Shown: one piece after another, positions 1 to 64,000 of the stretch
Layout of the letters: the number at the start of each line of letters is the position of its first letter
Position numbering within the stretch: the stretch's first letter is position 1
NCBI GenBank assembly: GCA_021555075.1
Contig: JAKGBX010000001.1
Coordinates: 1,426,001-1,490,000 of the forward strand
Length of the DNA stretch: 64,000 nt
Direction of reading: 5' to 3'
Source of the DNA: Rhodobacteraceae bacterium LMO-JJ12
GTDB lineage: Bacteria > Pseudomonadota > Alphaproteobacteria > Rhodobacterales > Rhodobacteraceae
Made by a program: the position numbers and the translations under genes
Notes under the pieces: model-generated
The model's input: the letters and a program-made list of their open reading frames with translations, nothing else
What the model was told of the DNA's origin: nothing
The model's database searches: none

Positions 1-509
1 AAAGTATAGCTTAGCGTGATGGTGTGAACGTATTTTGCATCGCGATCATCGACCATTTCGGGATCGACATAGAAACTGACGGGCATTTCCACACGCTCGC
101 CGGGCTGCAAGACCTGTTCGGTAAAGCAGAAGCATTCGATCTTGTTGAAGAAATAACCCGCTTCATAGGGCGTCACATTATAGCTCGCCTGACCGGCAAT
201 TGCCCGTTTGGTCGGGTTGTAAGCCTCATAAAAAGCCAAGCCGGTTTCGCCGATCCTGAGTTCCATCTCTTTTTGCAGCGGCTTGAATTCCCAGCCAAAT
301 CCGCGTGCTTGCGAGGCATCAAAGCGCACTTTGACAGTGCGATCCAGTATCTGATCGCTGCCCGCGATTGCGGTACCGGGCGTGCCGCCAAAGCCGGTGA
401 CCCGGCAGAACCAGTCATAAAACGGCACCGAAGCCCAAGCCAGCGCCCCCATGACGATCACAACGCTGATCGTCTGGGCCAATGTCTTATGCTTGCCTTG
501 AAGCGCCAT
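1..509 (-). CDS. ctaG: Cytochrome c oxidase assembly protein CtaG/Cox11, 3' end cut by window
   Basis: This is a copper chaperone that delivers copper to the CuB site of cytochrome c oxidase subunit I. My translation from the ATG at 509 gives 169 residues before the window edge; full-length family members are somewhat longer, so only the C-terminal end is missing. An N-terminal membrane anchor (about residues 12-30) is followed by a periplasmic domain. The copper-binding CFCF motif is at residues 126-129, followed by TEQ, as expected for Cox11. The ATG overlaps the stop of the upstream small gene (TGATG), so translation is probably coupled in the ctaC-ctaB-CoxF-ctaG operon. The product is clear; only the end is unseen. 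Confidence 0.93.
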   Translation of the reverse strand, partial: MALQGKHKTLAQTISVVIVMGALAWASVPFYDWFCRVTGFGGTPGTAIAGSDQILDRTVKVRFDASQARGFGWEFKPLQKEMELRIGETGLAFYEAYNPTKRAIAGQASYNVTPYEAGYFFNKIECFCFTEQVLQPGERVEMPVSFYVDPEMVDDRDAKYVHTITLSYT

Positions 510-694
510 CAGTTGCCGCCTTCTTGCGTTTGCGTGGCTGCTGCGGGTTCGGGTGCAACCTGAAAGTCGCCGCGTTTGGTCTTGGCCAGTGTCAGCGCGA
601 AGATCAACACCACGAAGGCCACCAGCACCAGCCCGAGGCCGACATTACGCCCAAGTCGGCGGTGGTGCAGTTCGTGTTCGACTTTCAATGCCAT
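509..694 (-). CDS. Small CoxF-like membrane protein of the cytochrome oxidase operon
   Basis: This 61-residue protein has a charged N-terminus (MALKVEHELHHRRLGRN), one hydrophobic helix (about residues 17-37) and a short Ala/Pro/Gln-rich tail. It sits between ctaB and ctaG, starting one base after the ctaB stop and overlapping the ctaG start by one base. Small single-helix proteins at this place are common in alphaproteobacterial cta operons and are usually annotated CoxF or 'cytochrome oxidase small assembly protein'. The assignment rests on position, size and topology, since there is no catalytic motif. A role in oxidase assembly or as a minor subunit is inference. Confidence 0.75.
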   Translation of the reverse strand: MALKVEHELHHRRLGRNVGLGLVLVAFVVLIFALTLAKTKRGDFQVAPEPAAATQTQEGGN

Positions 695-695
695 G

Positions 696-1634
696 TTACC
701 AGCCCCCCATGCCATAGGCCCGCAGCACGGCTTGTGCCAGAATTGCAAGGAAATGGCCGAAGAGATAGACGAGCGACAGGCGGAAGACCTTTTTTTCGAC
801 GCGGTAGTCATCGGCTTCTGCCACCGTTTCATCGCGGCGCCAGATCGCCCAGGCACCCCGCAGGAAGAGCGCGTTCAGCACTACGGCAACCGCGAGATAA
901 AGAGGCCCACCAATCGAGGTGGCGGCAATGCCAAGCGCGATTGGCGTGAGCAAAATGGTATAGACCAGAATGTGGTTGCGTGTGACGCGCCGACCGTGGG
1001 TCACGGTCAGCATGGGCACGCGGGCCTTGTGATAGTCGGACTTCATGAACAGGGCCAGCGCCCAGAAATGCGGCGGTGTCCACATGAAGATCAGAGTGAA
1101 CATCAGAATGGATTCGGTGGAGATGCCACCCGTGGCCACGGCCCAGCCGATCATCGGGGGAAAGGCACCTGCGGCCCCGCCGATCACGATGTTTTGCGGG
1201 GTCGAGCGTTTCAGCCACATGGAATAAACCACGGCATAAAAGAAGATGGTGAAGGCCAGAATCGCGGCGGCCACCCAATTGCTGGCCAGCCACAGCATCA
1301 CCACCGAGAAGCCTGACAGGAAGACCCCAAAGCCCAGGGCTTCGCCCTCGCTCACCCGGCCTGCGGGGATCGGGCGGTTTTGGGTGCGCTTCATGATCCG
1401 GTCGATATCGGCGTCCCACCACATGTTGAGCGCGCCCGACGCGCCGCCGCCCAATGCGATGAACAAGATTGCCGTAAAACCGATCACCGGATGCACGCCC
1501 TGCGGCGCAGCCAAGAGACCGACCAACGCGGTGAACACAACCAGAGACATCACGCGCGGCTTCAGGAGCGCGAAGAAATCGCCAAAGCCGGCGTCACCCG
1601 TCGTGGTTTGTGTCTGAATGTTGGTATCGGTCAT
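696..1634 (-). CDS. ctaB: Protoheme IX farnesyltransferase (heme O synthase)
   Basis: The enzyme attaches a farnesyl group to protoheme IX to make heme O, the precursor of heme A for the aa3 oxidase. The 312-residue protein is a polytopic UbiA-family membrane protein, with the prenyl-diphosphate-binding signature NMWWDADIDRIMKRT about a quarter of the way in. I chose the ATG at 1634 because a GAAAGG ribosome-binding site stands seven bases ahead; the reading frame extends 10 codons further upstream without one. It lies 62 bp downstream of ctaC on the same strand and runs directly into the CoxF-like gene, consistent with one oxidase-assembly operon. Confidence 0.95.
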   Translation of the reverse strand: MTDTNIQTQTTTGDAGFGDFFALLKPRVMSLVVFTALVGLLAAPQGVHPVIGFTAILFIALGGGASGALNMWWDADIDRIMKRTQNRPIPAGRVSEGEALGFGVFLSGFSVVMLWLASNWVAAAILAFTIFFYAVVYSMWLKRSTPQNIVIGGAAGAFPPMIGWAVATGGISTESILMFTLIFMWTPPHFWALALFMKSDYHKARVPMLTVTHGRRVTRNHILVYTILLTPIALGIAATSIGGPLYLAVAVVLNALFLRGAWAIWRRDETVAEADDYRVEKKVFRLSLVYLFGHFLAILAQAVLRAYGMGGW

Positions 1635-1696
1635 TTCGGGGCCTTTCGACAAAGTCGCCCCCAACCGACGGGGGCGACTGTTCTTGCCGGATCAGT

Positions 1697-2608
1697 TTAG
1701 TTCAGGGAAGCAACATCGACGTATTCGTCGGCTGCGGTCACTTCTGCCAGCCATTTGTCATAGGTTTCCTGGCTCACTACTTTTACAGTGATTGGCATAT
1801 AGGCGTGGTCCTTGCCGCAAAGTTCAGAGCATTGACCAAAGTAAATGCCTTCACGCTCGGCCTTGAACCAGAGTTGGGCCAGCCGCCCGGGAACCGCATC
1901 CTGCTTCACGCCAAAGGCGGGAATGGTCCACGAGTGGATCACGTCATCGGCGGTGACGGTCATCACGACGACCTTGTCTACAGGCACGACCACGGCCGTG
2001 GTCGTGGCGAGCAGGAATTCATCTTCGTTATAGCCCGCATCAACCAGTTTGGCGCGCATGGCGTCGGTCAAAACAAAAGGTGTCACATCGGCATCAGCCG
2101 GGCGTTCGTCTTCATCCAGACTTGCGAAGTTGCCAATCATGTGGCTGTCGAAGGCAAAATTGTCTTCGGTATCGGTGTATTCATAGCTCCAATACCATTG
2201 GTGTCCGATAACCTTGATGTTGACTTCGCCAACCGGAATTTCCTGTTGTTTGAACAGCACCGGCAACGAAAACGCACCGATGAACACCAAGATCACAATC
2301 GGCCCGATGGTCCAGATAACCTCGATCGGTGTGTTGTGTGTGAAGCTGGATGGGTTCGGATTGGAACGGCGGTTGTAACGCACGATGATGTAAGCCACCA
2401 AAACGAACACCAGCAGGCAGATCGCAAAGATGATATAGTTGATCATGGTGTCAAGGAAATGGATGTCGCGGGCCAGCTCGGTCGCGGCGGGCTGAAAATT
2501 CAGCGCGCCGTTAACCGGCTTGCCGACGGATTCCAAAGTCGCCTGTGCCATCGCCGGAGCGGCGGAAATGGTGGCTATCACTGTGGAGAGCTTGGAGAAA
2601 AGTCGCAT
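1697..2608 (-). CDS. ctaC: Cytochrome c oxidase subunit II
   Basis: This is the CuA-bearing subunit of the aa3-type terminal oxidase, which takes electrons from cytochrome c on the periplasmic side. The 303-residue protein begins with a cleavable signal peptide ending near APAMAQ (about residue 22). Two transmembrane helices follow (about residues 55-78 and 95-118), then the cupredoxin domain. The aromatic patch [10 protein letters not shown] and the CuA loop [14 protein letters not shown] are both intact. It is the first gene of the minus-strand cta operon. Upstream, the gap of about 197 bp to the divergent tldD contains an FNR-type site at 2758-2771, which could tie oxidase expression to oxygen. 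Confidence 0.97.
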
Positions 2609-2757
2609 ATGTCACCCCGGTCGGTTTGAGTGGTCTTCATTTTTTGTTTGTCCGAACTTTCCGCAGTTGGCGAAAAACCCGTTGTTTTACCGCAAGTAAA
2701 AACCATATTCACTGTGAGTGATATAAGAATTCCGCTTGCGGCGAACTGACGTCTTTT

Positions 2758-2771
2758 TTGACATAGATCAA
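2758..2771. promoter_or_regulatory. FNR/FnrL-type binding site between ctaC and tldD
   Basis: The sequence TTGACATAGATCAA matches the FNR-family consensus TTGAY-N4-RTCAA at every specified position. It lies between the divergent ctaC (start 2608) and tldD (start 2806). Its centre is about 42 bp from the tldD start codon and about 156 bp from that of ctaC. The tldD gene has a visible ribosome-binding site, so an activator at the usual -41.5 position would leave no leader for it. Control of ctaC, or repression of tldD, is therefore at least as likely. The match is seen; the target is inference. Confidence 0.6.
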
Positions 2772-2805
2772 ATTGCCGGGGCATGGAAGAGAGGATGAAA
2801 GCCAA

Positions 2806-4233
<1,428 letters not shown>

Positions 4234-4256
4234 CGGGGCGCGGATTTTAGCGGCGC

Positions 4257-4787
4257 TTAAAGGCCCTCGAAATCACAGAGGGCCTTAACGTCCATCCCTA
4301 GACCTTCGAGTTTGGCCCGCCCGCCAAGTTCGGGCAGGTCGATGATGAAGGAACAGCCGACAATCTCGCCGCCCAGCCGTTCGATCAGCTTGATCCCGGC
4401 TTGCGCCGTGCCACCGGTGGCCAGAAGGTCATCAACCACCAGGATTTTCTCGCCCGGTTGGATCGCGTCATCATGAATTTCAACCACGGCCTCGCCATAT
4501 TCGAGGGTGTATTCTTCGGAAATCACCGGCCCGGGCAGTTTGCCTTTCTTGCGGATTGGCACGAACCCGACGGTCAGTTGATGGGCAATCGCCCCGCCCA
4601 AAATAAACCCGCGCGCTTCGAGTCCCACGACCTTGTCGATTTCAACTCCGGCATAGGGATGCAGCATCTGGTCAATCGCCATGCGAAAGCCGCGCGGATC
4701 GGCAAACAGCGTGGTGACATCGCGAAACAAGATCCCTTCATGGGGAAAGTCGACGATGGTGCGGATATAGTCTTTGACGGTTTTCAT
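4257..4787 (-). CDS. apt: Adenine phosphoribosyltransferase
   Basis: Apt salvages adenine by joining it to PRPP to form AMP. The 176-residue protein has the phosphoribosyltransferase PRPP loop [12 protein letters not shown] in its second half and the family's [12 protein letters not shown] segment earlier. The start at 4787 ([11 protein letters not shown]) matches family length; a longer in-frame extension overlaps the upstream gene and looks spurious. It starts 8 bp after the LysE-family gene and is in line with mtnP further upstream, whose product releases adenine, so this looks like a salvage group. The identification is firm. Confidence 0.96.
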
Positions 4788-4795
4788 ATGTATCC

Positions 4796-5428
4796 TCAAG
4801 AGGTTGCGCGGCGCAAAGTGGCTGTCATAACGCCCATCGCGATCAGTGCCACTCCGCCAGTGCGTGTAAGCCATGTGATGACGTTGGGTCGTCGAATAGT
4901 GGCACGTAGACGATCCGCCAGCAGGGCATAGGCGAGCGAATTGATCGCGGCAAGCCCTACAAATGTTGAGATCAGAATGGCGAATTGCGGCAAGAGCGCC
5001 TGATCAGGGCGGATGAATTGCGGCACGAAAGCGATGAAGAATGCAATGGATTTCGGGTTGAGCGCGGTCACGGCGGCGGCGTGCCAGAAGACCGAGCGGG
5101 CGTGGATCGAGCCCGGTGCGTCAGGCAGACTCAGGCCTTGGTTTGGGGCCGTGCGCAGGAGTTTGAGGCCCATCCAGACCAGATAGGCGGCACCGATCCA
5201 TTTCAACGCGGTGAACAGCATGGCCGAAGTCAACACCAGCGCGCCGAGCCCGGCCAGCGACGCGCTCATCGCGACAAGATCGCCGAGCGCCACACCGGTC
5301 GCCGAGGCAACGGCAACGCGCCGCCCCTGGCTGAGCGCATAGGATAGCACCAAGAGCACTGTCGGGCCGGGGATGAGCAACAGCGCCGTGGAGGCGGCGA
5401 CGAAGGTGAACCAGAGTTCGAGGGCCAT
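4796..5428 (-). CDS. LysE/RhtB family amino-acid exporter
   Basis: The 210-residue inner-membrane protein has about six hydrophobic helices. It starts [21 protein letters not shown], with the GP(T/S)[14 protein letters not shown] pattern characteristic of LysE/RhtB (RhtB, YggA) exporters of amino acids or homoserine lactones. The substrate cannot be read from sequence. It lies between mtnP and apt on the minus strand, 8 bp ahead of apt, so the two are probably cotranscribed. Export of a methionine-cycle-related compound would fit the neighbours, but that is only a guess. Confidence 0.9.
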
Positions 5429-5535
5429 GGGGCGGGACCTTTCTTATGTGGCGTGCGAGGCGATTGCGAGAAACGGCGGCGTATTGAGAATGGCGAAAAA
5501 TGCAAGAAAGTGTGCAATGTCAACGCTATGCAGCC

Positions 5536-6411
5536 TCACCCCAGCACACGGCCCATGATGGCAGAGAGCTTTTGCACAAGCGCGGGATCGCGCGCTTGGG
5601 GGGCGGTGAGGATGGCATATTCAAGGGCGCGGTCGCAGCCATGCGGACAGGGTGCGCGCTGATCGCCCAAGAGGGCTGGAAGGCGACCCACCAGGCTTCG
5701 GCCCTTGTCGGCATTGCCCGTTAAAGTGGCAATGATTTCAGACACATCCACCTCGCCATGATCGGGATGCCAACTGTCGTAATCGGTCACCATCGCGACG
5801 GAGGCATAGCAAAGCTCGGCTTCGCGGGCGAGTTTGGCTTCGGGCATGTTGGTCATGCCGATCACATCCGCGCCCCAGTGTTCGCGATACATTTTGGATT
5901 CCGCCAGAGTGGAAAACTGCGGGCCTTCCATGGCGAGATAGGTGCCGCCCTGATGCATGGTGATCCCGGCGTCGCGCCCGGCCGCAAGGCAAGCGGCAGA
6001 GAGACGCGCACAGGTCGGATGCGCCACGCTGACATGGGCCACGCAGCCTTCGCCGAAGAAGCTTTTCTCGCGGGCGAATGTGCGGTCAATGAATTGATCT
6101 ACAACGACAAAATCGCCCGGCGCCATTTCTTCGCGAAAGCTGCCGCAGGCCGAGACCGAGATCACATCCGTCACCCCGATCCGCTTGAGCGCGTCGATAT
6201 TGGCGCGGTAGGGCACCGAGGAAGGGGAATGCACATGGCCGCGCCCGTGACGCGGCAGAAATGCCATTTTCACGCCATTCAACCTGCCCGTCAGGATCTG
6301 ATCGGACGGTGCCCCCCAGGGGGTTTCAACAGCGGTCCATTCGGCGCCATCCAGCCCGTCGATGTCATAAATCCCCGAGCCGCCGATCACGGCAATCATG
6401 GTGTCGGTCAT
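5536..6411 (-). CDS. mtnP: S-methyl-5'-thioadenosine phosphorylase
   Basis: The enzyme phosphorolyses methylthioadenosine, a by-product of polyamine synthesis and of acyl-homoserine-lactone synthesis, to adenine and methylthioribose-1-phosphate. The 291-residue protein starts with the phosphate-binding segment IAVIGGSGIYDIDGL. It contains RHGRGHVHSPSSVPYRAN and the substrate-binding stretch MTNMPEAKLAREAELCYA, where the Asn/Met context fits MTA phosphorylase better than purine nucleoside phosphorylase. Apt, which consumes the adenine product, lies two genes downstream on the same strand. Promoter signals in the upstream gap are not clear. Confidence 0.94.
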   Translation of the reverse strand: MTDTMIAVIGGSGIYDIDGLDGAEWTAVETPWGAPSDQILTGRLNGVKMAFLPRHGRGHVHSPSSVPYRANIDALKRIGVTDVISVSACGSFREEMAPGDFVVVDQFIDRTFAREKSFFGEGCVAHVSVAHPTCARLSAACLAAGRDAGITMHQGGTYLAMEGPQFSTLAESKMYREHWGADVIGMTNMPEAKLAREAELCYASVAMVTDYDSWHPDHGEVDVSEIIATLTGNADKGRSLVGRLPALLGDQRAPCPHGCDRALEYAILTAPQARDPALVQKLSAIMGRVLG

Positions 6412-6735
6412 GTTATCCTCAACGCTGCTGTTCAGGGCGCATTTGTGACCGCCGTCGCGGCGAAAGGCAAGTCGGCGTGCGCCGTGTTAATGCCGCATTT
6501 TTGGGCAGATTCGAGGGGGTGACATTCGGCTGCCGCCCGGCTGCGCCGCGGCTGTCGGGGACGTTATGCGCTGCAAGGGGCGCGAATCGTTAACCTTTAT
6601 TGCGCCATGCGCAAGAAAACCTGAATCAACGCGGCCCGCAGTGTCGGGCAGGATCGGGAAAAAGGCTGGCCAAGACCGCGCAGTGCCGTTAGAGGGCGCA
6701 CTCCCATACATTATGACTCGGAAACAGGATTCCTG
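6412..6735. other. Divergent intergenic gap mtnP / SulP gene
   Basis: These 324 bp separate the start of mtnP on the minus strand from the start of the SulP gene on the plus strand, so promoters in both directions must lie here. I see no convincing open reading frame, RNA gene or repeat. A plausible ribosome-binding site (AGGA) precedes the SulP start. Confidence 0.6.
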
Positions 6736-8364
6736 ATGCGCTCGAACTTTTTCACCCAGATGGCCAGCCGTCTGGATATGCCTGATTTGCGCCGCCTGCC
6801 GCCCGAACCGATGAGCCTGTCGCGCATCCGGATCGAGGTTCTGGCGGGGCTTACTGTTGCGCTGGCGCTGGTGCCGGAAGCGGTGGCTTTTGCTTTTGTC
6901 GCCGGGGTGCATCCGTTGGTCGGGCTCTATGCGGCCTTCATGGTCGGATTGATCACCGCGCTGTTTGGCGGGCGGCCGGGGATGATTTCGGGCGCGACCG
7001 GGGCCTTGGCCGTGGTGATGGTGGCTCTGGTGGCGGATCATGGGGTGGAATACCTCTTTGCCACGGTCGTGTTGATGGGGATACTCCAGCTTGTCGCCGG
7101 AATCATGCAGTGGGGGCGGTTTATCCGACTGGTGCCGTATCCGGTGATGCTGGGCTTCGTGAATGGCCTCGCCATCGTGATTTTCCTGGCTCAGATGGGG
7201 CAATTCAAGGTGCCGGGCAGCGCCGAGTTGACAGGTCACGGGATGAGCGGCGGCACATGGTTGAGCGGAATGCCTCTGGCGGTGATGCTGGGGCTGGTGG
7301 CGTTAACGATGGCTGTGGTCTGGGTGATGCCTCGGGTAACGCGCGCGGTCCCCGCACCGCTGGCAGGCATTGCCGTGGTGGCAGCTGTGGTCATCCTCAC
7401 CGGGCTCGATGTGCCGCGGGTGGGGGATCTGGCCTCGATCAAGGGCGGGTTGCCGACGTTCCACATTCCAATGGTGCCGATGACGCTTGAGACGTTTTGG
7501 ATCATCTTGCCTTACGCCGTGATCCTGGCGGCGATCGGGCTGATCGAGAGCCTGTTGACGCTGAACCTTGTGGGCGAGATCACCGGTAAGCGCGGCGGGG
7601 CGAGCCGTGAATGCATCGCGCAGGGCAGCGCCAACGTGGTGACCGGATTCTTCGGTGGCATGGGCGGCTGTGCGATGATCGGTCAGTCGATGATCAACGT
7701 GAAATCAGGCGGGCGGACGCGGCTGTCGGGCGTGGCGGCGGCCTTGTTCTTGTTGCTGTTCATTCTGGTCGCAAGCCCGATGATTGAACAGATCCCGCTG
7801 GCCGCGTTGGTTGGGGTGATGTTCATGGTGGTGATCGGCACCTTCGCCTGGCATTCGATCAAAACACTGTCGCGCGTGCCGCTGAATGATGCTTTTGTCA
7901 CCTTGTTGGTGACGGTTGTGACGGTGGCCTATGACCTTGCCATTGCGGTGGTCGTCGGGGTGATCGTTTCGGCTCTGTCCTATGCCTGGAACAACGCGCG
8001 GCGCATCCATGCGACTGTGGTGACAGAGCAAGATGGCGCCAAGGTCTACCGCGTGCAGGGGCCGCTGTTCTTCGGGTCGGCGGAAGGGTTTGCGGAGCTT
8101 TTTGATATCAAGGGTGACCCTGACAACGTGGTGGTTGATTTTGCCGATAGTCGCGTGGTGGACCAATCTGCGCTTCAGGCAATCGAAGCGGTGGCGAGCA
8201 AATACGAAACCGCTGGTAAACAGCTGCAACTGCGCCACCTCAGCCGCGATTGCCACAGGCTGTTGTCACGTGCCGGACACCTTGTGATCGACAGCGATGA
8301 TGACCCGGATTACGCATTGGCCGTCAACTATTCAGTGCGCACCGGGATTCTTGGTGGGCACTGA
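6736..8364 (+). CDS. SulP family inorganic anion transporter with STAS domain
   Basis: This 542-residue inner-membrane transporter belongs to the SLC26/SulP family, which carries sulfate, bicarbonate or other anions. The N-terminal part has the family signature around residues 30-80 (IEVLAGLTVALALVPEAVAF, then GLYAAFMVG and the SGATGALAVV segment). About ten to twelve membrane helices follow. A C-terminal cytoplasmic STAS domain (about residues 430-535) contains the expected VVVDFADSRVVDQSALQAIE. The substrate is not readable; no carbonic anhydrase or sulfur-assimilation gene is adjacent. The ATG at 6736 has AGGA six bases upstream. Confidence 0.93.
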   Translation: MRSNFFTQMASRLDMPDLRRLPPEPMSLSRIRIEVLAGLTVALALVPEAVAFAFVAGVHPLVGLYAAFMVGLITALFGGRPGMISGATGALAVVMVALVADHGVEYLFATVVLMGILQLVAGIMQWGRFIRLVPYPVMLGFVNGLAIVIFLAQMGQFKVPGSAELTGHGMSGGTWLSGMPLAVMLGLVALTMAVVWVMPRVTRAVPAPLAGIAVVAAVVILTGLDVPRVGDLASIKGGLPTFHIPMVPMTLETFWIILPYAVILAAIGLIESLLTLNLVGEITGKRGGASRECIAQGSANVVTGFFGGMGGCAMIGQSMINVKSGGRTRLSGVAAALFLLLFILVASPMIEQIPLAALVGVMFMVVIGTFAWHSIKTLSRVPLNDAFVTLLVTVVTVAYDLAIAVVVGVIVSALSYAWNNARRIHATVVTEQDGAKVYRVQGPLFFGSAEGFAELFDIKGDPDNVVVDFADSRVVDQSALQAIEAVASKYETAGKQLQLRHLSRDCHRLLSRAGHLVIDSDDDPDYALAVNYSVRTGILGGH

Positions 8365-8447
8365 TCCTGCTTGCGAAAGCCCTTAAACGCGGAAGCGTGG
8401 CGAGAAAACGCATAACCTCTATGCGCGTGATGTCTGATAGTTCAGGA

Positions 8448-8544
8448 GCCTCCGGCGGGGATATTTTTGGCAAGATGAACCCAAGGGCGGGTCCAATCTT
8501 CATCTTGCCGAAAATATCCCGGGGGTTTGGGGGCTGGCCCCCAA
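8448..8544. repeat. Paired dispersed repeat in inverted orientation, plus GC hairpin
   Basis: Two copies of a short repeat face each other. The arm at 8458-8479 and the arm at 8499-8520 are 22 bases each and reverse-complementary at all but one position, where a G-T pair would form. The common core reads GATATTTT followed two bases later by GCAAGATGAA. The left copy extends upstream to 8448. Just after, 8527-8544 forms a GC-rich hairpin (GGGGGC / GCCCCC). Related single copies lie at 14145-14176 and, degenerate, at 55601-55628. Sitting between the SulP gene end and a convergent gene end, the structure could terminate transcription from both sides, although no long T-run follows. Confidence 0.7.
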
Positions 8545-8579
8545 TTAAACAGCCCTGTGCGCGAAAGCGCTCAATTGGG

Positions 8580-9506
8580 TCAGCCGCGCGTCTTGAATCC
8601 GGGGGACTCTTGCTTTTCCGGGTGCTGGGCGAGGTGGCGGGCTTTCAACTCGGGCGTCATGGCGCGTGATCCGTCGTGGCTCCATCCCGGAGGGGCGATG
8701 GCATAGGCCAGCCGTTGGCGAAGGGTGAGGCCCGGCAGCGTCATGTCGTGAAAGATGGCGAGCCATTCATGGAAGGCCACGCGCAAGGGGTTGAAGGTGC
8801 CGAGGTTGTGCACAAGACCGTAGTCGACCTTCTCATCCTCCTGTTCGGGCACGAAGGTGCCAAAAAGCTTGTCCCAGACGATGAAGACGCCGGCATAATT
8901 GGCATCGAGATAGCGCGCATTGCGGCCATGATGCACGCGGTGGTGGCTGGGGGTGTTCATCACCGCCTCAAACAGCCGCGGCATTCGTCCGATTGCTTCC
9001 GTATGGATCCAGAATTGATAGATCAGGTTTAGCCCGCCGACAAACAGCACCATTGCCGGGTGAAACCCGAGCAGAATCAGCGGCGCGCGCGCCACCATCA
9101 TCAGGGTAAACGTGCCGGTCCATGTCTGGCGCAGGGCCGTGGTCAGGTTGTAATGCTGGGATGAGTGGTGGTTGACGTGGCTGGCCCAGACCCAGCGGAT
9201 ACGGTGGCCAAAGCGATGCACCCAGTAATAGCGCAGATCGTCGAGCACGAAACAGAGCACCACCACCCAGAGCCCCGTGCCAAGGTCGAGCGGCGTGATC
9301 TGCCACAAGGCCATGAAGGCCGTCCAAGCGACAAAACCCAGAAGTATGCCGCTCGCGACATTGCCCGCGCCCATGGCTAGAGAGGTCAGTGCGTCGCGCG
9401 TCTCGTAGCGCCCGCCGCGTCGTTTGAGCACGATCCAGGCAAGTTCTACCAATATGGCCAGGATGAAGAACGGCACCGCAAAGTTGACGACGTCGGGATA
9501 GTTCAT
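8580..9506 (-). CDS. Sterol desaturase / fatty acid hydroxylase family protein
   Basis: This 308-residue membrane di-iron oxygenase-type protein has several N-terminal helices. It carries the three histidine clusters that bind the two irons: HRFGH at 97-101, HVNHH at 110-114 and HHRVHH at 188-193. Family members hydroxylate or desaturate sterols, carotenoids, fatty acids or ether lipids, so the exact substrate is open. The start at 9506 is fixed by the family N-terminus (MNYPDVVNFAVPFF). It overlaps the stop of the upstream hypothetical gene by the four-base ATGA arrangement, implying translational coupling. Confidence 0.9.
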   Translation of the reverse strand: MNYPDVVNFAVPFFILAILVELAWIVLKRRGGRYETRDALTSLAMGAGNVASGILLGFVAWTAFMALWQITPLDLGTGLWVVVLCFVLDDLRYYWVHRFGHRIRWVWASHVNHHSSQHYNLTTALRQTWTGTFTLMMVARAPLILLGFHPAMVLFVGGLNLIYQFWIHTEAIGRMPRLFEAVMNTPSHHRVHHGRNARYLDANYAGVFIVWDKLFGTFVPEQEDEKVDYGLVHNLGTFNPLRVAFHEWLAIFHDMTLPGLTLRQRLAYAIAPPGWSHDGSRAMTPELKARHLAQHPEKQESPGFKTRG

Positions 9507-9961
9507 GCGGGAGGCTCCGTCGTGGGGGCAGGGCGGGTTGCAGGCTGGAGGGCGGGTTGAAGGGAAGGTTGAGGGGAGGGTTGTAGGTGGGTAAGCCACA
9601 GGTTGGTCTCGTCGGGGTCAAGACGCAAGCGGAGATTGGGGGCGGTGAAATCGGGCAGGCGCAACGCGATCCCGTCGGGTTTTCGCATTGCCCGCGCACC
9701 GGTAAGGAAGCGCGCGGTGCTGTCCGCGCCCATGGACCAGACCACGCCGGGGCCATCCAGCGTATCAATCAGGGCGGCGCGTTGATTCTGGCACAAGATT
9801 ACCTGTAAGGCGGGCGTGTCGGGGAATTCCCGGTTCCATGCCGCACGCGCGCTATCTGGATCAGCAAAATGCAGGGCGCGTGACAGGCCAAGCAGATGCA
9901 GAAGAGCTGCGATTCCTGCGATGCCGATCACCACCATGGGCAAGAGAATGTTCAGTGGCAT
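9503..9961 (-). CDS. Hypothetical protein with N-terminal membrane helix and Pro/Gln repeat tail
   Basis: I do not recognise this 152-residue protein. It begins with a strong hydrophobic segment (about residues 3-27), so it is probably membrane-anchored. It ends in a low-complexity tail built from a short repeated unit (QPSPQPSLQPALQPA). The middle is unremarkable and has one cysteine. Its stop codon overlaps the start of the fatty-acid-hydroxylase-family gene (ATGA), which suggests a shared function or at least coupled expression. The codon pattern is consistent with a real gene. Confidence 0.6.
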   Translation of the reverse strand: MPLNILLPMVVIGIAGIAALLHLLGLSRALHFADPDSARAAWNREFPDTPALQVILCQNQRAALIDTLDGPGVVWSMGADSTARFLTGARAMRKPDGIALRLPDFTAPNLRLRLDPDETNLWLTHLQPSPQPSLQPALQPATRPAPTTEPPA

Positions 9962-10339
9962 GAGGCCCCTCCGGTTGGCGGCGATTAAAACGATGTCGAG
10001 GCGGGCTTGTCAAAGCCTATGAGGTTGAAAGATGTGCGCCTTTGCAACGCGCGCGGAGTGTGCGGGGTGTGCGGGATGTCGGGCAGCCAAATGGCTCAGG
10101 CTTTTGCCGTTGGAGGGCCGAATTGGGCGGGTATGGACAAAGCCGACAGCCAGACCCCACGACAGGCAGTCGGCCCCGGATCACCCGAGAGCTTCGCGGG
10201 GAATGGCCGGTTCGTCTGACAGGGCAACCGTGCCCGCCTGCGTCGGGGCAAGTTGACAGGTGGCTGATCCCTGCCGATTCTGCGCCGGGGGTGCACGCAG
10301 CCAATTGCGGTGGCGGGCGGGGGCGGCTATTCAACCGCC
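9962..10339. other. Long non-coding gap ahead of the DUF1007/NicO pair
   Basis: These 378 bp lie between the divergent starts of the hypothetical gene (9961) and the DUF1007 gene (10340). No open reading frame here resembles a protein I know. The right half holds several short complementary segments (for example GGGCA-accg-TGCCC near 10223-10236, and GGCAG at 10165 with CTGCC at 10271). A structured 5' leader of the metal-transport genes is therefore possible. No recognisable riboswitch consensus could be confirmed. Confidence 0.4.
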
Positions 10340-10990
10340 ATGAAATTGTTACAGGCCATCCTTTTTGCAAGCTTCACGGCCACGTCGCTGAGTGCGCATC
10401 CGCATGTCTTTATTGATACGGGATTCGAGTTGATCGTGGATGGTGACGGGCGGCTGACCCATGTGCGGGTGATTTGGGAGTATGATGAGCTTTATTCGCT
10501 GTTGATCACCGAAGACCTGGGGTTGGACGGCGATGGCGACGGGGCATTGACGTCAGCCGAGATTGCCCAGCTAAGAGGGTTTGACATGCATTGGGTCGAA
10601 GGTTTCAACGGTGATCTCGTGATCGAAACCGGGGAGCGCCGTGTTGCGCTTTCTGGCCCGCAGAGCTTTACCGCCAGCTTTGCCGATGGGCGCGTCACCT
10701 CGACCCATCTGCGGGCGTTTGAGCAACCGCTAATGCCGGGCGAAGTGGCGACGCTCAGACCTTATGATGCGACCTATTATACGGCCTATGATGTCACCCG
10801 CCCCGTGATGGTCACGGGCGGAGGCAGTTGCAAGATCGACGTGATTGTCCCGGAAATGAATTCCGGCTTGATCGAGCTGCAAGAGCAGCTAGCCGGGCTT
10901 GATGCCGAGACAGACCCCAAGGATGCCGGATTGCCCGAAATCGGCGCACAATTGGCCAACAGCGTTATTGTCACATGCGACGCGCCCTGA
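10340..10990 (+). CDS. DUF1007 family periplasmic protein
   Basis: The 216-residue protein has an N-terminal signal peptide (MKLLQAILFASFTATSLSA). The mature part begins HPHVFID, a histidine motif at the new N-terminus typical of DUF1007 proteins. An EF-hand-like acidic stretch (LDGDGDGALTSAEI) lies near residues 65-80. DUF1007 proteins are found next to NicO-type nickel/cobalt transporters and are thought to help deliver metal in the periplasm. The gene overlaps the NicO gene by 16 bp, so the pair works together. No strong ribosome-binding site precedes the ATG at 10340, but the signal peptide supports that start. Confidence 0.85.
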   Translation: MKLLQAILFASFTATSLSAHPHVFIDTGFELIVDGDGRLTHVRVIWEYDELYSLLITEDLGLDGDGDGALTSAEIAQLRGFDMHWVEGFNGDLVIETGERRVALSGPQSFTASFADGRVTSTHLRAFEQPLMPGEVATLRPYDATYYTAYDVTRPVMVTGGGSCKIDVIVPEMNSGLIELQEQLAGLDAETDPKDAGLPEIGAQLANSVIVTCDAP

Positions 10991-11907
10991 CACTGGCGGC
11001 GATTGCCGTCTTGATTGGTCTTTTGGCGATGTGGTGGACCGGCGGGTTTGATCGCATTGCCTATTGGGCGGCGGGCCAGCAACGCGCCTTTCAAAACACC
11101 ATCGCCAGCGGATTGCGTGCGGCCCGTGCGGGGCAAGCGGGCGCGGTGGTGGCCTTGCTGTCGGCGTGTTTTGCTTATGGCGTGGTGCATGCCGCCGGGC
11201 CGGGGCATGGCAAGGTGCTGATCGGCGGCTATGGTATGGCAAAGGGCGTGTCGATGTTGCGGTTGGGGCTGATCGCCTTGGCTTCGTCGCTGGGGCAGGC
11301 GGTGACGGCCGTGGTGCTGGTTTATACGGGTGTGTTGGTGCTTGGACTTGGGCGCGAAACCATGGTGGGGGCGACCGAAGCGGTGATGGCGCCGGTAAGC
11401 TATGGGGCGATTGGGCTGATCGGGCTGTGGTTGGTGTGGCGGGGGGTGCGGCATATGCGGCCTGCGCCAGTGCAGGATCATGGGGATCATCACGACCACA
11501 ACCACGATCACGACCATAGCCACGACCACGGTGCGGCGATCTGTTCAAGCTGTGGCCATGCACACGGGCCGACGATTGCCGAGGTCGAAAACGCCAAGAC
11601 CCTGCGCGAGACGTTGGCGTTGATTGCGAGCATCGCGGTGCGCCCCTGTACCGGGGCCTTGTTCGTCTTGATCATCACCTGGCAGATGGGCATTGCCGCG
11701 CTGGGGATCGCGGGGGCCATTGCCATGGCGCTGGGCACAGCGGTGATCACGATTTCCGTCGGGATGGGCGCGGGCGCGTTGCGCGGTGGCATGTTGGCCG
11801 GGTTTGCCAACTCGCCACGCGCGGCGATGATGGGGGCGGTGATCGAGGTTGCCGCCGGTGGCCTGGTGGCACTGCTTGCCTTCGGGTTGCTTATGCGGGC
11901 GCTTTGA
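10975..11907 (+). CDS. NicO family nickel/cobalt transporter
   Basis: This 310-residue inner-membrane metal transporter or exporter (NicO/RcnA-like) has about six helices and the signature HAAGPGHGK at residues 72-80. A very histidine/aspartate-rich cytoplasmic or periplasmic loop runs from about residue 165 to 190 (HHDHNHDHDHSHDHG) and is followed by CSSCGHAHG, both likely metal-binding. It is translationally coupled to the DUF1007 gene. Whether it imports or exports, and whether nickel, cobalt or another metal, is not readable; no urease, hydrogenase or cobalamin gene is nearby. Confidence 0.9.
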   Translation: MRRALTLAAIAVLIGLLAMWWTGGFDRIAYWAAGQQRAFQNTIASGLRAARAGQAGAVVALLSACFAYGVVHAAGPGHGKVLIGGYGMAKGVSMLRLGLIALASSLGQAVTAVVLVYTGVLVLGLGRETMVGATEAVMAPVSYGAIGLIGLWLVWRGVRHMRPAPVQDHGDHHDHNHDHDHSHDHGAAICSSCGHAHGPTIAEVENAKTLRETLALIASIAVRPCTGALFVLIITWQMGIAALGIAGAIAMALGTAVITISVGMGAGALRGGMLAGFANSPRAAMMGAVIEVAAGGLVALLAFGLLMRAL

Positions 11908-11914
11908 CGCCGGA

Positions 11915-12511
11915 TTACTGCTCGAGCAGGGCGCGGATGATTGCACGGCCACTTTCGCTGTCCCATTCGGCATCGCCGGTCATGCGGGCGATTTCAAACC
12001 CCTGCCGGTCGAGCAGAACCGTGACCGGAAGGCCCAGCACGCCCATCTCGCGCGACAGCGCCTGTTTCGCGTCTGTGGCTAGTGGCAGGTTTTCGACGCC
12101 GATTTCGTCAAAGAATTTCTTCATTGCCTGCGGCGGGTTGCGCCCGGTGGCGATGGTAAGCACTTCGAAATTGTCTCCGGCAAAGTCTTTCTGAAGCGCC
12201 TCTAGCCCTGGCATTTCCTTGCGGCAGGGCGCGCACCATGTGGCCCAGAAGTTCAGCAGGACATAACGCCCGGCGTGATCGGCCAGCGTAGCACTGGCGC
12301 CGTCAGCGGTGGTATAGCTTTCCTTGCCTGCCGGTTTCGGCGCGGGGTGGAAGGCGAGCTTTTTCAGCGTCCCCTCGCGCAAGGCTTCCAGTTCGGAGGC
12401 GTTTTCGAGGGTTGCCGGGATCGGCTGGGCCGGGTCGCGCAGGGCGACATATCCAACGGATGCAATTGCGATTGCGGCAATCGCGGTATAGATCAACGCG
12501 GAACGCGACAT
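11915..12511 (-). CDS. TlpA-like membrane-anchored thioredoxin
   Basis: This 198-residue protein has an N-terminal membrane anchor (about residues 5-24) and a periplasmic thioredoxin fold with the redox motif WCAPC at residues 92-96. The cis-proline segment is LGLPVT. Proteins of this TlpA/ResA type reduce disulfides in apocytochromes or copper chaperones; the cta oxidase genes 10 kb away make such a role conceivable but not shown. It is convergent with the NicO gene. Its start is only 34 bp from the divergent argH start. Confidence 0.9.
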
Positions 12512-12545
12512 GACATTTCCTTATTCCCGGGGCCCGATAGAGACC

Positions 12546-13937
12546 ATGACCGACAAAACCAGCAACGCAATGTGGGGCGGCCGTTTTGCCGCCGGACCGG
12601 ACGCGATCATGGAGGCAATCAACGCCTCGATCGGATACGATCAGCGGATGGCAGCGCAGGACATTGCCGGCTCACGTGCCCATGCCGCCATGTTGGCCGC
12701 CACAGGCATCGTGAGTGATAGCGATGCCGAAGCGATGAGGGAAGGCCTGCTCACGGTGTTGTCAGAGATCGAGGGCGGAAGGTTCGAATTTTCCGCTGCT
12801 TTGGAAGACATTCACATGAATGTCGAGGCGCGGCTGAAAGAAGTGATCGGCGAGGCGGCGGGACGGCTTCACACGGGGCGGTCGCGCAACGATCAGGTGG
12901 CGACCGATTTTAAGCTCTGGGTGCGTGATCAGATTGACGCGGCGATTGCCGGGATTGACGCGTTGATCGGCGCGTTTCTGGATCAGGCCGAAGCGGGGGC
13001 CGATTGGGTGATGCCGGGCTTTACCCATTTGCAGGTCGCACAGCCGGTGACATGGGGGCATCACATGATGGCCTATGTCGAGATGTTGGGACGGGACTGT
13101 TCGCGGTTTGCGGATGCGCGCGCACGGATGAACGAAAGCCCGTTGGGTGCGGCGGCGCTGGCGGGGACATCTTTTCCGATTGATCGCGAGATGACGGCAG
13201 AGGCACTGGGGTTTGATCGGCCGGCGGCGAATTCGCTGGATGCGGTTTCGGATCGTGATTTCGCGTTGGAATTCTTAAGCTGTGCCAGCATTTGCGCCGT
13301 GCATCTGAGCCGGTTTGCAGAAGAATTGGTAATTTGGTCTTCGGCCCAGTTCCGCTTTGTTACCCTGTCGGACCGGTTTTCGACCGGCTCGTCCATCATG
13401 CCGCAGAAGAAGAACCCGGATGCGGCGGAATTGATTCGTGCCAAGATCGGGCGGATTTTCGGGGCCAATGTCGCCCTGATGATGGTGATGAAGGGTCTGC
13501 CGCTGGCTTATTCCAAGGACATGCAGGAAGACAAGGAACAGGTGTTTGACGCCGCTGACAACTTGATGCTGGCGCTGGCGGCGATGACCGGAATGGTCAA
13601 GGATATGTCGGCCAATCGCGCAAGCCTTGAAGCGGCGGCGGGTGCTGGGTTTTCGACCGCAACCGATTTGGCAGATTGGCTGGTGCGCGCGCTGGGCCTG
13701 CCGTTTCGCGACGCGCATCACATCACCGGCAGCCTTGTGGCATTGGCCGAAAGCCGGGGCTGTGATTTGCCCGATCTGAGCCTTGAGGATATGAAGGGTG
13801 TGCATGGCGCGATTACCGAGGATGTGTTTTCGGTGCTTGGCGTGCAAAACTCGGTGGCCTCACGCACGTCTTATGGTGGCACGGCGCCAAGCGAAGTGCG
13901 TGCGCAGATTGCCAGATGGCGGAAGGAGAGGGGATGA
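12546..13937 (+). CDS. argH: Argininosuccinate lyase
   Basis: The enzyme splits argininosuccinate into arginine and fumarate in the last step of arginine synthesis. The 463-residue protein has the superfamily signature [12 protein letters not shown] near residue 281, and the N-terminal [14 protein letters not shown] typical of ArgH. The ATG at 12546 ([14 protein letters not shown]) matches family length; an upstream in-frame ATG at 12510 would overlap the divergent tlpA-like gene. Its last codons overlap the start of the small lipoprotein gene by four bases. Confidence 0.97.
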
Positions 13938-14110
13938 TACGGGTTTTGTTCGGGTTTTTGCTGTTGGCCGGGGTGGCGGGCTGTGGCGCCGATGGTGAAC
14001 CGGTGCAGCCTTCGGTGAATACCTCGGTGAGCGTGGGCACGAATGGTGTTTCGGCAGCGACCGGCGTGGGCTTGCGCAAGGGGCCGTTGAGTATCGGGTT
14101 GGCGCTCTGA
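13934..14110 (+). CDS. Small lipoprotein between argH and lysA
   Basis: This 58-residue protein has an N-terminal signal peptide and lipobox (LLLAGVAGC, Cys at residue 17), so it is predicted to be lipidated and exported. The mature part is short and Gly/Ser/Val-rich without recognisable domains. It overlaps argH by four bases (ATGA). Small lipoproteins at this place are common between argH and lysA in Rhodobacterales and are given only generic names. Its function is unknown. Confidence 0.75.
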
Positions 14111-14144
14111 TCTGAGCCGATGGCGCCGGGGTGGAGGGCAGGAT

Positions 14145-14176
14145 GCCTTCGGCGAGGATATTTTAAGCAAGATGAA
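14145..14176 (+). repeat. Single copy of the dispersed GATATTTT..GCAAGATGAA repeat
   Basis: This 32-base stretch matches 8448-8479 at 28 of 32 positions, counted by eye. It lies in the gap between the small lipoprotein gene and lysA. Unlike the copy at 8.45 kb it has no inverted partner nearby. All copies in the window lie just downstream of coding regions. Confidence 0.65.
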
Positions 14177-14354
14177 GGGCCGGGCGCTTTTCAATATTGG
14201 CGCTATTCGCTAAAGCGTCCGCCGAAATCCTGAAACACAGCTTTTGGCGGGATGCAGCGGAAGATATGAACGTTGCATGCGCCACGCCGCGATCTGATTC
14301 TCGGGTCAAAGCCGTGGCGCTTGATGGGGCTGCGATAGCCAGCAGAGAGGCGCG

Positions 14355-15620
14355 ATGGACCATTTTCTTTACCGCGACGGCGCGCTTTTCGCCGAAGATG
14401 TGGCGGTGGCCGAAATTGCTGCGGCTGTCGGCACGCCGTTTTATTGCTATTCCTCTGCGACGCTGGAGCGGCATTATCGTTTGTTTGACGAGGCGCTTGA
14501 GGGCGTCGAGCATCTGGTTTGCTATGCCATCAAGGCGGCATCGAACCTGGCCATTCTGAAGCTTCTGGGTGATTTGGGCGCCGGGATGGATGTGGTCTCG
14601 GCCGGGGAATATGCGCGCGCGCGCGCCGCCGGTGTGCCGGGCGAGCGGATTGTTTTTTCCGGTGTGGGCAAGACCGAGGCCGAGATGCGCATGGCGCTTG
14701 AGGGTGGGATTCGCCAGTTCAACGTCGAATCCGAGCCGGAATTGGAGCGGTTGAATGCGGTCGCGCTGAGCCTTGGCGTAAAAGCGCCGATCACGCTGCG
14801 GGTGAACCCGGATGTCGATGCCAAGACCCATGCCAAGATCGCGACGGGCAAGAGCGAGAACAAGTTCGGCATTCCGATTGCCAAGGCGCGCGCGGTTTAT
14901 GCCGAGGCGGCGGCGATGGAGGGTTTGGAGGTTATCGGGGTTGATGTGCATATTGGCTCGCAACTGACCGATCTGGAACCGTTTCGCCAGGCCTATGAGA
15001 AGGTCGCGGCGCTGACCGAGGTCTTGCGCGCGGATGGGCATGATATTCGCCGTCTCGATCTGGGGGGCGGGCTTGGCATTCCTTATACGCGTTCAAACGA
15101 GGCCCCCCCCTTGCCGCTGGAATATGGCGCGATGATCAAGGAAACACTGGGCCATCTGGGCTGTGAGATCGAGATTGAGCCGGGGCGGCTGGTGGCCGGA
15201 AACGCGGGTATCCTGGTCTCGGAAGTGGTTTATGTGAAAGAGGGTGAGGGGCGCGATTTCTTGATTCTGGACGCGGCGATGAACGATCTTTTGCGCCCGG
15301 CGATGTATGATGCGCATCACGATATCATTCCCGTGATTGAGGCCGAAGCAGGTGCTGAACCGGCGCGCTATGACGTTGTGGGGCCGGTGTGTGAGAGTGG
15401 CGATACCTTTGCGCGTGGGCGCGACATGACCGCGCTCGTGGCAGGGGATCTGGTAGCGTTTCGCAGTGCGGGGGCTTACGGCGCGGTGATGGCCAGCGAA
15501 TATAATTCCCGCCCCCTGATCCCAGAGGTTCTGGTGCGGGGTGATCAATTCGCTGTCATACGGCCACGTCCGAGCTTGGAAGAAATGCTTGGACGCGATA
15601 GCATTCCCGAGTGGCTCTGA
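14355..15620 (+). CDS. lysA: Diaminopimelate decarboxylase
   Basis: This PLP enzyme decarboxylates meso-diaminopimelate to L-lysine. The 421-residue protein has the PLP-binding lysine at residue 60 (CYAIKA), the HIGSQ motif, the glycine-rich phosphate-binding loop GGGLGIPY, and the substrate cysteine in CESGDTF. It follows argH and the lipoprotein on the same strand after 244 bp that contain the dispersed repeat, so it may have its own promoter. Identification is firm. Confidence 0.97.
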   Translation: MDHFLYRDGALFAEDVAVAEIAAAVGTPFYCYSSATLERHYRLFDEALEGVEHLVCYAIKAASNLAILKLLGDLGAGMDVVSAGEYARARAAGVPGERIVFSGVGKTEAEMRMALEGGIRQFNVESEPELERLNAVALSLGVKAPITLRVNPDVDAKTHAKIATGKSENKFGIPIAKARAVYAEAAAMEGLEVIGVDVHIGSQLTDLEPFRQAYEKVAALTEVLRADGHDIRRLDLGGGLGIPYTRSNEAPPLPLEYGAMIKETLGHLGCEIEIEPGRLVAGNAGILVSEVVYVKEGEGRDFLILDAAMNDLLRPAMYDAHHDIIPVIEAEAGAEPARYDVVGPVCESGDTFARGRDMTALVAGDLVAFRSAGAYGAVMASEYNSRPLIPEVLVRGDQFAVIRPRPSLEEMLGRDSIPEWL

Positions 15621-15685
15621 CGCGGTGCGCGCGTCGGGGTTTATCCTGAGGTAGTCACACGCCAGATCAACTCGGAGGCACGCCG

Positions 15686-18340
15686 ATCGACGCCAAAGCC
15701 CGCAAATCTGCCCTCAAACGCCTGCGCTGGCCACTTGGACTGACGCGGGCCGGACTGTTGGCCGAACGGATCACGCGCGGTTTTTGGCCGCTGTGGTCGG
15801 TGGGCTTTGTGGTGATTGCGGCGCTGATGCTGGGGCTGCATGAGGTGTTGCCGCTTGGGGCCGTGTGGGCGCTGGGCGCGCTGGCGCTGGGAGCGGTTGT
15901 GTGGTTCGGGGTGCGCGGCCTGCGGTTGTTTCGCTGGCCACGCCAGAGCGAGGCGCTGGCGCGGCTGGATGCGACCATGCCGGGGCGCCCGATAGGGGCC
16001 ATGCTCGACAATCAGGTGATTGGGTTTGATGACCCCGCTTCGCGCGCCGTTTGGGCCGCGCATCAGGCGCAGATGCGCGAACGCGCCGCGGCGGCGAAGC
16101 CGGTGGCGCCCGATCTGCGCATCGCGTCGCGTGACCCTTTCGGGCTGCGATTCATGGCGGTGCTGGCGTTACTGGTGGCGCTGTTGTTCGGTTCGCTCTG
16201 GCGGGTTGCCTCGGTGAGCGAGTTGGGCGTTGGCCTCGGGCCTGCGCAGGCGGCGTCGGGGCCGAGCTGGGAAGGGTGGATCGAACCGCCGGGCTATACC
16301 GGGCTGCCGGTTCTTTACCTCAATGATCTTGCCGAAGGGGCATTGAGCGCGCCTTGGGGGAGTCGCATCACGCTCAGGCTATATGGCAAGCCGGGGGCGA
16401 TTTCAGTGAGCGAAACGGTTTCGAACCGGCCCGACGTTGCCGATAGGTCGGCTGACGGGGCCGGGGTCATGGCGCAGGATTTCACGCTGGAGCGCTCCGG
16501 CACGCTCAGCATTGACGGCGAGGGCGGGCGCAGCTGGGAGGTTGCGGTACTCGCCGATTTGCCGCCCGAGATTGACATTACCGGCGAGGCCGAGGCCAGC
16601 GCGGTGGGGGCCTTTACCATGCCGTTTGTCGCCAGCGACGATTACGAGGTGGTCTCGGGGCGGGCGTTGATTACGCTTGATCTGGAGGCGATTGATCGCC
16701 GCTATGGCTTGGCGCGCGCGCCTGAACAACGCCCGGCGATTGAAGTGAACCTGCCTATGCCAGTGGTGCGCGGGCGTGATGATTTCGAGGAGGTTCTGGT
16801 CGAGGATTTCAGTCAGCATCCATGGGCCAACCTACCGGTGAGCATCACCCTTTTGGCGCGCGATGCGGCGGGTAATGAAGGCGAGAGCCCGGCGCACTCT
16901 CTCAAACTGGCGGCGCGCAAGTTTTTTGATCCGCTGGCCGCGGCGGTGATTGAACAGCGCCGTGATCTTTTGTGGAACCGAGAGAACGCTGCACGGGTCG
17001 CCCAGGTGTTGCGGGCGGTGTCGAACCGCCCCGGCGATGTGTTTCGCAAAGAGACCAGCTATCTTCGGTTGCGCCACACTCTGCGACGGCTGGAGACGGG
17101 TATAACCATCGGGTTGGACGATGCGCGGCGCGATGAGATTGCCCAGTCGCTCTGGGAATTGGCGCTGCAACTGGAAGACGGCACGTTGGCGGATGCGTTG
17201 GAGCGGATGCGGCAGGCGCAGGAGCGTTTGAGCGAGGCGATGAAGAATGGCGCCTCGGACGCCGAGATTGCCCGACTTATGGAAGAATTGCGCGAGGCGA
17301 CGCGCGATTATATGGCGCAGCTTGAGCGCCAGTTTGCCGAGGAAAATCAAGGTGATGGCACCGATCAGCCGGATCAGGGCAAGCGCGACGAGAACATGAC
17401 GGTGATGAACCAGGATGATATCCAGCGCATGATGGATCGCATTCAGGAGTTGATGGAACAGGGCCGCATGGCTGAGGCGCAACAGGCCTTGGACGAGTTC
17501 CAGCAGATGATGGAAAACATGCGCATGGCCGAAGGCCAGGGCGGCAAGGGGCAATCGCCCGGCCAGCAGGCGCTGGAAGGGTTGGGCGACACCCTGCGGG
17601 GGCAGCAGGGGCTGTCGGACCGGGCGTTCCGCGATCTTCAGGAACAGTTCAATCCGAACGCCAATGCGGGAGAAAACCAAGGCAACGAAGGCCGCTCGGG
17701 CGGCCAGGGCCGGGGCCAGAGCCATGAAGGGCAGGGCGATGGACGCGGTCAGGCGCAGGGTGAAGGGGAAGGCCAATCGCCCGGTCAGTCCGAAGGTGAG
17801 GGCCAGCAGCAAGGGGCCGGCGAGGGCGGGGTGCAGCCGTTGGAGCAATCGCTGGCCGAGCGGCAGCGTGCCTTGCGCCGCCAACTCAGCGAGCAGCAAC
17901 GCGGATTGCCGGGGGCGGGCACGCCAGAGGGCGATGCGGCGCGCGAGGCGCTGGATCGCGCCGGACGTGCCATGGACGGCGCCGAGGACGCGCTGCGCCA
18001 AGACGATCTGGCCGAGGCGATCGACAAGCAGGCCGAGGCGATGGAGGCGCTGCGCGACAGTATTCGCAGCCTTGGTGAAGCGTTGGCGCAGGGCGAACAA
18101 GGTACCCCCGGTCAACAGGGCCAGTCGCAAGAGAATTTCGCCGGTGGTGGCGGGCGCCAGTCGGATCCTCTGGGACGTAATCTGAACGGCAGGCCGGGGG
18201 TGGATGACGATATGTTGCAGGGCGAGGATGTCTATCGCCGCGCGCGCGATCTTTTGGATGAGATTCGTCGACGCACGGGCGATCAGAGCCGCCCCGAGCC
18301 TGAGCGCAACTATCTCGAACGGCTGCTTGATCGGTTCTGA
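15686..18340 (+). CDS. TIGR02302 family (DUF4175) large membrane protein, apparent ATC start
   Basis: This is a large protein of unknown function. Two or three N-terminal helices are followed by a beta-rich periplasmic-type region, then a long alpha-helical, Gln/Gly/Glu-rich low-complexity half (about residues 500-860) with many MxxA/Q repeats. Family members begin with a basic stretch equivalent to the KRLRWPLGLTRAGLLAER seen here. That stretch lies upstream of the first conventional start (TTG at 15758), so the real start must be earlier. No ATG, GTG or TTG occurs in frame between the stop at 15647 and 15758. The ATC at 15686 stands seven bases after a GGAGG ribosome-binding site and is my choice, giving 884 residues. 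Confidence 0.8.
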   Translation: MDAKARKSALKRLRWPLGLTRAGLLAERITRGFWPLWSVGFVVIAALMLGLHEVLPLGAVWALGALALGAVVWFGVRGLRLFRWPRQSEALARLDATMPGRPIGAMLDNQVIGFDDPASRAVWAAHQAQMRERAAAAKPVAPDLRIASRDPFGLRFMAVLALLVALLFGSLWRVASVSELGVGLGPAQAASGPSWEGWIEPPGYTGLPVLYLNDLAEGALSAPWGSRITLRLYGKPGAISVSETVSNRPDVADRSADGAGVMAQDFTLERSGTLSIDGEGGRSWEVAVLADLPPEIDITGEAEASAVGAFTMPFVASDDYEVVSGRALITLDLEAIDRRYGLARAPEQRPAIEVNLPMPVVRGRDDFEEVLVEDFSQHPWANLPVSITLLARDAAGNEGESPAHSLKLAARKFFDPLAAAVIEQRRDLLWNRENAARVAQVLRAVSNRPGDVFRKETSYLRLRHTLRRLETGITIGLDDARRDEIAQSLWELALQLEDGTLADALERMRQAQERLSEAMKNGASDAEIARLMEELREATRDYMAQLERQFAEENQGDGTDQPDQGKRDENMTVMNQDDIQRMMDRIQELMEQGRMAEAQQALDEFQQMMENMRMAEGQGGKGQSPGQQALEGLGDTLRGQQGLSDRAFRDLQEQFNPNANAGENQGNEGRSGGQGRGQSHEGQGDGRGQAQGEGEGQSPGQSEGEGQQQGAGEGGVQPLEQSLAERQRALRRQLSEQQRGLPGAGTPEGDAAREALDRAGRAMDGAEDALRQDDLAEAIDKQAEAMEALRDSIRSLGEALAQGEQGTPGQQGQSQENFAGGGGRQSDPLGRNLNGRPGVDDDMLQGEDVYRRARDLLDEIRRRTGDQSRPEPERNYLERLLDRF

Positions 18341-18674
18341 GGCAAGCGCGCCGGGTGTGGGCGGTTTCACCTCTGGATCAAGCGTTTGCGCGATTGGTGC
18401 GACGCGCGTTTCAGGGGGGCGTGCGCGGTGCTGTCGGGCCTTGGTAGCAAGGGTGCGGGCGCGATGGTGAAGTGGTTTTGATGACGGGATTTTCGGGGCT
18501 GGAGAGGAAATCTTTGCAGGCTCTGCCGCCGGGTCGCAGGTGATGAAGGGGCGGTTTTTTGAAGACCCAAAGCACCAGATTGTGCCGGAATCTGGATGAT
18601 ATGCCCCAAAAATTCCATATTTCTGTGGAACAACAATCCCTATCTGCGCGCCCCAATTAATTGAGTTAACTGAT
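18341..18674 (+). promoter_or_regulatory. Leader region of the PKS/NRPS operon with two dyads
   Basis: These 334 bp precede the polyketide synthase gene and contain no convincing gene. Two inverted repeats stand out. At 18575-18595, CCAGATT and AATCTGG are separated by 7 bases. At 18613-18630, TTCCA and TGGAA are separated by 8 bases. The first has the size and symmetry of a site for a dimeric regulator such as LuxR or TetR families. The last 20 bases are AT-rich (CAATTAATTG) and there is no good ribosome-binding site before the ATG. Confidence 0.45.
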
Positions 18675-21600
18675 ATGAAGCACCTTGGTGATCCCGGAGA
18701 CATTGGCGAAAACGATATTGCAATCATTGGTATGGCGACGCATGTGCCGGGGGCGTCAACGATTGCGCAGTATTGGGAAAACCTGCGCAACGGGGTCGGC
18801 TCGATCCGCCGATTGAGCGAGGAGGAGTTACGCGCTGCCGGGGTGTCCGAGGCGTTGATTGCGCGGCCTGATTATGCTCCCTTTGCCGCACCTCTGGACG
18901 GATTCGAGATGTTTGACGGGGATTTCTTTGGATTCAGCCCCAAGGAAAGCGCCATTCTGGATCCGCAACACCGCCAGTTTCTGGAAGTCGCCTGGGAGGC
19001 GATGGAAAACGCGGGCCATGTGCCGGAAAACACCGACGGGCCGATAGGGGTTTTTGCGGGCTGCGGGATGGGCAGCTATTTCTATTTCAACATCTGCTCA
19101 AACCCCGGTTTGGTGGCTGATACTGGCATGTTCCTGCTGCGCCATACCGGCAATGACAAGGATTTCATGGCGACACGGGTGAGTCATGTATTTGACCTCA
19201 AAGGCCCGTCGATTTCGATGCAGACGGCCTGTTCTACGTCCTTAGTGGCCACGCATTATGCGGCGCAATCGTTGCTCAATGGGGAATGCGACTTTGCGCT
19301 TGCCGGGGGGGTGACAATCGAGTTTCCCCAAGGGCATGGGTATGTCTTCAAGGAAGGTGAAATCCTGTCGCCTGACGGGCAATGTCATGCGTTTGATGCG
19401 CGCGCGGAGGGCACGGTTTTCGGGTCGGGCGCGGGCTGTGTCGTGCTGCGCCGATTGGAAGACGCGATCAGGGATGGCGATCATATCTGGGCGGTGATCA
19501 AGGGCTCGGCGGTGAACAATGATGGTTCGGCCAAGGCCGGATATCTGGCGCCGAGTGTGGACGGGCAGGCGGCGGCGATTGCCGAGGCGCAGGCGATTGC
19601 AGAAGTGTCGGCGGATAGTGTGGATTATGTCGAATGCCACGGAACCGGCACCTATCTGGGCGATCCGATTGAAGTTGCTGCCCTAACCGAAGCATTTCGC
19701 AAGACCACGGATGAGACGGGATTCTGCCGGATTGGCAGCGTGAAAACCAACATCGGGCACCTTGATACGGCGGCCGGGGTGGTGAGCCTGATCAAGGCGA
19801 CGCTGGCCTTGGAGAACAAGGAATTTCCGCCGAGTTTGGGGTATGAGACGCCCAATCCGATGATTGATTTTGAGCATTCACCGTTTGTTGTGAATGACCG
19901 GCTGACACCTTGGGAGCCGCGTAAGGGGGTGCGCCGCGCCGGGGTGAATTCGCTGGGTGTTGGGGGGACCAATGCGCATGTGGTGCTGGAAGAAGCGCCT
20001 GTGCGTCCTGCCAGCGAGGAAAGCGACTGGCCGTTTCAATTGCTGGTGGTGTCGGGGCGCACCAAGGCGGCGCTTGATGCGAATGCCAAGGCGCTGGCGG
20101 CACATTTGCGTGGGTCGGATGAGCCGTTGGCCGATGTGGCATGGACCTTGAAAGAGGGGCGCAGAGCGTTTGAGAAGCGGCGCGTTCTGATTGCAGAGAC
20201 TGCGACGCAAGCGGCTGACTTGCTGGAAGAAAACGATCCGCGAAAGGTGTTTGAACATGCTGTGGTCGGGGATGACCCCGACATGGTGTTCATGTTTCCC
20301 GGAGGTGGTGCGCAATACGCGGGTATGGCGCGCGATCTCTATGAGACGGAACCGGTTTTTGCCGAATGGATGGACAGGGGCTTGGCGGTTTTGCAGCCCT
20401 TGATTGATTTTGACTTGAAGGCGCTTTGGCTGCCCGAACCGGGGCAGGAGGCGGCGGCGGATGAGGTGCTGAAGCGGCCATCGGTGCAATTGCCGCTGAT
20501 CATGATGGTTGAATATGCGCTGGCGCAGCTCTGGATCAACTGGGGTGTGAAACCGGATGTGCTTGTCGGGCATTCGATGGGCGAGAATACGGCGGCCTGT
20601 CTGGCCGGAGTGATGTCGTATGAGGATTGCATCGGTCTGGTGCATCTGCGCGGGACGCTGTTTGATACGGTGCCGGAAGGCGGAATGCTGGCGGTATCGC
20701 TACCCGCTGAGGAATTGCGTGGATGGTTGGGCGACACGCTTGATCTTGCGAGCGTGAACGGGCCGGGGTTGAGCGTGGCATCGGGGCCGCAGGCGGCGCT
20801 GGAGGATCTGCAAAAGCGGCTTGAGGCTGCGGATATTGATTGCCAGCGTGTCGCCATCGACATTGCGGCACATAGCAGGATGCTGGAGCCGATCTTGGGG
20901 CGGTTTGGTGATTACCTGCGTGGAATTGAGCTAAAAGCTCCGCAGATACCGATCGTGTCGAACCGCACGGGCGAGGTTTTGAGTGATGTTGACGCGATGG
21001 ACCCGGAGTATTGGGTGCGCCATCTGCGTGGCACCGTGTTGTTTGCCGATTGCATCAACCATCTGAGCCAGCAGACGTCGCGGATTTACGTTGAAATGGG
21101 GCCGGGGCGCGCGCTGAGTTCGCTGGCGGCGCAACATGCGGATGTGGCGCGGGGGCAGGTGATTTCCGCGCTGCGTCACCCGGCGGATGATGTTGCGGAT
21201 GATGCCTGGTTCATTGCGCAGTTGGGCCGGGTCTGGGCCATGGGGGGCGGGTTTGACTGGAGCCAGATCTGGGGCGCGGCGCGGCGCAATCGGGTTGTTT
21301 TGCCGACCTATGCGTTTCAGCGAAAACCCTATTTCATCGAACCCGGAGAGAACCGGCAAGCGGAGGAGCCAAGCCATCTGATGCGTCAGCCCGCGTTGGA
21401 GGATTGGGGTTACGCGCCGCATTGGAAAGCGGTGGCTGCCGATTGTGATGTTGATATCGAGACGCTGGAAGGGGCCACCCAAGAACGCTGGCTGGTGTTT
21501 GTAGATGATACCGGGTTGGGGCGCAGTGTTGTCGAGCGGTTGCGTGCGGCGGGGCAGGATGTGGTTACGGTGCGCGCCGGTGATGCCTTTGGTCGCGATG

Positions 21601-24600
21601 GTGAGGGCGGTTTTGTGCTGTCGCCCGAGCGGGGCCGCGAAGGGTATGATCTTCTGGTTGAGAAGTTAGCGGCAAGGGATTGGTATCCCACGAAAATCGC
21701 GCATTTCTGGCTGGTTACGAAAGGCGAGGGGCATCGGCCCGGATCGTCGTTTTTCCATCGCAATCAGGAACAGGGGTTTTATGCGCTGATGTTTCTGGCG
21801 CAGGCGATCGGTGAGGCGGATTGGCCCGCGCTTCATATTGACGTTTTGACCAGCGGGGCGGCGCAAGTGAAGGGCGAGGCCTTGGCCTATCCCGAAAAGA
21901 TGACAGTGCGCGGGCCGGTCAAGGTTATCCCGAAGGAATTGCCGGGGGTGACCTGTTCGACGCTTGATCTGGAATTGCCGACGGGCAAGCGCGCGGATTT
22001 GGGCGAGATCACTGGGCAGGTGCTTGAAGAGCTGTTTGCTGTGCCAGGCAACCGGGTTGCGGCGCTGCGCGGGGCGCGGCGATATGAACAGCAGTTCCGC
22101 GCCATGGCGCTTGAAAGCGACGCGCAGGATACGCATTTGCGCGACAAGGGCGTTTACCTGATTACCGGCGGGTTTGGTGGCATCGGGCTGACGTTGGCCG
22201 AGCGGTTGATCCGTGACCATGAGGCGCGCGTTGTGTTGATGGCGCGCTCGGCGCTTCCGCCGCGTGATGACTGGGCCAGTTGGGTGCTTCGCCACGGCAG
22301 CCATGACGCCACATCCCAGCGGATTGCAGCCGTAAAGCGGCTGGAGTCGCTGGGCGGGCAGGTGATGGTCACGGTGGCCGATGTGTCGAATGTCGAGGAA
22401 ATGCGCGGTGCGATGGAACAGGTGCATATGCGCTTTGGACCGGTCAACGGCGTCATCCACGCCGCCGGCGTGATTGCGGATGAACCGCTTTTGACCAAGA
22501 GCCCGAGCACGGTTGAGGATGTTTTTACGCCCAAGATTCATGGCGTTCAGGTGCTTGATGAAATCTTCGATGATGGTGAGTTGGATTTCCTCGTGCTGTT
22601 TTCGTCAACCTCGACGGTGACGGGGCCAGCGGGGCAGATCGACTATGTTGCGGCCAACGAATACCTCAATGGCTATGCCAAGGCCCGCGCGGGCGGCAAG
22701 ACCCGCGTTCTGGCGCTGAACTGGGGCATTTGGGCCGAGGTGGGCATGGCAGCCGAGGCCTTGGGCGTCTCAAAGGCCGAGCCGGACCAAAGCGAAACCC
22801 CGGTGGCGCAACCGCTGTTGGGTGTGGCGGGGTTTGATCGGCAGGGCAACCGGATGTTCCGGCGTGAATTGAGCGTGAAAGATTGGATTGTGGGCGAGCA
22901 TCGCACCAAGGACAACAAGGCGTTGATGCCCGGCACCGGCTATCTTGAGATTGCCGCGCAAGCCATGGAAGCGCAGGGCGAAACCGGCGGGTTTGAAATT
23001 CGTGATCTCTATTTCCTGCGGCCTTATGATGTGGCCGAACACGACACGCGCGAGATGCGCGTGACGCTGGAACGCAACGAATTGGGCTATGATCTCAGCG
23101 TGATGGGCGCGCGCGAAGTTGCGGGGCGCAAGGGGTTTGAGACCAATGCGCAGGCGGTGTTGTCGCTTTTGCCGCTGGGTGCAGCGGGGCAATTGGACTT
23201 GTCGGCGCTGGAGGCGCGGTGCGCGCGGGTGGAAACGGCAGCGGCGGGGCGTTCGCTGCGTTCACCCCAGGAGGCGCATCTGAATTTCGGGGCGCATTGG
23301 CGGGTGTTGCGCCGATTGGCGTTTGGCGACGGCGAAGGCGTTGCGCATCTGCGTTTGGCCGATGGGCTGGATGAGGCGGGGTATCACTTGCATCCCGGTT
23401 TGCTCGATCTCGCGACCGGTTGGGCGATGGGGTTGATTGACGGGTATGAGGCGGACCATCTTTGGGTGCCGGTGTCTTATGGGGCGGTGCGCGTCTATCG
23501 TGATCTGCCCGGCGAGGTGGTGTCTTGGGTGCGCAATGCGGGCGACAACCGCGCCGAGGCGGGCGCGGCGAATTTTGACGTCACGATCTGCGATAGCCAA
23601 GGCAATATCTGTGTTGAAGTGCATAATTTCTCGATCCGGCGGATGGAGCCTGGGGTGGCGCTGATTGCTGCGCCCAAAGCTTCGGAATTGATCTATCCCG
23701 ATGCGGATGCGAACCGCCCGCTATCTCCTGCCGAGGAGCGGTTGCGCCATAACCTGTCACAAGGGATTAGGCCCGATGAGGGGGCGGAGGCGTTCGTTCG
23801 TGCCCTGGCGATGGGGCAGAGCCAGGTGGTGGTTTCGTCGCTTTCGCTGGATGATCTGGTGCGTCAGGCCGAGGTGGAAAGCAGCGTGAAAGAGGAGGGG
23901 CAGACTTTTCAGCGGCCTGATCTGGAGAATGAATTTGTCGCGCCGGAAGGGGCGGTTGAAGAGAAGCTGGCGCAATTCTGGGGCGGGCTTCTGGGGGTCG
24001 AGCAGATTGGGGCAGAGGATAACTTCTTTGATCTCGGCGGGCATTCTCTGATCGCTGTGCGGCTTTTTGCGATGGTCAAAAAAGAATGGGCCGTGGAGTT
24101 TCCGATCTCGGTATTGTTTGAGGCGCCCACGATTCGGGCGTGTGCAAAAATGATTGTAGCAGAGGGTGTTAGCGACGAAACTTCGAGCGATACATCCGAA
24201 GAAAGGCGCAAGCCGCCGGAACGGCGATTTACCCATCTGGTGGCGATGCATCAGGGCGAAGGCGGGGCGCGACGCCCGTTCTTTCTCGTTGCGGGGATGT
24301 TCGGCAATGTACTGAACCTGCGTCATCTGGCGCATCTGTTGGGGGCGAACAGGCCGTTTTATGGGTTGCAGGCCAAGGGGTTGCTTGGCGAAGATGAACC
24401 GCATCGCGACATTGCGCAGGCCGCAAGTGATTACCTGAAAGAGATGCGACAGGTGCAGCCCAAGGGCCCCTATATGTTGGGCGGTTTTTCGGGTGGCGGG
24501 ATCATCGCCTATGAGATTGCCCAGCAATTGAAGGCGGCGGGCGACGAGGTGGCGATGTTGGTGATGCTTGATACGCCATTGCCGCAGCGCCGGTCATTGT

Positions 24601-25106
24601 CGCGACGGGACCGGCTGGCGATTCAAGCGCAGGAGTTGAAGGCGGGTGGGTTGCAGTATCCGTTTAAATGGGCCGCGCGCAGGGTTGCCTGGGAGTTCGA
24701 GAAACGCCGCAAGAGGGATGTGCAGCCGGTTGAGAACGCCGAGGTTTCTTTCCACAACACGACGATAGAGCAGGCATTCCTGGAGGCGGTTGCGGCGTAT
24801 GATTTGCGCTCGTGGGATGGTGCGCTGACGCTGTTCCGTCCGCCCTTGCAGGGCAAATGGGAAGTGGCGCCGGGGCGCTGGGTCAATTCGGAGCGTGCCT
24901 ATGTCACGCCCGACAATGACTGGACAGCCCATGCTCCCTTGATCGAGGTGATCGAAGTGCCCGGAGACCACGACAGTATGGTTCTGGAGCCCAATGTGCG
25001 GGTTTTGGCGGCCCGCATGAAACGGTGCATTGAAGACGCGGAGAATCCGGGCGCGCGCGCGGGGCGCGTGGCGGCCTTGCCGGTGCACTCAAAGGCGGCG
25101 GGGTGA
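18675..25106 (+). CDS. Type I modular polyketide synthase, KS-AT-KR-DH-ACP-TE
   Basis: This 2143-residue single-module synthase has these domains in order. Ketosynthase (about 14-430) has active Cys186 (TACSTS) and histidines near 322 (HGTGT) and 362 (NIGH). Acyltransferase has Ser634 (GHSMGE). Then come a ketoreductase structural half and a catalytic half, with the NADPH loop TGGFGGIG at about 1164 and Tyr1324. Dehydratase has His1409 and Asp1578 (HPGLLD). The acyl carrier has Ser1791 (GGHSL), and a C-terminal thioesterase has Ser1939 (GFSGG) and His2099. All catalytic residues I looked for are present. The dehydratase follows the ketoreductase instead of preceding it, and its histidine motif has one extra residue. 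The AT specificity motif reads IAAH, so the extender unit is not clear. The gene overlaps the next by four bases. Confidence 0.95.
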   Translation: MKHLGDPGDIGENDIAIIGMATHVPGASTIAQYWENLRNGVGSIRRLSEEELRAAGVSEALIARPDYAPFAAPLDGFEMFDGDFFGFSPKESAILDPQHRQFLEVAWEAMENAGHVPENTDGPIGVFAGCGMGSYFYFNICSNPGLVADTGMFLLRHTGNDKDFMATRVSHVFDLKGPSISMQTACSTSLVATHYAAQSLLNGECDFALAGGVTIEFPQGHGYVFKEGEILSPDGQCHAFDARAEGTVFGSGAGCVVLRRLEDAIRDGDHIWAVIKGSAVNNDGSAKAGYLAPSVDGQAAAIAEAQAIAEVSADSVDYVECHGTGTYLGDPIEVAALTEAFRKTTDETGFCRIGSVKTNIGHLDTAAGVVSLIKATLALENKEFPPSLGYETPNPMIDFEHSPFVVNDRLTPWEPRKGVRRAGVNSLGVGGTNAHVVLEEAPVRPASEESDWPFQLLVVSGRTKAALDANAKALAAHLRGSDEPLADVAWTLKEGRRAFEKRRVLIAETATQAADLLEENDPRKVFEHAVVGDDPDMVFMFPGGGAQYAGMARDLYETEPVFAEWMDRGLAVLQPLIDFDLKALWLPEPGQEAAADEVLKRPSVQLPLIMMVEYALAQLWINWGVKPDVLVGHSMGENTAACLAGVMSYEDCIGLVHLRGTLFDTVPEGGMLAVSLPAEELRGWLGDTLDLASVNGPGLSVASGPQAALEDLQKRLEAADIDCQRVAIDIAAHSRMLEPILGRFGDYLRGIELKAPQIPIVSNRTGEVLSDVDAMDPEYWVRHLRGTVLFADCINHLSQQTSRIYVEMGPGRALSSLAAQHADVARGQVISALRHPADDVADDAWFIAQLGRVWAMGGGFDWSQIWGAARRNRVVLPTYAFQRKPYFIEPGENRQAEEPSHLMRQPALEDWGYAPHWKAVAADCDVDIETLEGATQERWLVFVDDTGLGRSVVERLRAAGQDVVTVRAGDAFGRDGEGGFVLSPERGREGYDLLVEKLAARDWYPTKIAHFWLVTKGEGHRPGSSFFHRNQEQGFYALMFLAQAIGEADWPALHIDVLTSGAAQVKGEALAYPEKMTVRGPVKVIPKELPGVTCSTLDLELPTGKRADLGEITGQVLEELFAVPGNRVAALRGARRYEQQFRAMALESDAQDTHLRDKGVYLITGGFGGIGLTLAERLIRDHEARVVLMARSALPPRDDWASWVLRHGSHDATSQRIAAVKRLESLGGQVMVTVADVSNVEEMRGAMEQVHMRFGPVNGVIHAAGVIADEPLLTKSPSTVEDVFTPKIHGVQVLDEIFDDGELDFLVLFSSTSTVTGPAGQIDYVAANEYLNGYAKARAGGKTRVLALNWGIWAEVGMAAEALGVSKAEPDQSETPVAQPLLGVAGFDRQGNRMFRRELSVKDWIVGEHRTKDNKALMPGTGYLEIAAQAMEAQGETGGFEIRDLYFLRPYDVAEHDTREMRVTLERNELGYDLSVMGAREVAGRKGFETNAQAVLSLLPLGAAGQLDLSALEARCARVETAAAGRSLRSPQEAHLNFGAHWRVLRRLAFGDGEGVAHLRLADGLDEAGYHLHPGLLDLATGWAMGLIDGYEADHLWVPVSYGAVRVYRDLPGEVVSWVRNAGDNRAEAGAANFDVTICDSQGNICVEVHNFSIRRMEPGVALIAAPKASELIYPDADANRPLSPAEERLRHNLSQGIRPDEGAEAFVRALAMGQSQVVVSSLSLDDLVRQAEVESSVKEEGQTFQRPDLENEFVAPEGAVEEKLAQFWGGLLGVEQIGAEDNFFDLGGHSLIAVRLFAMVKKEWAVEFPISVLFEAPTIRACAKMIVAEGVSDETSSDTSEERRKPPERRFTHLVAMHQGEGGARRPFFLVAGMFGNVLNLRHLAHLLGANRPFYGLQAKGLLGEDEPHRDIAQAASDYLKEMRQVQPKGPYMLGGFSGGGIIAYEIAQQLKAAGDEVAMLVMLDTPLPQRRSLSRRDRLAIQAQELKAGGLQYPFKWAARRVAWEFEKRRKRDVQPVENAEVSFHNTTIEQAFLEAVAAYDLRSWDGALTLFRPPLQGKWEVAPGRWVNSERAYVTPDNDWTAHAPLIEVIEVPGDHDSMVLEPNVRVLAARMKRCIEDAENPGARAGRVAALPVHSKAAG

Positions 25107-26116
25107 ACAATATGGCGCAAGTCCTGGTGATTATCCTCAATTACAAAACAGCCGAGATGACTTTGGCCGCTGCCGAGGCCGCAATGCGTGAAATGTCTGA
25201 TATTGATGGTGAAATTTTGATCATCGACAATGACAGCGGCGATGGTTCGTTTGAAACTTTGCAGGCGGGGGTCGCACAAAAGGGTTGGGACATACGCGTG
25301 CTGCAATCGGGACAGAATGGCGGATTTGGGGCGGGCAACAATTTTGGCATGCGCGCGGGGATGCGCGATGGGACGGTGCCAGAGTATTATTATATCCTGA
25401 ATTCCGATGCGTTTCCCGATCGCGGAGCGATCCGGGCGCTGGTCGAGCATCTGGAGGGTAACCCGGAGGTCGGGTTTGCCGGGAGCTATATTCACGGCCC
25501 CGAGCGTGATGCGCATGTGACGGCGTTTCGCTTTCCCTCGATAGCCAGCGAGTTTGAGGGCGCGGCAAGGTTTGGACCGGTGACGCGGATGCTGGCCGAT
25601 CATATGGTGCCGCTGCCGGTTCCAAAGGAAACGACGGCCGTGGATTGGCTGGCCGGGGCGAGCCTGATGATGCGGGCCGAGGTGCTTGACGAAATTGGCC
25701 AGTTTGATGAGGCGTTTTTCCTCTATTATGAGGAAACCGATCTGTGCCGTCGCGCCGCCAAGGCCGGGTGGGCGACGCATTATGTGCGTGAGAGCGAAAT
25801 CACCCATATCGGGTCGGTCTCGACGGGGATGAAGGATTGGACGCGGGTGCCAGAGTATTGGTTTGATTCGCGCTGGCATTATTTTTCGAAAAATCATGGG
25901 GTTGCCTATGCTTGCGCTGCCACGCTGGCGCATTTGGCCGGGGGGGTGATTCACCGGTTGCGGGTGCTTTTGCAAGGCAAGGATCGGGGCGATCCTCCGG
26001 GGTTCTTACGCCACCTTCTGTGGCATGATCTGCGCGCGCTTTTCAGACCTGTGAGGGGGGCTGTGAAAGACAACGAAAACACGCTGAAGCTGGGCGTGCT
26101 TGGGGAAAGGACTTAA
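25103..26116 (+). CDS. Glycosyltransferase family 2 in the PKS/NRPS operon
   Basis: This 337-residue GT-A fold enzyme transfers a sugar from a nucleotide donor. It has the GT2 N-terminus (VLVIILNYKTAEMTL), the IIDNDSGDGS nucleotide-binding segment, NSDAFPD in place of a classical DXD, and the acceptor-side motif EETDLCRRA, resembling rhamnosyltransferase-type enzymes. The GTG at 25103 overlaps the PKS stop (GTGA); an ATG nine bases later is the alternative. Being inside the operon, with the NRPS starting four bases after it, it most likely glycosylates the PKS/NRPS product. No sugar-donor synthesis gene is in this operon, although the saccharide locus is next door. Confidence 0.88.
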   Translation: MNNMAQVLVIILNYKTAEMTLAAAEAAMREMSDIDGEILIIDNDSGDGSFETLQAGVAQKGWDIRVLQSGQNGGFGAGNNFGMRAGMRDGTVPEYYYILNSDAFPDRGAIRALVEHLEGNPEVGFAGSYIHGPERDAHVTAFRFPSIASEFEGAARFGPVTRMLADHMVPLPVPKETTAVDWLAGASLMMRAEVLDEIGQFDEAFFLYYEETDLCRRAAKAGWATHYVRESEITHIGSVSTGMKDWTRVPEYWFDSRWHYFSKNHGVAYACAATLAHLAGGVIHRLRVLLQGKDRGDPPGFLRHLLWHDLRALFRPVRGAVKDNENTLKLGVLGERT

Positions 26117-26119
26117 CCT

Positions 26120-29100
26120 ATGACTGCTCAATCCTATGTCGTGATCGGCAATGAAAGTCTTGCCGTTCAATGTAGTGAAAAACTGCTGGAACGGGGCGGG
26201 AGGCTTGGCGCGATTGTGACGCGCAACGCCGATGTCGCGGCATGGGCAGAGGGTCGGGGGGTGATGGTTGTTGCCCCGGGAGAGGGGCTGGCCGAGCGGC
26301 TTGAGGGCGTGGCGCATGATTGGTTGTTGTCGATTGCCAATCTCGACATGCTGCCCGAGGCGGTTTTGGCGTTGCCCCGACGTGGGGCGGTGAATTTTCA
26401 TGACGGGCCTTTGCCGGCCTATGCGGGGCTGAATGCGCCGGTTTGGGCGATGTTGGCGGGGGAAACCCGCCATGGCATCACCTGGCATATGATAGAGGCC
26501 GGTGCGGATACCGGCGCGATTGTTGCGCGTGCCGGGTTTGACATCACGTCTGATGATACGGCGTTGACGTTGAACACCAAGGCCTATGAGGCCGGAATCG
26601 GATCGTTTGAGGAGGTGCTCGACAAGCTGTCGATGGCAGAGGTTCCGGTTGAGGCGCAGCCCGCAAGCGGGCGCAGCTACTATGGCAAGGCCAAGCGGCC
26701 AAGTGGGGCCGGACGTTTGGATTTTACCGGCGCGGCGTCGGATGTGGTGCGCGTGGTGCGTGCGCTGGATCACGGACCATATTGGAATCCGCTGTCGGTG
26801 GCGAAAATCGAGGTTGATGGCCGGGTTCTAGCCGTCGGCCATGCGGCGGAGGAGGAGCCTTTGGGCGAGGCCGCGCCGGGCACGGTGGTTAGTGTCGATG
26901 ATCAGGCCATTCGCGTGGCCTGTGGGCAGGGCACGGTGATGTTGTCGGACATAACGGCGCTTTGCGGTGGCGAGATTGTTTTGGCGGCTTTGCTGGCGCC
27001 TGGGGATGTGCTTGCGCCGCCGGATGGCGCGGAGCGTGCGATGCTTGATGCGGCAATGACAGAGGCCGCGAAGGGCGATGCGCATTGGCGGGCGCGGTTG
27101 CGCGAGTTGGTTCCGGCTGAGTTGCCGGGGGCGGCGGGCGAAACAGGGGAAACGCGCGAAATCACGCTTGATCTGGGGGGGGGCGGAGAGTCAGCGCTCA
27201 GACTGGCAACGGGGCTTGTGGCGGCTTTGGCAGAGACTGGCGTTGCGGATCTGGCCTTTGGTGGCGGGCAGGCAACTGCGCCGGGTTATGCGAGTTCCTG
27301 GGTGCCGGTGCGCTTTGGTGACGATCTGAGCATTGCGCGCAAATGGCCCAGTTTTGCGCTTGATATTCAATCGCGCGACCCGGAAATCGGGCGTGTCGAG
27401 ATGCCCATGATCGGGATTTCCGAGGGCAGTATGGTTGAGGGGACAGCGATAACCTTCACACCCGAGCGGCTTTATTATGATGCGGGGAAAGTCAGCGATG
27501 ATCTGGCGGCGCTTTGGGCGCGGCGGTTGGAGCATCTGAGCCGGGTTGAGGGGGTTGAAGATATGGCCCCCGCCGAGATGCCGGTGATGCCCGAAAGCGA
27601 ACGCAAGTTGGTTGTGGAAGATTGGAACGCGACGGTGGTGGCGTTTGATGCGGATTTGTGCGTGCATCAGGCGTTTGAACGGCAAGTTCTGGAGACACCA
27701 GATGCGGAAGCCTTGGTGTTTGAGGGCGAAAGCCTGAGCTACGCAGCACTCAATGCGCGAGCCAACAAAGTGGCGCATGTGTTGCGCGACATGGGGGTGC
27801 AACCCGGAACTCTGGTGGCGCTGGCGAGTGAGCGGAGTTTGAACCTTTTGATCGGGGCGCTGGGGATTTTGAAGGCGGGGGGGGCTTATGTGCCGCTGGA
27901 CCCGGGTTATCCGGCGGATCGGCTTGCGCTTTATCTTGAGGACAGCGCCGCACCTGTGGTTGTGACCACAAGCACGGTGGCGGGTGATCTGCCGACGAGC
28001 ACGGCTGCGCAACTGGTGCTGGATCGCGATGCGCGGATTGAGGCGGCATCGGAGGAGAACTGTGATAGCGGGGTGGCCGGGAGTGATCTGGCCTATCTGA
28101 TCTATACCTCCGGTTCGACCGGTAAGCCCAAGGGTGTGATGGTGGAGCATCGCAACGTGGCGAATTTCTTTGCCGGGATGGATGAGCGCATACCGCTTGA
28201 AGAAGATTCTGTCTGGCTGGCGGTGACGAGCCTTAGCTTTGATATTTCGGTGCTGGAGCTTTTCTGGACGCTGGCAAGGGGTTTTAAGCTGGTGCTGAGC
28301 GGCGATGAGAGCCGTTCATTGGTAAGCAACGGGCGGATCGCCATGACCGGAAAGGGCATGGATATCGGGCTGTTTTACTGGGGCAATGACGATGGGCCGG
28401 GCAAGCAGAAATATCATATGTTGCTTGAGGGCGCGAAATTTGCCGACGCGCATGGGTTTTCTGCGGTCTGGACGCCCGAGCGGCATTTTGCGGCCTTTGG
28501 CGGGCCGTATCCAAACCCGGCGGTGACCGGTGCCGCCGTGGCGGCGGTAACAAAGAATATCGCAGTGCGCTCGGGGTCGGTTGTGGCGCCGCTGCACCAT
28601 CCGCTCAGGATTGCCGAGGATTGGTCGGTGATCGACAATCTGACCAACGGGCGCGCGGGGCTGGGGATTGCCAGCGGCTGGCAGCCGGATGATTTCGTGC
28701 TGCGCCCGGAGAATGCGCCGCCCAACAACAAGGTGGCGATGTTTGACACGATCGAGAAGATCCGCGCGCTGTGGCGGGGCGAGACGGTGGAATTTCCCAA
28801 CGGTGCGGGTAAGGATTGTGCGACGCTGACGCAACCGCGGCCCGTATCAAAGGAATTGCCGATCTGGCTGACCATTGCGGGCAACCCGGACACTTGGCGC
28901 GAGGCGGGTGAGATCGGCGCCAATGTGCTGACGCATTTGTTGGGCCAGTCGATTGACGAGGTGGCCGGCAAGATCAAGATCTATCATCAGGCGCTGCGCG
29001 ACAATGGTTACGACCCTGAGGATTTCAACGTCACGCTGATGCTGCACACTTATGTCGCCGAAACCCGCGAGAAGGCGCGTGACGTGGCACGCGGGCCGAT

Positions 29101-30655
29101 GAAGGAATACCTGACTGCGGCAGCGGTTCTGATCAAGCAATATGCCTGGACCTTCCCGGCCTTCAAGCGGCCCAAGGGGGTGGATAACCCGTTTGAGCTG
29201 GATCTGGAGGTTTTGACCGAGGAGGATATGGAAGGCATTCTGGAGTTCGCTTTCCAGCGCTATTTCGAGGATAGCGGGTTGTTTGGCACGGTTGAGGATT
29301 GTCTTGACCGGGTGGAGCAGCTCAAGCGGATCGGGGTGAGCGAGATAGGCTGTCTGATCGACTATGGCATCGCGCCTGAATTGGTCTTGGAGGGTCTGAA
29401 ACCGCTGGCCGAGGTACATCGGCGCGCCAATGAGGCGGTGGGCGTGGCGGAGGATGATTTCTCGATTGCGGCGCAAATCGTGCGCCACGGTGTGACGCAC
29501 CTGCAATGCACGCCCAGCCTTGCGCGGATGATCGCCATGAACGACGAGGCGCGCATGGCGCTGGGCCGGGTGAAGCATCTGATGATTGGCGGCGAGGCCT
29601 TGCCGGGAAGTCTGGTGGGTGAGTTCGGCGAGATCACCGATGCGACGATTGAGAACATGTATGGGCCGACCGAGACCACGATTTGGTCGACGACGGAACG
29701 CGCCGCGTTGGGCGAGTGTGTGGTCAATATTGGCAAGCCCATTGCCAATACGCAGGTCTATGTTCTGGACGCCGCCGGTGCGCCGTGCCCTGTTGGTGTC
29801 GCGGGGGAGCTTTTCATCGGCGGGGCAGGTGTGACGCGTGGCTATTGGCAGCGTGACGGGCTGACGGCAGAGCAATTTGTCGACAACCCGTTCCATGGCC
29901 AGCGGATGTATCGCACAGGTGATCTTGTGCGCTGGCGCGCGGATGGCAAGCTCGATTTCCTTGGGCGGGCGGATCATCAGGTCAAGCTGCGCGGGTATCG
30001 TATCGAATTGGGTGAAATCGAGAGCCGGTTGGAGGAACAGCCGGGCGTGCGTCAGGCTGTTGTGTTGGCGCGCGAGGATACGCCCGGTGATATGCGACTG
30101 GTCGCTTATGTGTTGGCCGAAAGTCGGTTTGACGAGGCGGGGGTGAAGAAAGCCTTGGCCGTGAACTTGCCAGACTTCATGATCCCCAGCCAATTCGTGC
30201 GGCTTGATGCATTTCCGCTGACTCCGAACAAGAAGGTCGACAGAAAAATGCTGCCCGCACCAGCGCAGGTGATGGCGCCAGTGCAGGCGTCAGAAGTCAA
30301 GCTGCATGAGGCGGGTTCGGTCGAGGCCAAGATTTCTGCGGTGTGGAACCATGTGCTTGGGGTTGAGCGGATCGGAGCGAAAGACAGCTTCTTTGATCTG
30401 GGCGGGCATTCGCTCTTGGCGGTGCAGGCGCATCGCGAAATCCGCGAACTCTGTGGGGTGCCGAAACTGGCGATCACGGATATTTTCCGCTTTCCCAAGC
30501 TCTCGGCGCTGGCGCAGCGCGTGCGCGAGTTGAGCGATGGAGGGGAAACACCGAACCCGAAACCCGCAAAAATGCCGGAAACCGAGGCCACGCAGAGCGA
30601 TACCGTGTCGCGGCGGCGTGAGATGCGCGCAAAACGGCGCATGGCGAAGACCTGA
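26120..30655 (+). CDS. NRPS: formyltransferase, condensation remnant, adenylation domain split by luciferase-like monooxygenase, PCP
   Basis: This 1511-residue synthetase starts with a methionyl-tRNA-formyltransferase-like domain (about 1-300) with the catalytic triad Asn92, His94 (NFH) and Asp130 (GADTG). Residues about 345-500 look like only the C-terminal part of a condensation domain. The adenylation domain starts at about 515 (A3 motif YTSGSTGKPKG near 660, A4 FDISVLELF near 706). It is interrupted at about 745-1100 by a flavin-dependent luciferase-like monooxygenase, then resumes (YGPTETT near 1180; YRTGDLVRW; NKKVDRKMLP). The carrier domain has Ser1431 (GGHSL). The layout matches the MupA/Atu3671-type monooxygenase family. 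The pocket residues I read (D-I-L-Q-M-G-M-I-W) resemble codes listed for glycine. No thioesterase is present, so release probably depends on the PKS. Confidence 0.93.
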   Translation: MTAQSYVVIGNESLAVQCSEKLLERGGRLGAIVTRNADVAAWAEGRGVMVVAPGEGLAERLEGVAHDWLLSIANLDMLPEAVLALPRRGAVNFHDGPLPAYAGLNAPVWAMLAGETRHGITWHMIEAGADTGAIVARAGFDITSDDTALTLNTKAYEAGIGSFEEVLDKLSMAEVPVEAQPASGRSYYGKAKRPSGAGRLDFTGAASDVVRVVRALDHGPYWNPLSVAKIEVDGRVLAVGHAAEEEPLGEAAPGTVVSVDDQAIRVACGQGTVMLSDITALCGGEIVLAALLAPGDVLAPPDGAERAMLDAAMTEAAKGDAHWRARLRELVPAELPGAAGETGETREITLDLGGGGESALRLATGLVAALAETGVADLAFGGGQATAPGYASSWVPVRFGDDLSIARKWPSFALDIQSRDPEIGRVEMPMIGISEGSMVEGTAITFTPERLYYDAGKVSDDLAALWARRLEHLSRVEGVEDMAPAEMPVMPESERKLVVEDWNATVVAFDADLCVHQAFERQVLETPDAEALVFEGESLSYAALNARANKVAHVLRDMGVQPGTLVALASERSLNLLIGALGILKAGGAYVPLDPGYPADRLALYLEDSAAPVVVTTSTVAGDLPTSTAAQLVLDRDARIEAASEENCDSGVAGSDLAYLIYTSGSTGKPKGVMVEHRNVANFFAGMDERIPLEEDSVWLAVTSLSFDISVLELFWTLARGFKLVLSGDESRSLVSNGRIAMTGKGMDIGLFYWGNDDGPGKQKYHMLLEGAKFADAHGFSAVWTPERHFAAFGGPYPNPAVTGAAVAAVTKNIAVRSGSVVAPLHHPLRIAEDWSVIDNLTNGRAGLGIASGWQPDDFVLRPENAPPNNKVAMFDTIEKIRALWRGETVEFPNGAGKDCATLTQPRPVSKELPIWLTIAGNPDTWREAGEIGANVLTHLLGQSIDEVAGKIKIYHQALRDNGYDPEDFNVTLMLHTYVAETREKARDVARGPMKEYLTAAAVLIKQYAWTFPAFKRPKGVDNPFELDLEVLTEEDMEGILEFAFQRYFEDSGLFGTVEDCLDRVEQLKRIGVSEIGCLIDYGIAPELVLEGLKPLAEVHRRANEAVGVAEDDFSIAAQIVRHGVTHLQCTPSLARMIAMNDEARMALGRVKHLMIGGEALPGSLVGEFGEITDATIENMYGPTETTIWSTTERAALGECVVNIGKPIANTQVYVLDAAGAPCPVGVAGELFIGGAGVTRGYWQRDGLTAEQFVDNPFHGQRMYRTGDLVRWRADGKLDFLGRADHQVKLRGYRIELGEIESRLEEQPGVRQAVVLAREDTPGDMRLVAYVLAESRFDEAGVKKALAVNLPDFMIPSQFVRLDAFPLTPNKKVDRKMLPAPAQVMAPVQASEVKLHEAGSVEAKISAVWNHVLGVERIGAKDSFFDLGGHSLLAVQAHREIRELCGVPKLAITDIFRFPKLSALAQRVRELSDGGETPNPKPAKMPETEATQSDTVSRRREMRAKRRMAKT

Positions 30656-30663
30656 GCGGCGCG

Positions 30664-31338
30664 GTGGAAAGACAGCAGAACGCGGGGTTGGAAACCGCGT
30701 TCAGGGCGATTTTGCCTGCGGGCATCGCCCTTGCGGTGGAGGGACTGGAACCGCCTCTGAAAGAGGGGGATGTGTTTGCAGCCGAAGCGGCGGCGATGGC
30801 GCGCGCGGTTCCCAAGCGGCGGGCAGAGTTTTTTGCGGGTCGGGTTGCGGCGCACCGCGCGATGCGGGCGCTGGGGCATTCACCTGGGCCGGTGACAATG
30901 GGCGAGGATCGTGCGCCGGTCTGGCCCGCCGGGCTGGTCGGTTCGATTTCGCATTGCAGTGATACCTGCGTCGCTTTGGTGGCCGAAGCGGCGCGATATC
31001 GCGCCGTGGCGGTGGATATTGAACCCGATACCGACCTGCCCGACGATGTGATCGACACGATCTGCTTACCATCCGAGCGGATGAACCTGCCAAAACAGGG
31101 CTGGGGCCGGATGGCGCGGCTTATCTTCTCGGCCAAGGAAACGGTTTATAAACTGCAATATCCGATAGCCAGAAAAATGTTGGAATTCAGCGATGTAGAG
31201 GTCGTTGTAGATGTTGTGAACGGCAAGTTTGAGGCACGTGTCTGTGTTCCGCTGGGGCCGGATTTTTCGGCGCAGGGGTTTGCGGGGCATTTCGGGCGTG
31301 CGGAAGGTAAAGTATTCTGCGTGATGTTTAGTCTGTAA
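30664..31338 (+). CDS. 4'-phosphopantetheinyl transferase (EntD/Sfp type)
   Basis: The enzyme moves the phosphopantetheine arm of coenzyme A onto the carrier serines of the PKS and NRPS. The 224-residue protein has the EntD-type motifs in order: RAEFFAGRVAAHRAM, PVWPAGLVGSISHC, the magnesium-binding VDIE, and LIFSAKETVYK. The start is a GTG nine bases after the NRPS stop codon. As the last gene of the four-gene operon it makes the pathway self-sufficient for carrier activation. The likely targets are Ser1791 of the PKS and Ser1431 of the NRPS. Confidence 0.93.
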   Translation: MERQQNAGLETAFRAILPAGIALAVEGLEPPLKEGDVFAAEAAAMARAVPKRRAEFFAGRVAAHRAMRALGHSPGPVTMGEDRAPVWPAGLVGSISHCSDTCVALVAEAARYRAVAVDIEPDTDLPDDVIDTICLPSERMNLPKQGWGRMARLIFSAKETVYKLQYPIARKMLEFSDVEVVVDVVNGKFEARVCVPLGPDFSAQGFAGHFGRAEGKVFCVMFSL

Positions 31339-31590
31339 TGTATTGAAAAATAACAGTTCCACACAAATTTGAAGGCGAGTTCGTGTTGCGCGATGTGAAA
31401 CACATTGTTTCTGTCAAATTCGTGAAAAAAGTGGCAAAATCTGGGCATATGCACTAGGTTGGCAAGGTCCGAACCAAAGACGACAGTGCTGGCTGTCTGG
31501 TGGGAGGCATTCCCGGCCTTTGGCTGCGGTAAATATTAGCCAAATTCCTGCGGGGGCAGGGAATTTCGCATCAGATACGGGGTTTGGACA
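31339..31590 (+). promoter_or_regulatory. Upstream region of the Wzz-like gene with two inverted repeats
   Basis: This gap holds a perfect 13-base palindrome, ATGTG-AAA-CACAT, at 31393-31405. A stronger hairpin sits close to the start codon: the arm at 31542-31551 (AAATTCCTGC) pairs with 31556-31566 across a GGGG loop, with one bulged base. The hairpin ends 24 bases before the Wzz start. The nine bases AATATTAGC just before it (31532-31540) recur at 34253-34261 upstream of the kinase gene. These may be regulator sites or a leader structure. Confidence 0.45.
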
Positions 31591-32904
31591 ATGGGCCAGA
31601 TTCAATCGGTTGGAGATTTCCTGAACATGATGCGGCGACGCATCGTGCTGATCTTGGCCGTGATCATTCTTGGCAGCGCCTTCTCGATCTGGTGGACACT
31701 TGGGCAGCCCCGGATTTATGAGGCGACGGCCGTTGCACAGATCGAAAGCCCCACAGTCGCAGACCCGGCAGCGAGCGGCGCGGTAACCGCGAACCCCGCC
31801 GACCACAGATTGCGAATCCTCGAACAGAAGCTGATGGCGCGTGACAATCTCACGGCCATGGTGGAGCGTTACGGTCTCTACCAAGATACTGATTTTTCGG
31901 CGGGCCTGAAGGTGGCGATGCTGCGGGAATCCGTGCGCATTACCCAGATTACGGACCCGAATGCAGGGTGGGGTGCGCAGCGTGTGCCAACGGGCATGAT
32001 GATCACGGTCAACCATGGTTCGCCTGAAACTGCGGCGGCGATGGCAAATGATTTTCTGGAACAACTGGTTAATCTCAACCGTCAGAGACGGTCCTCGGCG
32101 ACGCTTCAGAATCTTGAGTTCTTCAAGGGGGAAGCCGCCAGGGTCGAGGCGGAAATGGCCGCGCTGGAGGCCCGGATTGCCGAGTTCAAGGAGAAGAATG
32201 CGCTCTATCTTCCGGAAGGAGTTGCGGCGCAGCGGGCTGAATTGGGCACCTTGAGAACAGCGCTTCTGGACATCGAACAGAAACTGATTGAGCTGGATGC
32301 GAGCCGAACCCGACAACGCGCCGAGGTGATTGAACGCCAAAGCACCCTGTTGCGCGAGCAGCAAGCCCTGATCCAGTCGAGAATTAACGAGATCAATGGA
32401 GCGATAGACAGTGCGCCCGAAGTGGAGCGACAGTTTGGTATCCTGACGCGTCAGCTCGACCAGTTGAAAGAACAGTTTACCATCATAACGCGCAGTGCCA
32501 CCGAAGCCGAGATGGGCCAGCTTTTGACGAGCCAGGACCAGTTCGAGCGCATCGAGGTGCTTGAAAGCGCGCTTGTGCCGGAAAACCCGGTGTCGGGGTC
32601 GCGCAAGAAGAAGGTGGTTCTGGGCGCATTCCTGAGCGGGGTTCTGGGGGTCGGTCTGGCGTTTGTTCTGGAGACGTTGAACCCGGTGATCCGCACGCCC
32701 GCACAATTGGAACGTCAGCTTAACGTCAAGGCTGTTGTGGCCATTCCCAAATTGACCGTGCCCGGAGAACGCCGTCGAAAACGGATCTTGTGGTTGACGA
32801 TTCTGGCGGGGCTTCTGGCGCTTTTGTGGAGTTTCGCGGGTGTGGTGAAAGAGGCGGTGAGCGGTCTGGTGAATATGCTCTCAAGCCTGCAAAGCAAGGC
32901 GTGA
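31591..32904 (+). CDS. Wzz/GumC-like polysaccharide chain-length (co-polymerase) protein
   Basis: This 437-residue inner-membrane polysaccharide co-polymerase has one N-terminal helix (about residues 16-36) and a long periplasmic, mostly coiled-coil part (about 150-290). Two C-terminal helices (about 345-365 and 395-415) flank the segment NPVIRTPAQLERQLNVKAV. In ExoP/Wzc proteins that segment leads into the fused tyrosine kinase; here the kinase is absent and is encoded by the convergent gene at 32963-34144. Such proteins set chain length or gate export of capsule, exopolysaccharide or O-antigen. Confidence 0.88.
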   Translation: MGQIQSVGDFLNMMRRRIVLILAVIILGSAFSIWWTLGQPRIYEATAVAQIESPTVADPAASGAVTANPADHRLRILEQKLMARDNLTAMVERYGLYQDTDFSAGLKVAMLRESVRITQITDPNAGWGAQRVPTGMMITVNHGSPETAAAMANDFLEQLVNLNRQRRSSATLQNLEFFKGEAARVEAEMAALEARIAEFKEKNALYLPEGVAAQRAELGTLRTALLDIEQKLIELDASRTRQRAEVIERQSTLLREQQALIQSRINEINGAIDSAPEVERQFGILTRQLDQLKEQFTIITRSATEAEMGQLLTSQDQFERIEVLESALVPENPVSGSRKKKVVLGAFLSGVLGVGLAFVLETLNPVIRTPAQLERQLNVKAVVAIPKLTVPGERRRKRILWLTILAGLLALLWSFAGVVKEAVSGLVNMLSSLQSKA

Positions 32905-32962
32905 TTACTCGGACGGGAAGATTCCGGCCCTGTCCCAAGGCGCTATTTGAAGTCGAAATGCG

Positions 32963-34144
32963 CTAGTAGTTATAGGTATATCCGAGCCGGGTTTCACCTT
33001 CGGCCTGATTCAAGACGACACCCAGCAGGGGGACTTCTTCGCCTATCCGGCGCATGGATTCGTGGATTTCTTCGGCCGTGGTGGAGCCGCCACCGACGAC
33101 CATCAACACGCCATCAAAGTGTTTGCGAAACGCGATCACGTCATCAAAGGCCAGCGCGGGCGGCAGATCGTAAAGCACCACATCGGGCGCCAGCTCTTTC
33201 ACCATCCGCTCAAAGGCGGCGTCGGCATGCGGGTCCTGAAACAGCTCGGCTGCGTAGGGTTCGATGCGGTCATTGAGGCCAACGGCAAGGTTGCTGCCGA
33301 TATTCAGCGCGTTGCGGCCAAGCCGTTTGAAAAAGGTGGACGGGTTGGCGGTTCCTTGCAGGAAATCGCCCATGCTGCCGGGGTTTGATGCCCCCAGAAC
33401 CTGCGCCACCGACGGGTTGCGCATATCCATGTCCATGAGCACCGTGCGGTTGGTTTCATAACGCGACAGCGAAATGGCAAGGTTAACAGAGGTGAAGGTT
33501 TTGCCACAGTCGCGCGTCGGCGAGGTGATCGCGACGCGCTTCCAATCGTTTTCGTAGAGGGTCTGAACCAGCCGGGTGCGCAACACGTCAAACGCGCCAT
33601 GCGCAGGATCGTGCCGGCCGGCGGTGATGATGAGATTGCGTTCAAGATGCGCCGGGTCGACCGGAATCGAGCCGAGTTCCGCCCAGATTTTATCTGGGTC
33701 GATGGTCGGATTCTTGGCCGGGGCGGATTCAGGTGCGTTTTCTTGGTCACGGATGATCGTAGGGGAGGCCAGCGGAGTGTCCGTGACTGGCAAAGGCGCG
33801 GGGGGCGTTTGCGTCTCGGAGTCCGACGGTTCTGCCAAGGTATCGGTTTCGTCTTGCGGGTCCGGCAGGTGGTTTTCGGGCTTAGGGGGCTGGCTTGTCG
33901 TGGGCGCTTGGGCGTCTTCGGCAAGGTCTTGGTCGGATATGCTGCTTGTTTCGGTGGGCTCTGCTTCCAGATCGAGATCGCTCAGCGCATCGGGCGGGGG
34001 CAGGGCGTCGTCTTGGACATTCTCGATCGCTTCTGAGCGGGGCGCGTTTGGGTTTGCAGCAAACTCAGCAATCAGGCGCGCGCGCTCTTTCGAATCGAGC
34101 CGCGGGCGGGCTTTGCGGGTGAAGGTTGGGCGCTTTTCAGACAT
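32963..34144 (-). CDS. CpsD/CapB-type tyrosine autokinase (BY-kinase) with acidic N-terminal extension
   Basis: This 393-residue cytoplasmic partner of the Wzz-like protein has a P-loop ATPase domain in the C-terminal half: Walker A ITSPTRDCGKTF, Walker A' VLMDMDMRNPS and Walker B VVLYDLPP. It ends in a short tyrosine cluster (GYTYNY), the usual autophosphorylation tail. Residues about 1-170 are proline- and acid-rich and probably disordered. I chose the start at 34144 (MSEKRPTFTRKARPRL); an 11-codon upstream extension is less likely. The Walker A sequence is slightly atypical but keeps GKT. The gene faces the Wzz gene tail to tail, 58 bp apart. Confidence 0.87.
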   Translation of the reverse strand: MSEKRPTFTRKARPRLDSKERARLIAEFAANPNAPRSEAIENVQDDALPPPDALSDLDLEAEPTETSSISDQDLAEDAQAPTTSQPPKPENHLPDPQDETDTLAEPSDSETQTPPAPLPVTDTPLASPTIIRDQENAPESAPAKNPTIDPDKIWAELGSIPVDPAHLERNLIITAGRHDPAHGAFDVLRTRLVQTLYENDWKRVAITSPTRDCGKTFTSVNLAISLSRYETNRTVLMDMDMRNPSVAQVLGASNPGSMGDFLQGTANPSTFFKRLGRNALNIGSNLAVGLNDRIEPYAAELFQDPHADAAFERMVKELAPDVVLYDLPPALAFDDVIAFRKHFDGVLMVVGGGSTTAEEIHESMRRIGEEVPLLGVVLNQAEGETRLGYTYNY

Positions 34145-34362
34145 GGCTGCGCACATTGGGCAAACCCAATAAATCACGGTTGGCGGAGATGTTGCGTCTG
34201 CCCGTCACGTTCAAATCCATTGTCCTTGCTCACCCGAAGGAGGTCTTTTCGCAATATTAGCGTTTGCCTGCCTGAAGGGCAAAGTGCCTGTTATCCCGCG
34301 AGAATATACAGAAAACTTGGGCCAAATTATGCCTGAACTGCGCGATTTGGTCTCTGTCATGT

Positions 34363-36453
34363 TCAAAATCCGAACAGATTGGCGTGCGTGATTGCCTTTT
34401 CAATGAAGATGGCGGGGTCTTGTTCGGGCTGCCAGCCGAGCATGCGTTTGGCTTTTGAGTTGTCAAAAGGCGAGAAATGCGCGCGGCTTTTCCAATCGAC
34501 GAGCGAGGGGCGCGAGAGGCCTGTGCGGCGCAAGACCTTGGTTTTGAGGGTGAATTTCAAGGCGTCAGCCAGATAGAAGGCGTGAATTGGACCTGAGCTT
34601 ACCTTGATACGCGCACCCAATTCGGAATGGATGGCGTCGAAATAATCGCGTGCCGAGAACATCGGTTCGCCCGCAAGATTGAAGCTTTCGCCCATGGCGT
34701 CGGGCGCGTCGATCATGCGAACCAAGGCGTCGACGCAATCGTCGATCAGAACGAACGGCAGCGTGTTGCGGCCATTGCCCCAGAGTTTGACCGCACCTGC
34801 GCCATGCCAACGCCCGATGCCCCAATGTTGCAGCGGGCCGCCTTCTCCGACGACGATGGCGGGGCGCGCGATGATCAGCGGCAGGCCTTCGTTGCGGTGC
34901 ATGTCCATCAGGCGGCGTTCGCATTCGGCCTTGGAGCGGGCATAGATGTTGCGGCTTTCCAGGGGGCCGAAATCGGTCTCTTCGGTGATGGTGACAGCGG
35001 GGTCTGACATGTCATAGGAGGCGATGGTGCCGGTATAAATCAGCCGCTCAACGCCCGCGGTCTGGGCCGCTCGGGCAATGCGAAGGGCGGTTGCGACATC
35101 GTTGTTAAGGGCCGCGTCCCAAGTGTCATTGAGGGAACGCGCGAGATTGTAGACATATTTGATGCCACTCATTGCTTCGCTCAGGGCGGCTTCGTCAGAG
35201 AGCGAAACGCCGACGGTTTCGACGTGGTTAGCGATGTCGTCGAACGGGCCGGTTTGGCCGCGCGAGAGGACGCGCACGTCATGGCCCGCCTCGACAAGCT
35301 TGCGCGTCAGGGCGCGGCCAATGAAACCAGTGCCGCCGATCACGATGGTGTCAGGTTTGGGTTTGCCGCGCGGTTTGGTGCGTTTGGGTTCCGCGGGGAG
35401 AAGGGCGATGGCCTGGTCGATGGTCTGCATGACCTGCGCCGCGTTTTCGCCGCTGAGCTTAGGGTTTATGGGGCGGTTTTCGCGCAAAGCGCCGTAGAAT
35501 TCGCCGCAAAGGCCGCGAAATGACAGGCCATAGGGCGATTTCTGATTGAGCGAGATGAGTTGGCGGGCGGCGTTGCGTCCGCCTTCGCGCAGATGCGCCC
35601 AAGCCTGTGCCAACTCAGTGCGCAGTGGATTGAGCACCAGATCGGAGGTGTTGGGAGCCGCGAAGGTGAGCGTATCGGCGGCGTAATCGAGCCGCGCCAT
35701 GCCGGATGAACCGCGCAGGGTGAGCGAGCGGTCATCGTGGGTTTCAACGAGGCTGAGCAGGAAGGTGAGATCAACGTCACCGGCGCGCGCCATGATGCGA
35801 AACCCTTGTGGGCGGATGTGCCCGCCGGGGAGAGTGATGGGCTTGGAGGTTTCCAGATGCAGCACCTCGACAGGGCCAAAGAGGTCTTGTGCGAAGGCAT
35901 AAAGGTGAGGGCCAAGTTCGAGCAGGAGGTTTTGCGTCTCGCGCATGAGCCAGATGCCATAGGGGCCAGCCCGCAGAGGCGAAAGCGGGAAGGCCCAGGT
36001 GATTTCGGCGGTTGAAATACGCCCCAGTTGGCCTTGGGTGATGGCCTGTTTCAGCCGATCATAAGAGGGGATGGCGAGGAAATTGTGGCCCGGCGTGAAG
36101 GTGACGCCTTTGGCCTTGGCGGCGGCTTCGATCTCGGCGGTGTCGGCACCGGAGAGCGCGACGGGTTTTTCGACCAGGACATGCAGGCCAGCGTTGATGC
36201 ATTCAAGCGCGATGGCATGGTGAAGCTGTGGTGGAGTGGTGATGTGAACCGCGTCGAGCGTGCCGGTAGCGAGCATGTCGTCAAGGCTTGTGTAGCTTGT
36301 GATGTCATAGCTTGCGGCGAAGTTTTCTGCGGCGCTGGGCGAGGTGTCGCAGACAGCCACCAGCCGCGCGCCCGGCGTGGCGCGAACAGCGTCGGCGTGC
36401 CAGGTCGAGATATAGCCTGCGCCGATGATTCCTACTCTGATGTCGTCTGACAT
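34363..36453 (-). CDS. Fused Gfo/Idh/MocA oxidoreductase and NAD-dependent epimerase/dehydratase
   Basis: This 696-residue two-domain protein has an N-terminal oxidoreductase (about 1-350) with a Rossmann motif (GIIGAGYISTWHADAV) and the EKP motif (LVEKPVAL). The C-terminal short-chain epimerase (about 372-690) begins VIGGTGFIGRAL and has the catalytic YARSK. Both are typical nucleotide-sugar or sugar-modifying folds. The same two folds occur, in the same order, as separate genes at the start of this operon (39625-40740 and 38681-39634). The fusion therefore looks like a joined and diverged copy of that pair. It is the last gene of a five-gene minus-strand operon, 15 bp after the glycosyltransferase gene. 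Confidence 0.9.
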   Translation of the reverse strand: MSDDIRVGIIGAGYISTWHADAVRATPGARLVAVCDTSPSAAENFAASYDITSYTSLDDMLATGTLDAVHITTPPQLHHAIALECINAGLHVLVEKPVALSGADTAEIEAAAKAKGVTFTPGHNFLAIPSYDRLKQAITQGQLGRISTAEITWAFPLSPLRAGPYGIWLMRETQNLLLELGPHLYAFAQDLFGPVEVLHLETSKPITLPGGHIRPQGFRIMARAGDVDLTFLLSLVETHDDRSLTLRGSSGMARLDYAADTLTFAAPNTSDLVLNPLRTELAQAWAHLREGGRNAARQLISLNQKSPYGLSFRGLCGEFYGALRENRPINPKLSGENAAQVMQTIDQAIALLPAEPKRTKPRGKPKPDTIVIGGTGFIGRALTRKLVEAGHDVRVLSRGQTGPFDDIANHVETVGVSLSDEAALSEAMSGIKYVYNLARSLNDTWDAALNNDVATALRIARAAQTAGVERLIYTGTIASYDMSDPAVTITEETDFGPLESRNIYARSKAECERRLMDMHRNEGLPLIIARPAIVVGEGGPLQHWGIGRWHGAGAVKLWGNGRNTLPFVLIDDCVDALVRMIDAPDAMGESFNLAGEPMFSARDYFDAIHSELGARIKVSSGPIHAFYLADALKFTLKTKVLRRTGLSRPSLVDWKSRAHFSPFDNSKAKRMLGWQPEQDPAIFIEKAITHANLFGF

Positions 36454-36468
36454 ACGTGCAATAACCTT

Positions 36469-37446
36469 TTATTTATACTCGATAATTTCCATGTCCCAGC
36501 CGCGTCTTTTGCGTTTCCAATAGCGCGCGGCGCCGATCAGGTTGGGAAATTTTGACAGGAAAAGTAAAACGCCGTGATGGAGGGCGGATTTGAGATGGAG
36601 TCCGTCCTTGCGCAGGCCTTCGACGGTGCGAATGAACGAGGCCAGATAGACAAGCAACACGGCGACGAGCAACCACGGGAAAACCACCGCGCCGATAAGA
36701 CCAAAGAGCGGCAGCACCGCGCCATAAAGCCAGACGCGGCGGCGTTCCTTGACGAAATGATCCGGGTGCAGATCGCCCACTTGGGCAAAGCCATGGCCCG
36801 AGCGGGTGGCGCGCTGCCACCATTGTGAGAACCGGGTCATGTTGGCGTCGTGATGGGTCATCGGGATGGGCAGGCGATGCACGCGGGCGCCGTGCTTGCG
36901 CACGCGCACGCAAAATTCGTCATCCTCGGCGGCGATGACATGGCTGTTGAAGCCGCCGAGAGCCTGGAACAGCGGGCGTCTGACCATCATGTCACCGCCA
37001 CAGGCGTCAATGTCACCCGCAGGGCGGTGCCATTCGAATTCGCAGAGTTCGTTATAGATTGAGGCTTTGGGGTGAATTTCCGAGCGCCAGCCGGTGATGA
37101 TGCCGATATCGGGGCTTTCATCGAGCGCGCGGGCGGCATGGGTGAGCCAGCCGGGTTCAAGCGTGCAATCGCCATCAACGAACTGAACGTAATCAGGGGG
37201 ATTGGCGACACTGACCAAGGCGTCAAAGCCTGCGTTGCGTGCGCGGGCGGCGGTAAACGGCTCGGAGGTGTCGAGGATGACGATTTCAGCGCCAGCCGCG
37301 CGGGCGGCGTTGAGCGAGCCATCGGTTGAGCCGGAATCGACATAGATCAGGCGCATTGCTTCGCGCTGCATCGAGGCAAGGCAGTTGATCAGGCGCTGAC
37401 CTTCGTTGCGCCCGATCACGACGGCGCCGATGGTGGAAGTCGTCAT
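36469..37446 (-). CDS. Glycosyltransferase family 2 with C-terminal membrane helices
   Basis: This 325-residue inner-membrane-associated glycosyltransferase starts with IGAVVIGRNEGQRLINCL. It has the DSGSTDGS donor-binding loop, a DGDC motif in the DXD position and ED(D/E)EF near residue 168. Two hydrophobic helices (about 240-275) anchor it to the membrane, as in ExoA- or mycofactocin-type GT2 enzymes. It overlaps the upstream GT4 gene by four bases and is followed 15 bp later by the fused oxidoreductase/epimerase. The acceptor and sugar are unknown. Confidence 0.88.
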   Translation of the reverse strand: MTTSTIGAVVIGRNEGQRLINCLASMQREAMRLIYVDSGSTDGSLNAARAAGAEIVILDTSEPFTAARARNAGFDALVSVANPPDYVQFVDGDCTLEPGWLTHAARALDESPDIGIITGWRSEIHPKASIYNELCEFEWHRPAGDIDACGGDMMVRRPLFQALGGFNSHVIAAEDDEFCVRVRKHGARVHRLPIPMTHHDANMTRFSQWWQRATRSGHGFAQVGDLHPDHFVKERRRVWLYGAVLPLFGLIGAVVFPWLLVAVLLVYLASFIRTVEGLRKDGLHLKSALHHGVLLFLSKFPNLIGAARYWKRKRRGWDMEIIEYK

Positions 37447-38684
37447 GGGTGCACCTCGGGTCGGGTGGGCGGAGTACTGCCTTGGGAGTAGCCTTGAAAA
37501 AGGTGGGCGAGGCGCGCGGCTTCGGCTTGGCTGTCAAATTCGGCGATGATTTTGGCGCGCCCTGTGCGCCCCATGGCCGATGCCGCCTCGGGGTCTGCGA
37601 GGATTGCATCAATCGCTTCGGCAAGCTCGATAGCGCGCCCTGGGGCGACGAGGATGCCGGATTTTCGATCCTCCACCAGTTCGGGGATGCCCGCGATTCG
37701 GGTGGCGACAACCGGCACTTCGGCCGCCATGGCTTCCATCAACACCACGGGCACGCCTTCGGCGAAGCTGGGCAGGACCAGAATATCGGTATCTTTCAAC
37801 ATTTCGGCGACTTCGGATTGCGAGCGATAGCCCATGAAATTGACCGCGCCTTCTAGGCCTTTTTCGCGCGCCATTCTATCGAGCATCGCGCGATCCGGGC
37901 CATCGCCGATGATGGCGAGGGAGTAGTCGGAGGTGTTGAGTATGTTGAGAGCATCGAAGAGCACCGGCAGGCCTTTGACGGCGGCAAGGCGGCCCACAAA
38001 GAGGAGCTTGGCGCCTTGGGCGCGTAGGGTCGGTGTGTAGCGTTGTGGATCGACGCCGCAATGAATGATGTGCAGCTTGGACCAATCCTCGGGCGGTGAA
38101 AAAGCCATCGCCTGAGAGCGGCAGAAATCGGAGATACAGGCGACGAAAGCCGCGCGTTTGATTTTCTCATCAAGGCGCCAATGGGTCGGCTCAAAGAAAA
38201 TGTCCGGGCCGTGCAGGGTGAAGGAGAAGGGGATGCCCGAAAGCGCAGAGGCGAGCATGGCCACGGTGCAAGAGCTTTTGGCGATATGGTTGTGCAGATG
38301 CGTCGCACCGGTTTCACACAGGTGGCGGGCCAGAACGGCGGATTCGGCGAAGTAAATGAGCTGATAAAGGGTGGATTTGATGCCGCCGGGGGAGGTCTTG
38401 AACGCCAGCGCGAGCGTCTTGAAATATCTCGATGGGCTGCGTGCAAGTGCTTGTAAGTGCGTGGATATCAGATGCCGCGGTTTGCGCGTTGCCTCTAGCA
38501 CATGGAAGGTGCGGGCGGCTTCCTGGCGCTGTTCTTCGCCGACGTGATGTTCGGGGCCGGTGCGGCGCATCGAGCAGGTTTCAACCTTGAGGCCAAGCGC
38601 GCGCAGGGCGGCGACTTCGCGTTGTATGAACGTGTCGGTGGCGCGTGGGTATTCGCCAGTGAGATAGGCAATTTGCAGGCTCAT
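37443..38684 (-). CDS. Glycosyltransferase family 4
   Basis: This 413-residue GT-B fold enzyme has an N-terminal acceptor domain starting MSLQIAYLTGEYPRATDTF. The C-terminal donor domain has the family signature EGVPVVLMEAMAAEVPVVAT and LLFVGRLAAVKGL. The FIQREV pattern near the start is typical of colanic-acid/exopolysaccharide glycosyltransferases. It overlaps both neighbours by four bases (the epimerase upstream, the GT2 gene downstream), so it is part of one coupled operon for assembling an oligosaccharide. Confidence 0.9.
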   Translation of the reverse strand: MSLQIAYLTGEYPRATDTFIQREVAALRALGLKVETCSMRRTGPEHHVGEEQRQEAARTFHVLEATRKPRHLISTHLQALARSPSRYFKTLALAFKTSPGGIKSTLYQLIYFAESAVLARHLCETGATHLHNHIAKSSCTVAMLASALSGIPFSFTLHGPDIFFEPTHWRLDEKIKRAAFVACISDFCRSQAMAFSPPEDWSKLHIIHCGVDPQRYTPTLRAQGAKLLFVGRLAAVKGLPVLFDALNILNTSDYSLAIIGDGPDRAMLDRMAREKGLEGAVNFMGYRSQSEVAEMLKDTDILVLPSFAEGVPVVLMEAMAAEVPVVATRIAGIPELVEDRKSGILVAPGRAIELAEAIDAILADPEAASAMGRTGRAKIIAEFDSQAEAARLAHLFQGYSQGSTPPTRPEVHP

Positions 38685-39634
38685 TGGCTGGCCTCGACCG
38701 CTGTGCGCATGGTGGCTTCAAAGGGTTGGCGCGGGTGCCAGTTGAGATCTTGTTCAGCGCGGGCGTTGGAGTAGCGCTTTTCACCCATACGGGCGCGGAG
38801 GGTGCGCGGGTGCAACAGGCCGGGCAGGCGGTTGGCGAGGGGCGGGGCCATGCTGAGAAATTTGCCGACGACGGCGGGGATTTTCCAAGAAAGCGGCAGT
38901 TGAAAGCGCGGTGCCGCATTGCCAAGTGCCGCAAGGTAGCGGGTGCGATCGGGCAGGTCGGAGTCAACCAGATTGAGGGCGCGCGGGCTATTCCCGGTGA
39001 CAGGGGTTTCAGCGGCGAGGACGAGCGCGTCGGCGCAGTTTTCGACGCTTATGGCGGGGATTTCGCCGGGGCCGCCAAGGCGGATCAGCAGCGGGCCGAT
39101 GCAATGGCCGAGATGGGCGTTCCAGAGGTGATGGGGACCGAACACCGCACCGGGGCGCGCGATCCAGGTCTCACCGTCATAGGCTTTCAGGCAAGCCTCT
39201 TGCGCAAGTTTTGCCTGTGCATAGATGTCGCGCGACGTGGGGGATGGATCGAGAGGGGTGTCTTCGGTGATCTCAAACGCATCAGCGTCATAGACGGTGA
39301 TCGAGCTGACCAGAACCAAGCGGGCGTCGGGGGCGGATTTGCGCATTGCGTTCAGCAGGTTTTCGGTGGCTTTTACGGTGTCGCGCGCCATTGTTTCTGG
39401 GTTGCCGCGTAGTGAGGCGGCGGTATGGATCACGGCATCAACGCCTTTGAGTGCGCTGGCAAGTTTGGCCTCATCCTTTGACAGATCGAGCAGGATGCGC
39501 GAGACCTCTGGCGCAAAATCGGGGGTGTCGCGGCGTATCAGAGCGCGCACGTGATGGCCGCGTTTGAGGGCGGCGTTGACGCAGGCTGTGCCGATAAATC
39601 CGCCCGCGCCGGTTATGGCAATGGTCAGGCCCAT
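38681..39634 (-). CDS. NAD-dependent epimerase/dehydratase
   Basis: This 317-residue extended short-chain dehydrogenase has the nucleotide-binding GAGGFIGTACV at the N-terminus, an SSITVYD serine region and the catalytic YAQAK. Such enzymes epimerise, reduce or dehydrate nucleotide sugars. Its start overlaps the end of the oxidoreductase gene by 10 bp and its end overlaps the GT4 gene by 4 bp. It is the standalone counterpart of the C-terminal half of the fused protein at 34363-36453, though the two are clearly diverged. Confidence 0.88.
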   Translation of the reverse strand: MGLTIAITGAGGFIGTACVNAALKRGHHVRALIRRDTPDFAPEVSRILLDLSKDEAKLASALKGVDAVIHTAASLRGNPETMARDTVKATENLLNAMRKSAPDARLVLVSSITVYDADAFEITEDTPLDPSPTSRDIYAQAKLAQEACLKAYDGETWIARPGAVFGPHHLWNAHLGHCIGPLLIRLGGPGEIPAISVENCADALVLAAETPVTGNSPRALNLVDSDLPDRTRYLAALGNAAPRFQLPLSWKIPAVVGKFLSMAPPLANRLPGLLHPRTLRARMGEKRYSNARAEQDLNWHPRQPFEATMRTAVEASQ

Positions 39635-40740
39635 GGCATTGGCTCCATCGGGGCTGTGCGCGATTTGATCGCAACCGCACCGGAGGTGCCAGCGTTTTGA
39701 ATGGCAAGCGTGACTTCGGTGAGGTGCAGCGCGAAATCACCGGCAAGGCGGCTGGGGCGCTGGGCCGCAATGGCGGCGAGCATTTCGGCAGGGCCGAGGG
39801 CGAAGTTCATCGAGGCAGCGCCTGTGCGTTTGACCTTGGGGTGGGTTTTGCCCTGAGGCTTGATGCGTTTGCCCATGGGATGTTCGATCAGGCGGCGGCG
39901 AATGCGAAAACGGCGGTGAAATTTGACCGGTGCTGTGTTGTCCCAGGCTTCTTTGACTTCGAGATAGCCCGCGTCGCCGATGACACGGATGCGATGATCA
40001 TGCGGCGCGGTGATCGAACAGGTGAGCCGGGCCACGGGGCCGGTTTCAAAAAACAATGTGGCGACGGAAAAGTCAGGGGTGCCGGAAACGCCGCGCTTGT
40101 CAGGCAGCACTTCGGCAGAGGCGGCGACAATGCGGGTGACGGAGCCGAACATGGCGATGAGCCAACTGAGGTAATAGCCCGCATGTTCCAAGGTGCACCC
40201 GACCTGAAATTCATCCATGAAGGGCCAGGGCGCGCCAGAGGCAGACCGCCAGTTTTCGATTGGGGCCTGGGGGATGAAGCCGTCATCAAGTTCGGCGTAG
40301 ATCAGGCGCGGGGTGCCAGCAGTGCCGGTTCTTACCGCCTTGATCAGAAGCTGCGCGCTCTCGCTTAGGACCGAGGACGGCGCGGAGGCGAGTTGCAGGT
40401 TTTTCCGCTTGGCCACGGCGATCAGGCTTTGCGCCTCTGCGAGGTCGAGCGAGAGCGGTTTTTCACAAAAGATATGCTTGCCCGCGGCCAAGGCTGTGCG
40501 GTTGATTTCGCCGTGCGAGGCGGGGTTTGTGAGGTTGAGCACAAGACCATCATCGGGCAGAGCCGCCAATGTTTCATCGAGCGTGTCAAAAGTGCGTATT
40601 TTCCAGTAATTGGCGAAGGCGGCGCGCCGAGCAGGGTCGCGATCGTAAACGCCCAAAACACGGATTTCGGGAAAGGTGGCGAGGCCCGCCATGTAGAGGT
40701 CGGCGACAAAGCCGCATCCCACGAGCACAACCGCGCTCAT
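39625..40740 (-). CDS. Gfo/Idh/MocA family oxidoreductase
   Basis: This 371-residue NAD(P)-dependent sugar oxidoreductase is the first gene of the five-gene minus-strand operon. It has a Rossmann motif (VVLVGCGFVADLYMAGL) and the EKP motif (FCEKPLSL) near residue 95. Family members oxidise or reduce sugar hydroxyls, often paired with an epimerase or aminotransferase in making unusual sugars. The promoter must lie in the 206-bp gap to the divergent WecG-type gene; I could not identify it. Confidence 0.9.
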   Translation of the reverse strand: MSAVVLVGCGFVADLYMAGLATFPEIRVLGVYDRDPARRAAFANYWKIRTFDTLDETLAALPDDGLVLNLTNPASHGEINRTALAAGKHIFCEKPLSLDLAEAQSLIAVAKRKNLQLASAPSSVLSESAQLLIKAVRTGTAGTPRLIYAELDDGFIPQAPIENWRSASGAPWPFMDEFQVGCTLEHAGYYLSWLIAMFGSVTRIVAASAEVLPDKRGVSGTPDFSVATLFFETGPVARLTCSITAPHDHRIRVIGDAGYLEVKEAWDNTAPVKFHRRFRIRRRLIEHPMGKRIKPQGKTHPKVKRTGAASMNFALGPAEMLAAIAAQRPSRLAGDFALHLTEVTLAIQNAGTSGAVAIKSRTAPMEPMPWA

Positions 40741-40946
40741 GCCGTTACCCTTTGGGTAAGGCGCGACGTCCGGGGGAACCCTTGGGAAGGTCGAAACGTC
40801 TTGGTCATGCTGTTTGCTCTTGTCATCTCATTTTAGACTTCATTCGGGGCTTCCAAAACAGGTAAAATTGACAACACTTGGGCAGACCCACTGAAATACC
40901 GTGGTTTTTTCCCGTTTGTGCCACGAAAAGGTTGCTCTATCCAGTG

Positions 40947-41732
40947 ATGGCAGGGCGAGGCGAAAGAAAAGGCGTTTGCGTGGAATTCAGGTTTGGCAAA
41001 GAGCGCGTGACGGTGAACTTCCCGAATAGGGATGCGCTTGTTGACGAGGTTTGCAGGCGGTTCAGGGGGGGCGAGGGCTTTGCGCTGGCGACGCTCAATC
41101 TTGATCATTTGGTGAAATTGCGCGCGTCGGGGGCGTTTCGTCGTGCTTATGGTGCGCAGGATCTTGTGGTGGCCGATGGCAACCCGATTGTGTGGCTGTC
41201 GCGTCTGGCGGGGCGCAAGGTTGAGCTGGTGCCGGGGTCGGATATGGTTTTGCCTCTGGCAGAGGTGGCGACGGATGAAGGAGTTCGCGTGGCGTTGGTT
41301 GGGTCGACCGAGGAAAGCCTTGTGGCGGCTGGGACGGAAATGACGCGGGTTGTGCCGGGGCTTGAAATCGTTGCGAAAATCGCGCCGCCGATGGGGTTTG
41401 ATGCGGATGGCGCCGGGGCGGAAGAGGTGTTTGCGGCGCTTGAAAGCTCGGGTGCGCGGTTGGTGTTTATCGCGCTGGGCGCGCCGAAGCAGGAGCTTTT
41501 TGCAGCAAAGGGGCGGGAGCGGTTGCCGGGCGTTGGCTTTGCCTCGATCGGTGCAGGCTTGGACTTTTTGTCGGGCTCGCAGGAGCGGGCGCCAAAATGG
41601 GTGCGTGCGATGGCGCTGGAATGGCTGTGGCGGATGCTTCAGGCACCGGGGCGTATGGGGCTGCGATATGCGAAATGCTTTGCCATTCTGCCGCGCCAGA
41701 TGGTTGAGGCGGTTTGGCTGCGCTTCAGGTAA
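40947..41732 (+). CDS. WecG/TagA/CpsF family glycosyltransferase
   Basis: This 261-residue GT26 enzyme adds a sugar, often ManNAc-type, to a lipid-linked intermediate. It has the conserved LNLDHLVKLRAS region in place of the usual N-x-D-G segment, the VVADGNPIVWLSRL motif, and the C-terminal GAPKQE(L/K) plus FASIGAGLDFLSG blocks typical of the family. I chose the ATG at 40947; the frame is open about 23 codons further upstream, so the exact start is uncertain. It is divergent from the glycosyl operon and convergent with the SDR gene. Confidence 0.88.
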   Translation: MAGRGERKGVCVEFRFGKERVTVNFPNRDALVDEVCRRFRGGEGFALATLNLDHLVKLRASGAFRRAYGAQDLVVADGNPIVWLSRLAGRKVELVPGSDMVLPLAEVATDEGVRVALVGSTEESLVAAGTEMTRVVPGLEIVAKIAPPMGFDADGAGAEEVFAALESSGARLVFIALGAPKQELFAAKGRERLPGVGFASIGAGLDFLSGSQERAPKWVRAMALEWLWRMLQAPGRMGLRYAKCFAILPRQMVEAVWLRFR

Positions 41733-41773
41733 GTTCGCTTTTTAGTGTCTTTTCAGCCGGATAACGGGCGATT

Positions 41774-42541
41774 TCAGAGCATTCGCGGTTTGCGGCGTCT
41801 GAGGAGGAGCGCGTTTTTGAGGCGGGTTTTCAGCCCTTGGGAGGGTAGGATTTCGCGGTTCTGTTCAAAGGTTGCGCCGTTGAGCGAGCGGTCATGCCAA
41901 AGCGCCAGATCCGCGCCCCAAATGGCCGATTGCGCGGGGGGCAGGCCATCGGGAATGCCCATGTCGGTGGCCAGCATTCCAGGCATCCAGTCGGTGATGG
42001 TGATATCGGGAAAACGATCCCCCAGATCGGCAATCAGCGCGCGGGTCAATATGCGATTGGCACCCTTGGAGGTGGAATAGGCCGACGCGGTGGGCAGCGG
42101 GTTGAGGTCGGCGAAGGTCGCGACGTTGAGAATGCGGCCAAAGCCGGTCTTGGTGAAATGATCGAGCGCAAGGCGGGTGGCGGCCAGCGTGCCGCCGAAG
42201 TTGGTGCTCATCGTTGCCATGAAGCTCTCGGGTGTTTCGTCGAGAATATCGCGGTGTGGATAGGTGGCAGCGTTGTTGATCAGAAGGGTGAGCGGTGGTT
42301 TTCCGTTCAGTTGATCAAAAGCGGCGCGGAGTGCATTAAAGTCGCTGATGTCGGTTGGGATGGCGATGAAGGTATTTCCGGCCTGTTTTGCGGTCTCTTC
42401 AAGCGCGGCGGCGCGGCGGCCAAGGCCGATCACGGTCATCACTTCTTTGGTCAAGCGACAGGCCAGAGCGCGACCAAGACCGGAGCCAGCCCCGGTAATT
42501 ACGACTGTTCCAGCAAGGATGCGGGGGTCATTTCGGCTCAT
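41774..42541 (-). CDS. Short-chain dehydrogenase/reductase
   Basis: This 255-residue classical SDR has the cofactor loop TGAGSGLGRAL, the NNAA motif and the catalytic YSTSK (Tyr near residue 155). It is the last gene of a three-gene minus-strand operon (acyltransferase, GMC oxidoreductase, SDR) in which each gene overlaps the next by four bases. Together with the GMC enzyme it could catalyse successive oxidation and reduction on a sugar or alcohol, but the substrate is unknown. Confidence 0.88.
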   Translation of the reverse strand: MSRNDPRILAGTVVITGAGSGLGRALACRLTKEVMTVIGLGRRAAALEETAKQAGNTFIAIPTDISDFNALRAAFDQLNGKPPLTLLINNAATYPHRDILDETPESFMATMSTNFGGTLAATRLALDHFTKTGFGRILNVATFADLNPLPTASAYSTSKGANRILTRALIADLGDRFPDITITDWMPGMLATDMGIPDGLPPAQSAIWGADLALWHDRSLNGATFEQNREILPSQGLKTRLKNALLLRRRKPRML

Positions 42542-44094
42542 TTCAGGGTTTTTCCTATGGCTTGGGCGGTGCGCAGGGCCTGAGCCGCGATTGAAAGCGA
42601 GGGATTTACGCCCATGGAACTGGGCATGAAACCGGCATCAGCGCACCAGAGGTTTGCGTGATCATGGGCGCGGCCATCGGCGTTGAGCACCGAGCGCGAC
42701 GGGTCGTGTCCGAACCGCATGGTGCCGGAGGGGTGGCCGTGGTTGAGATCAGGCGATTGTGACAGAAACAGGCGGCGCTGGTTCTTGAAGGCGCGCTTGA
42801 TCTCGCGTCGGAAGGTGCGGCGGCGGGTGCGCAGCTCATCATGGATGGTGTATTCGAATGCGATGTCATCAGAGCCTTGAATGGGGGGCAGCACCCGGTT
42901 TTCGTCATAGGCAAGGTCTTCGAGGAGGCCGACGAAAATCTTGGCGGAGCCCAAAATGCGGCTGGCCATGGCGGCGGGTATGCGCGAGAGCTTTGCCGCC
43001 ATTGGAATGTGACGCAAGACACTGCGCGAAATGAGGGTTTCGAGATAGTAGGCGATTTCGCCGTAAGAGGCGTTAATCCCCATGGCTTGAACCATACCGA
43101 GGCGTTGGTTGTCGATATGATAGAGGTCACGCAGGCCGACGGCCTTGGTTGGTTCGGGATCGGTGATGCCCGGCCAGACGGCAAAGATTTCATTGAGGTG
43201 AAACATCAACCCACGACCGACGAGGTCTGAGCTGTTGGCGATGCCGTTGGGGTGGGCTTCGCAGGCGGAGGCGAGGCAGAGCCGGGGGGAGCCAAAGGCA
43301 CCGCCCGCCAGCAGGTATTGCCGGGCTTTGAGGGTCAGGGTTTCACCATCGCGGCGCATTTCGATGCCGGTGATATCAGGGCCATCAGCGATCAGCCGGG
43401 TGACTTCTGCATTGTCGAGAAGGGCGGCGTTACCGGTGGCCAGCGCGGGTTCGACCCCTGCGGAGCGGCCATCCATCTTGCAGCTATGCGGGCATTTGTG
43501 GCCGGTGCAGTCAAGGCAGCCATCAATGCGGGCAATGGCAGAATGCAAATGGTAGGGCGAACGCCCGTTTTTGTGCAACCGCTCGAATATGCGTTGATCA
43601 GCGGGGCTTATGGGAGGGGGCAGGCGAAGATCGTCTTGGCCTTCGCAATGCGGCGCGCCGGATACCTTGTAGAGGGCTTCGGCCCTGGCCAGATAGGGTG
43701 CGAAATCGGCATAGGAAACCGGCCAGCCGCCGGTGGGGTGGGGGCGCGCATTGCTGTGATCGAGATCGTGAGGTTCGGGGCGCTCAAGCGTGGCGGCGTA
43801 AAACACCGACGAGCCGCCAACCCCGGCGCCGATCGGGCCATAGAAGCGGCTTTCATGGTTGTCTTCATGGGCGATCATCTGACCGGGCCAAAAGCCGCGG
43901 ACTTGTCGCGCTTGGGGCAGGAAGATTGTCGGGTTGAGCGGGGTCTGTTCGCTGCGTTGTCCGGCGGGGCCTTTTTCGACAAAGAGAACTTTGAGACCGG
44001 ATTGCGCAAGTGCGCGCCCGGCAGTGCCTCCGCCGATGCCGGTGCCGATGATGATGACGTCCCAGGTCTGCGAGGTAATTTCAGATGTCATCAC
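42538..44094 (-). CDS. GMC family FAD-dependent oxidoreductase
   Basis: This 518-residue flavoenzyme has the FAD-binding IIIGTGIGGGTAGRALA at the N-terminus. The C-terminal GMC block has a histidine-rich region (HGHPSGTMRFGHD) and the terminal pattern MPSSMGVNPSLSIAAQALR. A cysteine-containing stretch, GCLDCTGHKCPHSC, lies near residue 200 and might bind a metal or cluster. GMC enzymes oxidise alcohols or sugars. It is coupled by four-base overlaps to the acyltransferase before it and the SDR after it. Confidence 0.88.
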   Translation of the reverse strand: MMTSEITSQTWDVIIIGTGIGGGTAGRALAQSGLKVLFVEKGPAGQRSEQTPLNPTIFLPQARQVRGFWPGQMIAHEDNHESRFYGPIGAGVGGSSVFYAATLERPEPHDLDHSNARPHPTGGWPVSYADFAPYLARAEALYKVSGAPHCEGQDDLRLPPPISPADQRIFERLHKNGRSPYHLHSAIARIDGCLDCTGHKCPHSCKMDGRSAGVEPALATGNAALLDNAEVTRLIADGPDITGIEMRRDGETLTLKARQYLLAGGAFGSPRLCLASACEAHPNGIANSSDLVGRGLMFHLNEIFAVWPGITDPEPTKAVGLRDLYHIDNQRLGMVQAMGINASYGEIAYYLETLISRSVLRHIPMAAKLSRIPAAMASRILGSAKIFVGLLEDLAYDENRVLPPIQGSDDIAFEYTIHDELRTRRRTFRREIKRAFKNQRRLFLSQSPDLNHGHPSGTMRFGHDPSRSVLNADGRAHDHANLWCADAGFMPSSMGVNPSLSIAAQALRTAQAIGKTLK

Positions 44095-46091
44095 TGGGTT
44101 CTCTCAAAGACGGGCGCGAAAAGTGGCGTGAGGGCGCGGGCGGCGGTGTTGTTGAGGTGGTTGTTGTCGAAATACCAGATGTCGGTGTCCTGTTGAACAG
44201 AGCAGGAGCCGTTGGTGCAAAGTAGCGGCCAAGGGTCGATCTGGTGGAGTGTGCCGGAGGCGATATCGGGGGCGAAGAGGGCTTCGGCGCGAGTGGATCG
44301 GGGTTGGATCTGGGTTAAATCGGCAGTGATTGGGGCATTCTCCGCGGTGATGCGATGATGGGCGAGGCGGCGCGCGACCTCGCGGCTGTCGTAATAGGGA
44401 ATTTCCGGGGGCTGGCGGAACACATAGATCTGCGCGAAGTGATTGGCCAGTTCGGGCAGCGTTTGGGCCAGCGCGCGTGTGAGGACATCGGTATTGTTGG
44501 AACCGCCAATCCCGGTGAGTTCAATGGTGTTTTCGATGTCGCGCCCCACGCCCGTGCCTTCAGCGTAATAGGACCAGCGCCCGACCAGCAGTAAGGTGTG
44601 CGCGCTGTCGAGAGTCGGGAGGGCGGCGCGGAGGGTTTCGGTGTCTTTGGCACAGGCGGCATCCTGGGCCGGGGTGGCATAGCTTTCATGCTTTTGAATG
44701 CCAAAGAGCGGCGGGCAGCCAGCGTGCCAGATGATCAGCGCGGGTGTTTGCGCGTTATATGCGGCTTGTTCCAGCCCTTCCTTGAGGGCGCGAACGTGGC
44801 TGTCGCCCCAGACCAGCACTTCGGGTGGGCCATCGGGGCCGATTGGGCAAAGCTCGACCCCGGTGAAGGGGCCGGTGGTGGGGGTGTGGCAGCGCGACCA
44901 GTCTTGCAGGAAATCGGCAGAGGCCTTGATGTGGGCGCGGGTGTCGGGGCCAAAGCGGTTTGGCAGACCGTCCTTGGTATAGGCCAGCGCACCAAAGGCG
45001 AGTGCGGCGGCGGTGGGGAGTGAGAGGGCAGCCAAGACGCGCCAGCCATTGCGCGGGGTGATCCGGCGAAACGGTGTCTCTATCCACGCCCAGGAGACGG
45101 TGGCCAGAGCAAAGGCGAGTGTAAGCCAGAGTGCGGCCTCAAAAGGCCCCGAGTAGCCATCGCGCCAGTATTTTGACAGGATCAGAACCGGCCAGTGCCA
45201 AAGGTAGAGGGAATAGGAAATCTTGCCGATGAACACCGGCCCACGCAGGGACAGCGCGCGGTTGACGAAGTTGGTGTTTTGACCGTTGGCGAGGAGCAGG
45301 GTTGTTCCAACGACAGGCAAAAGCGCCTGCCAGCCGGGAAAACCATCAGGGGTTATGAGCGTGAGGCCCGCCAGCACGAGAGCCAGGCCGAGCCAACTCA
45401 GCGCGGGGTGTTGAGGCCATTTGAGCGTGTCGTTCTGGGAGAGGATGGCAAGCAGGACACCGGCGAGAAGCTCCCACGCGCGGAAGGGGAAGAGATAGAA
45501 GGTGGTGGTTTGATGCGTGGGGGTGAGGGCGAGATTGGCGACAAGCGAGAGGGCGAAGGCCGCGATCAGCGCGCCAAACAGGGTGCGACGGGAGAATTTG
45601 AAGGCGAGGATCAGGAAGGGCAGGAGGATGTAAAACTGTTCTTCGACCGCCAGCGACCATGTGTGGAGCAAGACCTTGTTGTCCGAGCCGATGTCGAAAT
45701 AACCCTCGCCACGCCAGAAGAGGACGTTGGAGAGGTAGGTTGTTGCGGCGATGAGTTCCTTGCCAAATTCGCGAAATTCAAAGGGCAGCAGGATAAACCA
45801 TGCGGTCAATGCGCTTGCGCCGCTCATCGCGAAATAGGCAGGGGCGAGGCGTTTGACGCGGCGGGTATAGAAGCGCGCAAGGCTGATGCGGCCGGTCTCT
45901 TGCAGGTCGCGCCACAGGATGCCGCCGATCAGGAAACCTGATATGACGAAGAACACATCAACGCCGGTGAACCCGCCGGGCAGACCCGGCACACCAAAGT
46001 GATAGAGCACGACGCCCAGCACCGCGATCATGCGCAGCCCGTCGATTTCGGGCCGGTAAGCGGGATGGGCGAGGGGTTTGATACGCTTCAC
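44091..46091 (-). CDS. OafA/YrhL-type acyltransferase with C-terminal SGNH domain
   Basis: This 666-residue membrane O-acyltransferase acetylates or otherwise acylates cell-surface sugars. The acyltransferase-3 part (about residues 1-370) has the N-terminal YRPEIDGLRMIAVL and FFVISGFLIGG motifs and about ten helices. The C-terminal extracytoplasmic SGNH-like domain (about 400-660) has VWGDSHVRAL with the nucleophile serine and, near the end, DNNHLNNTAA with the catalytic Asp/His region. It heads the operon with the GMC and SDR genes. It is a likely decorator of the polymer or glycolipid made by the surrounding glycosyltransferases. Confidence 0.92.
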   Translation of the reverse strand: MKRIKPLAHPAYRPEIDGLRMIAVLGVVLYHFGVPGLPGGFTGVDVFFVISGFLIGGILWRDLQETGRISLARFYTRRVKRLAPAYFAMSGASALTAWFILLPFEFREFGKELIAATTYLSNVLFWRGEGYFDIGSDNKVLLHTWSLAVEEQFYILLPFLILAFKFSRRTLFGALIAAFALSLVANLALTPTHQTTTFYLFPFRAWELLAGVLLAILSQNDTLKWPQHPALSWLGLALVLAGLTLITPDGFPGWQALLPVVGTTLLLANGQNTNFVNRALSLRGPVFIGKISYSLYLWHWPVLILSKYWRDGYSGPFEAALWLTLAFALATVSWAWIETPFRRITPRNGWRVLAALSLPTAAALAFGALAYTKDGLPNRFGPDTRAHIKASADFLQDWSRCHTPTTGPFTGVELCPIGPDGPPEVLVWGDSHVRALKEGLEQAAYNAQTPALIIWHAGCPPLFGIQKHESYATPAQDAACAKDTETLRAALPTLDSAHTLLLVGRWSYYAEGTGVGRDIENTIELTGIGGSNNTDVLTRALAQTLPELANHFAQIYVFRQPPEIPYYDSREVARRLAHHRITAENAPITADLTQIQPRSTRAEALFAPDIASGTLHQIDPWPLLCTNGSCSVQQDTDIWYFDNNHLNNTAARALTPLFAPVFERTQ

Positions 46092-46206
46092 TCCGGTTGT
46101 CGTGTATTGTCAGGGTGTTTTAATGACGTAATTGGGCGAAACTTTCACCACTTCATTGCGAATTTGCGGCGAAGGTTTCAGGCTGTTGGCATATAAGGGG
46201 GGCAGT

Positions 46207-46998
46207 ATGGCTGTCAGAGTGGAAAAAGCGGGGCCGGTATGGACGGTGATTCATGCGCGACCTGAAGCGCGCAATGCGATGGATGCGACCAGCGCGTCGG
46301 CGCTTTATGAGGCGTTTCTTGCATTTGAGGCGGATGCAACCGCGCGGGTCGCGGTGTTTTGGGGCGAAGGCGGGGCGTTTTGTGCCGGGTGGGATCTGAA
46401 ACAGGTTTCACGGTTTCAGGAACCGGGGGCGATCGAGAGCCTAGCCTATCCCGAAGACGGACACGTGCAAGGGCCAATGGGGCCTTCACGGCTGGATCTG
46501 TCCAAGCCGGTGATTGCGGCAATTGAAGGGCCGGCGGTGGCCGGGGGCATGGAGTTGGCGATCTGGGCTGATATGCGGGTTATGGCCGAGACGGCGTTCA
46601 TGGGGGTATTTTGTCGCCGCTGGGGCGTGCCATTGATTGATGGCGGCACAGTGCGTTTGCCACGGCTTGTGGGAGAAGGGCGAGCGATGGATTTGATCCT
46701 GACCGGGCGGCGGGTGGAGGCCGAAGAGGCGTTGCGCATCGGGCTGTGCGAATATGTCGTGCCGGAGGGGCAGGCGCGCGCAAGAGCCGAGGCGCTGGCG
46801 GCGGAGATTGCAAGATTTCCGCAAGGGTGCATGCGCGCGGATCGCGCGTCGGCGCGTGCACAGGCAGGTTTGAGCGCGCGCGCCGCGTTGCGTCAGGAGT
46901 GGGAGATAAGCAAGGATATGGTGGCTGAAGAAGGAGCCAGGGGGGGCGCGCGGTTTGCATCTGGCAAGGGACGGCACGGGAATTTTGACGAAATTTGA
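46207..46998 (+). CDS. Enoyl-CoA hydratase/isomerase (crotonase) family protein
   Basis: This 263-residue crotonase-fold protein has the N-terminal RPEARNAMDATSA segment, the oxyanion-hole regions FCAGWDLK and PAVAGGMELAIWAD, and a typical helical C-terminus. The ATG at 46207 follows an AAGGGGGG ribosome-binding site. It lies about 200 bp upstream of the phenylacetate operon on the same strand and could serve ring-cleavage beta-oxidation (PaaF/PaaG-like). The operator at 47144 lies after it, however, so it may be controlled separately. Substrate cannot be fixed from sequence. Confidence 0.87.
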   Translation: MAVRVEKAGPVWTVIHARPEARNAMDATSASALYEAFLAFEADATARVAVFWGEGGAFCAGWDLKQVSRFQEPGAIESLAYPEDGHVQGPMGPSRLDLSKPVIAAIEGPAVAGGMELAIWADMRVMAETAFMGVFCRRWGVPLIDGGTVRLPRLVGEGRAMDLILTGRRVEAEEALRIGLCEYVVPEGQARARAEALAAEIARFPQGCMRADRASARAQAGLSARAALRQEWEISKDMVAEEGARGGARFASGKGRHGNFDEI

Positions 46999-47116
46999 AC
47001 GGGTTACCGAAAGCCCATAGTGAGATTCTGTCGTTTTACCAAGCCCAGCGGTATTCGATCAAAATAGGATGTGTTACACAAAGTAAGGAAAATATCTTCA
47101 CATAGTAACAAAATGC

Positions 47117-47162
47117 TTGCCGCGAATCGGCAATCCAACTTATACCGACCATGCGGTCGGGT
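47117..47162 (+). promoter_or_regulatory. Promoter and TetR-type (PaaR-like) operator of the phenylacetate operon
   Basis: A plausible sigma-70 promoter has TTGCCG at 47117-47122 and TTATAC at 47140-47145, with 17-base spacing. Overlapping the -10 and the expected start of transcription is an inverted repeat, CCGACC-ATGC-GGTCGG (47145-47160), flanked by A and T-rich ends. The sequence resembles sites reported for TetR-family PaaR repressors of phenylacetate genes. Binding in this position would block transcription. The thiolase start codon is 36 bases downstream. Confidence 0.65.
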
Positions 47163-47197
47163 TTTATCTTTGAACTCGATGAACCAGGAGACTTAAA

Positions 47198-48403
47198 TTG
47201 ACTGACGCCTTTATCTGCGACGCGACGCGCACACCAATCGGACGTTATGGCGGAGCATTGAGCCAGATTCGGACGGATGATCTGGCTGCTTTGCCGATTG
47301 CCGCGCTCAAGGATCGCAATCCGAATGTCGACTGGGCCAGCATCGACGACGTGTTTTACGGCAGCGCCAATCAGGCGGGCGAAGACAACCGTAACGTCGC
47401 ACGCATGGCGGCCCTTTTGGCGGGTTTGCCGGTGGAGGTGCCGGGCACGACGATCAACCGGCTTTGTGCCAGCGGCATGGACGCGGTCGGAATGGCGGCG
47501 CGCGCCATTCGGGCGGGCGATTATGACATGGCGATTGCAGGTGGTGTGGAAAGCATGAGCCGTGCGCCTTTCGTGATGCCCAAGGCGACCAGCGCGTTTT
47601 CCCGCGCCAATGCGGTTTATGACACCACCATCGGCTGGCGGTTCGTGAACCCGAAGATGAAGGCGATGTACGGCATTGATTCGATGCCCGAGACGGCTGA
47701 CAACGTGGCCGCTGACTACAATGTCGGACGCGAAGATCAGGATGCATTTGCTGCGCGCAGTCAGGCGCGCTGGGGTGCAGCCCATGAAGCGGGCGTGTTC
47801 CAGGATGAGATCACGCCAGTCTCTATACCCCAGCGCAAGGGCGATCCGATTGTTTTTGATACCGATGAGCATCCGCGTCCCGGCACGGGTGTTGATAAAC
47901 TGAGCAAACTCAAAGGGGTAAACGGCCCTGACTTGAGTGTGACGGCGGGCAATGCCAGCGGTGTGAACGATGGCGCGGCGGCGATCCTGCTGGCCAATGA
48001 GGTTTCAGCGGCGAAGAACGGACTGAAACCGATGGCGCGGGTTGTGGCGATGGTTGCTGCCGGGGTTGAACCGCGGGTGATGGGCGTCGGGCCGGTGCCG
48101 GCCTGTCAAAAGGTTCTTGCGCGTGCGGGTTTAAGCATTGAGCAGATGGATGTGATAGAATTGAACGAGGCATTTGCCAGTCAGGGTCTGGCGACCTTGC
48201 GGGCGTTGGGTGTGGCGGATGATGCGCCGCATGTGAACCCCAATGGCGGGGCGATTGCGATGGGGCATCCTTTGGGGATGTCGGGAGCAAGGCTGGTGTT
48301 GACGGCGGCGTATCAGCTGCAACGCACCGGCGGGAAATACGCGCTTTGCACCATGTGTGTGGGCGTCGGTCAGGGCGCGGCCCTGATTTTGGAACGTGTC
48401 TGA
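47198..48403 (+). CDS. paaJ: 3-oxoadipyl-CoA thiolase of the phenylacetate pathway
   Basis: The enzyme cleaves 3-oxoadipyl-CoA (and probably dehydrosuberyl-CoA) to acetyl-CoA plus a shorter acyl-CoA. The 401-residue thiolase has the acyl-accepting cysteine in [12 protein letters not shown] (near residue 90), the histidine in [16 protein letters not shown], and the second cysteine in [12 protein letters not shown]. The start is a TTG at 47198, supported by AGGAG seven bases upstream. It is nearly identical in type to PcaF of the beta-ketoadipate pathway; the PaaJ role is chosen from its place immediately before paaABCDE. Confidence 0.9.
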
Positions 48404-48418
48404 GGAGGATTACGCACC

Positions 48419-49411
48419 ATGTATGCGCAAATGATCAAGACCGCCGGAACCGGCGTGAAAACCCGGGAAGAGATGACCCCCGAGGAAGCGGCGTTTCAGG
48501 ACAAGATTGACGCTGATATCAAGATCGAGCCGAAGGATTGGATGCCCGATGATTATCGCGCCACCCTGATCCGTCAGATCGGTCAGCATGCGCATTCCGA
48601 GATCGTCGGGCAATTGCCCGAGGGCAACTGGATCACCCGCGCGCCGACGCTGGAGCGCAAGGCGATCCTCTTGGCCAAGGTGCAGGATGAGGCGGGGCAT
48701 GGGCTCTATCTTTACTGCGCTGCCGAAACACTGGGCGTGTCGCGCGATGAGTTGACCATGGACCTGTTGGAAGGGCGGATGAAATATTCGTCGATCTTCA
48801 ATTACCCGACGCTGAACTGGGCCGATATTGGCGCGGTTGGTTGGCTGGTTGATGGTGCGGCGATCATGAACCAGGTGCCGCTGCAGCGCACGTCATACGG
48901 TCCTTATGCTCGCGCCATGGTGCGGATTTGCAAGGAAGAGAGTTTTCATCAGCGTCAGGGCTACGACATCATGATGAAGATGGCGAAAGGCTCTGAAGCG
49001 CAAAAGAAAATGGCGCAGGATGCGCTGAACCGGCTTTGGTATCCATCGTTGATGATGTTCGGGCCGAGTGACAAGGAATCGGTGCATTCGGCGCAGTCGA
49101 TGGCATGGAAGATCAAGATCGACGGCAATGATGAATTGCGCCAGCGGTTTGTCGATCAGACGGTGCCGCAGGCCGAATATCTGGGCCTCACCGTTCCTGA
49201 TGAAAATCTGAAATGGAACGAAGAGAAGGGCGGCTATGACTATACCGACCCGGACTGGAGTGAATTTTTCAACGTGCTGAAGGGCAATGGCCCCTGCAAC
49301 ACCGAGCGGATGAATGCGCGGGTGAAGGCATGGGACGATGGCGCCTGGGTGCGTGACGGGTTGATGGCCCATGCGGCCAAACGCGCGGCGCGCCGGGTTG
49401 CAGCAGAATAA
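48419..49411 (+). CDS. paaA: 1,2-phenylacetyl-CoA epoxidase, catalytic subunit PaaA
   Basis: This is the di-iron subunit that epoxidises the aromatic ring of phenylacetyl-CoA. The 330-residue ferritin-like protein has both iron-ligand helices intact: [10 protein letters not shown] (E-x-x-H) and [11 protein letters not shown] (E-x-x-H). The substrate-facing sequence matches bacterial PaaA throughout. It follows the thiolase by 15 bp, after an AGGAGG ribosome-binding site, and precedes paaB on the same strand, forming the canonical epoxidase gene order. Confidence 0.97.
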
Positions 49412-49424
49412 TCGGGAGAGAGAG

Positions 49425-49709
49425 ATGAAAAACGAATGGCCCCTGTGGGAAGTCTTCATTCGCGGTCAGCACGGGCTAAGCCACCGGCATGTGGGATCGC
49501 TGCATGCGCCGGATGCGGAAATGGCCGTCAAGAACGCGCGTGACGTCTATACACGGCGCAATGAAGGCGTGAGCATCTGGGTTGTTGAAGCCAGGCATAT
49601 CGCGGCCACGGCGCCGGGCGAGAAAGGCCCGCTGTTTGAACCATCCGAGAGCAAGGTTTATCGGCACCCGACCTTCTTTGACATTCCCGACGATGTGGGG
49701 GCGATGTGA
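49425..49709 (+). CDS. paaB: 1,2-phenylacetyl-CoA epoxidase subunit PaaB
   Basis: This 94-residue structural subunit of the epoxidase complex is thought to bridge PaaA-PaaC units or the reductase. It contains the conserved WPLWEVFIRGQHGLSHRHVG start. The ATG at 49425 has a GAGAGAGA ribosome-binding stretch directly ahead. Its stop overlaps the paaC start (TGATG), indicating coupled synthesis of complex subunits. Confidence 0.96.
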   Translation: MKNEWPLWEVFIRGQHGLSHRHVGSLHAPDAEMAVKNARDVYTRRNEGVSIWVVEARHIAATAPGEKGPLFEPSESKVYRHPTFFDIPDDVGAM

Positions 49710-50464
49710 TGAGCACCGATTTGTTCGAATTCCTGCTCAGGATGGGGGACAACACCCTGATCCTTGGTCATCGGGTGAGCGAATGGTGCGGTCATGCGCC
49801 GGTGTTGGAAGAAGACATTGCGCTGGCCAATACCGCGCTTGATTTGATCGGGCAGACGCAAATGTGGCTGGGTCTGGCGGGTGAAGTGGAAGGCAAGGGG
49901 CGCAGCGCCGATGATCTGGCCTTCCTGCGCGACGCCTGGGATTTTCGCAATGTTCTGCTGTGCGAGTTGCCCAATGGCGATTTTGGTCGGACATTGATGC
50001 GACAGTTTTTGTTTGATGCCTGGCATGTGGTGATGCTGGGCCGTCTGATGCAGTCAAGCGATCCGCGGGTGGCCGAGATTGCTGCGAAAGCCAGCAAAGA
50101 GGCGACCTATCATGTCGAACGTTCGGGTGACACGGTCGTGGGTCTGGGCGATGGCACCGACGAAAGCCATGCGCGGATGCAGGATGCGCTGGACTCTCTG
50201 TGGTCCTATGCCGGTGAGTTGTTTGAAAGCGACGGTGTCGATCAGGCCATGGTTGCGGCGGGCGTTGCGCCGGACCCGGCCAGCCTGCGCGAGGAATATG
50301 ATGCGCTGGTGGGTCGTGTTCTGTCCGAAGCGACGCTCACGATCCCCGAGAGCAGCTTTGTTCACAAGGGCGGGCGCGACGGGCGGATGCATAGCGAAAA
50401 CCTCGGCCATCTGCTGACCAGCATGCAATGGTTGCAGCGCGCCTATCCGGGAAGTGAGTGGTAA
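49709..50464 (+). CDS. paaC: 1,2-phenylacetyl-CoA epoxidase subunit PaaC
   Basis: This 251-residue ferritin-like subunit partners PaaA but lacks its own di-iron site. Where PaaA has EAGH, PaaC here has IGQTQ in the segment LDLIGQTQMWLG, as is normal for PaaC. I chose the ATG at 49709, overlapping the paaB stop; a GTG one codon earlier is possible. The six-base gap to paaD continues the tight operon. Confidence 0.95.
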   Translation: MSTDLFEFLLRMGDNTLILGHRVSEWCGHAPVLEEDIALANTALDLIGQTQMWLGLAGEVEGKGRSADDLAFLRDAWDFRNVLLCELPNGDFGRTLMRQFLFDAWHVVMLGRLMQSSDPRVAEIAAKASKEATYHVERSGDTVVGLGDGTDESHARMQDALDSLWSYAGELFESDGVDQAMVAAGVAPDPASLREEYDALVGRVLSEATLTIPESSFVHKGGRDGRMHSENLGHLLTSMQWLQRAYPGSEW

Positions 50465-50470
50465 CACGCC

Positions 50471-50932
50471 ATGGCCAACCCGTCGGTCGAGCAGGTCTGG
50501 GATTGGTTGGAGACCATCCCTGACCCCGAGATCCCTGTGATTACGCTGGTGGATCTGGGCATCATTCGCGATGTTGCGTGGGAGGATGATACGCTTGTCG
50601 TATCGGTTACGCCGACCTATTCGGGGTGCCCTGCGACGTCGATGATCAACCTGGATATCGAGACCAGGTTGCGCGACGAGGGTGTCGAGAGCATCGAGCT
50701 GCGCCGCCAGCTTTCACCGCCTTGGACGACCGATTGGCTCTCTGAAAAGGGCGCAAAGGCGCTGGAAGAATACGGGATTGCGCCGCCACAACCGGCGGCT
50801 GGCCCTAAACGTTGCCCGCATTGCGGCGGCGAAAATGTTGAGAAGCTGAGCCAGTTTGGCTCAACCCCGTGCAAGGCACAATGGCGCTGCCAGGATTGTC
50901 TTGAACCGTTTGAATATTTCAAGTGCATCTGA
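50471..50932 (+). CDS. paaD: Phenylacetate degradation protein PaaD (iron-sulfur assembly type)
   Basis: This 153-residue protein of the MIP18/SufT-like family is needed for epoxidase activity, probably in cofactor maturation. The N-terminal domain has DPEIPVITLVDLGIIRDV. The C-terminus has a zinc-ribbon-like set of cysteines (CPHCGG, then CQDC and a final C three residues from the end). It lies 13 bp before paaE. Confidence 0.95.
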   Translation: MANPSVEQVWDWLETIPDPEIPVITLVDLGIIRDVAWEDDTLVVSVTPTYSGCPATSMINLDIETRLRDEGVESIELRRQLSPPWTTDWLSEKGAKALEEYGIAPPQPAAGPKRCPHCGGENVEKLSQFGSTPCKAQWRCQDCLEPFEYFKCI

Positions 50933-50945
50933 GGGAGGAACCGAA

Positions 50946-52019
50946 ATGGCGCGCTTTCACGAACTGAAAGTCACAGATATTCACCGCACGATCCGCGATG
51001 CGGTGGTGCTGACGCTGGAGCCTGGAAACGGTGCGGCAGAGGCGTTTGATTTCACCCAAGGGCAATACCTGACGTTTCGCCACGGTTTTGACGGCGAAGA
51101 ATTGCGGCGCAGCTATTCGATCTGCGCAGGCAAGCACGAGGGTAAGTTGCAGGTGGGTATCAAGCGGGTCGATGGCGGGGCGTTTTCGACCTTTGCCAAT
51201 GAAGACCTGAAGGTGGGTGATACGCTGGAAGCGATGGCGCCGATGGGTGGGTTCTTTTCGCCTCTCGATGCGGCCAATGAAAACCAGTATCTCGGCTTTG
51301 CCGGAGGGTCGGGGATCACGCCGGTGTTGTCGATCATCAAGACGACGCTGCAAGCTGAGCCGAAATCAACCTTTACGCTGGTTTATGCCAACAAGGGTGT
51401 GTCTTCGATTATGTTCCGCGAGGAACTGGAAGACCTGAAGAACGAATATCTCGGACGGTTGAGCGTGATCCATGTGCTTGAACAGGATGCACAGGAGATC
51501 GACCTGTTCACAGGTCGGGTTACCGAGGAGAAATGTGGCCAACTTTTCCGCACCTGGATTGACATCAAGAGCGTGGACACAGCCTTTATCTGCGGACCGG
51601 AGCCGATGATGCTGGGCATTGCCAAGGCACTGCGCGAACATGGGCTTGATGACAGCCAGATCAAGTTCGAGCTTTTTGCCAGCGGGCAGCCAGGGCGTTT
51701 GAAAAAGCCGGTGCAATCGAAACAGGCGGGCAAGGCGGCGAATCAGGCCGAGATTGCTGTTACGCTTGATGGCTCGACCCAGACGATTTCGGTCTCAAAA
51801 GATGTCACCATTCTGGACGCTGCACGTGAAAATTCGATGGATGCGCCCTATGCCTGCAAGGCGGGTGTGTGTTCGACCTGTCGTTGCCGGGTGATTGAGG
51901 GTGAGGTCGAGATGGTCGCGAACCATGCGCTTGAGGATTACGAGGTCGAGAAGGGCTATGTGCTTTCCTGCCAGTCCTTCCCGGTGACCGACCGCGTTGT
52001 CGTTGATTACGATCAGTGA
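50946..52019 (+). CDS. paaE: Phenylacetyl-CoA epoxidase reductase PaaE
   Basis: This 357-residue electron-transfer subunit passes electrons from NADPH to PaaA. It has a flavin domain (RRSYSICAGK), an NAD(P)-binding domain (GGSGITPVLS; then CGPEPMM), and a C-terminal plant-type 2Fe-2S ferredoxin domain with CKAGVCSTCRC and a later cysteine in LSCQ. The ATG at 50946 has GGAGG just upstream. It is followed almost at once by the extra PaaA/PaaC-like gene. Confidence 0.96.
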   Translation: MARFHELKVTDIHRTIRDAVVLTLEPGNGAAEAFDFTQGQYLTFRHGFDGEELRRSYSICAGKHEGKLQVGIKRVDGGAFSTFANEDLKVGDTLEAMAPMGGFFSPLDAANENQYLGFAGGSGITPVLSIIKTTLQAEPKSTFTLVYANKGVSSIMFREELEDLKNEYLGRLSVIHVLEQDAQEIDLFTGRVTEEKCGQLFRTWIDIKSVDTAFICGPEPMMLGIAKALREHGLDDSQIKFELFASGQPGRLKKPVQSKQAGKAANQAEIAVTLDGSTQTISVSKDVTILDAARENSMDAPYACKAGVCSTCRCRVIEGEVEMVANHALEDYEVEKGYVLSCQSFPVTDRVVVDYDQ

Positions 52020-52029
52020 GGGAATGGAC

Positions 52030-52785
52030 ATGGACGATATGAGCATTACGAGCTATCTGGCCGAAGGCGGCGTTCTGACCAACCCAACAAACGTGCCGCC
52101 GCGTTATCGCGCTGAGCTGTTGAAGCTGATGGCGACATTTGTGGACAGCGAGTTGGCCGGTGCGGCCGGGTTTGCCGATGTGATCAATACCGGTCCGGGC
52201 ATCAAGGAACGGATTGCCGCGGCGAAGATCGTTCTTGAAAAGACCGATAATGCCGACAAGGTGTTGCATGTCATGGGTGAATTTGGCGTCGATGAGCGCA
52301 GATATGCCAATCACCACCCCTGGGCTGCGCGCCTGTCGCGTGAGGCCGATATCGGGACCACCCGGAGCGAAGGCGATATGCGGCTTGCCGTGTTCAACTA
52401 TCCTCTGGAGGGGTGGGGCGATGCGGTTGTGATGAACCTTTTGATGGGCAAGGCCGTTGGCGTGCAAATGACGGAGTTCAGCAAAGTCAGCTATCAGCCG
52501 CTGGCTGAGGCGTTTCGCAAGATTGCCCCGGTTGAGGCGCGCCACGCCGAGCTTGCCGAAGAAGGGCTGAACCGATTGATTGACGAGGGGCAGGGCGATG
52601 CGCTGCAACAAAGCGTGAGCTATTGGTGGCCGCGTGTCTCGGCAAGTTTTGGTGCAGGTCAGAGCGACCGGTTTGAGGCGTTGCAGGCGATGGGATTGCG
52701 TCGCACGCCCAATGGCGAGATGAATGCTGAATGGGAGAACGAAACGGCAGCGACGCTTGAGCGCCATGGGCTGAAAGCCGGGTGA
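52030..52785 (+). CDS. Additional PaaA/PaaC family ferritin-like protein
   Basis: This 251-residue protein belongs to the phenylacetic acid catabolic family (PF05138), the fold of PaaA and PaaC, but is a third member placed after paaE. By eye, its first iron-ligand helix has lost the E-x-x-H of PaaA (the matching segment reads KTDNADKVLH). The second keeps an E-x-x-H (VEARHAEL). It is therefore neither a normal PaaA nor a normal PaaC. I prefer the ATG at 52030 because AGGGA then sits six bases ahead; one at 52024 is too close to it. Function in the pathway is unknown; a structural or regulatory epoxidase subunit is possible. Confidence 0.8.
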   Translation: MDDMSITSYLAEGGVLTNPTNVPPRYRAELLKLMATFVDSELAGAAGFADVINTGPGIKERIAAAKIVLEKTDNADKVLHVMGEFGVDERRYANHHPWAARLSREADIGTTRSEGDMRLAVFNYPLEGWGDAVVMNLLMGKAVGVQMTEFSKVSYQPLAEAFRKIAPVEARHAELAEEGLNRLIDEGQGDALQQSVSYWWPRVSASFGAGQSDRFEALQAMGLRRTPNGEMNAEWENETAATLERHGLKAG

Positions 52786-53112
52786 ACCGGGCATGGGTTT
52801 TCGCAGAGGCTTAACTGTCTCTGAAGCAAGAATAATGATGTAGGCGGAGGTTTGTTGTCTGCGGCTCTTTGATCGGAAGTGATCGGAGGGAGGGAGACAT
52901 GACGGCAAATCACCGCGCAAACAATTGCCGGGGTGGCGGTGGAATTTGCCATGAGGCGGGGAGATGCTTTCTAAGCAGACCGCTTTGGGGCCTATCGCCG
53001 CGCGAAAGCGGCCCCATTCCCCCTTGCATCACTGGCCGAGCAACCCTAGAAGGGCGACTAATTTCTATGGGTGCCTTGCTGCGCCCCATTTCCGATTGCA
53101 AAGGACGAAAAC
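52786..53112 (+). other. Gap and structured leader ahead of tig
   Basis: No gene is recognisable in these 327 bp. Two hairpins could form in the part near tig. GGGGCC at 52987-52992 can pair with GGCCCC at 53010-53015, with a competing inner stem CGC-GCGAAA-GCG. At 53043-53072, ACCC-TAGAA pairs with TTCTA-t-GGGT. The second ends about 40 bases before the tig start codon and may be part of its untranslated leader. Confidence 0.4.
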
Positions 53113-54447
53113 ATGCAGGTCACCGAGACCCTGAACGAAGGCCTCAAGCGCGCTTACAAACTGATGCTGACGGCGCAGGAACTGGACGACAAGGTCAACT
53201 CCAAGCTGGCCGAGGCGCAGCCTGAAGTCGAAATGAAGGGCTTCCGCAAGGGCAAGGTGCCTATGCCGATCCTGAAAAAGCAGTTTGGCGAGCGTATTCT
53301 TGGCGAAGCGATGCAGGAAAGCATCGATGCGGCCATGGGTAAGCATTTTGAAGATTCGGGCGACCGGCCCGCAGTTCAGCCCAAGATCGAAATGGTTGAT
53401 GGCGAAAACTGGAAAGAGGGTGACGATGTCACTGTCGAGATGTCGTATGAGGCGCTGCCCGAGATCCCTGACATGGACCTCAAGAGCGTAAAGCTTGAGA
53501 AGTTGGTGGTTAAGGCGGGCGAAGACGAGATCAAGGAAGCTCTGGAAAGCCTGGCCGAGTCGGCACAGGATTTCGAGTCGCGCAAGAAAGGCTCAAAAGC
53601 CAAGGATGGCGACCAGGTGGTGTTTGATTTTGTCGGCCGGGTTGATGGCGAAGCATTTGAAGGTGGTGCGGCGGAAGACTATCCGTTGGTGCTGGGTTCG
53701 GGTTCGTTCATTCCGGGCTTTGAAGAGCAGCTGGTTGGCTCCAAAGCGGGTGAAGAAAAAGACGTAACCGTGACCTTCCCCGAGGAATATCAGGCCGAGG
53801 CGCTGGCCGGGAAAGAGGCTGTTTTCTCTTGCACGATTAAAGACGTGAAAGAGCCCAAGGCCGCCGAAATCAACGACGAGATGGCCAAGAAATTCGGTGC
53901 CGAAGATCTGAAGGCATTGAAAGAGCAGGTCTCTGAGCGGCTTGAAGCGGAATATGCGGGGGCTGCGCGCGCAGTTATGAAACGCGCATTGCTCGACGCG
54001 TTGGACAAGGTTGTCAGCTTTGAGCTGCCGCCAAGCCTGGTTGAGGCCGAGGCCCAGCAGATCGCACATCAGCTGTGGCACGAGGAGCACCCGGAGGTGC
54101 AGGACCACAACCATGATGCGATCGAGACGACAGACGAGCACAAAGAGCTGGCCGAGCGCCGCGTGAAGCTGGGACTGTTGCTGGCCGAGATGGGCCAGAA
54201 GGCCGAGGTCGAGGTGACCGATGCCGAAATGACCCAAGCGATCATGAACCAGGCACGCCAGTATCCGGGCCAGGAACGTCAGTTCTTTGAATTCGTGCAG
54301 CAGAACCAGCAGATGCAGCAGCAATTGCGCGCCCCGATCTTCGAGGACAAGGTTGTCGATTATGCGTTCGAGTTGGCGACGGTGAAAGACAAGGAAGTCT
54401 CCAAGGACGACCTGCAAAAAGCCGTTGAGGCGCTGGACGACGAATAA
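53113..54447 (+). CDS. tig: Trigger factor
   Basis: This ribosome-bound chaperone meets nascent chains at the exit tunnel. The 444-residue protein has the ribosome-binding N-domain with the signature GFRKGKVPM (near residue 44), a central FKBP-type prolyl isomerase domain (about 160-240, containing [17 protein letters not shown]), and a helical C-terminal chaperone domain. The start [13 protein letters not shown] is that of the family. An intrinsic terminator follows at 54475-54499. Confidence 0.97.
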
Positions 54448-54474
54448 GTCTCCTTCGGTCGCGAAGATTTGAAA

Positions 54475-54499
54475 GGCCGCCCTTTGGGGCGGTCTTTTT
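54475..54499 (+). terminator. Rho-independent terminator of tig
   Basis: A stem of CCGCCC and GGGCGG with a short TTTG-containing loop is followed by TCTTTTT. It ends 52 bases after the tig stop codon and just before the next gene, so tig is probably transcribed alone. Confidence 0.85.
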
Positions 54500-54536
54500 C
54501 GTTGGCGGGTGCAGAGGTTTGACGCAAGGTGGTCTT

Positions 54537-55502
54537 ATGGATTGGTTTGAAGAATTGTTTGGCTTTGCCGAAGTGAGTGCCGAGGTGGTGCGCGAAACAA
54601 TGCGTGTTGACGGCGCATGGATTGAAAGTTGCGCCAACGGGCGGTGGTTTCATTCCGGGCGGCTCAGACATGATACATTGGGCGAGATGCGACGAAGAAG
54701 GGTGAGCGGTCGCAAAGGGCGGCTGCGGTTGAGCGAAGTGGTGGGCGATGTGCGTGCCCTGCATGGTGATCCGGCCAATGCGGGGGCGGTTTTTCAGGTG
54801 GCGTCGCAATTCAACCTGCTGGAAATGATTTCTCCCGACGTGACGCCGGAACAGGGCGTCACCCGCTATAAGAGCGACCGGACGCAGGGCCCGGCCTGTG
54901 CCATGGCCTGTGCGGCGGGGACGGTGTATCGCAATCACCTTCTGGAGTTGGGGGGCGCACAAGGCCAGAGTGCGACGCGGCAATTAGATGGGCTTGACGC
55001 GCTGGGGGAGGCGCTTGGCAACGAAGATGGGCGGCTTTGGGAGATGCGCAATGGCTATGCACTGGCCACTTCGGAGGGGCTGGCCAAGGTGGCACAGTGG
55101 ATTGATGCGGGCAAGGGGGCGATGCTGCGTGATCTGATCCGGGTCGGGGTGCAGGAAGAGACCGAGGTGACGCTGCGTGGGGCGCACCATCGGGTGACGC
55201 AGGTCTATTGCTCTGCGATGCCGGTCGCCTATAGCGCGCAGAGTGTCGAGGCGTGGGAGCCGTTTGCGCGGCTGGCGCTGGAGGCGGGGTATGAGGCGAC
55301 GATGCTGGCGGCGCTGGGCGCTGAGGGGCCGGTTTACCTGACATTGCTGGGCGGTGGGGCATTTGGCAACCGGAGCGAATGGATTCTGGAGGCGTTGGAG
55401 CGGGCGTTGGAGATGTTTGGCGCGTATGATCTTGATGTGCGGATTGTGAGCTATGGCAGGGCAAGGTCTGAGCTGAAACCGCTTTTGGCGCGGTTTGAAT
55501 AG
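54537..55502 (+). CDS. Unrecognised 321-residue protein
   Basis: I do not recognise this protein with confidence. It is soluble, with no signal peptide or membrane helix. Notable conserved-looking segments are QFNLLEMISP, DRTQGPACAMACAAGTVYRN in the middle, and YLTLLGGGAFGNRSEWI near residue 280. The last loosely recalls the glycine loop of macrodomain (ADP-ribose-binding) proteins, and the asparagine-containing middle segment would fit such a fold, but this is a weak resemblance. The ATG at 54537 has AAGGTGG just ahead. It stands alone between the tig terminator and a convergent PLP-enzyme gene. Confidence 0.75.
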   Translation: MDWFEELFGFAEVSAEVVRETMRVDGAWIESCANGRWFHSGRLRHDTLGEMRRRRVSGRKGRLRLSEVVGDVRALHGDPANAGAVFQVASQFNLLEMISPDVTPEQGVTRYKSDRTQGPACAMACAAGTVYRNHLLELGGAQGQSATRQLDGLDALGEALGNEDGRLWEMRNGYALATSEGLAKVAQWIDAGKGAMLRDLIRVGVQEETEVTLRGAHHRVTQVYCSAMPVAYSAQSVEAWEPFARLALEAGYEATMLAALGAEGPVYLTLLGGGAFGNRSEWILEALERALEMFGAYDLDVRIVSYGRARSELKPLLARFE

Positions 55503-55600
55503 AGCATTTTGCAGTCGGTTTCAGGCGTGATTTGAATGCTATGGGTGCTACACAAACAGGCCGGATTTGAGGGGCGCTTTCCCCAAGGCTTTTGGTCTTT

Positions 55601-55628
55601 CCCCCGAGGTATTATAGGTCAGAGGAAG
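55601..55628 (+). repeat. Degenerate copy of the dispersed repeat
   Basis: This 28-base stretch, beginning CCCCCGAGGTATTATAGG, matches the repeat arm at 8499-8525 (reverse strand) at about 21 of 28 positions. It lies in the 129-bp gap between two convergent gene ends. The match could be chance, but its position downstream of genes is the same as for the better copies. Confidence 0.35.
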
Positions 55629-55631
55629 ACT

Positions 55632-56711
55632 TTAGAGGCTCTTGAGGGCGTTTGTGACGGCGGCGGTGAGGTGCTCTGTCGGCTCGACGCCGAATGACAG
55701 GCGCAGAAAACCGGGGGTGACCTGATCCCCCCATCGGGCGCGCCGATCACCCGAGGAATGCAGGCCGCCGAAGCTGGTGGTGGCGGCGAAACCGGCGTGG
55801 AGGAGAAAGCGGTCGGCGGTTTGGGCATCGGCAAAGGTGACGCCGATGAGGAACCCCTGATCGGTGGCTTGGGCGTGAGGCGCGGGATAGAGGATGTCGC
55901 GCGTGGCGGGGGAGGCTTGCAGCAAGGGAAGAATGGCCCGGGCGTTGGCGCACATGCGGGCGAGGCGCACTTCGAGGGTTTCCAGTCCGCGGATCAGCAG
56001 CCAGGCTTCTTGCGGGCCGGGGTTGAGGCCCATCAGGGTGCGTACCGACAGCACGCGTTCCATCAGGCGCGCATCGCGAGAGGCGACATGCCCCATCAGC
56101 AGGTCAGAATGGCCACCCATCGCCTTGGTATCGGACACGATCACCGCATCAGCGCCGAGTTCGAGAGGGTTTTGCAAAAGCGGAGTGCAGACCGTGTTGT
56201 CGACCACCAGTCTGGCGCCCGCGTCGCGGCAGGACTCGGCCAGAACCGCGATGTCGATCACCGTGAGGCCGGGGTTGGAGGGGGTTTCGATGATCACCAT
56301 GTCGAAGGCATCAAGCAGGGCGTGTTCAATCTGGGCCGCCGGGCAGGTGTCGCAGGACACGCCGAAGGGTTCCAGAATGTCGCTCAGCAGGTTGCGCGCG
56401 GCATAATATCCATCGGATAGGGCGAGCACGCGGTCGCCCTGTTTCAGCGCCGCCATGAGAAGCCCGGCATAGGCCCCCATGCCGGAGGGGAAGCTGAGGC
56501 AGGGCGCGCCTTCGAGCGCGGCGAGGCGGGTTTCCAGAGCTTCGAGAGTGGGCGAGTTGCTGCGGCCGTAGATGCGCGCGGGGTCGGGCTGATCGGGCAG
56601 GGAGAAGACCGAACTCATCACCAGCGGATCGGGCACGGGATCGCCGGGTGCGAGTGCCGCGGAGCGGGTGTGCAACATGTCATAGAAACGGGCGATGGGA
56701 TCTGTTGTCAT
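55632..56711 (-). CDS. Cys/Met-metabolism PLP-dependent transsulfuration enzyme
   Basis: This 359-residue fold-type I PLP enzyme belongs to the cystathionine gamma-synthase/beta-lyase family. It has the cofactor-binding YGRSNSPTLEALE, SFPSGMGAY, the aspartate in VDNTVCTP, and the PLP lysine in SDTKAMGGHSD. Family members act in cystathionine, homocysteine or methionine metabolism; which reaction is not decided by sequence. The start at 56711 (MTTDPIARFYDML) is chosen from homology; a long in-frame upstream stretch would overlap the divergent gene. The enzyme is somewhat shorter than typical members (about 390 residues). Confidence 0.88.
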   Translation of the reverse strand: MTTDPIARFYDMLHTRSAALAPGDPVPDPLVMSSVFSLPDQPDPARIYGRSNSPTLEALETRLAALEGAPCLSFPSGMGAYAGLLMAALKQGDRVLALSDGYYAARNLLSDILEPFGVSCDTCPAAQIEHALLDAFDMVIIETPSNPGLTVIDIAVLAESCRDAGARLVVDNTVCTPLLQNPLELGADAVIVSDTKAMGGHSDLLMGHVASRDARLMERVLSVRTLMGLNPGPQEAWLLIRGLETLEVRLARMCANARAILPLLQASPATRDILYPAPHAQATDQGFLIGVTFADAQTADRFLLHAGFAATTSFGGLHSSGDRRARWGDQVTPGFLRLSFGVEPTEHLTAAVTNALKSL

Positions 56712-56838
56712 CTCGTGACCTTGTGGTTGCCAGATCTGACTATGAGCAAAATGGCGCAGCGTCACAAGTCTTGGCGCGTTGACCGGCGGCAGGGGCGCGG
56801 GGCAGGTTGACGGCGTAAGCAAATCCAGGGAGCACGAC

Positions 56839-57258
56839 ATGGCGCATATCGGTTTTACGGGCGAAGAGTTCAACGCATTTCGCAATGTCCCACGAGAGGG
56901 GCCGATACATATGCTGAACCTTGTGGCGTTGCATGAGAAAGCGGAATATCCCGACGGACGCGAGGCGACGGGGGCAGAGGCCTATGCCGCTTATGGGCGC
57001 GAGACGGCGCATATCCTGGAGCGGTTGGGCGGGAGGATCGTCTGGCGCGGCAAGATGGAAGCGATGTTGATCGGGCCTCAGGACGGCGAGAATTGGGATG
57101 TTTGCTTTATTGCAGAATACCCATCTGTCGAGGCATTTGTGAGCATGATCAAGGACGCCGAATATCGTGAGGCGATGGTGCACCGCCAGGCGGCGGTGAA
57201 GGATTCCCGTCTCATCCGGATGGAACCGAAGGGTGGGGGCGAGAATTTTGGCGGCTGA
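56839..57258 (+). CDS. DUF1330 domain protein
   Basis: This 139-residue small alpha/beta protein of the dimeric ferredoxin-like (dabb) superfamily has the DUF1330 features PIHMLNLVALHE, a YAAYGRE segment and FIAEYPSVEAFVSMIKDAEYREA with HRQAAVKDSRLIRM. Function is unknown; members are often near oxidoreductases. I chose the ATG at 56839 with GGGAG eight bases upstream. It is divergent from the PLP enzyme and convergent with the P450 gene, 15 bp away. Confidence 0.85.
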   Translation: MAHIGFTGEEFNAFRNVPREGPIHMLNLVALHEKAEYPDGREATGAEAYAAYGRETAHILERLGGRIVWRGKMEAMLIGPQDGENWDVCFIAEYPSVEAFVSMIKDAEYREAMVHRQAAVKDSRLIRMEPKGGGENFGG

Positions 57259-57273
57259 CCAGCGTGTGCGCCC

Positions 57274-58485
57274 TTAGCGCACGCGCACCGGCAGAGACGC
57301 ATAGCCGCGAAAGCGGGCCAACGGCACCATTGAGCTTGGGCCATTGGCTGCAAGCCGAGGAAAGCGCTGTACGAACTTGCCAATTGCGATGCGGCCTTCG
57401 ATCCGCGCCAGCGTGGCGCCGAGACAGACATGGATGCCGGTAATGAAAGCGATGTGACGGTTGGGTTTGCGTGTGATGTCGACCTGGTCGGGATCGGGAA
57501 ACACCGCCGGATCGCGATTGGCGCCCGCAATCGAAGTGTGGATATAGGTGCCGGCGGGCAGGCGTTCACCTCCGGCGAGTTCGATCTCTTTGGCGGCGGT
57601 GCGATTGCCGATCTGAAGCGGGGATTGGACACGCAGGAACTCTTCCACCGCTGTGTCGATCAGTGTGGGCTCATCGCGCAGCAGGCGGTGCTGATCCGGC
57701 GCGTCCAGAAGCGTGCCGAGGGAATTGCCGACCAGGCTTGTGGTGGTTTCATGTCCGGCGTTGAGCAGGAAAATGCAATTCTGGATCAGCTCTTCCTGAG
57801 TCAGCCGACGGCCATCATATTCGCCAAAGATCAGTGCCTCGAGCACTTCGCCCTGATGTGCGCCTTCGGGGTTGGCGCGGCGATGGTCGATCAGATCGTT
57901 GAGGATCGCGGAGAATTCGGTAACGGCCGCGTTGCCCGCGTCCATCCGATCCTGTGGCACAACCGGATCAAGCGCGCCGAGAATGGCGAGCGAGAAATCG
58001 CGTAGCTTGGGGCGCAGGCTTTCCGGGATGCCCAGCATGAAGGAGATGATCTCGGTCGGGAGTACTTTGGCGAAGTGTTCGATCAGATCAAGCTCACCCA
58101 TATCCTCGACCCGGTCGAGCAGCCTGTCGACGATCGTGTCGATCAGTGGCTCGAACTCGGCCAGCTTGCGCGGGGTAAAGGCGCCGGAAATCAGCTTGCG
58201 CACCACGCTATGATAGGGCGGGTCGTTGAAGATTAGAGAGGTTGTGTGATGGGTGTGGAGCGGGCATTTGCCGAATTTGCGGCTGAATTCCTCGGTCTTG
58301 TCAGAGAGCATGTCGCGCGACTGGTAGACCTTGAGGCAGTCGGCATGGCGGGTCAGGAAGACCGAGCCGTCGGGATTGCGGTGCACCGGGTCTTCGGCGC
58401 GTAGGCGGTGTAATGTGGGATAGGGATCGGCGATAAATTCGGGGCCGATGCCCATCAAATCGAAATCAAGGATATTGCCGTCCAT
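57274..58485 (-). CDS. Cytochrome P450
   Basis: This 403-residue soluble bacterial P450 mono-oxygenase has the oxygen-binding helix AGHETTTS, the ExxR motif in EEFLRV, and the heme loop FITGIHVCLG with the axial thiolate Cys354. All hallmark residues are present. The substrate is unknown, and no ferredoxin or reductase gene is adjacent. The ATG at 58485 has GGGAGG eight bases upstream. It lies 67 bp downstream of the transglycosylase gene on the same strand. Confidence 0.95.
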   Translation of the reverse strand: MDGNILDFDLMGIGPEFIADPYPTLHRLRAEDPVHRNPDGSVFLTRHADCLKVYQSRDMLSDKTEEFSRKFGKCPLHTHHTTSLIFNDPPYHSVVRKLISGAFTPRKLAEFEPLIDTIVDRLLDRVEDMGELDLIEHFAKVLPTEIISFMLGIPESLRPKLRDFSLAILGALDPVVPQDRMDAGNAAVTEFSAILNDLIDHRRANPEGAHQGEVLEALIFGEYDGRRLTQEELIQNCIFLLNAGHETTTSLVGNSLGTLLDAPDQHRLLRDEPTLIDTAVEEFLRVQSPLQIGNRTAAKEIELAGGERLPAGTYIHTSIAGANRDPAVFPDPDQVDITRKPNRHIAFITGIHVCLGATLARIEGRIAIGKFVQRFPRLAANGPSSMVPLARFRGYASLPVRVR

Positions 58486-58552
58486 TTGCGCCTCCCGGAA
58501 CCATAGCTCCAAAATATAGTAAGAAGACTTACGATTAAGCGCAAGTGACGTG

Positions 58553-59032
58553 TCAGCTTCGCAAGCCGGTTTCCTTCAGAAGCCCGAGCCGTTTGGCTTC
58601 GTAGTAATATCCGCGCGCATACCACATCACCGCCTCGTCGATATTGCCTCCCGAGACCAGCCAAGCGCCGCGCAGGTATTTGCCGGCAAATTGCAGGTTC
58701 ACGTTGGGATCGAGAAGATCGGAGGGTTTGCCGCGAAAGCCCATGGAACGTGCGGTTTGTGGCAGGATTTGCAGGAGGCCATAGTAGGGACCGTTACGCG
58801 CCCAGGGACGGTGGGTGCTTTCGCGCACGGCTTGGCGATGCACCAGCTTGCGCGGGATTTCGTAGTGATCGGCCCATTTGTTGATCAGGGCGCGCAATTC
58901 GGGTGTTTCATTGGGATAGAGCGGCGGATTGAAGCGGTTGGGCGCAGGAGCGGTGGCGCGGGTGGAGCCGCAGCTTGCCAAGGGCAGGACACAGAGCGTG
59001 AGAAAGAAGTTTCTTCTGGTCGTGATGCACAT
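58553..59032 (-). CDS. Lytic transglycosylase lipoprotein (SLT family)
   Basis: This 159-residue protein starts with a signal peptide and lipobox (LCVLPLASC), so it is probably anchored in a membrane. A small SLT domain follows, with the catalytic glutamate in AVRESTHRPWARNG and the YGLLQILPQTARSMG motif. Such enzymes cut peptidoglycan glycan strands. The start at 59032 (MCITTRRNFFLTL) gives a proper signal peptide. It is upstream of the P450 gene but there is no functional link. Confidence 0.88.
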   Translation of the reverse strand: MCITTRRNFFLTLCVLPLASCGSTRATAPAPNRFNPPLYPNETPELRALINKWADHYEIPRKLVHRQAVRESTHRPWARNGPYYGLLQILPQTARSMGFRGKPSDLLDPNVNLQFAGKYLRGAWLVSGGNIDEAVMWYARGYYYEAKRLGLLKETGLRS

Positions 59033-59248
59033 GGGGCCGTCCCTGATGGTTTCTGCCACTGATGTGCCCCAGGTTGTCGCCTCGGGTAAAGGGGGGTGAC
59101 GAGGCGCGCGCGGGAAGTTGCGCATCCGCAAATGATCTGAGCAGGACGCCGAAATCTCACGAAAAGCGTTTGCAGGCGTGCGCATGCGATTGTTTCTGTT
59201 TCGTAGACCGAAGAAGGCTTCTCTGCTAGCGTTTTAGAAAACAATAAC

Positions 59249-59923
59249 ATGAGGCTTGAAATGGCATTACCTGAGAGTCCGATTTCGCATCTGGTTTCTT
59301 TGGCCAAACAGGAGAGTTGTGAGGCATTCAAGGAGCAGATGGAGCAATCCATGCTGTTTCCCAAACAAGTCCAGAACAGGAGATACTGCATTCGCCGGGC
59401 AATCCGCAATGATCTGTCCGACGGGCTTTTCATCGAATTGGGCGTGGCTGGCGGGGCCGGGTGCCGCCTGTTTGGAAATGCGTTGTCACATGTTGGAAAG
59501 ACAGTTTCAGGCTTTGACAGTTTCGAAGGGCTCGAGGAGGACTGGACAGGCAAGGAAACCGGACGTGCCGCCGGGGCCTTCACTCAAGGGGGCGAATTAC
59601 CGGGGGTTCCGGACAACGTAACCTTGATCAAGGGAATGGTGCAGGACACGCTGCCGGCCTATCTCAAGGAAACGGGGAAGGCGCCGTTTTCCTTTGTTCA
59701 TATGGACATGGACACCTATACGCCGACCCGTTTCGCGCTGGACGCTATTCGGCCCCGGCTGACCAAGGGCAGCATCATCCTGTTTGATGAGCTTTACGGT
59801 TATCCGGGCTGGCGGCATCATGAATACAAGGCGCTGAGCGAAACACTTGATCCTGAAAGCTATCAGTTCATTTCATTTTCGTTTGAAAGCGTTGCGATCG
59901 AGATGCTGAGAAAGCCGAAGTGA
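59249..59923 (+). CDS. Class I SAM-dependent methyltransferase (TylF-like)
   Basis: This 224-residue protein has the SAM-binding segment LFIELGVAGGAGCRLF, an acidic FDSFEGLEEDW motif, and the FVHMDMDTYTPT and GSIILFDELYGYPGWRHHE blocks typical of TylF/macrocin O-methyltransferase and related families. That places it among enzymes modifying sugars or other small molecules; the substrate is unknown. The start may be the ATG at 59249 or the one at 59261. It ends at a bidirectional terminator shared with the ribosomal operon. Confidence 0.82.
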   Translation: MRLEMALPESPISHLVSLAKQESCEAFKEQMEQSMLFPKQVQNRRYCIRRAIRNDLSDGLFIELGVAGGAGCRLFGNALSHVGKTVSGFDSFEGLEEDWTGKETGRAAGAFTQGGELPGVPDNVTLIKGMVQDTLPAYLKETGKAPFSFVHMDMDTYTPTRFALDAIRPRLTKGSIILFDELYGYPGWRHHEYKALSETLDPESYQFISFSFESVAIEMLRKPK

Positions 59924-59931
59924 CCATGCAA

Positions 59932-59962
59932 GAAAGGCCGCACCCTAAGGTGCGACCTTTCA
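59932..59962. terminator. Bidirectional terminator between the methyltransferase gene and rplI
   Basis: A stem of AAAGG-c-CGCACC and GGTGCG-a-CCTTT with a CTAA loop lies between two convergent genes. Short T-rich stretches follow on both strands, so it can serve either side. Confidence 0.75.
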
Positions 59963-59985
59963 ATTTGTCACGAAAGCGTTGAAGC

Positions 59986-60621
59986 TCAGGCTTCGTCGTC
60001 TTCGGCGGGTGCCTCGTCTTCGATTTCGACACCGGCGGCTTCGGCCAGATCATCATCATCCGACGCGGCAGCGCCGAGATCGTCAAACAGCTCGGCAATC
60101 TCGAAATCGGCGGCGGCTTCTTCTTCCGCAGCCAATTCCTGGATCGATTTGCCCGACGCTTGCAGTTCGGCTTCTTCAACCGAGCGCGCGACGTTCAGTA
60201 TGATGGTCACATCGACTTCCGGGTGCAACAGCACATGAACGTCGTGCAGGCCGAGATCCTTGATCGGACGGGCGAGAACCACCTGTTTGCGGTCGACCGA
60301 GAAGCCCTCTTCCGAGGCGGCATCGGCGGCGTCACGGGTGGTGACTGAACCGTAAAGCGCGCCGGCATCGGAGGCCGACCGAATCACGACGAACTGCTGG
60401 CCATCAAGTTTGGCAGCCAGGGATTCGGCTTCTGCCTTGGTTTCGAGGTTGCGCGCTTCAAGTTGGGCCTTCTGGCCTTCAAAGCTTGCTACATTGGCCT
60501 CGGAGGCGGTCAGCGCCTTGCCTTGGGGCAGGAGGAAGTTGCGGGCGTATCCGGCTTTGACATCGACGACGTCGCCCATCTGGCCAAGCTTGGCCACGCG
60601 TTCAAGTAGGATAACTTGCAT
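59986..60621 (-). CDS. rplI: 50S ribosomal protein L9 with acidic C-terminal tail
   Basis: This is the large-subunit protein L9, starting [19 protein letters not shown], with the signature GYARNFLLP near residue 24. The N-domain, long helix and C-domain fill about 150 residues, as usual. About 60 further residues are a low-complexity Ala/Glu/Asp tail ending AEDDEA. Such tails occur in other alphaproteobacterial L9 proteins. It is the last gene of the rpsF-rpsR-rplI operon, 12 bp after rpsR. Confidence 0.97.
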
Positions 60622-60633
60622 GTTCTGTGCTCC

Positions 60634-60861
60634 TTACTTCACGGCGTAGGGCAGAAGGGCGAGGAAGCGGGCGCGTTTGATGGCGCGGGCAAGTTCCCGT
60701 TGCTTCTTGGCCGATACGGCGGTGATACGGGACGGCACGATCTTGCCACGCTCGGAAATGTAGCGTTGCAGCAGTTTCGTGTCCTTATAGTCGATCTTCG
60801 GCGCATTATCACCCGAGAACGGGCAGACCTTGCGGCGGCGGAAAAACGGTTTTGCAGCCAT
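60634..60861 (-). CDS. rpsR: 30S ribosomal protein S18
   Basis: This is the 75-residue small-subunit protein S18. It has the signature [20 protein letters not shown] and a basic N-terminus ([17 protein letters not shown]). It lies between rpsF and rplI, the conserved bacterial order, and has a single cysteine in the N-terminal part. Confidence 0.98.
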
Positions 60862-60887
60862 GGTTTATTGTCCTTTCTTCGAGGGGA

Positions 60888-61241
60888 TCAGCGGCGTTCG
60901 CGACGGGTGTCGCGTTCGTCACGTTTCTGCATCTGAACCGAGGGGCCTTCGACGTGCTCGTCGACCTTGATGGTCAAGACGCGCATCACATCATCATGCA
61001 GACGCATCAGGCGTTCCATTTCCTGTACAGCCGCCGCCGGTGCGTCGGAGCGCAGGAAGGCATAGTGGCCCTTGCGGTTCTTGTTGATCTTGTAGGCCAT
61101 CGTTTTGACGCCCCAATACTCATGGTCAACCAGCTTGCCGCCGTTGTCCGCGAGGACGGTGCCAAAATGTTCGATCAATCCCTCGGCCTGGGTGTTGGAA
61201 AGATCCTGGCGCGAGATGAATACATGCTCATAAAGCGGCAT
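60888..61241 (-). CDS. rpsF: 30S ribosomal protein S6
   Basis: This 117-residue small-subunit protein binds 16S rRNA with S18. The start MPLYEHVFISRQDLS is typical for alphaproteobacteria, and the KNRKGHYAFL segment is conserved. The C-terminus is a charged tail (KRDERDTRRERR). The ATG at 61241 has a GGGA ribosome-binding site eight bases ahead. It is the first gene of the operon; the promoter must lie in the 341-bp gap upstream. Confidence 0.97.
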   Translation of the reverse strand: MPLYEHVFISRQDLSNTQAEGLIEHFGTVLADNGGKLVDHEYWGVKTMAYKINKNRKGHYAFLRSDAPAAAVQEMERLMRLHDDVMRVLTIKVDEHVEGPSVQMQKRDERDTRRERR

Positions 61242-61582
61242 GTGCATTCCCTTCATTTAAGGCGCATTTCATAGGAGGGGCCCTGAGATCTTTCGCGGCT
61301 CCTCCACGAGAGACTGCGCGGTTTGCATAGTTGCGAAAGATTGCGGGGCAATACGATGCTTTGGCCCGGGGCGCAAGCACCGTGACGAATTTGGGCGAAA
61401 AGGCCGCGTTGTGCGGTGCGAGTGCAGCGATACGTGGCAAGCCGTGTGCCACGTTGCTGCCGCAATTTGTCGGAATTTAATCAAAATTGCACCCAATTGC
61501 CGACGCTTTGTAATCGGAGGGTCAATGTAATCAAGGGGTCACTTCAATTGATCCGGTTGCGAGAATAGGAAGGACTAGGACA
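61242..61582. other. Divergent gap upstream of rpsF and a small membrane protein gene
   Basis: No gene is visible in these 341 bp. A tandem direct repeat, GTAATC-N3-GGGTCA (61510-61524 and 61527-61541), with a 17-base period, lies 42-73 bases upstream of the membrane protein start and is a candidate regulator site. Promoters for rpsF and for the plus-strand gene must lie here but are not clear by eye. Confidence 0.5.
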
Positions 61583-62068
61583 ATGGTTGCCATACCTGAT
61601 TTCATGGAAGTTTCCGACGGTAATAGCCATGCCATCGAAGGTCATGCCACCAGCGGCGCTCTGTCTGGTTTTCTGGGTGCGGTTCTTTGCGTGGTGGCCC
61701 TTGGCTTGTGGCTGGTGCCAGGAGCGAATTTCGATCCGGCGCTGATGCTGATCAAGCTGGGTCTTTCGATTTTCTGCATGATTGGCGGTTCCATGTGTCT
61801 GGTAGCGGCGCGCCGCGATACACACCCAGAGGTCGAGCTTGATGCCCGCCGCAGCATCCTGCGTATCCTGGAGAGAAATGCCCGTGGCCGCGTCGAAAGT
61901 GCTATGGAAGTGTCTTATGACGATCTGAGCGAAGTGGATTTTCGCGATGGCATGCTGATTGCCCGCGACCATCACGGGCGCACGGTTGTCGAGATGCCGG
62001 TAGAAAACGCAGGCGATCTTGATGAGATCCGCGCCGCACTTGGTCCGGCGTTTAGCCGCGCCGCCTGA
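61583..62068 (+). CDS. Small membrane protein of unknown function
   Basis: This 161-residue protein has two hydrophobic segments (about residues 26-46 and 53-75), giving a two-helix inner-membrane protein, and a soluble C-terminal half with a beta-rich look (ILRILERNARGR, VDFRDGMLIARDHHGRTVVE). I do not recognise the family; the C-terminal half could be a PH-like fold, but that is weak. A perfect 14-bp terminator follows, so it is transcribed alone. Confidence 0.75.
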   Translation: MVAIPDFMEVSDGNSHAIEGHATSGALSGFLGAVLCVVALGLWLVPGANFDPALMLIKLGLSIFCMIGGSMCLVAARRDTHPEVELDARRSILRILERNARGRVESAMEVSYDDLSEVDFRDGMLIARDHHGRTVVEMPVENAGDLDEIRAALGPAFSRAA

Positions 62069-62105
62069 TTTTACTGCCCTGCAAAGGGCACCCATTTCCA
62101 AGGCC

Positions 62106-62139
62106 AAAACGCCGACCTTTTTTTGAAGGTCGGCGTTTT
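62106..62139. terminator. Strong rho-independent terminator
   Basis: A perfect 14-bp stem (AAAACGCCGACCTT with its complement) has a 6-base loop. The arms end in A- and T-runs, so it can act in both directions. It follows the small membrane protein gene by 37 bp and separates it from fabD. Confidence 0.9.
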
Positions 62140-62243
62140 GTCATTTACGGACAGAGGCGGCGGGCGGGCAAGCTCTGGCTTGGCGTTGCACTGGCGCGCG
62201 TGGCGCGCTATCCCGGCGCAGGGACAATAAACGGGAGAGCCAG

Positions 62244-63185
62244 ATGAGCCGTGCATTCGTATTTCCGGGGCAGGGGGCACAAACCATCGGGATGGGACAG
62301 GCTTTGGCACAGGCGTATCCCGCAGCCAAAGCGGTGTTTGACGAGGTTGACGAAGCGTTGGGCGAAAAGCTCTCGACCCTGATCTGGGAGGGAGAGCAGG
62401 ACACGCTGACCCTGACGCAGAATGCACAACCGGCGTTGATGGCCGCATCGCTGGCGGCGATGCGCGCACTTGAGGCCGAAGGCGTAACCATGGAACAGGC
62501 GAGTTTTGTCGCCGGGCATTCACTGGGCGAATACTCCGCGCTGGCGGCGGCTGGTGCATTGTCGATCAGCGATACCGCGCGCTTGTTGCGCACGCGTGGC
62601 GAGGCGATGCAAAAGGCCGTGCCCGTTGGCGTGGGCGCGATGGCCGCACTTTTGGGGCTTGATTTCGAAGCAGTCCGTGCGGTGGCTGAAGAAGCGGCAC
62701 AGGGTGAGGTCTGCCAAGCGGCGAATGATAACGATCCGGGGCAGGTCGTGGTCTCGGGCCACAAGGCGGCGGTTGAGCGCGCCGTGGATCTGGCCAAGGA
62801 GAGGGGCGCCAAACGGGCCGTTCTTTTGCCTGTGTCAGCGCCTTTTCACTGTGCGCTGATGCAGCCTGCGGCGGATGTCATGCAAGAGGCGCTGGCGGCG
62901 GTGGAGATCAAGGCACCCGCTGTGCCGTTGATTGCCAACGTGAGTGCGGCGCCGGTCAGCGACCCAGACGAGATTCGCGCGCTTCTGGTCGCGCAGGTCA
63001 CGGGATCGGTGCGGTGGCGTGAGAGCGTGATGGCAATGGCCGCAGCCGGAGTGAACGAGATCTGGGAAATTGGCGCAGGCAAGGCGTTGTCCGGTATGGT
63101 GCGGCGGATTGATCGCGCGATCACCTGTCGCGCGATTGGTGGCCCCGACGATGTAAAAGCGGCGATTGATGCGTTGAACGGGTAA
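62244..63185 (+). CDS. fabD: Malonyl-CoA:ACP transacylase
   Basis: The enzyme loads malonate onto acyl carrier protein for fatty acid synthesis. The 313-residue protein has FPGQGAQ near the start, the nucleophile Ser93 in GHSLGEYS, a conserved APFHCAL histidine near residue 201, and a typical GKALSGM end. It precedes fabG by 54 bp on the same strand, the normal fab order. It might also supply malonyl units in parallel to the PKS acyltransferase, but there is no direct link. Confidence 0.97.
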   Translation: MSRAFVFPGQGAQTIGMGQALAQAYPAAKAVFDEVDEALGEKLSTLIWEGEQDTLTLTQNAQPALMAASLAAMRALEAEGVTMEQASFVAGHSLGEYSALAAAGALSISDTARLLRTRGEAMQKAVPVGVGAMAALLGLDFEAVRAVAEEAAQGEVCQAANDNDPGQVVVSGHKAAVERAVDLAKERGAKRAVLLPVSAPFHCALMQPAADVMQEALAAVEIKAPAVPLIANVSAAPVSDPDEIRALLVAQVTGSVRWRESVMAMAAAGVNEIWEIGAGKALSGMVRRIDRAITCRAIGGPDDVKAAIDALNG

Positions 63186-63239
63186 TCTCGGGAATGAATT
63201 TTCACGAAAATTCGGCTCTCGAACGAAGGGATGGAAAGT

Positions 63240-63977
63240 ATGTTTGATCTGACGGGTAAATGCGCATTGGTGACAGGGGCATCGGGCGGCATTGGTGGCG
63301 CGATTGCGCGAGTGTTGCATGGTGCCGGGGCAACAGTGGGGTTGTCGGGCACCCGGGTGGAGCCTCTGGAGGCACTGGCGGCCGAGTTGGGCGCGCGCGC
63401 GCATGTGTTGGCGTGCAATTTGTCGGATGCCGAAGCGGTCGACGCGTTGCCCAAACAGGCGATCGCGGCGATGGGGTCGGTTGATATTCTGGTCAACAAT
63501 GCGGGAATCACCCGCGACCAGATTTTCATGCGCATGTCGGATGACGAATGGCAAAGCGTTCTGGATGTGAATTTGACATCGACCATGCGGCTTTGTCGGG
63601 GCGTGATGCGCCCGATGATGAAGGCGCGTTGGGGGCGGATCGTGAATATTTCGTCAATCGTGGGAACCACGGGCAATCCGGGACAGGCCAATTACGCGGC
63701 CTCCAAGGCCGGGATGGTGGGGCTTACGAAATCCATCGCCTATGAGGTCGCCAGCCGAGGGATCACCGCCAATGCCGTGGCGCCGGGTTTTATTGCCACG
63801 GCCATGACCGACAAGTTGACGGATGATCAGAAAACCAAGATCAACGCGCAGATTCCGGCTGCCCGTATGGGCACCGCCGAAGAGATTGCGGCTGCCGTGC
63901 TCTATTTGGCCAGCCCTGAGGCAGGTTATGTCACCGGGGCGACGTTGCATGTGAATGGTGGCATGGCAATGATCTGA
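63240..63977 (+). CDS. fabG: 3-oxoacyl-ACP reductase
   Basis: The enzyme reduces 3-ketoacyl-ACP with NADPH in fatty acid elongation. The 245-residue SDR has the cofactor loop VTGASGGIGGAIA, the NNAG motif at 86-89, and the catalytic Ser138/Tyr152/Lys156 (NYAASKAG). The ATG at 63240 has GGAAAG immediately upstream; an ATG three codons earlier lacks spacing for it. It follows fabD, and acpP would be expected beyond the window. Confidence 0.97.
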   Translation: MFDLTGKCALVTGASGGIGGAIARVLHGAGATVGLSGTRVEPLEALAAELGARAHVLACNLSDAEAVDALPKQAIAAMGSVDILVNNAGITRDQIFMRMSDDEWQSVLDVNLTSTMRLCRGVMRPMMKARWGRIVNISSIVGTTGNPGQANYAASKAGMVGLTKSIAYEVASRGITANAVAPGFIATAMTDKLTDDQKTKINAQIPAARMGTAEEIAAAVLYLASPEAGYVTGATLHVNGGMAMI

Positions 63978-64000
63978 GCAATTGTCGCAGTGGCGCGCGA

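Follow-up and report, generated by a model that had tools for sequence, protein, structure and literature searches.

The closest described system is a roseobacter cluster that brings together an NRPS, a PKS, a glycosyltransferase (GT) and a phosphopantetheinyl transferase (PPTase); a 2015 paper, citing Martens et al., counts it in 28 of 57 roseobacter genomes with a product not characterised, asks for that product as a question open at the time and, in the accessible part of its text, names neither a polysaccharide context nor the domain chemistry (PMC4337385). Two further papers, in their accessible parts, count hybrid clusters of Rhodobacterales among secondary metabolism (PMC8273931, PMC10584327). 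We did not find the exopolysaccharide (EPS) context of the four-gene cluster in print, and this context is what the present analysis adds to a cluster of already published gene types. In the dlt system, which D-alanylates teichoic acids, an adenylation enzyme and a carrier protein decorate a cell-surface polymer and an SGNH-like protein takes part in the pathway; it differs from the block described here in having no PKS, formyltransferase or monooxygenase and in acting on a Gram-positive polymer, and no MBOAT was seen among the annotated neighbours of the block. The linear gramicidin synthetase LgrA likewise starts with a formyltransferase followed by adenylation (A) and carrier domains, but makes a peptide with condensation domains, whereas the NRPS of the block has none and its A domain is split by a flavin domain. 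Interrupted A domains with a flavin monooxygenase are known from the MtaG/MelG type. The PuwE monooxygenase lies between PKS and NRPS modules, as far as the accessible part of its description goes (PMC4219810), whereas here the corresponding domain interrupts the A domain of a loading module. EPS loci of the Wzx/Wzz/BY-kinase type combine flippase, chain-length, kinase and transferase families that also occur near the block.

The window analysed is a stretch of 64,000 nucleotides from Rhodobacteraceae bacterium LMO-JJ12 (contig JAKGBX010000001.1, positions 1,426,001 to 1,490,000), and all coordinates below refer to it. Four genes on its + strand form the block: a type I PKS with the single module KS-AT-KR-DH-ACP-TE (18675..25106, 2143 aa), a GT2 glycosyltransferase of GT-A fold (25103..26116, 337 aa), a loading NRPS lacking a C domain (26120..30655, 1511 aa) and a PPTase with 4PPT_N and ACPS domains (30664..31338, 224 aa), assigned by Pfam and, for the NRPS, also by NCBIfam. 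The gene content, order and single direction given in the preliminary description agree with the open reading frames and the Pfam domains, and its junctions of -4, +3 and +8 bases were reproduced from the ORF coordinates. NRPS, PKS, GT and PPTase stand together as in the published roseobacter cluster, a likeness at the level of gene types, and the earlier remark on a roseobacter-type cluster without a known product accords with what the accessible text of that paper says (PMC4337385). The A, carrier, KS and AT domains have intact motifs and lie on closely spaced genes, as in hybrid NRPS-PKS loci. Since a Condensation domain (PF00668) is absent from the window's genome at E<=1e-3, the NRPS protein included, "NRPS" here denotes a loading module and not a peptide maker. 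The catalytic motifs, described beforehand as intact, are present and near-invariant in relatives (70 PKS, 90 GT, 91 NRPS and 82 PPTase rows), which is consistent with the activity predicted for the pathway. Decay in relatives, proposed earlier as evidence against an active locus, was encountered as one internal stop each in the NRPS of four relatives (G158, G197, G288 and G337) among the matches listed, the other listed ones having none, and we see no general decay. The four genes are co-inherited as one block, the distances of their proteins agreeing over 64 loci (Mantel r 0.59-0.93, with 0.93 for PKS and NRPS).

In the NRPS, Pfam recognises N and C parts of a formyltransferase (residues about 60-280) and an AMP-binding domain split by a Bac_luciferase domain; the N part of the A domain (about 519-730) is followed by an LLM flavin monooxygenase (about 750-1100), the C part and a carrier. 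The flavin domain is inserted between the A4 and A5 motifs, passes the NCBIfam cut-off of TIGR04020, the MupA/Atu3671 family (471.6 bits against 244.45), and matches the PuwE crystal structure 6ket with an E of 1e-101. Some 200 residues before the A domain have no family match; they looked like the tail of a condensation domain, a reading that no search backs and that was dropped. LgrA chains come first for both A-domain parts by whole-sequence score, which sums two A domains; when single stretches of the C part are compared, LgrA module 2 (267 bits) is surpassed by 8xjz_C (336) and 5u89_A (298). The Asn and His of VNFHDGPLP and the Asp of AGADTG, which we take to be the catalytic residues of the formyltransferase, are at 100% in 91 rows. 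This domain matches fMet-tRNA formyltransferase and ArnA better than the gramicidin formyltransferase and for that reason may act on a sugar. The adenylation code DILQ[MFLY]GMIWK is putatively one for glycine; 90 of the 91 rows agree in nine of its ten positions, and the remaining row has an X. Because the catalytic residues and the code are near-invariant, the loci are likely to make a single product class.

The Pfam set of the PKS comprises ketoacyl synthase, acyltransferase, KR, DH, carrier and thioesterase, the DH following the KR in an unusual order, and its catalytic residues are conserved in 70 rows. Where the DH motif has a conserved Gly, the window and the two relatives closest to it (L013 and L014) have Asn; the remaining 67 of 70 rows have Gly. 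The PPTase motifs (82 rows) are most variable at positions other than His, Asp, Glu and Lys. For the GT2, a single-sequence search of the PDB gave no match and a profile gave three weak GT2 matches; its AlphaFold model has a pLDDT of 90.6, and the best 50 Foldseek matches include GalNAc-transferases and the WrtF fucosyltransferase.

Among 390 Rhodobacterales genomes the NRPS was found in 160 (about 41%) and not in the other 230. The order PKS-GT-NRPS, with the GT in the middle, is kept in 77 of 80 genome-contig loci; the exceptions are two loci on short contigs (L043 and L089) and a rearranged one (L054). The loci studied include one of a Ruegeria pomeroyi strain (L076). The PPTase went unmatched in nine of the 80, and in four of these (L028, L050, L084 and L089) the contig breaks off at the NRPS, near it or shortly behind it. 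Outside the Rhodobacterales, relatives occur in betaproteobacterial Hydrogenophaga-type loci and on rhizobial plasmids of Aminobacter and Shinella, where the PKS is turned round (29 plasmid records with relatives, of which 20 were listed and 8 examined). An Aliiroseovarius locus with a 42% relative (L100), next to which comes another large NRPS/PKS gene, was excluded as a different block; its annotation lists an exosortase and a VPLPA-CTERM protein and lists no flippase, Wzz or glycosyltransferase. An unannotated Rhizobium grahamii record (L099) is likewise outside the set.

Downstream of the block lies a gene on the + strand (31591..32904) that we call Wzz-like on the basis of matches below the curated cut-offs (Pfam Wzz, 21.5 bits against 25.5; TIGR03007, 112 bits, E 2e-32). 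It is followed by a CpsD/BY-kinase-like gene (32963..34177, -; CbiA, and TIGR03018 with E 6e-23, below cut-off) and by a series of further genes. These encode a Gfo/Idh/MocA oxidoreductase fused to a sugar epimerase (34363..36453, -), a GT2 (36469..37446, -), a GT4 whose best NCBIfam match, below cut-off, is EpsE (37443..38684, -), an NAD-dependent epimerase (38681..39634, -), a further Gfo/Idh/MocA oxidoreductase (39625..40740, -), a WecG/TagA/CpsF glycosyltransferase (40878..41732, +), an SDR and GMC-type oxidoreductase pair (41774..44094, -) and an AT3-SGNH membrane acyltransferase of the glycan acylation type (44091..46091, -). Across 79 loci with flank ORFs the GT4 family recurs in 44, the GT2 family in 36, the family of the fused protein (including the gene at 38681-39634) in 32 and the second Gfo/Idh/MocA family in 12, against only 3-4 loci for the oxidoreductase pair, which also stands beside the block in two plasmid records, and only 4 for the acyltransferase; these counts are lower bounds, since only long non-overlapping ORFs were kept and many loci are short. 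A flippase and a matching sugar transferase are encoded on another contig of the window's genome, and export proteins are present elsewhere in it. At 12 loci the PPTase is followed by a gene for an SGNH-type protein that has a hydrophobic segment near its N-terminus; a neighbour family of 41 loci proved to be a mixture of different proteins, and its 12 SGNH-type members were aligned. A family with about nine predicted membrane segments in 18 of the 79 loci, two members of which have no Pfam match, could be Wzy.

This surrounding recurs in other genomes. Within 10 kb of the block, 29 of 30 genomes have at least two EPS markers, as does none of 30 control regions taken from the same contigs, at a limit of 1e-8 and with a bias in favour of markers that had been chosen from block neighbourhoods; the 30 were NRPS-positive genomes whose contig was long enough to hold a control region too, and 10 further qualifying genomes were left out. 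Flanks and controls contained Wzx in 26 and 0, Wzz in 28 and 0, BY-kinase in 20 and 0, WecG in 22 and 0 and a sugar transferase in 14 and 1 cases, respectively; Wzy and polysaccharide export, for which one marker each was used, were met in 0 of the 30 flanks. The Wzx of the window's genome (E<=1e-60) is found in 144 of 160 NRPS-positive against 23 of 230 NRPS-negative genomes and is thus not exclusive to the former, and BY-kinase was rejected as a specific partner because it is too widespread (also in 81 of the 230). XrtA-system proteins are the best NCBIfam matches of the neighbours, below cut-off, but an association with exosortase does not follow: an exosortase lies near some loci, yet 54 of 160 NRPS-positive and 93 of 230 NRPS-negative genomes have one (p=0.2), and none was found in the window's genome. 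Eight of ten Hydrogenophaga-type loci also have at least two EPS markers, at a laxer limit of 1e-6, without control regions and with the block's own GT excluded; the two without this signal have no marker (L054) and one (L085). EPS genes are annotated around the block on the Aminobacter and Shinella plasmids as well, despite their other gene order.

The Wzz-like gene is apparently a dedicated partner of the block. It was found in 130 of the 390 genomes, that is, in 130 of 160 with the NRPS and 0 of 230 without, with a single query taken from the window and genomes that are not independent of each other; in 116 of the 124 compared it lies within 20 kb of the NRPS. Thirty NRPS-positive genomes have no strict match to it, of which three (G111, G359 and G377) belong to the marker set and 20 were checked separately: 19 of the 20 have at least two EPS markers, 12 a Wzz marker and two an export marker, four flanks being shortened by contig ends, two of those to less than 2 kb. 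The block is embedded in an EPS locus next to a gene never seen without the NRPS in the 390 genomes, and the earlier view of a small self-contained factory is not supported. Because it lies nearly always inside a polysaccharide gene set, it probably builds a chemical part of a cell-surface polysaccharide and not a free molecule of a drug-like kind, and we consider it likely that the four genes form a sub-pathway dedicated to an EPS. As for the glycosylated short amino-acid/ketide molecule suggested earlier, the enzymes for it are present, but a glycan carrying such a unit is the more likely product, given the EPS embedding and the strict company of the Wzz-like gene.

A pathway can be proposed from the domain content. 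The PPTase would arm both carriers. The NRPS would load glycine, the inserted flavin domain would oxidise it and the formyltransferase would cap it. As a condensation domain is missing, something else, for instance the KS, has to accept the unit from the carrier, and the unit may pass straight to the PKS. The PKS would add one malonyl-derived C2 unit, which the KR would reduce and the DH, where working, dehydrate, and the thioesterase would free or transfer a short acyl chain, about 4-formamido-butenoyl or hydroxylated forms. The GT2 may join the acyl unit to a sugar or build its acceptor sugar, and the product may enter an EPS repeat that Wzx, the Wzz-like protein and the BY-kinase would flip and polymerise. 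At some loci, this or other acyl groups may be put in place by acyl-transfer proteins of the SGNH/AT3 kind. Our best reading is a short acyl unit, putatively formyl-glycine plus one ketide, built into or onto the EPS.

The same enzymes might provide two EPS decorations, the NRPS formylating or aminoacylating an amino sugar and the PKS making an independent acyl chain. This would be compatible with an EPS role, and both the affinity of the formyltransferase domain to fMet-tRNA formyltransferase and ArnA and the divergent transcription of the PKS in Aminobacter and Shinella suit it; we regard it as unlikely in view of the fusion of the formyltransferase to A and carrier domains, as in gramicidin initiation, of the close co-inheritance of PKS and NRPS (r=0.93) and of the missing condensation domain. 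That the product is a free, secreted, glycosylated amino-acid/ketide metabolite whose EPS neighbours merely share a genomic island is decidedly improbable. The block does have a release domain (TE), its own GT and its own PPTase, the listing of such clusters under secondary metabolism would fit, a TolC family gene lies beside the PKS in Aminobacter, the Shinella block has type I secretion and HlyD genes nearby, and a further large gene, NRPS-type in the one scanned, adjoins six Hydrogenophaga loci; against it stand the 29 of 30 flanks and 0 of 30 controls with EPS genes, the chain-length-determinant-like gene not found without the NRPS and the EPS genes around the other gene order in rhizobia. 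It is possible that the linkage to EPS genes stems from a single mobile island and not from a single pathway. A signal or metallophore regulating or accompanying biofilm EPS, brought to mind by the name Atu3671 in TIGR04020, a protein that we take to belong to an Agrobacterium siderophore locus, is highly improbable, as a dedicated Wzz would be superfluous for a free signal and no siderophore receptor or regulator occurs among the Pfam-named conserved neighbour families, several families being unnamed.

Within the EPS sub-pathway reading, we tentatively suggest, as a possibility we hold doubtful, a glycan-polyketide hybrid polymer common in Rhodobacterales, whose repeat would contain an obligatory ketide/amino-acid unit from the type I PKS and the NRPS loading module and which would have its own chain-length determinant; this would explain why the Wzz-like gene is never found without the assembly line. 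If the product is part of an EPS, a hunt for a free metabolite examines the wrong fraction, and it is the capsule or biofilm polymer that should be analysed for the compound. PKS/NRPS enzymes would then serve polysaccharide chemistry in about 41% of the sampled Rhodobacterales genomes (160/390), which would probably affect biofilms and surface attachment.

The four genes of the PKS-GT2-NRPS-PPTase block (18675-31338, forward strand) encode a one-module PKS, a GT2 glycosyltransferase, a loading NRPS and a PPTase. Successive genes meet at junctions of -4, +3 and +8 bases, and the genes, junctions and domains are as the preliminary description had them. The PKS domains run KS-AT-KR-DH-ACP-TE, while the NRPS consists of a formyltransferase (FT) domain, a segment of about 200 residues that matches no family, an adenylation (A) domain interrupted by a TIGR04020 flavin monooxygenase, and a carrier. 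The flavin domain is inserted between A4 (FDISVLELF, residue 707) and A5 (NMYGPTE, residue 1179), as are the insertions of myxothiazol-type modules. Motif residues of the KS, AT, KR, DH, carrier, TE, FT, A, flavin, GT and PPTase domains are near-invariant across the 70 PKS, 91 NRPS, 90 GT and 82 PPTase rows compared. The DH-motif Gly, kept in 67 of 70 PKS rows, is replaced by Asn in the window and in the two relatives closest to it, where dehydration may be weak. In 90 of 91 rows, nine of the ten positions of the adenylation code (the last one taken from the motif rows) are identical, the remaining row having an X; the code is presumably that of glycine. The PKS-GT-NRPS order is kept in 77 of 80 named loci, and pairwise distances of the four proteins are concordant over 64 loci.

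The proposal that this block is a self-contained metabolite factory is not borne out, as exopolysaccharide (EPS) markers flank it and the Wzz-like gene, among 390 genomes, occurs only in those with the NRPS; we think it likely that the block is instead one dedicated component of a polysaccharide pathway. Next to it in the window come genes for a Wzz-like chain-length determinant (31591-32904) and a BY-kinase-like protein, both named from sub-cut-off matches to curated families, and then genes for Gfo/Idh and epimerase enzymes, three further glycosyltransferases and an AT3-SGNH acyltransferase. Several of these neighbour families are found again near relatives, where 46 of 79 loci also have a Wzx flippase; the AT3-SGNH and SDR/GMC families reappear at just 3-4 of the 79. 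In 30 genomes, 28 marker proteins, assigned to EPS by Pfam and NCBI names, were sought within 10 kb on each side of the block and in a 20 kb control region of that contig at coordinates 130-150 kb lower. At least two markers were present in 29/30 block flanks versus 0/30 controls (means 6.4 and 0.03 per region), a partly circular comparison because the markers were drawn from such neighbourhoods. At least two also stand beside the block in 19 of 20 NRPS-bearing genomes without a strict Wzz match and, with no control regions compared, in 8/10 Hydrogenophaga-type loci outside the order. NCBI annotation also places polysaccharide genes near the block in six plasmid records, of which four are from Rhodobacterales and two from rhizobia.

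The window's Wzz-like protein has matches (E<=1e-30) in 130 of 390 Rhodobacterales genomes, all 130 with the NRPS, and in none of the 230 genomes lacking it (Fisher p 1e-74, the genomes not being independent); the two genes lie at most 20 kb apart in 116 of 124 compared pairs. Wzx (E<=1e-60) occurs in 144/160 genomes with the NRPS versus 23/230 without, and the less specific BY-kinase in 147/160 versus 81/230. Exosortase PF09721, often linked to EPS loci, is not associated with the NRPS (54/160 and 93/230).

A candidate Wzy polymerase is a family of proteins about 500 aa long, with some nine predicted membrane segments each, encoded close to the block in locus L040 (20145-21647) and 17 other loci; two scanned members have no Pfam match. 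The SDR and GMC-type oxidoreductase pair of the window (41774-44094) is also next to the block in records from Ruegeria conchae (L097) and Paracoccus (L096). On a Ruegeria plasmid (L093), an FAD oxidoreductase and SDR occur together with UbiA and GtrA proteins, a set reminiscent of DprE/UbiA decaprenyl-arabinose chemistry.

A hint of acyl transfer comes from the gene that follows the PPTase in 12 loci and also occurs in two plasmid records. Its product has a hydrophobic segment at the N-terminus, GHS and DxxH motifs in it are invariant, and its structure model (pLDDT 85.8) weakly matches SGNH-type enzymes (E-values 5e-4 to 1e-2), including a GDSL-like lipase, sialate O-acetylesterase, the peptidoglycan O-acetyltransferase PatB and the periplasmic domain of a Salmonella LPS acetyltransferase (6se1). 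A family search of the window did not find this gene; the AT3-SGNH protein is present instead.

The Wzx of the window's genome is 79% identical to that adjoining the block in Aquicoccus, and its sugar transferase 59% to the Ruegeria conchae counterpart; these two genes lie about 11 kb apart on another contig (C3), and the EPS pathway of this genome therefore looks split. A second sugar transferase, paired with an export gene, lies near 340 kb on contig C1. Upstream of the block (12510-18340) are an argininosuccinate-lyase-type gene, a PLP decarboxylase and a DUF4175 protein; the corresponding position in Aquicoccus has Wzx and GT2 genes, so the locus is rearranged in the window's genome. Directly after the EPS genes are phenylacetate catabolism genes (46132-52785; PaaA, PaaC-like, PaaD, reductase) with an enoyl-CoA hydratase and a 3-oxoadipyl-CoA thiolase. 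A cytochrome P450 gene (57274-58512) is flanked by a PLP enzyme and a transglycosylase.

The NRPS (E<=1e-100) occurs in 160 of 390 Rhodobacterales genomes and 65 of 140 genera. Among the best 80 of 226 are relatives from Salipiger, Ruegeria, Shimia, Thalassovita and, outside the order, Hydrogenophaga; plasmid-borne ones come from Aminobacter, Shinella, Paracoccus and Rhizobium. The eight betaproteobacterial rows of the tree group as one clade next to a lone Rhodobacterales row (an Amylibacter MAG), near the ingroup base, and this position suggests that the whole block moved between classes. A record titled Exiguobacterium profundum MAG (L083) has a Rhodobacterales-type block at 57% identity and is probably mislabelled. 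The same four gene types were noted, with product unknown, in 28 of 57 roseobacter genomes (PMC4337385), and PMC4062626 gives a PKS (Inhi_1972) and an NRPS (Inhi_1974) whose locus tags differ by two. Rhodobacterales hybrid clusters are listed in PMC10584327 and PMC8273931, in whose main texts the word exopolysaccharide is absent; searches of an open-access library turned up no published link between the block and EPS.

From its domains, the NRPS would activate glycine, which would be oxidized and formylated; one malonyl extension and reduction would follow, and the genomic context suggests that the acyl unit would be attached to a glycan. Alternatively, the FT could act on an amino sugar. No condensation domain was detected across the window's genome (E<=1e-3), and a peptide bond is therefore not expected. 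Beside the block, six Hydrogenophaga loci (L015, L017, L019, L025, L085, L092) encode a further large protein, whose complete copies are about 2000 aa long. The L015 piece that was scanned has condensation as well as AMP-binding and carrier domains, and the product may therefore be longer there. The review PMC8949500 counts just three described NRPS products that carry a formyl group from an F-domain; if the FT of this block works as an F-domain, the trait would be far commoner than those three products indicate.
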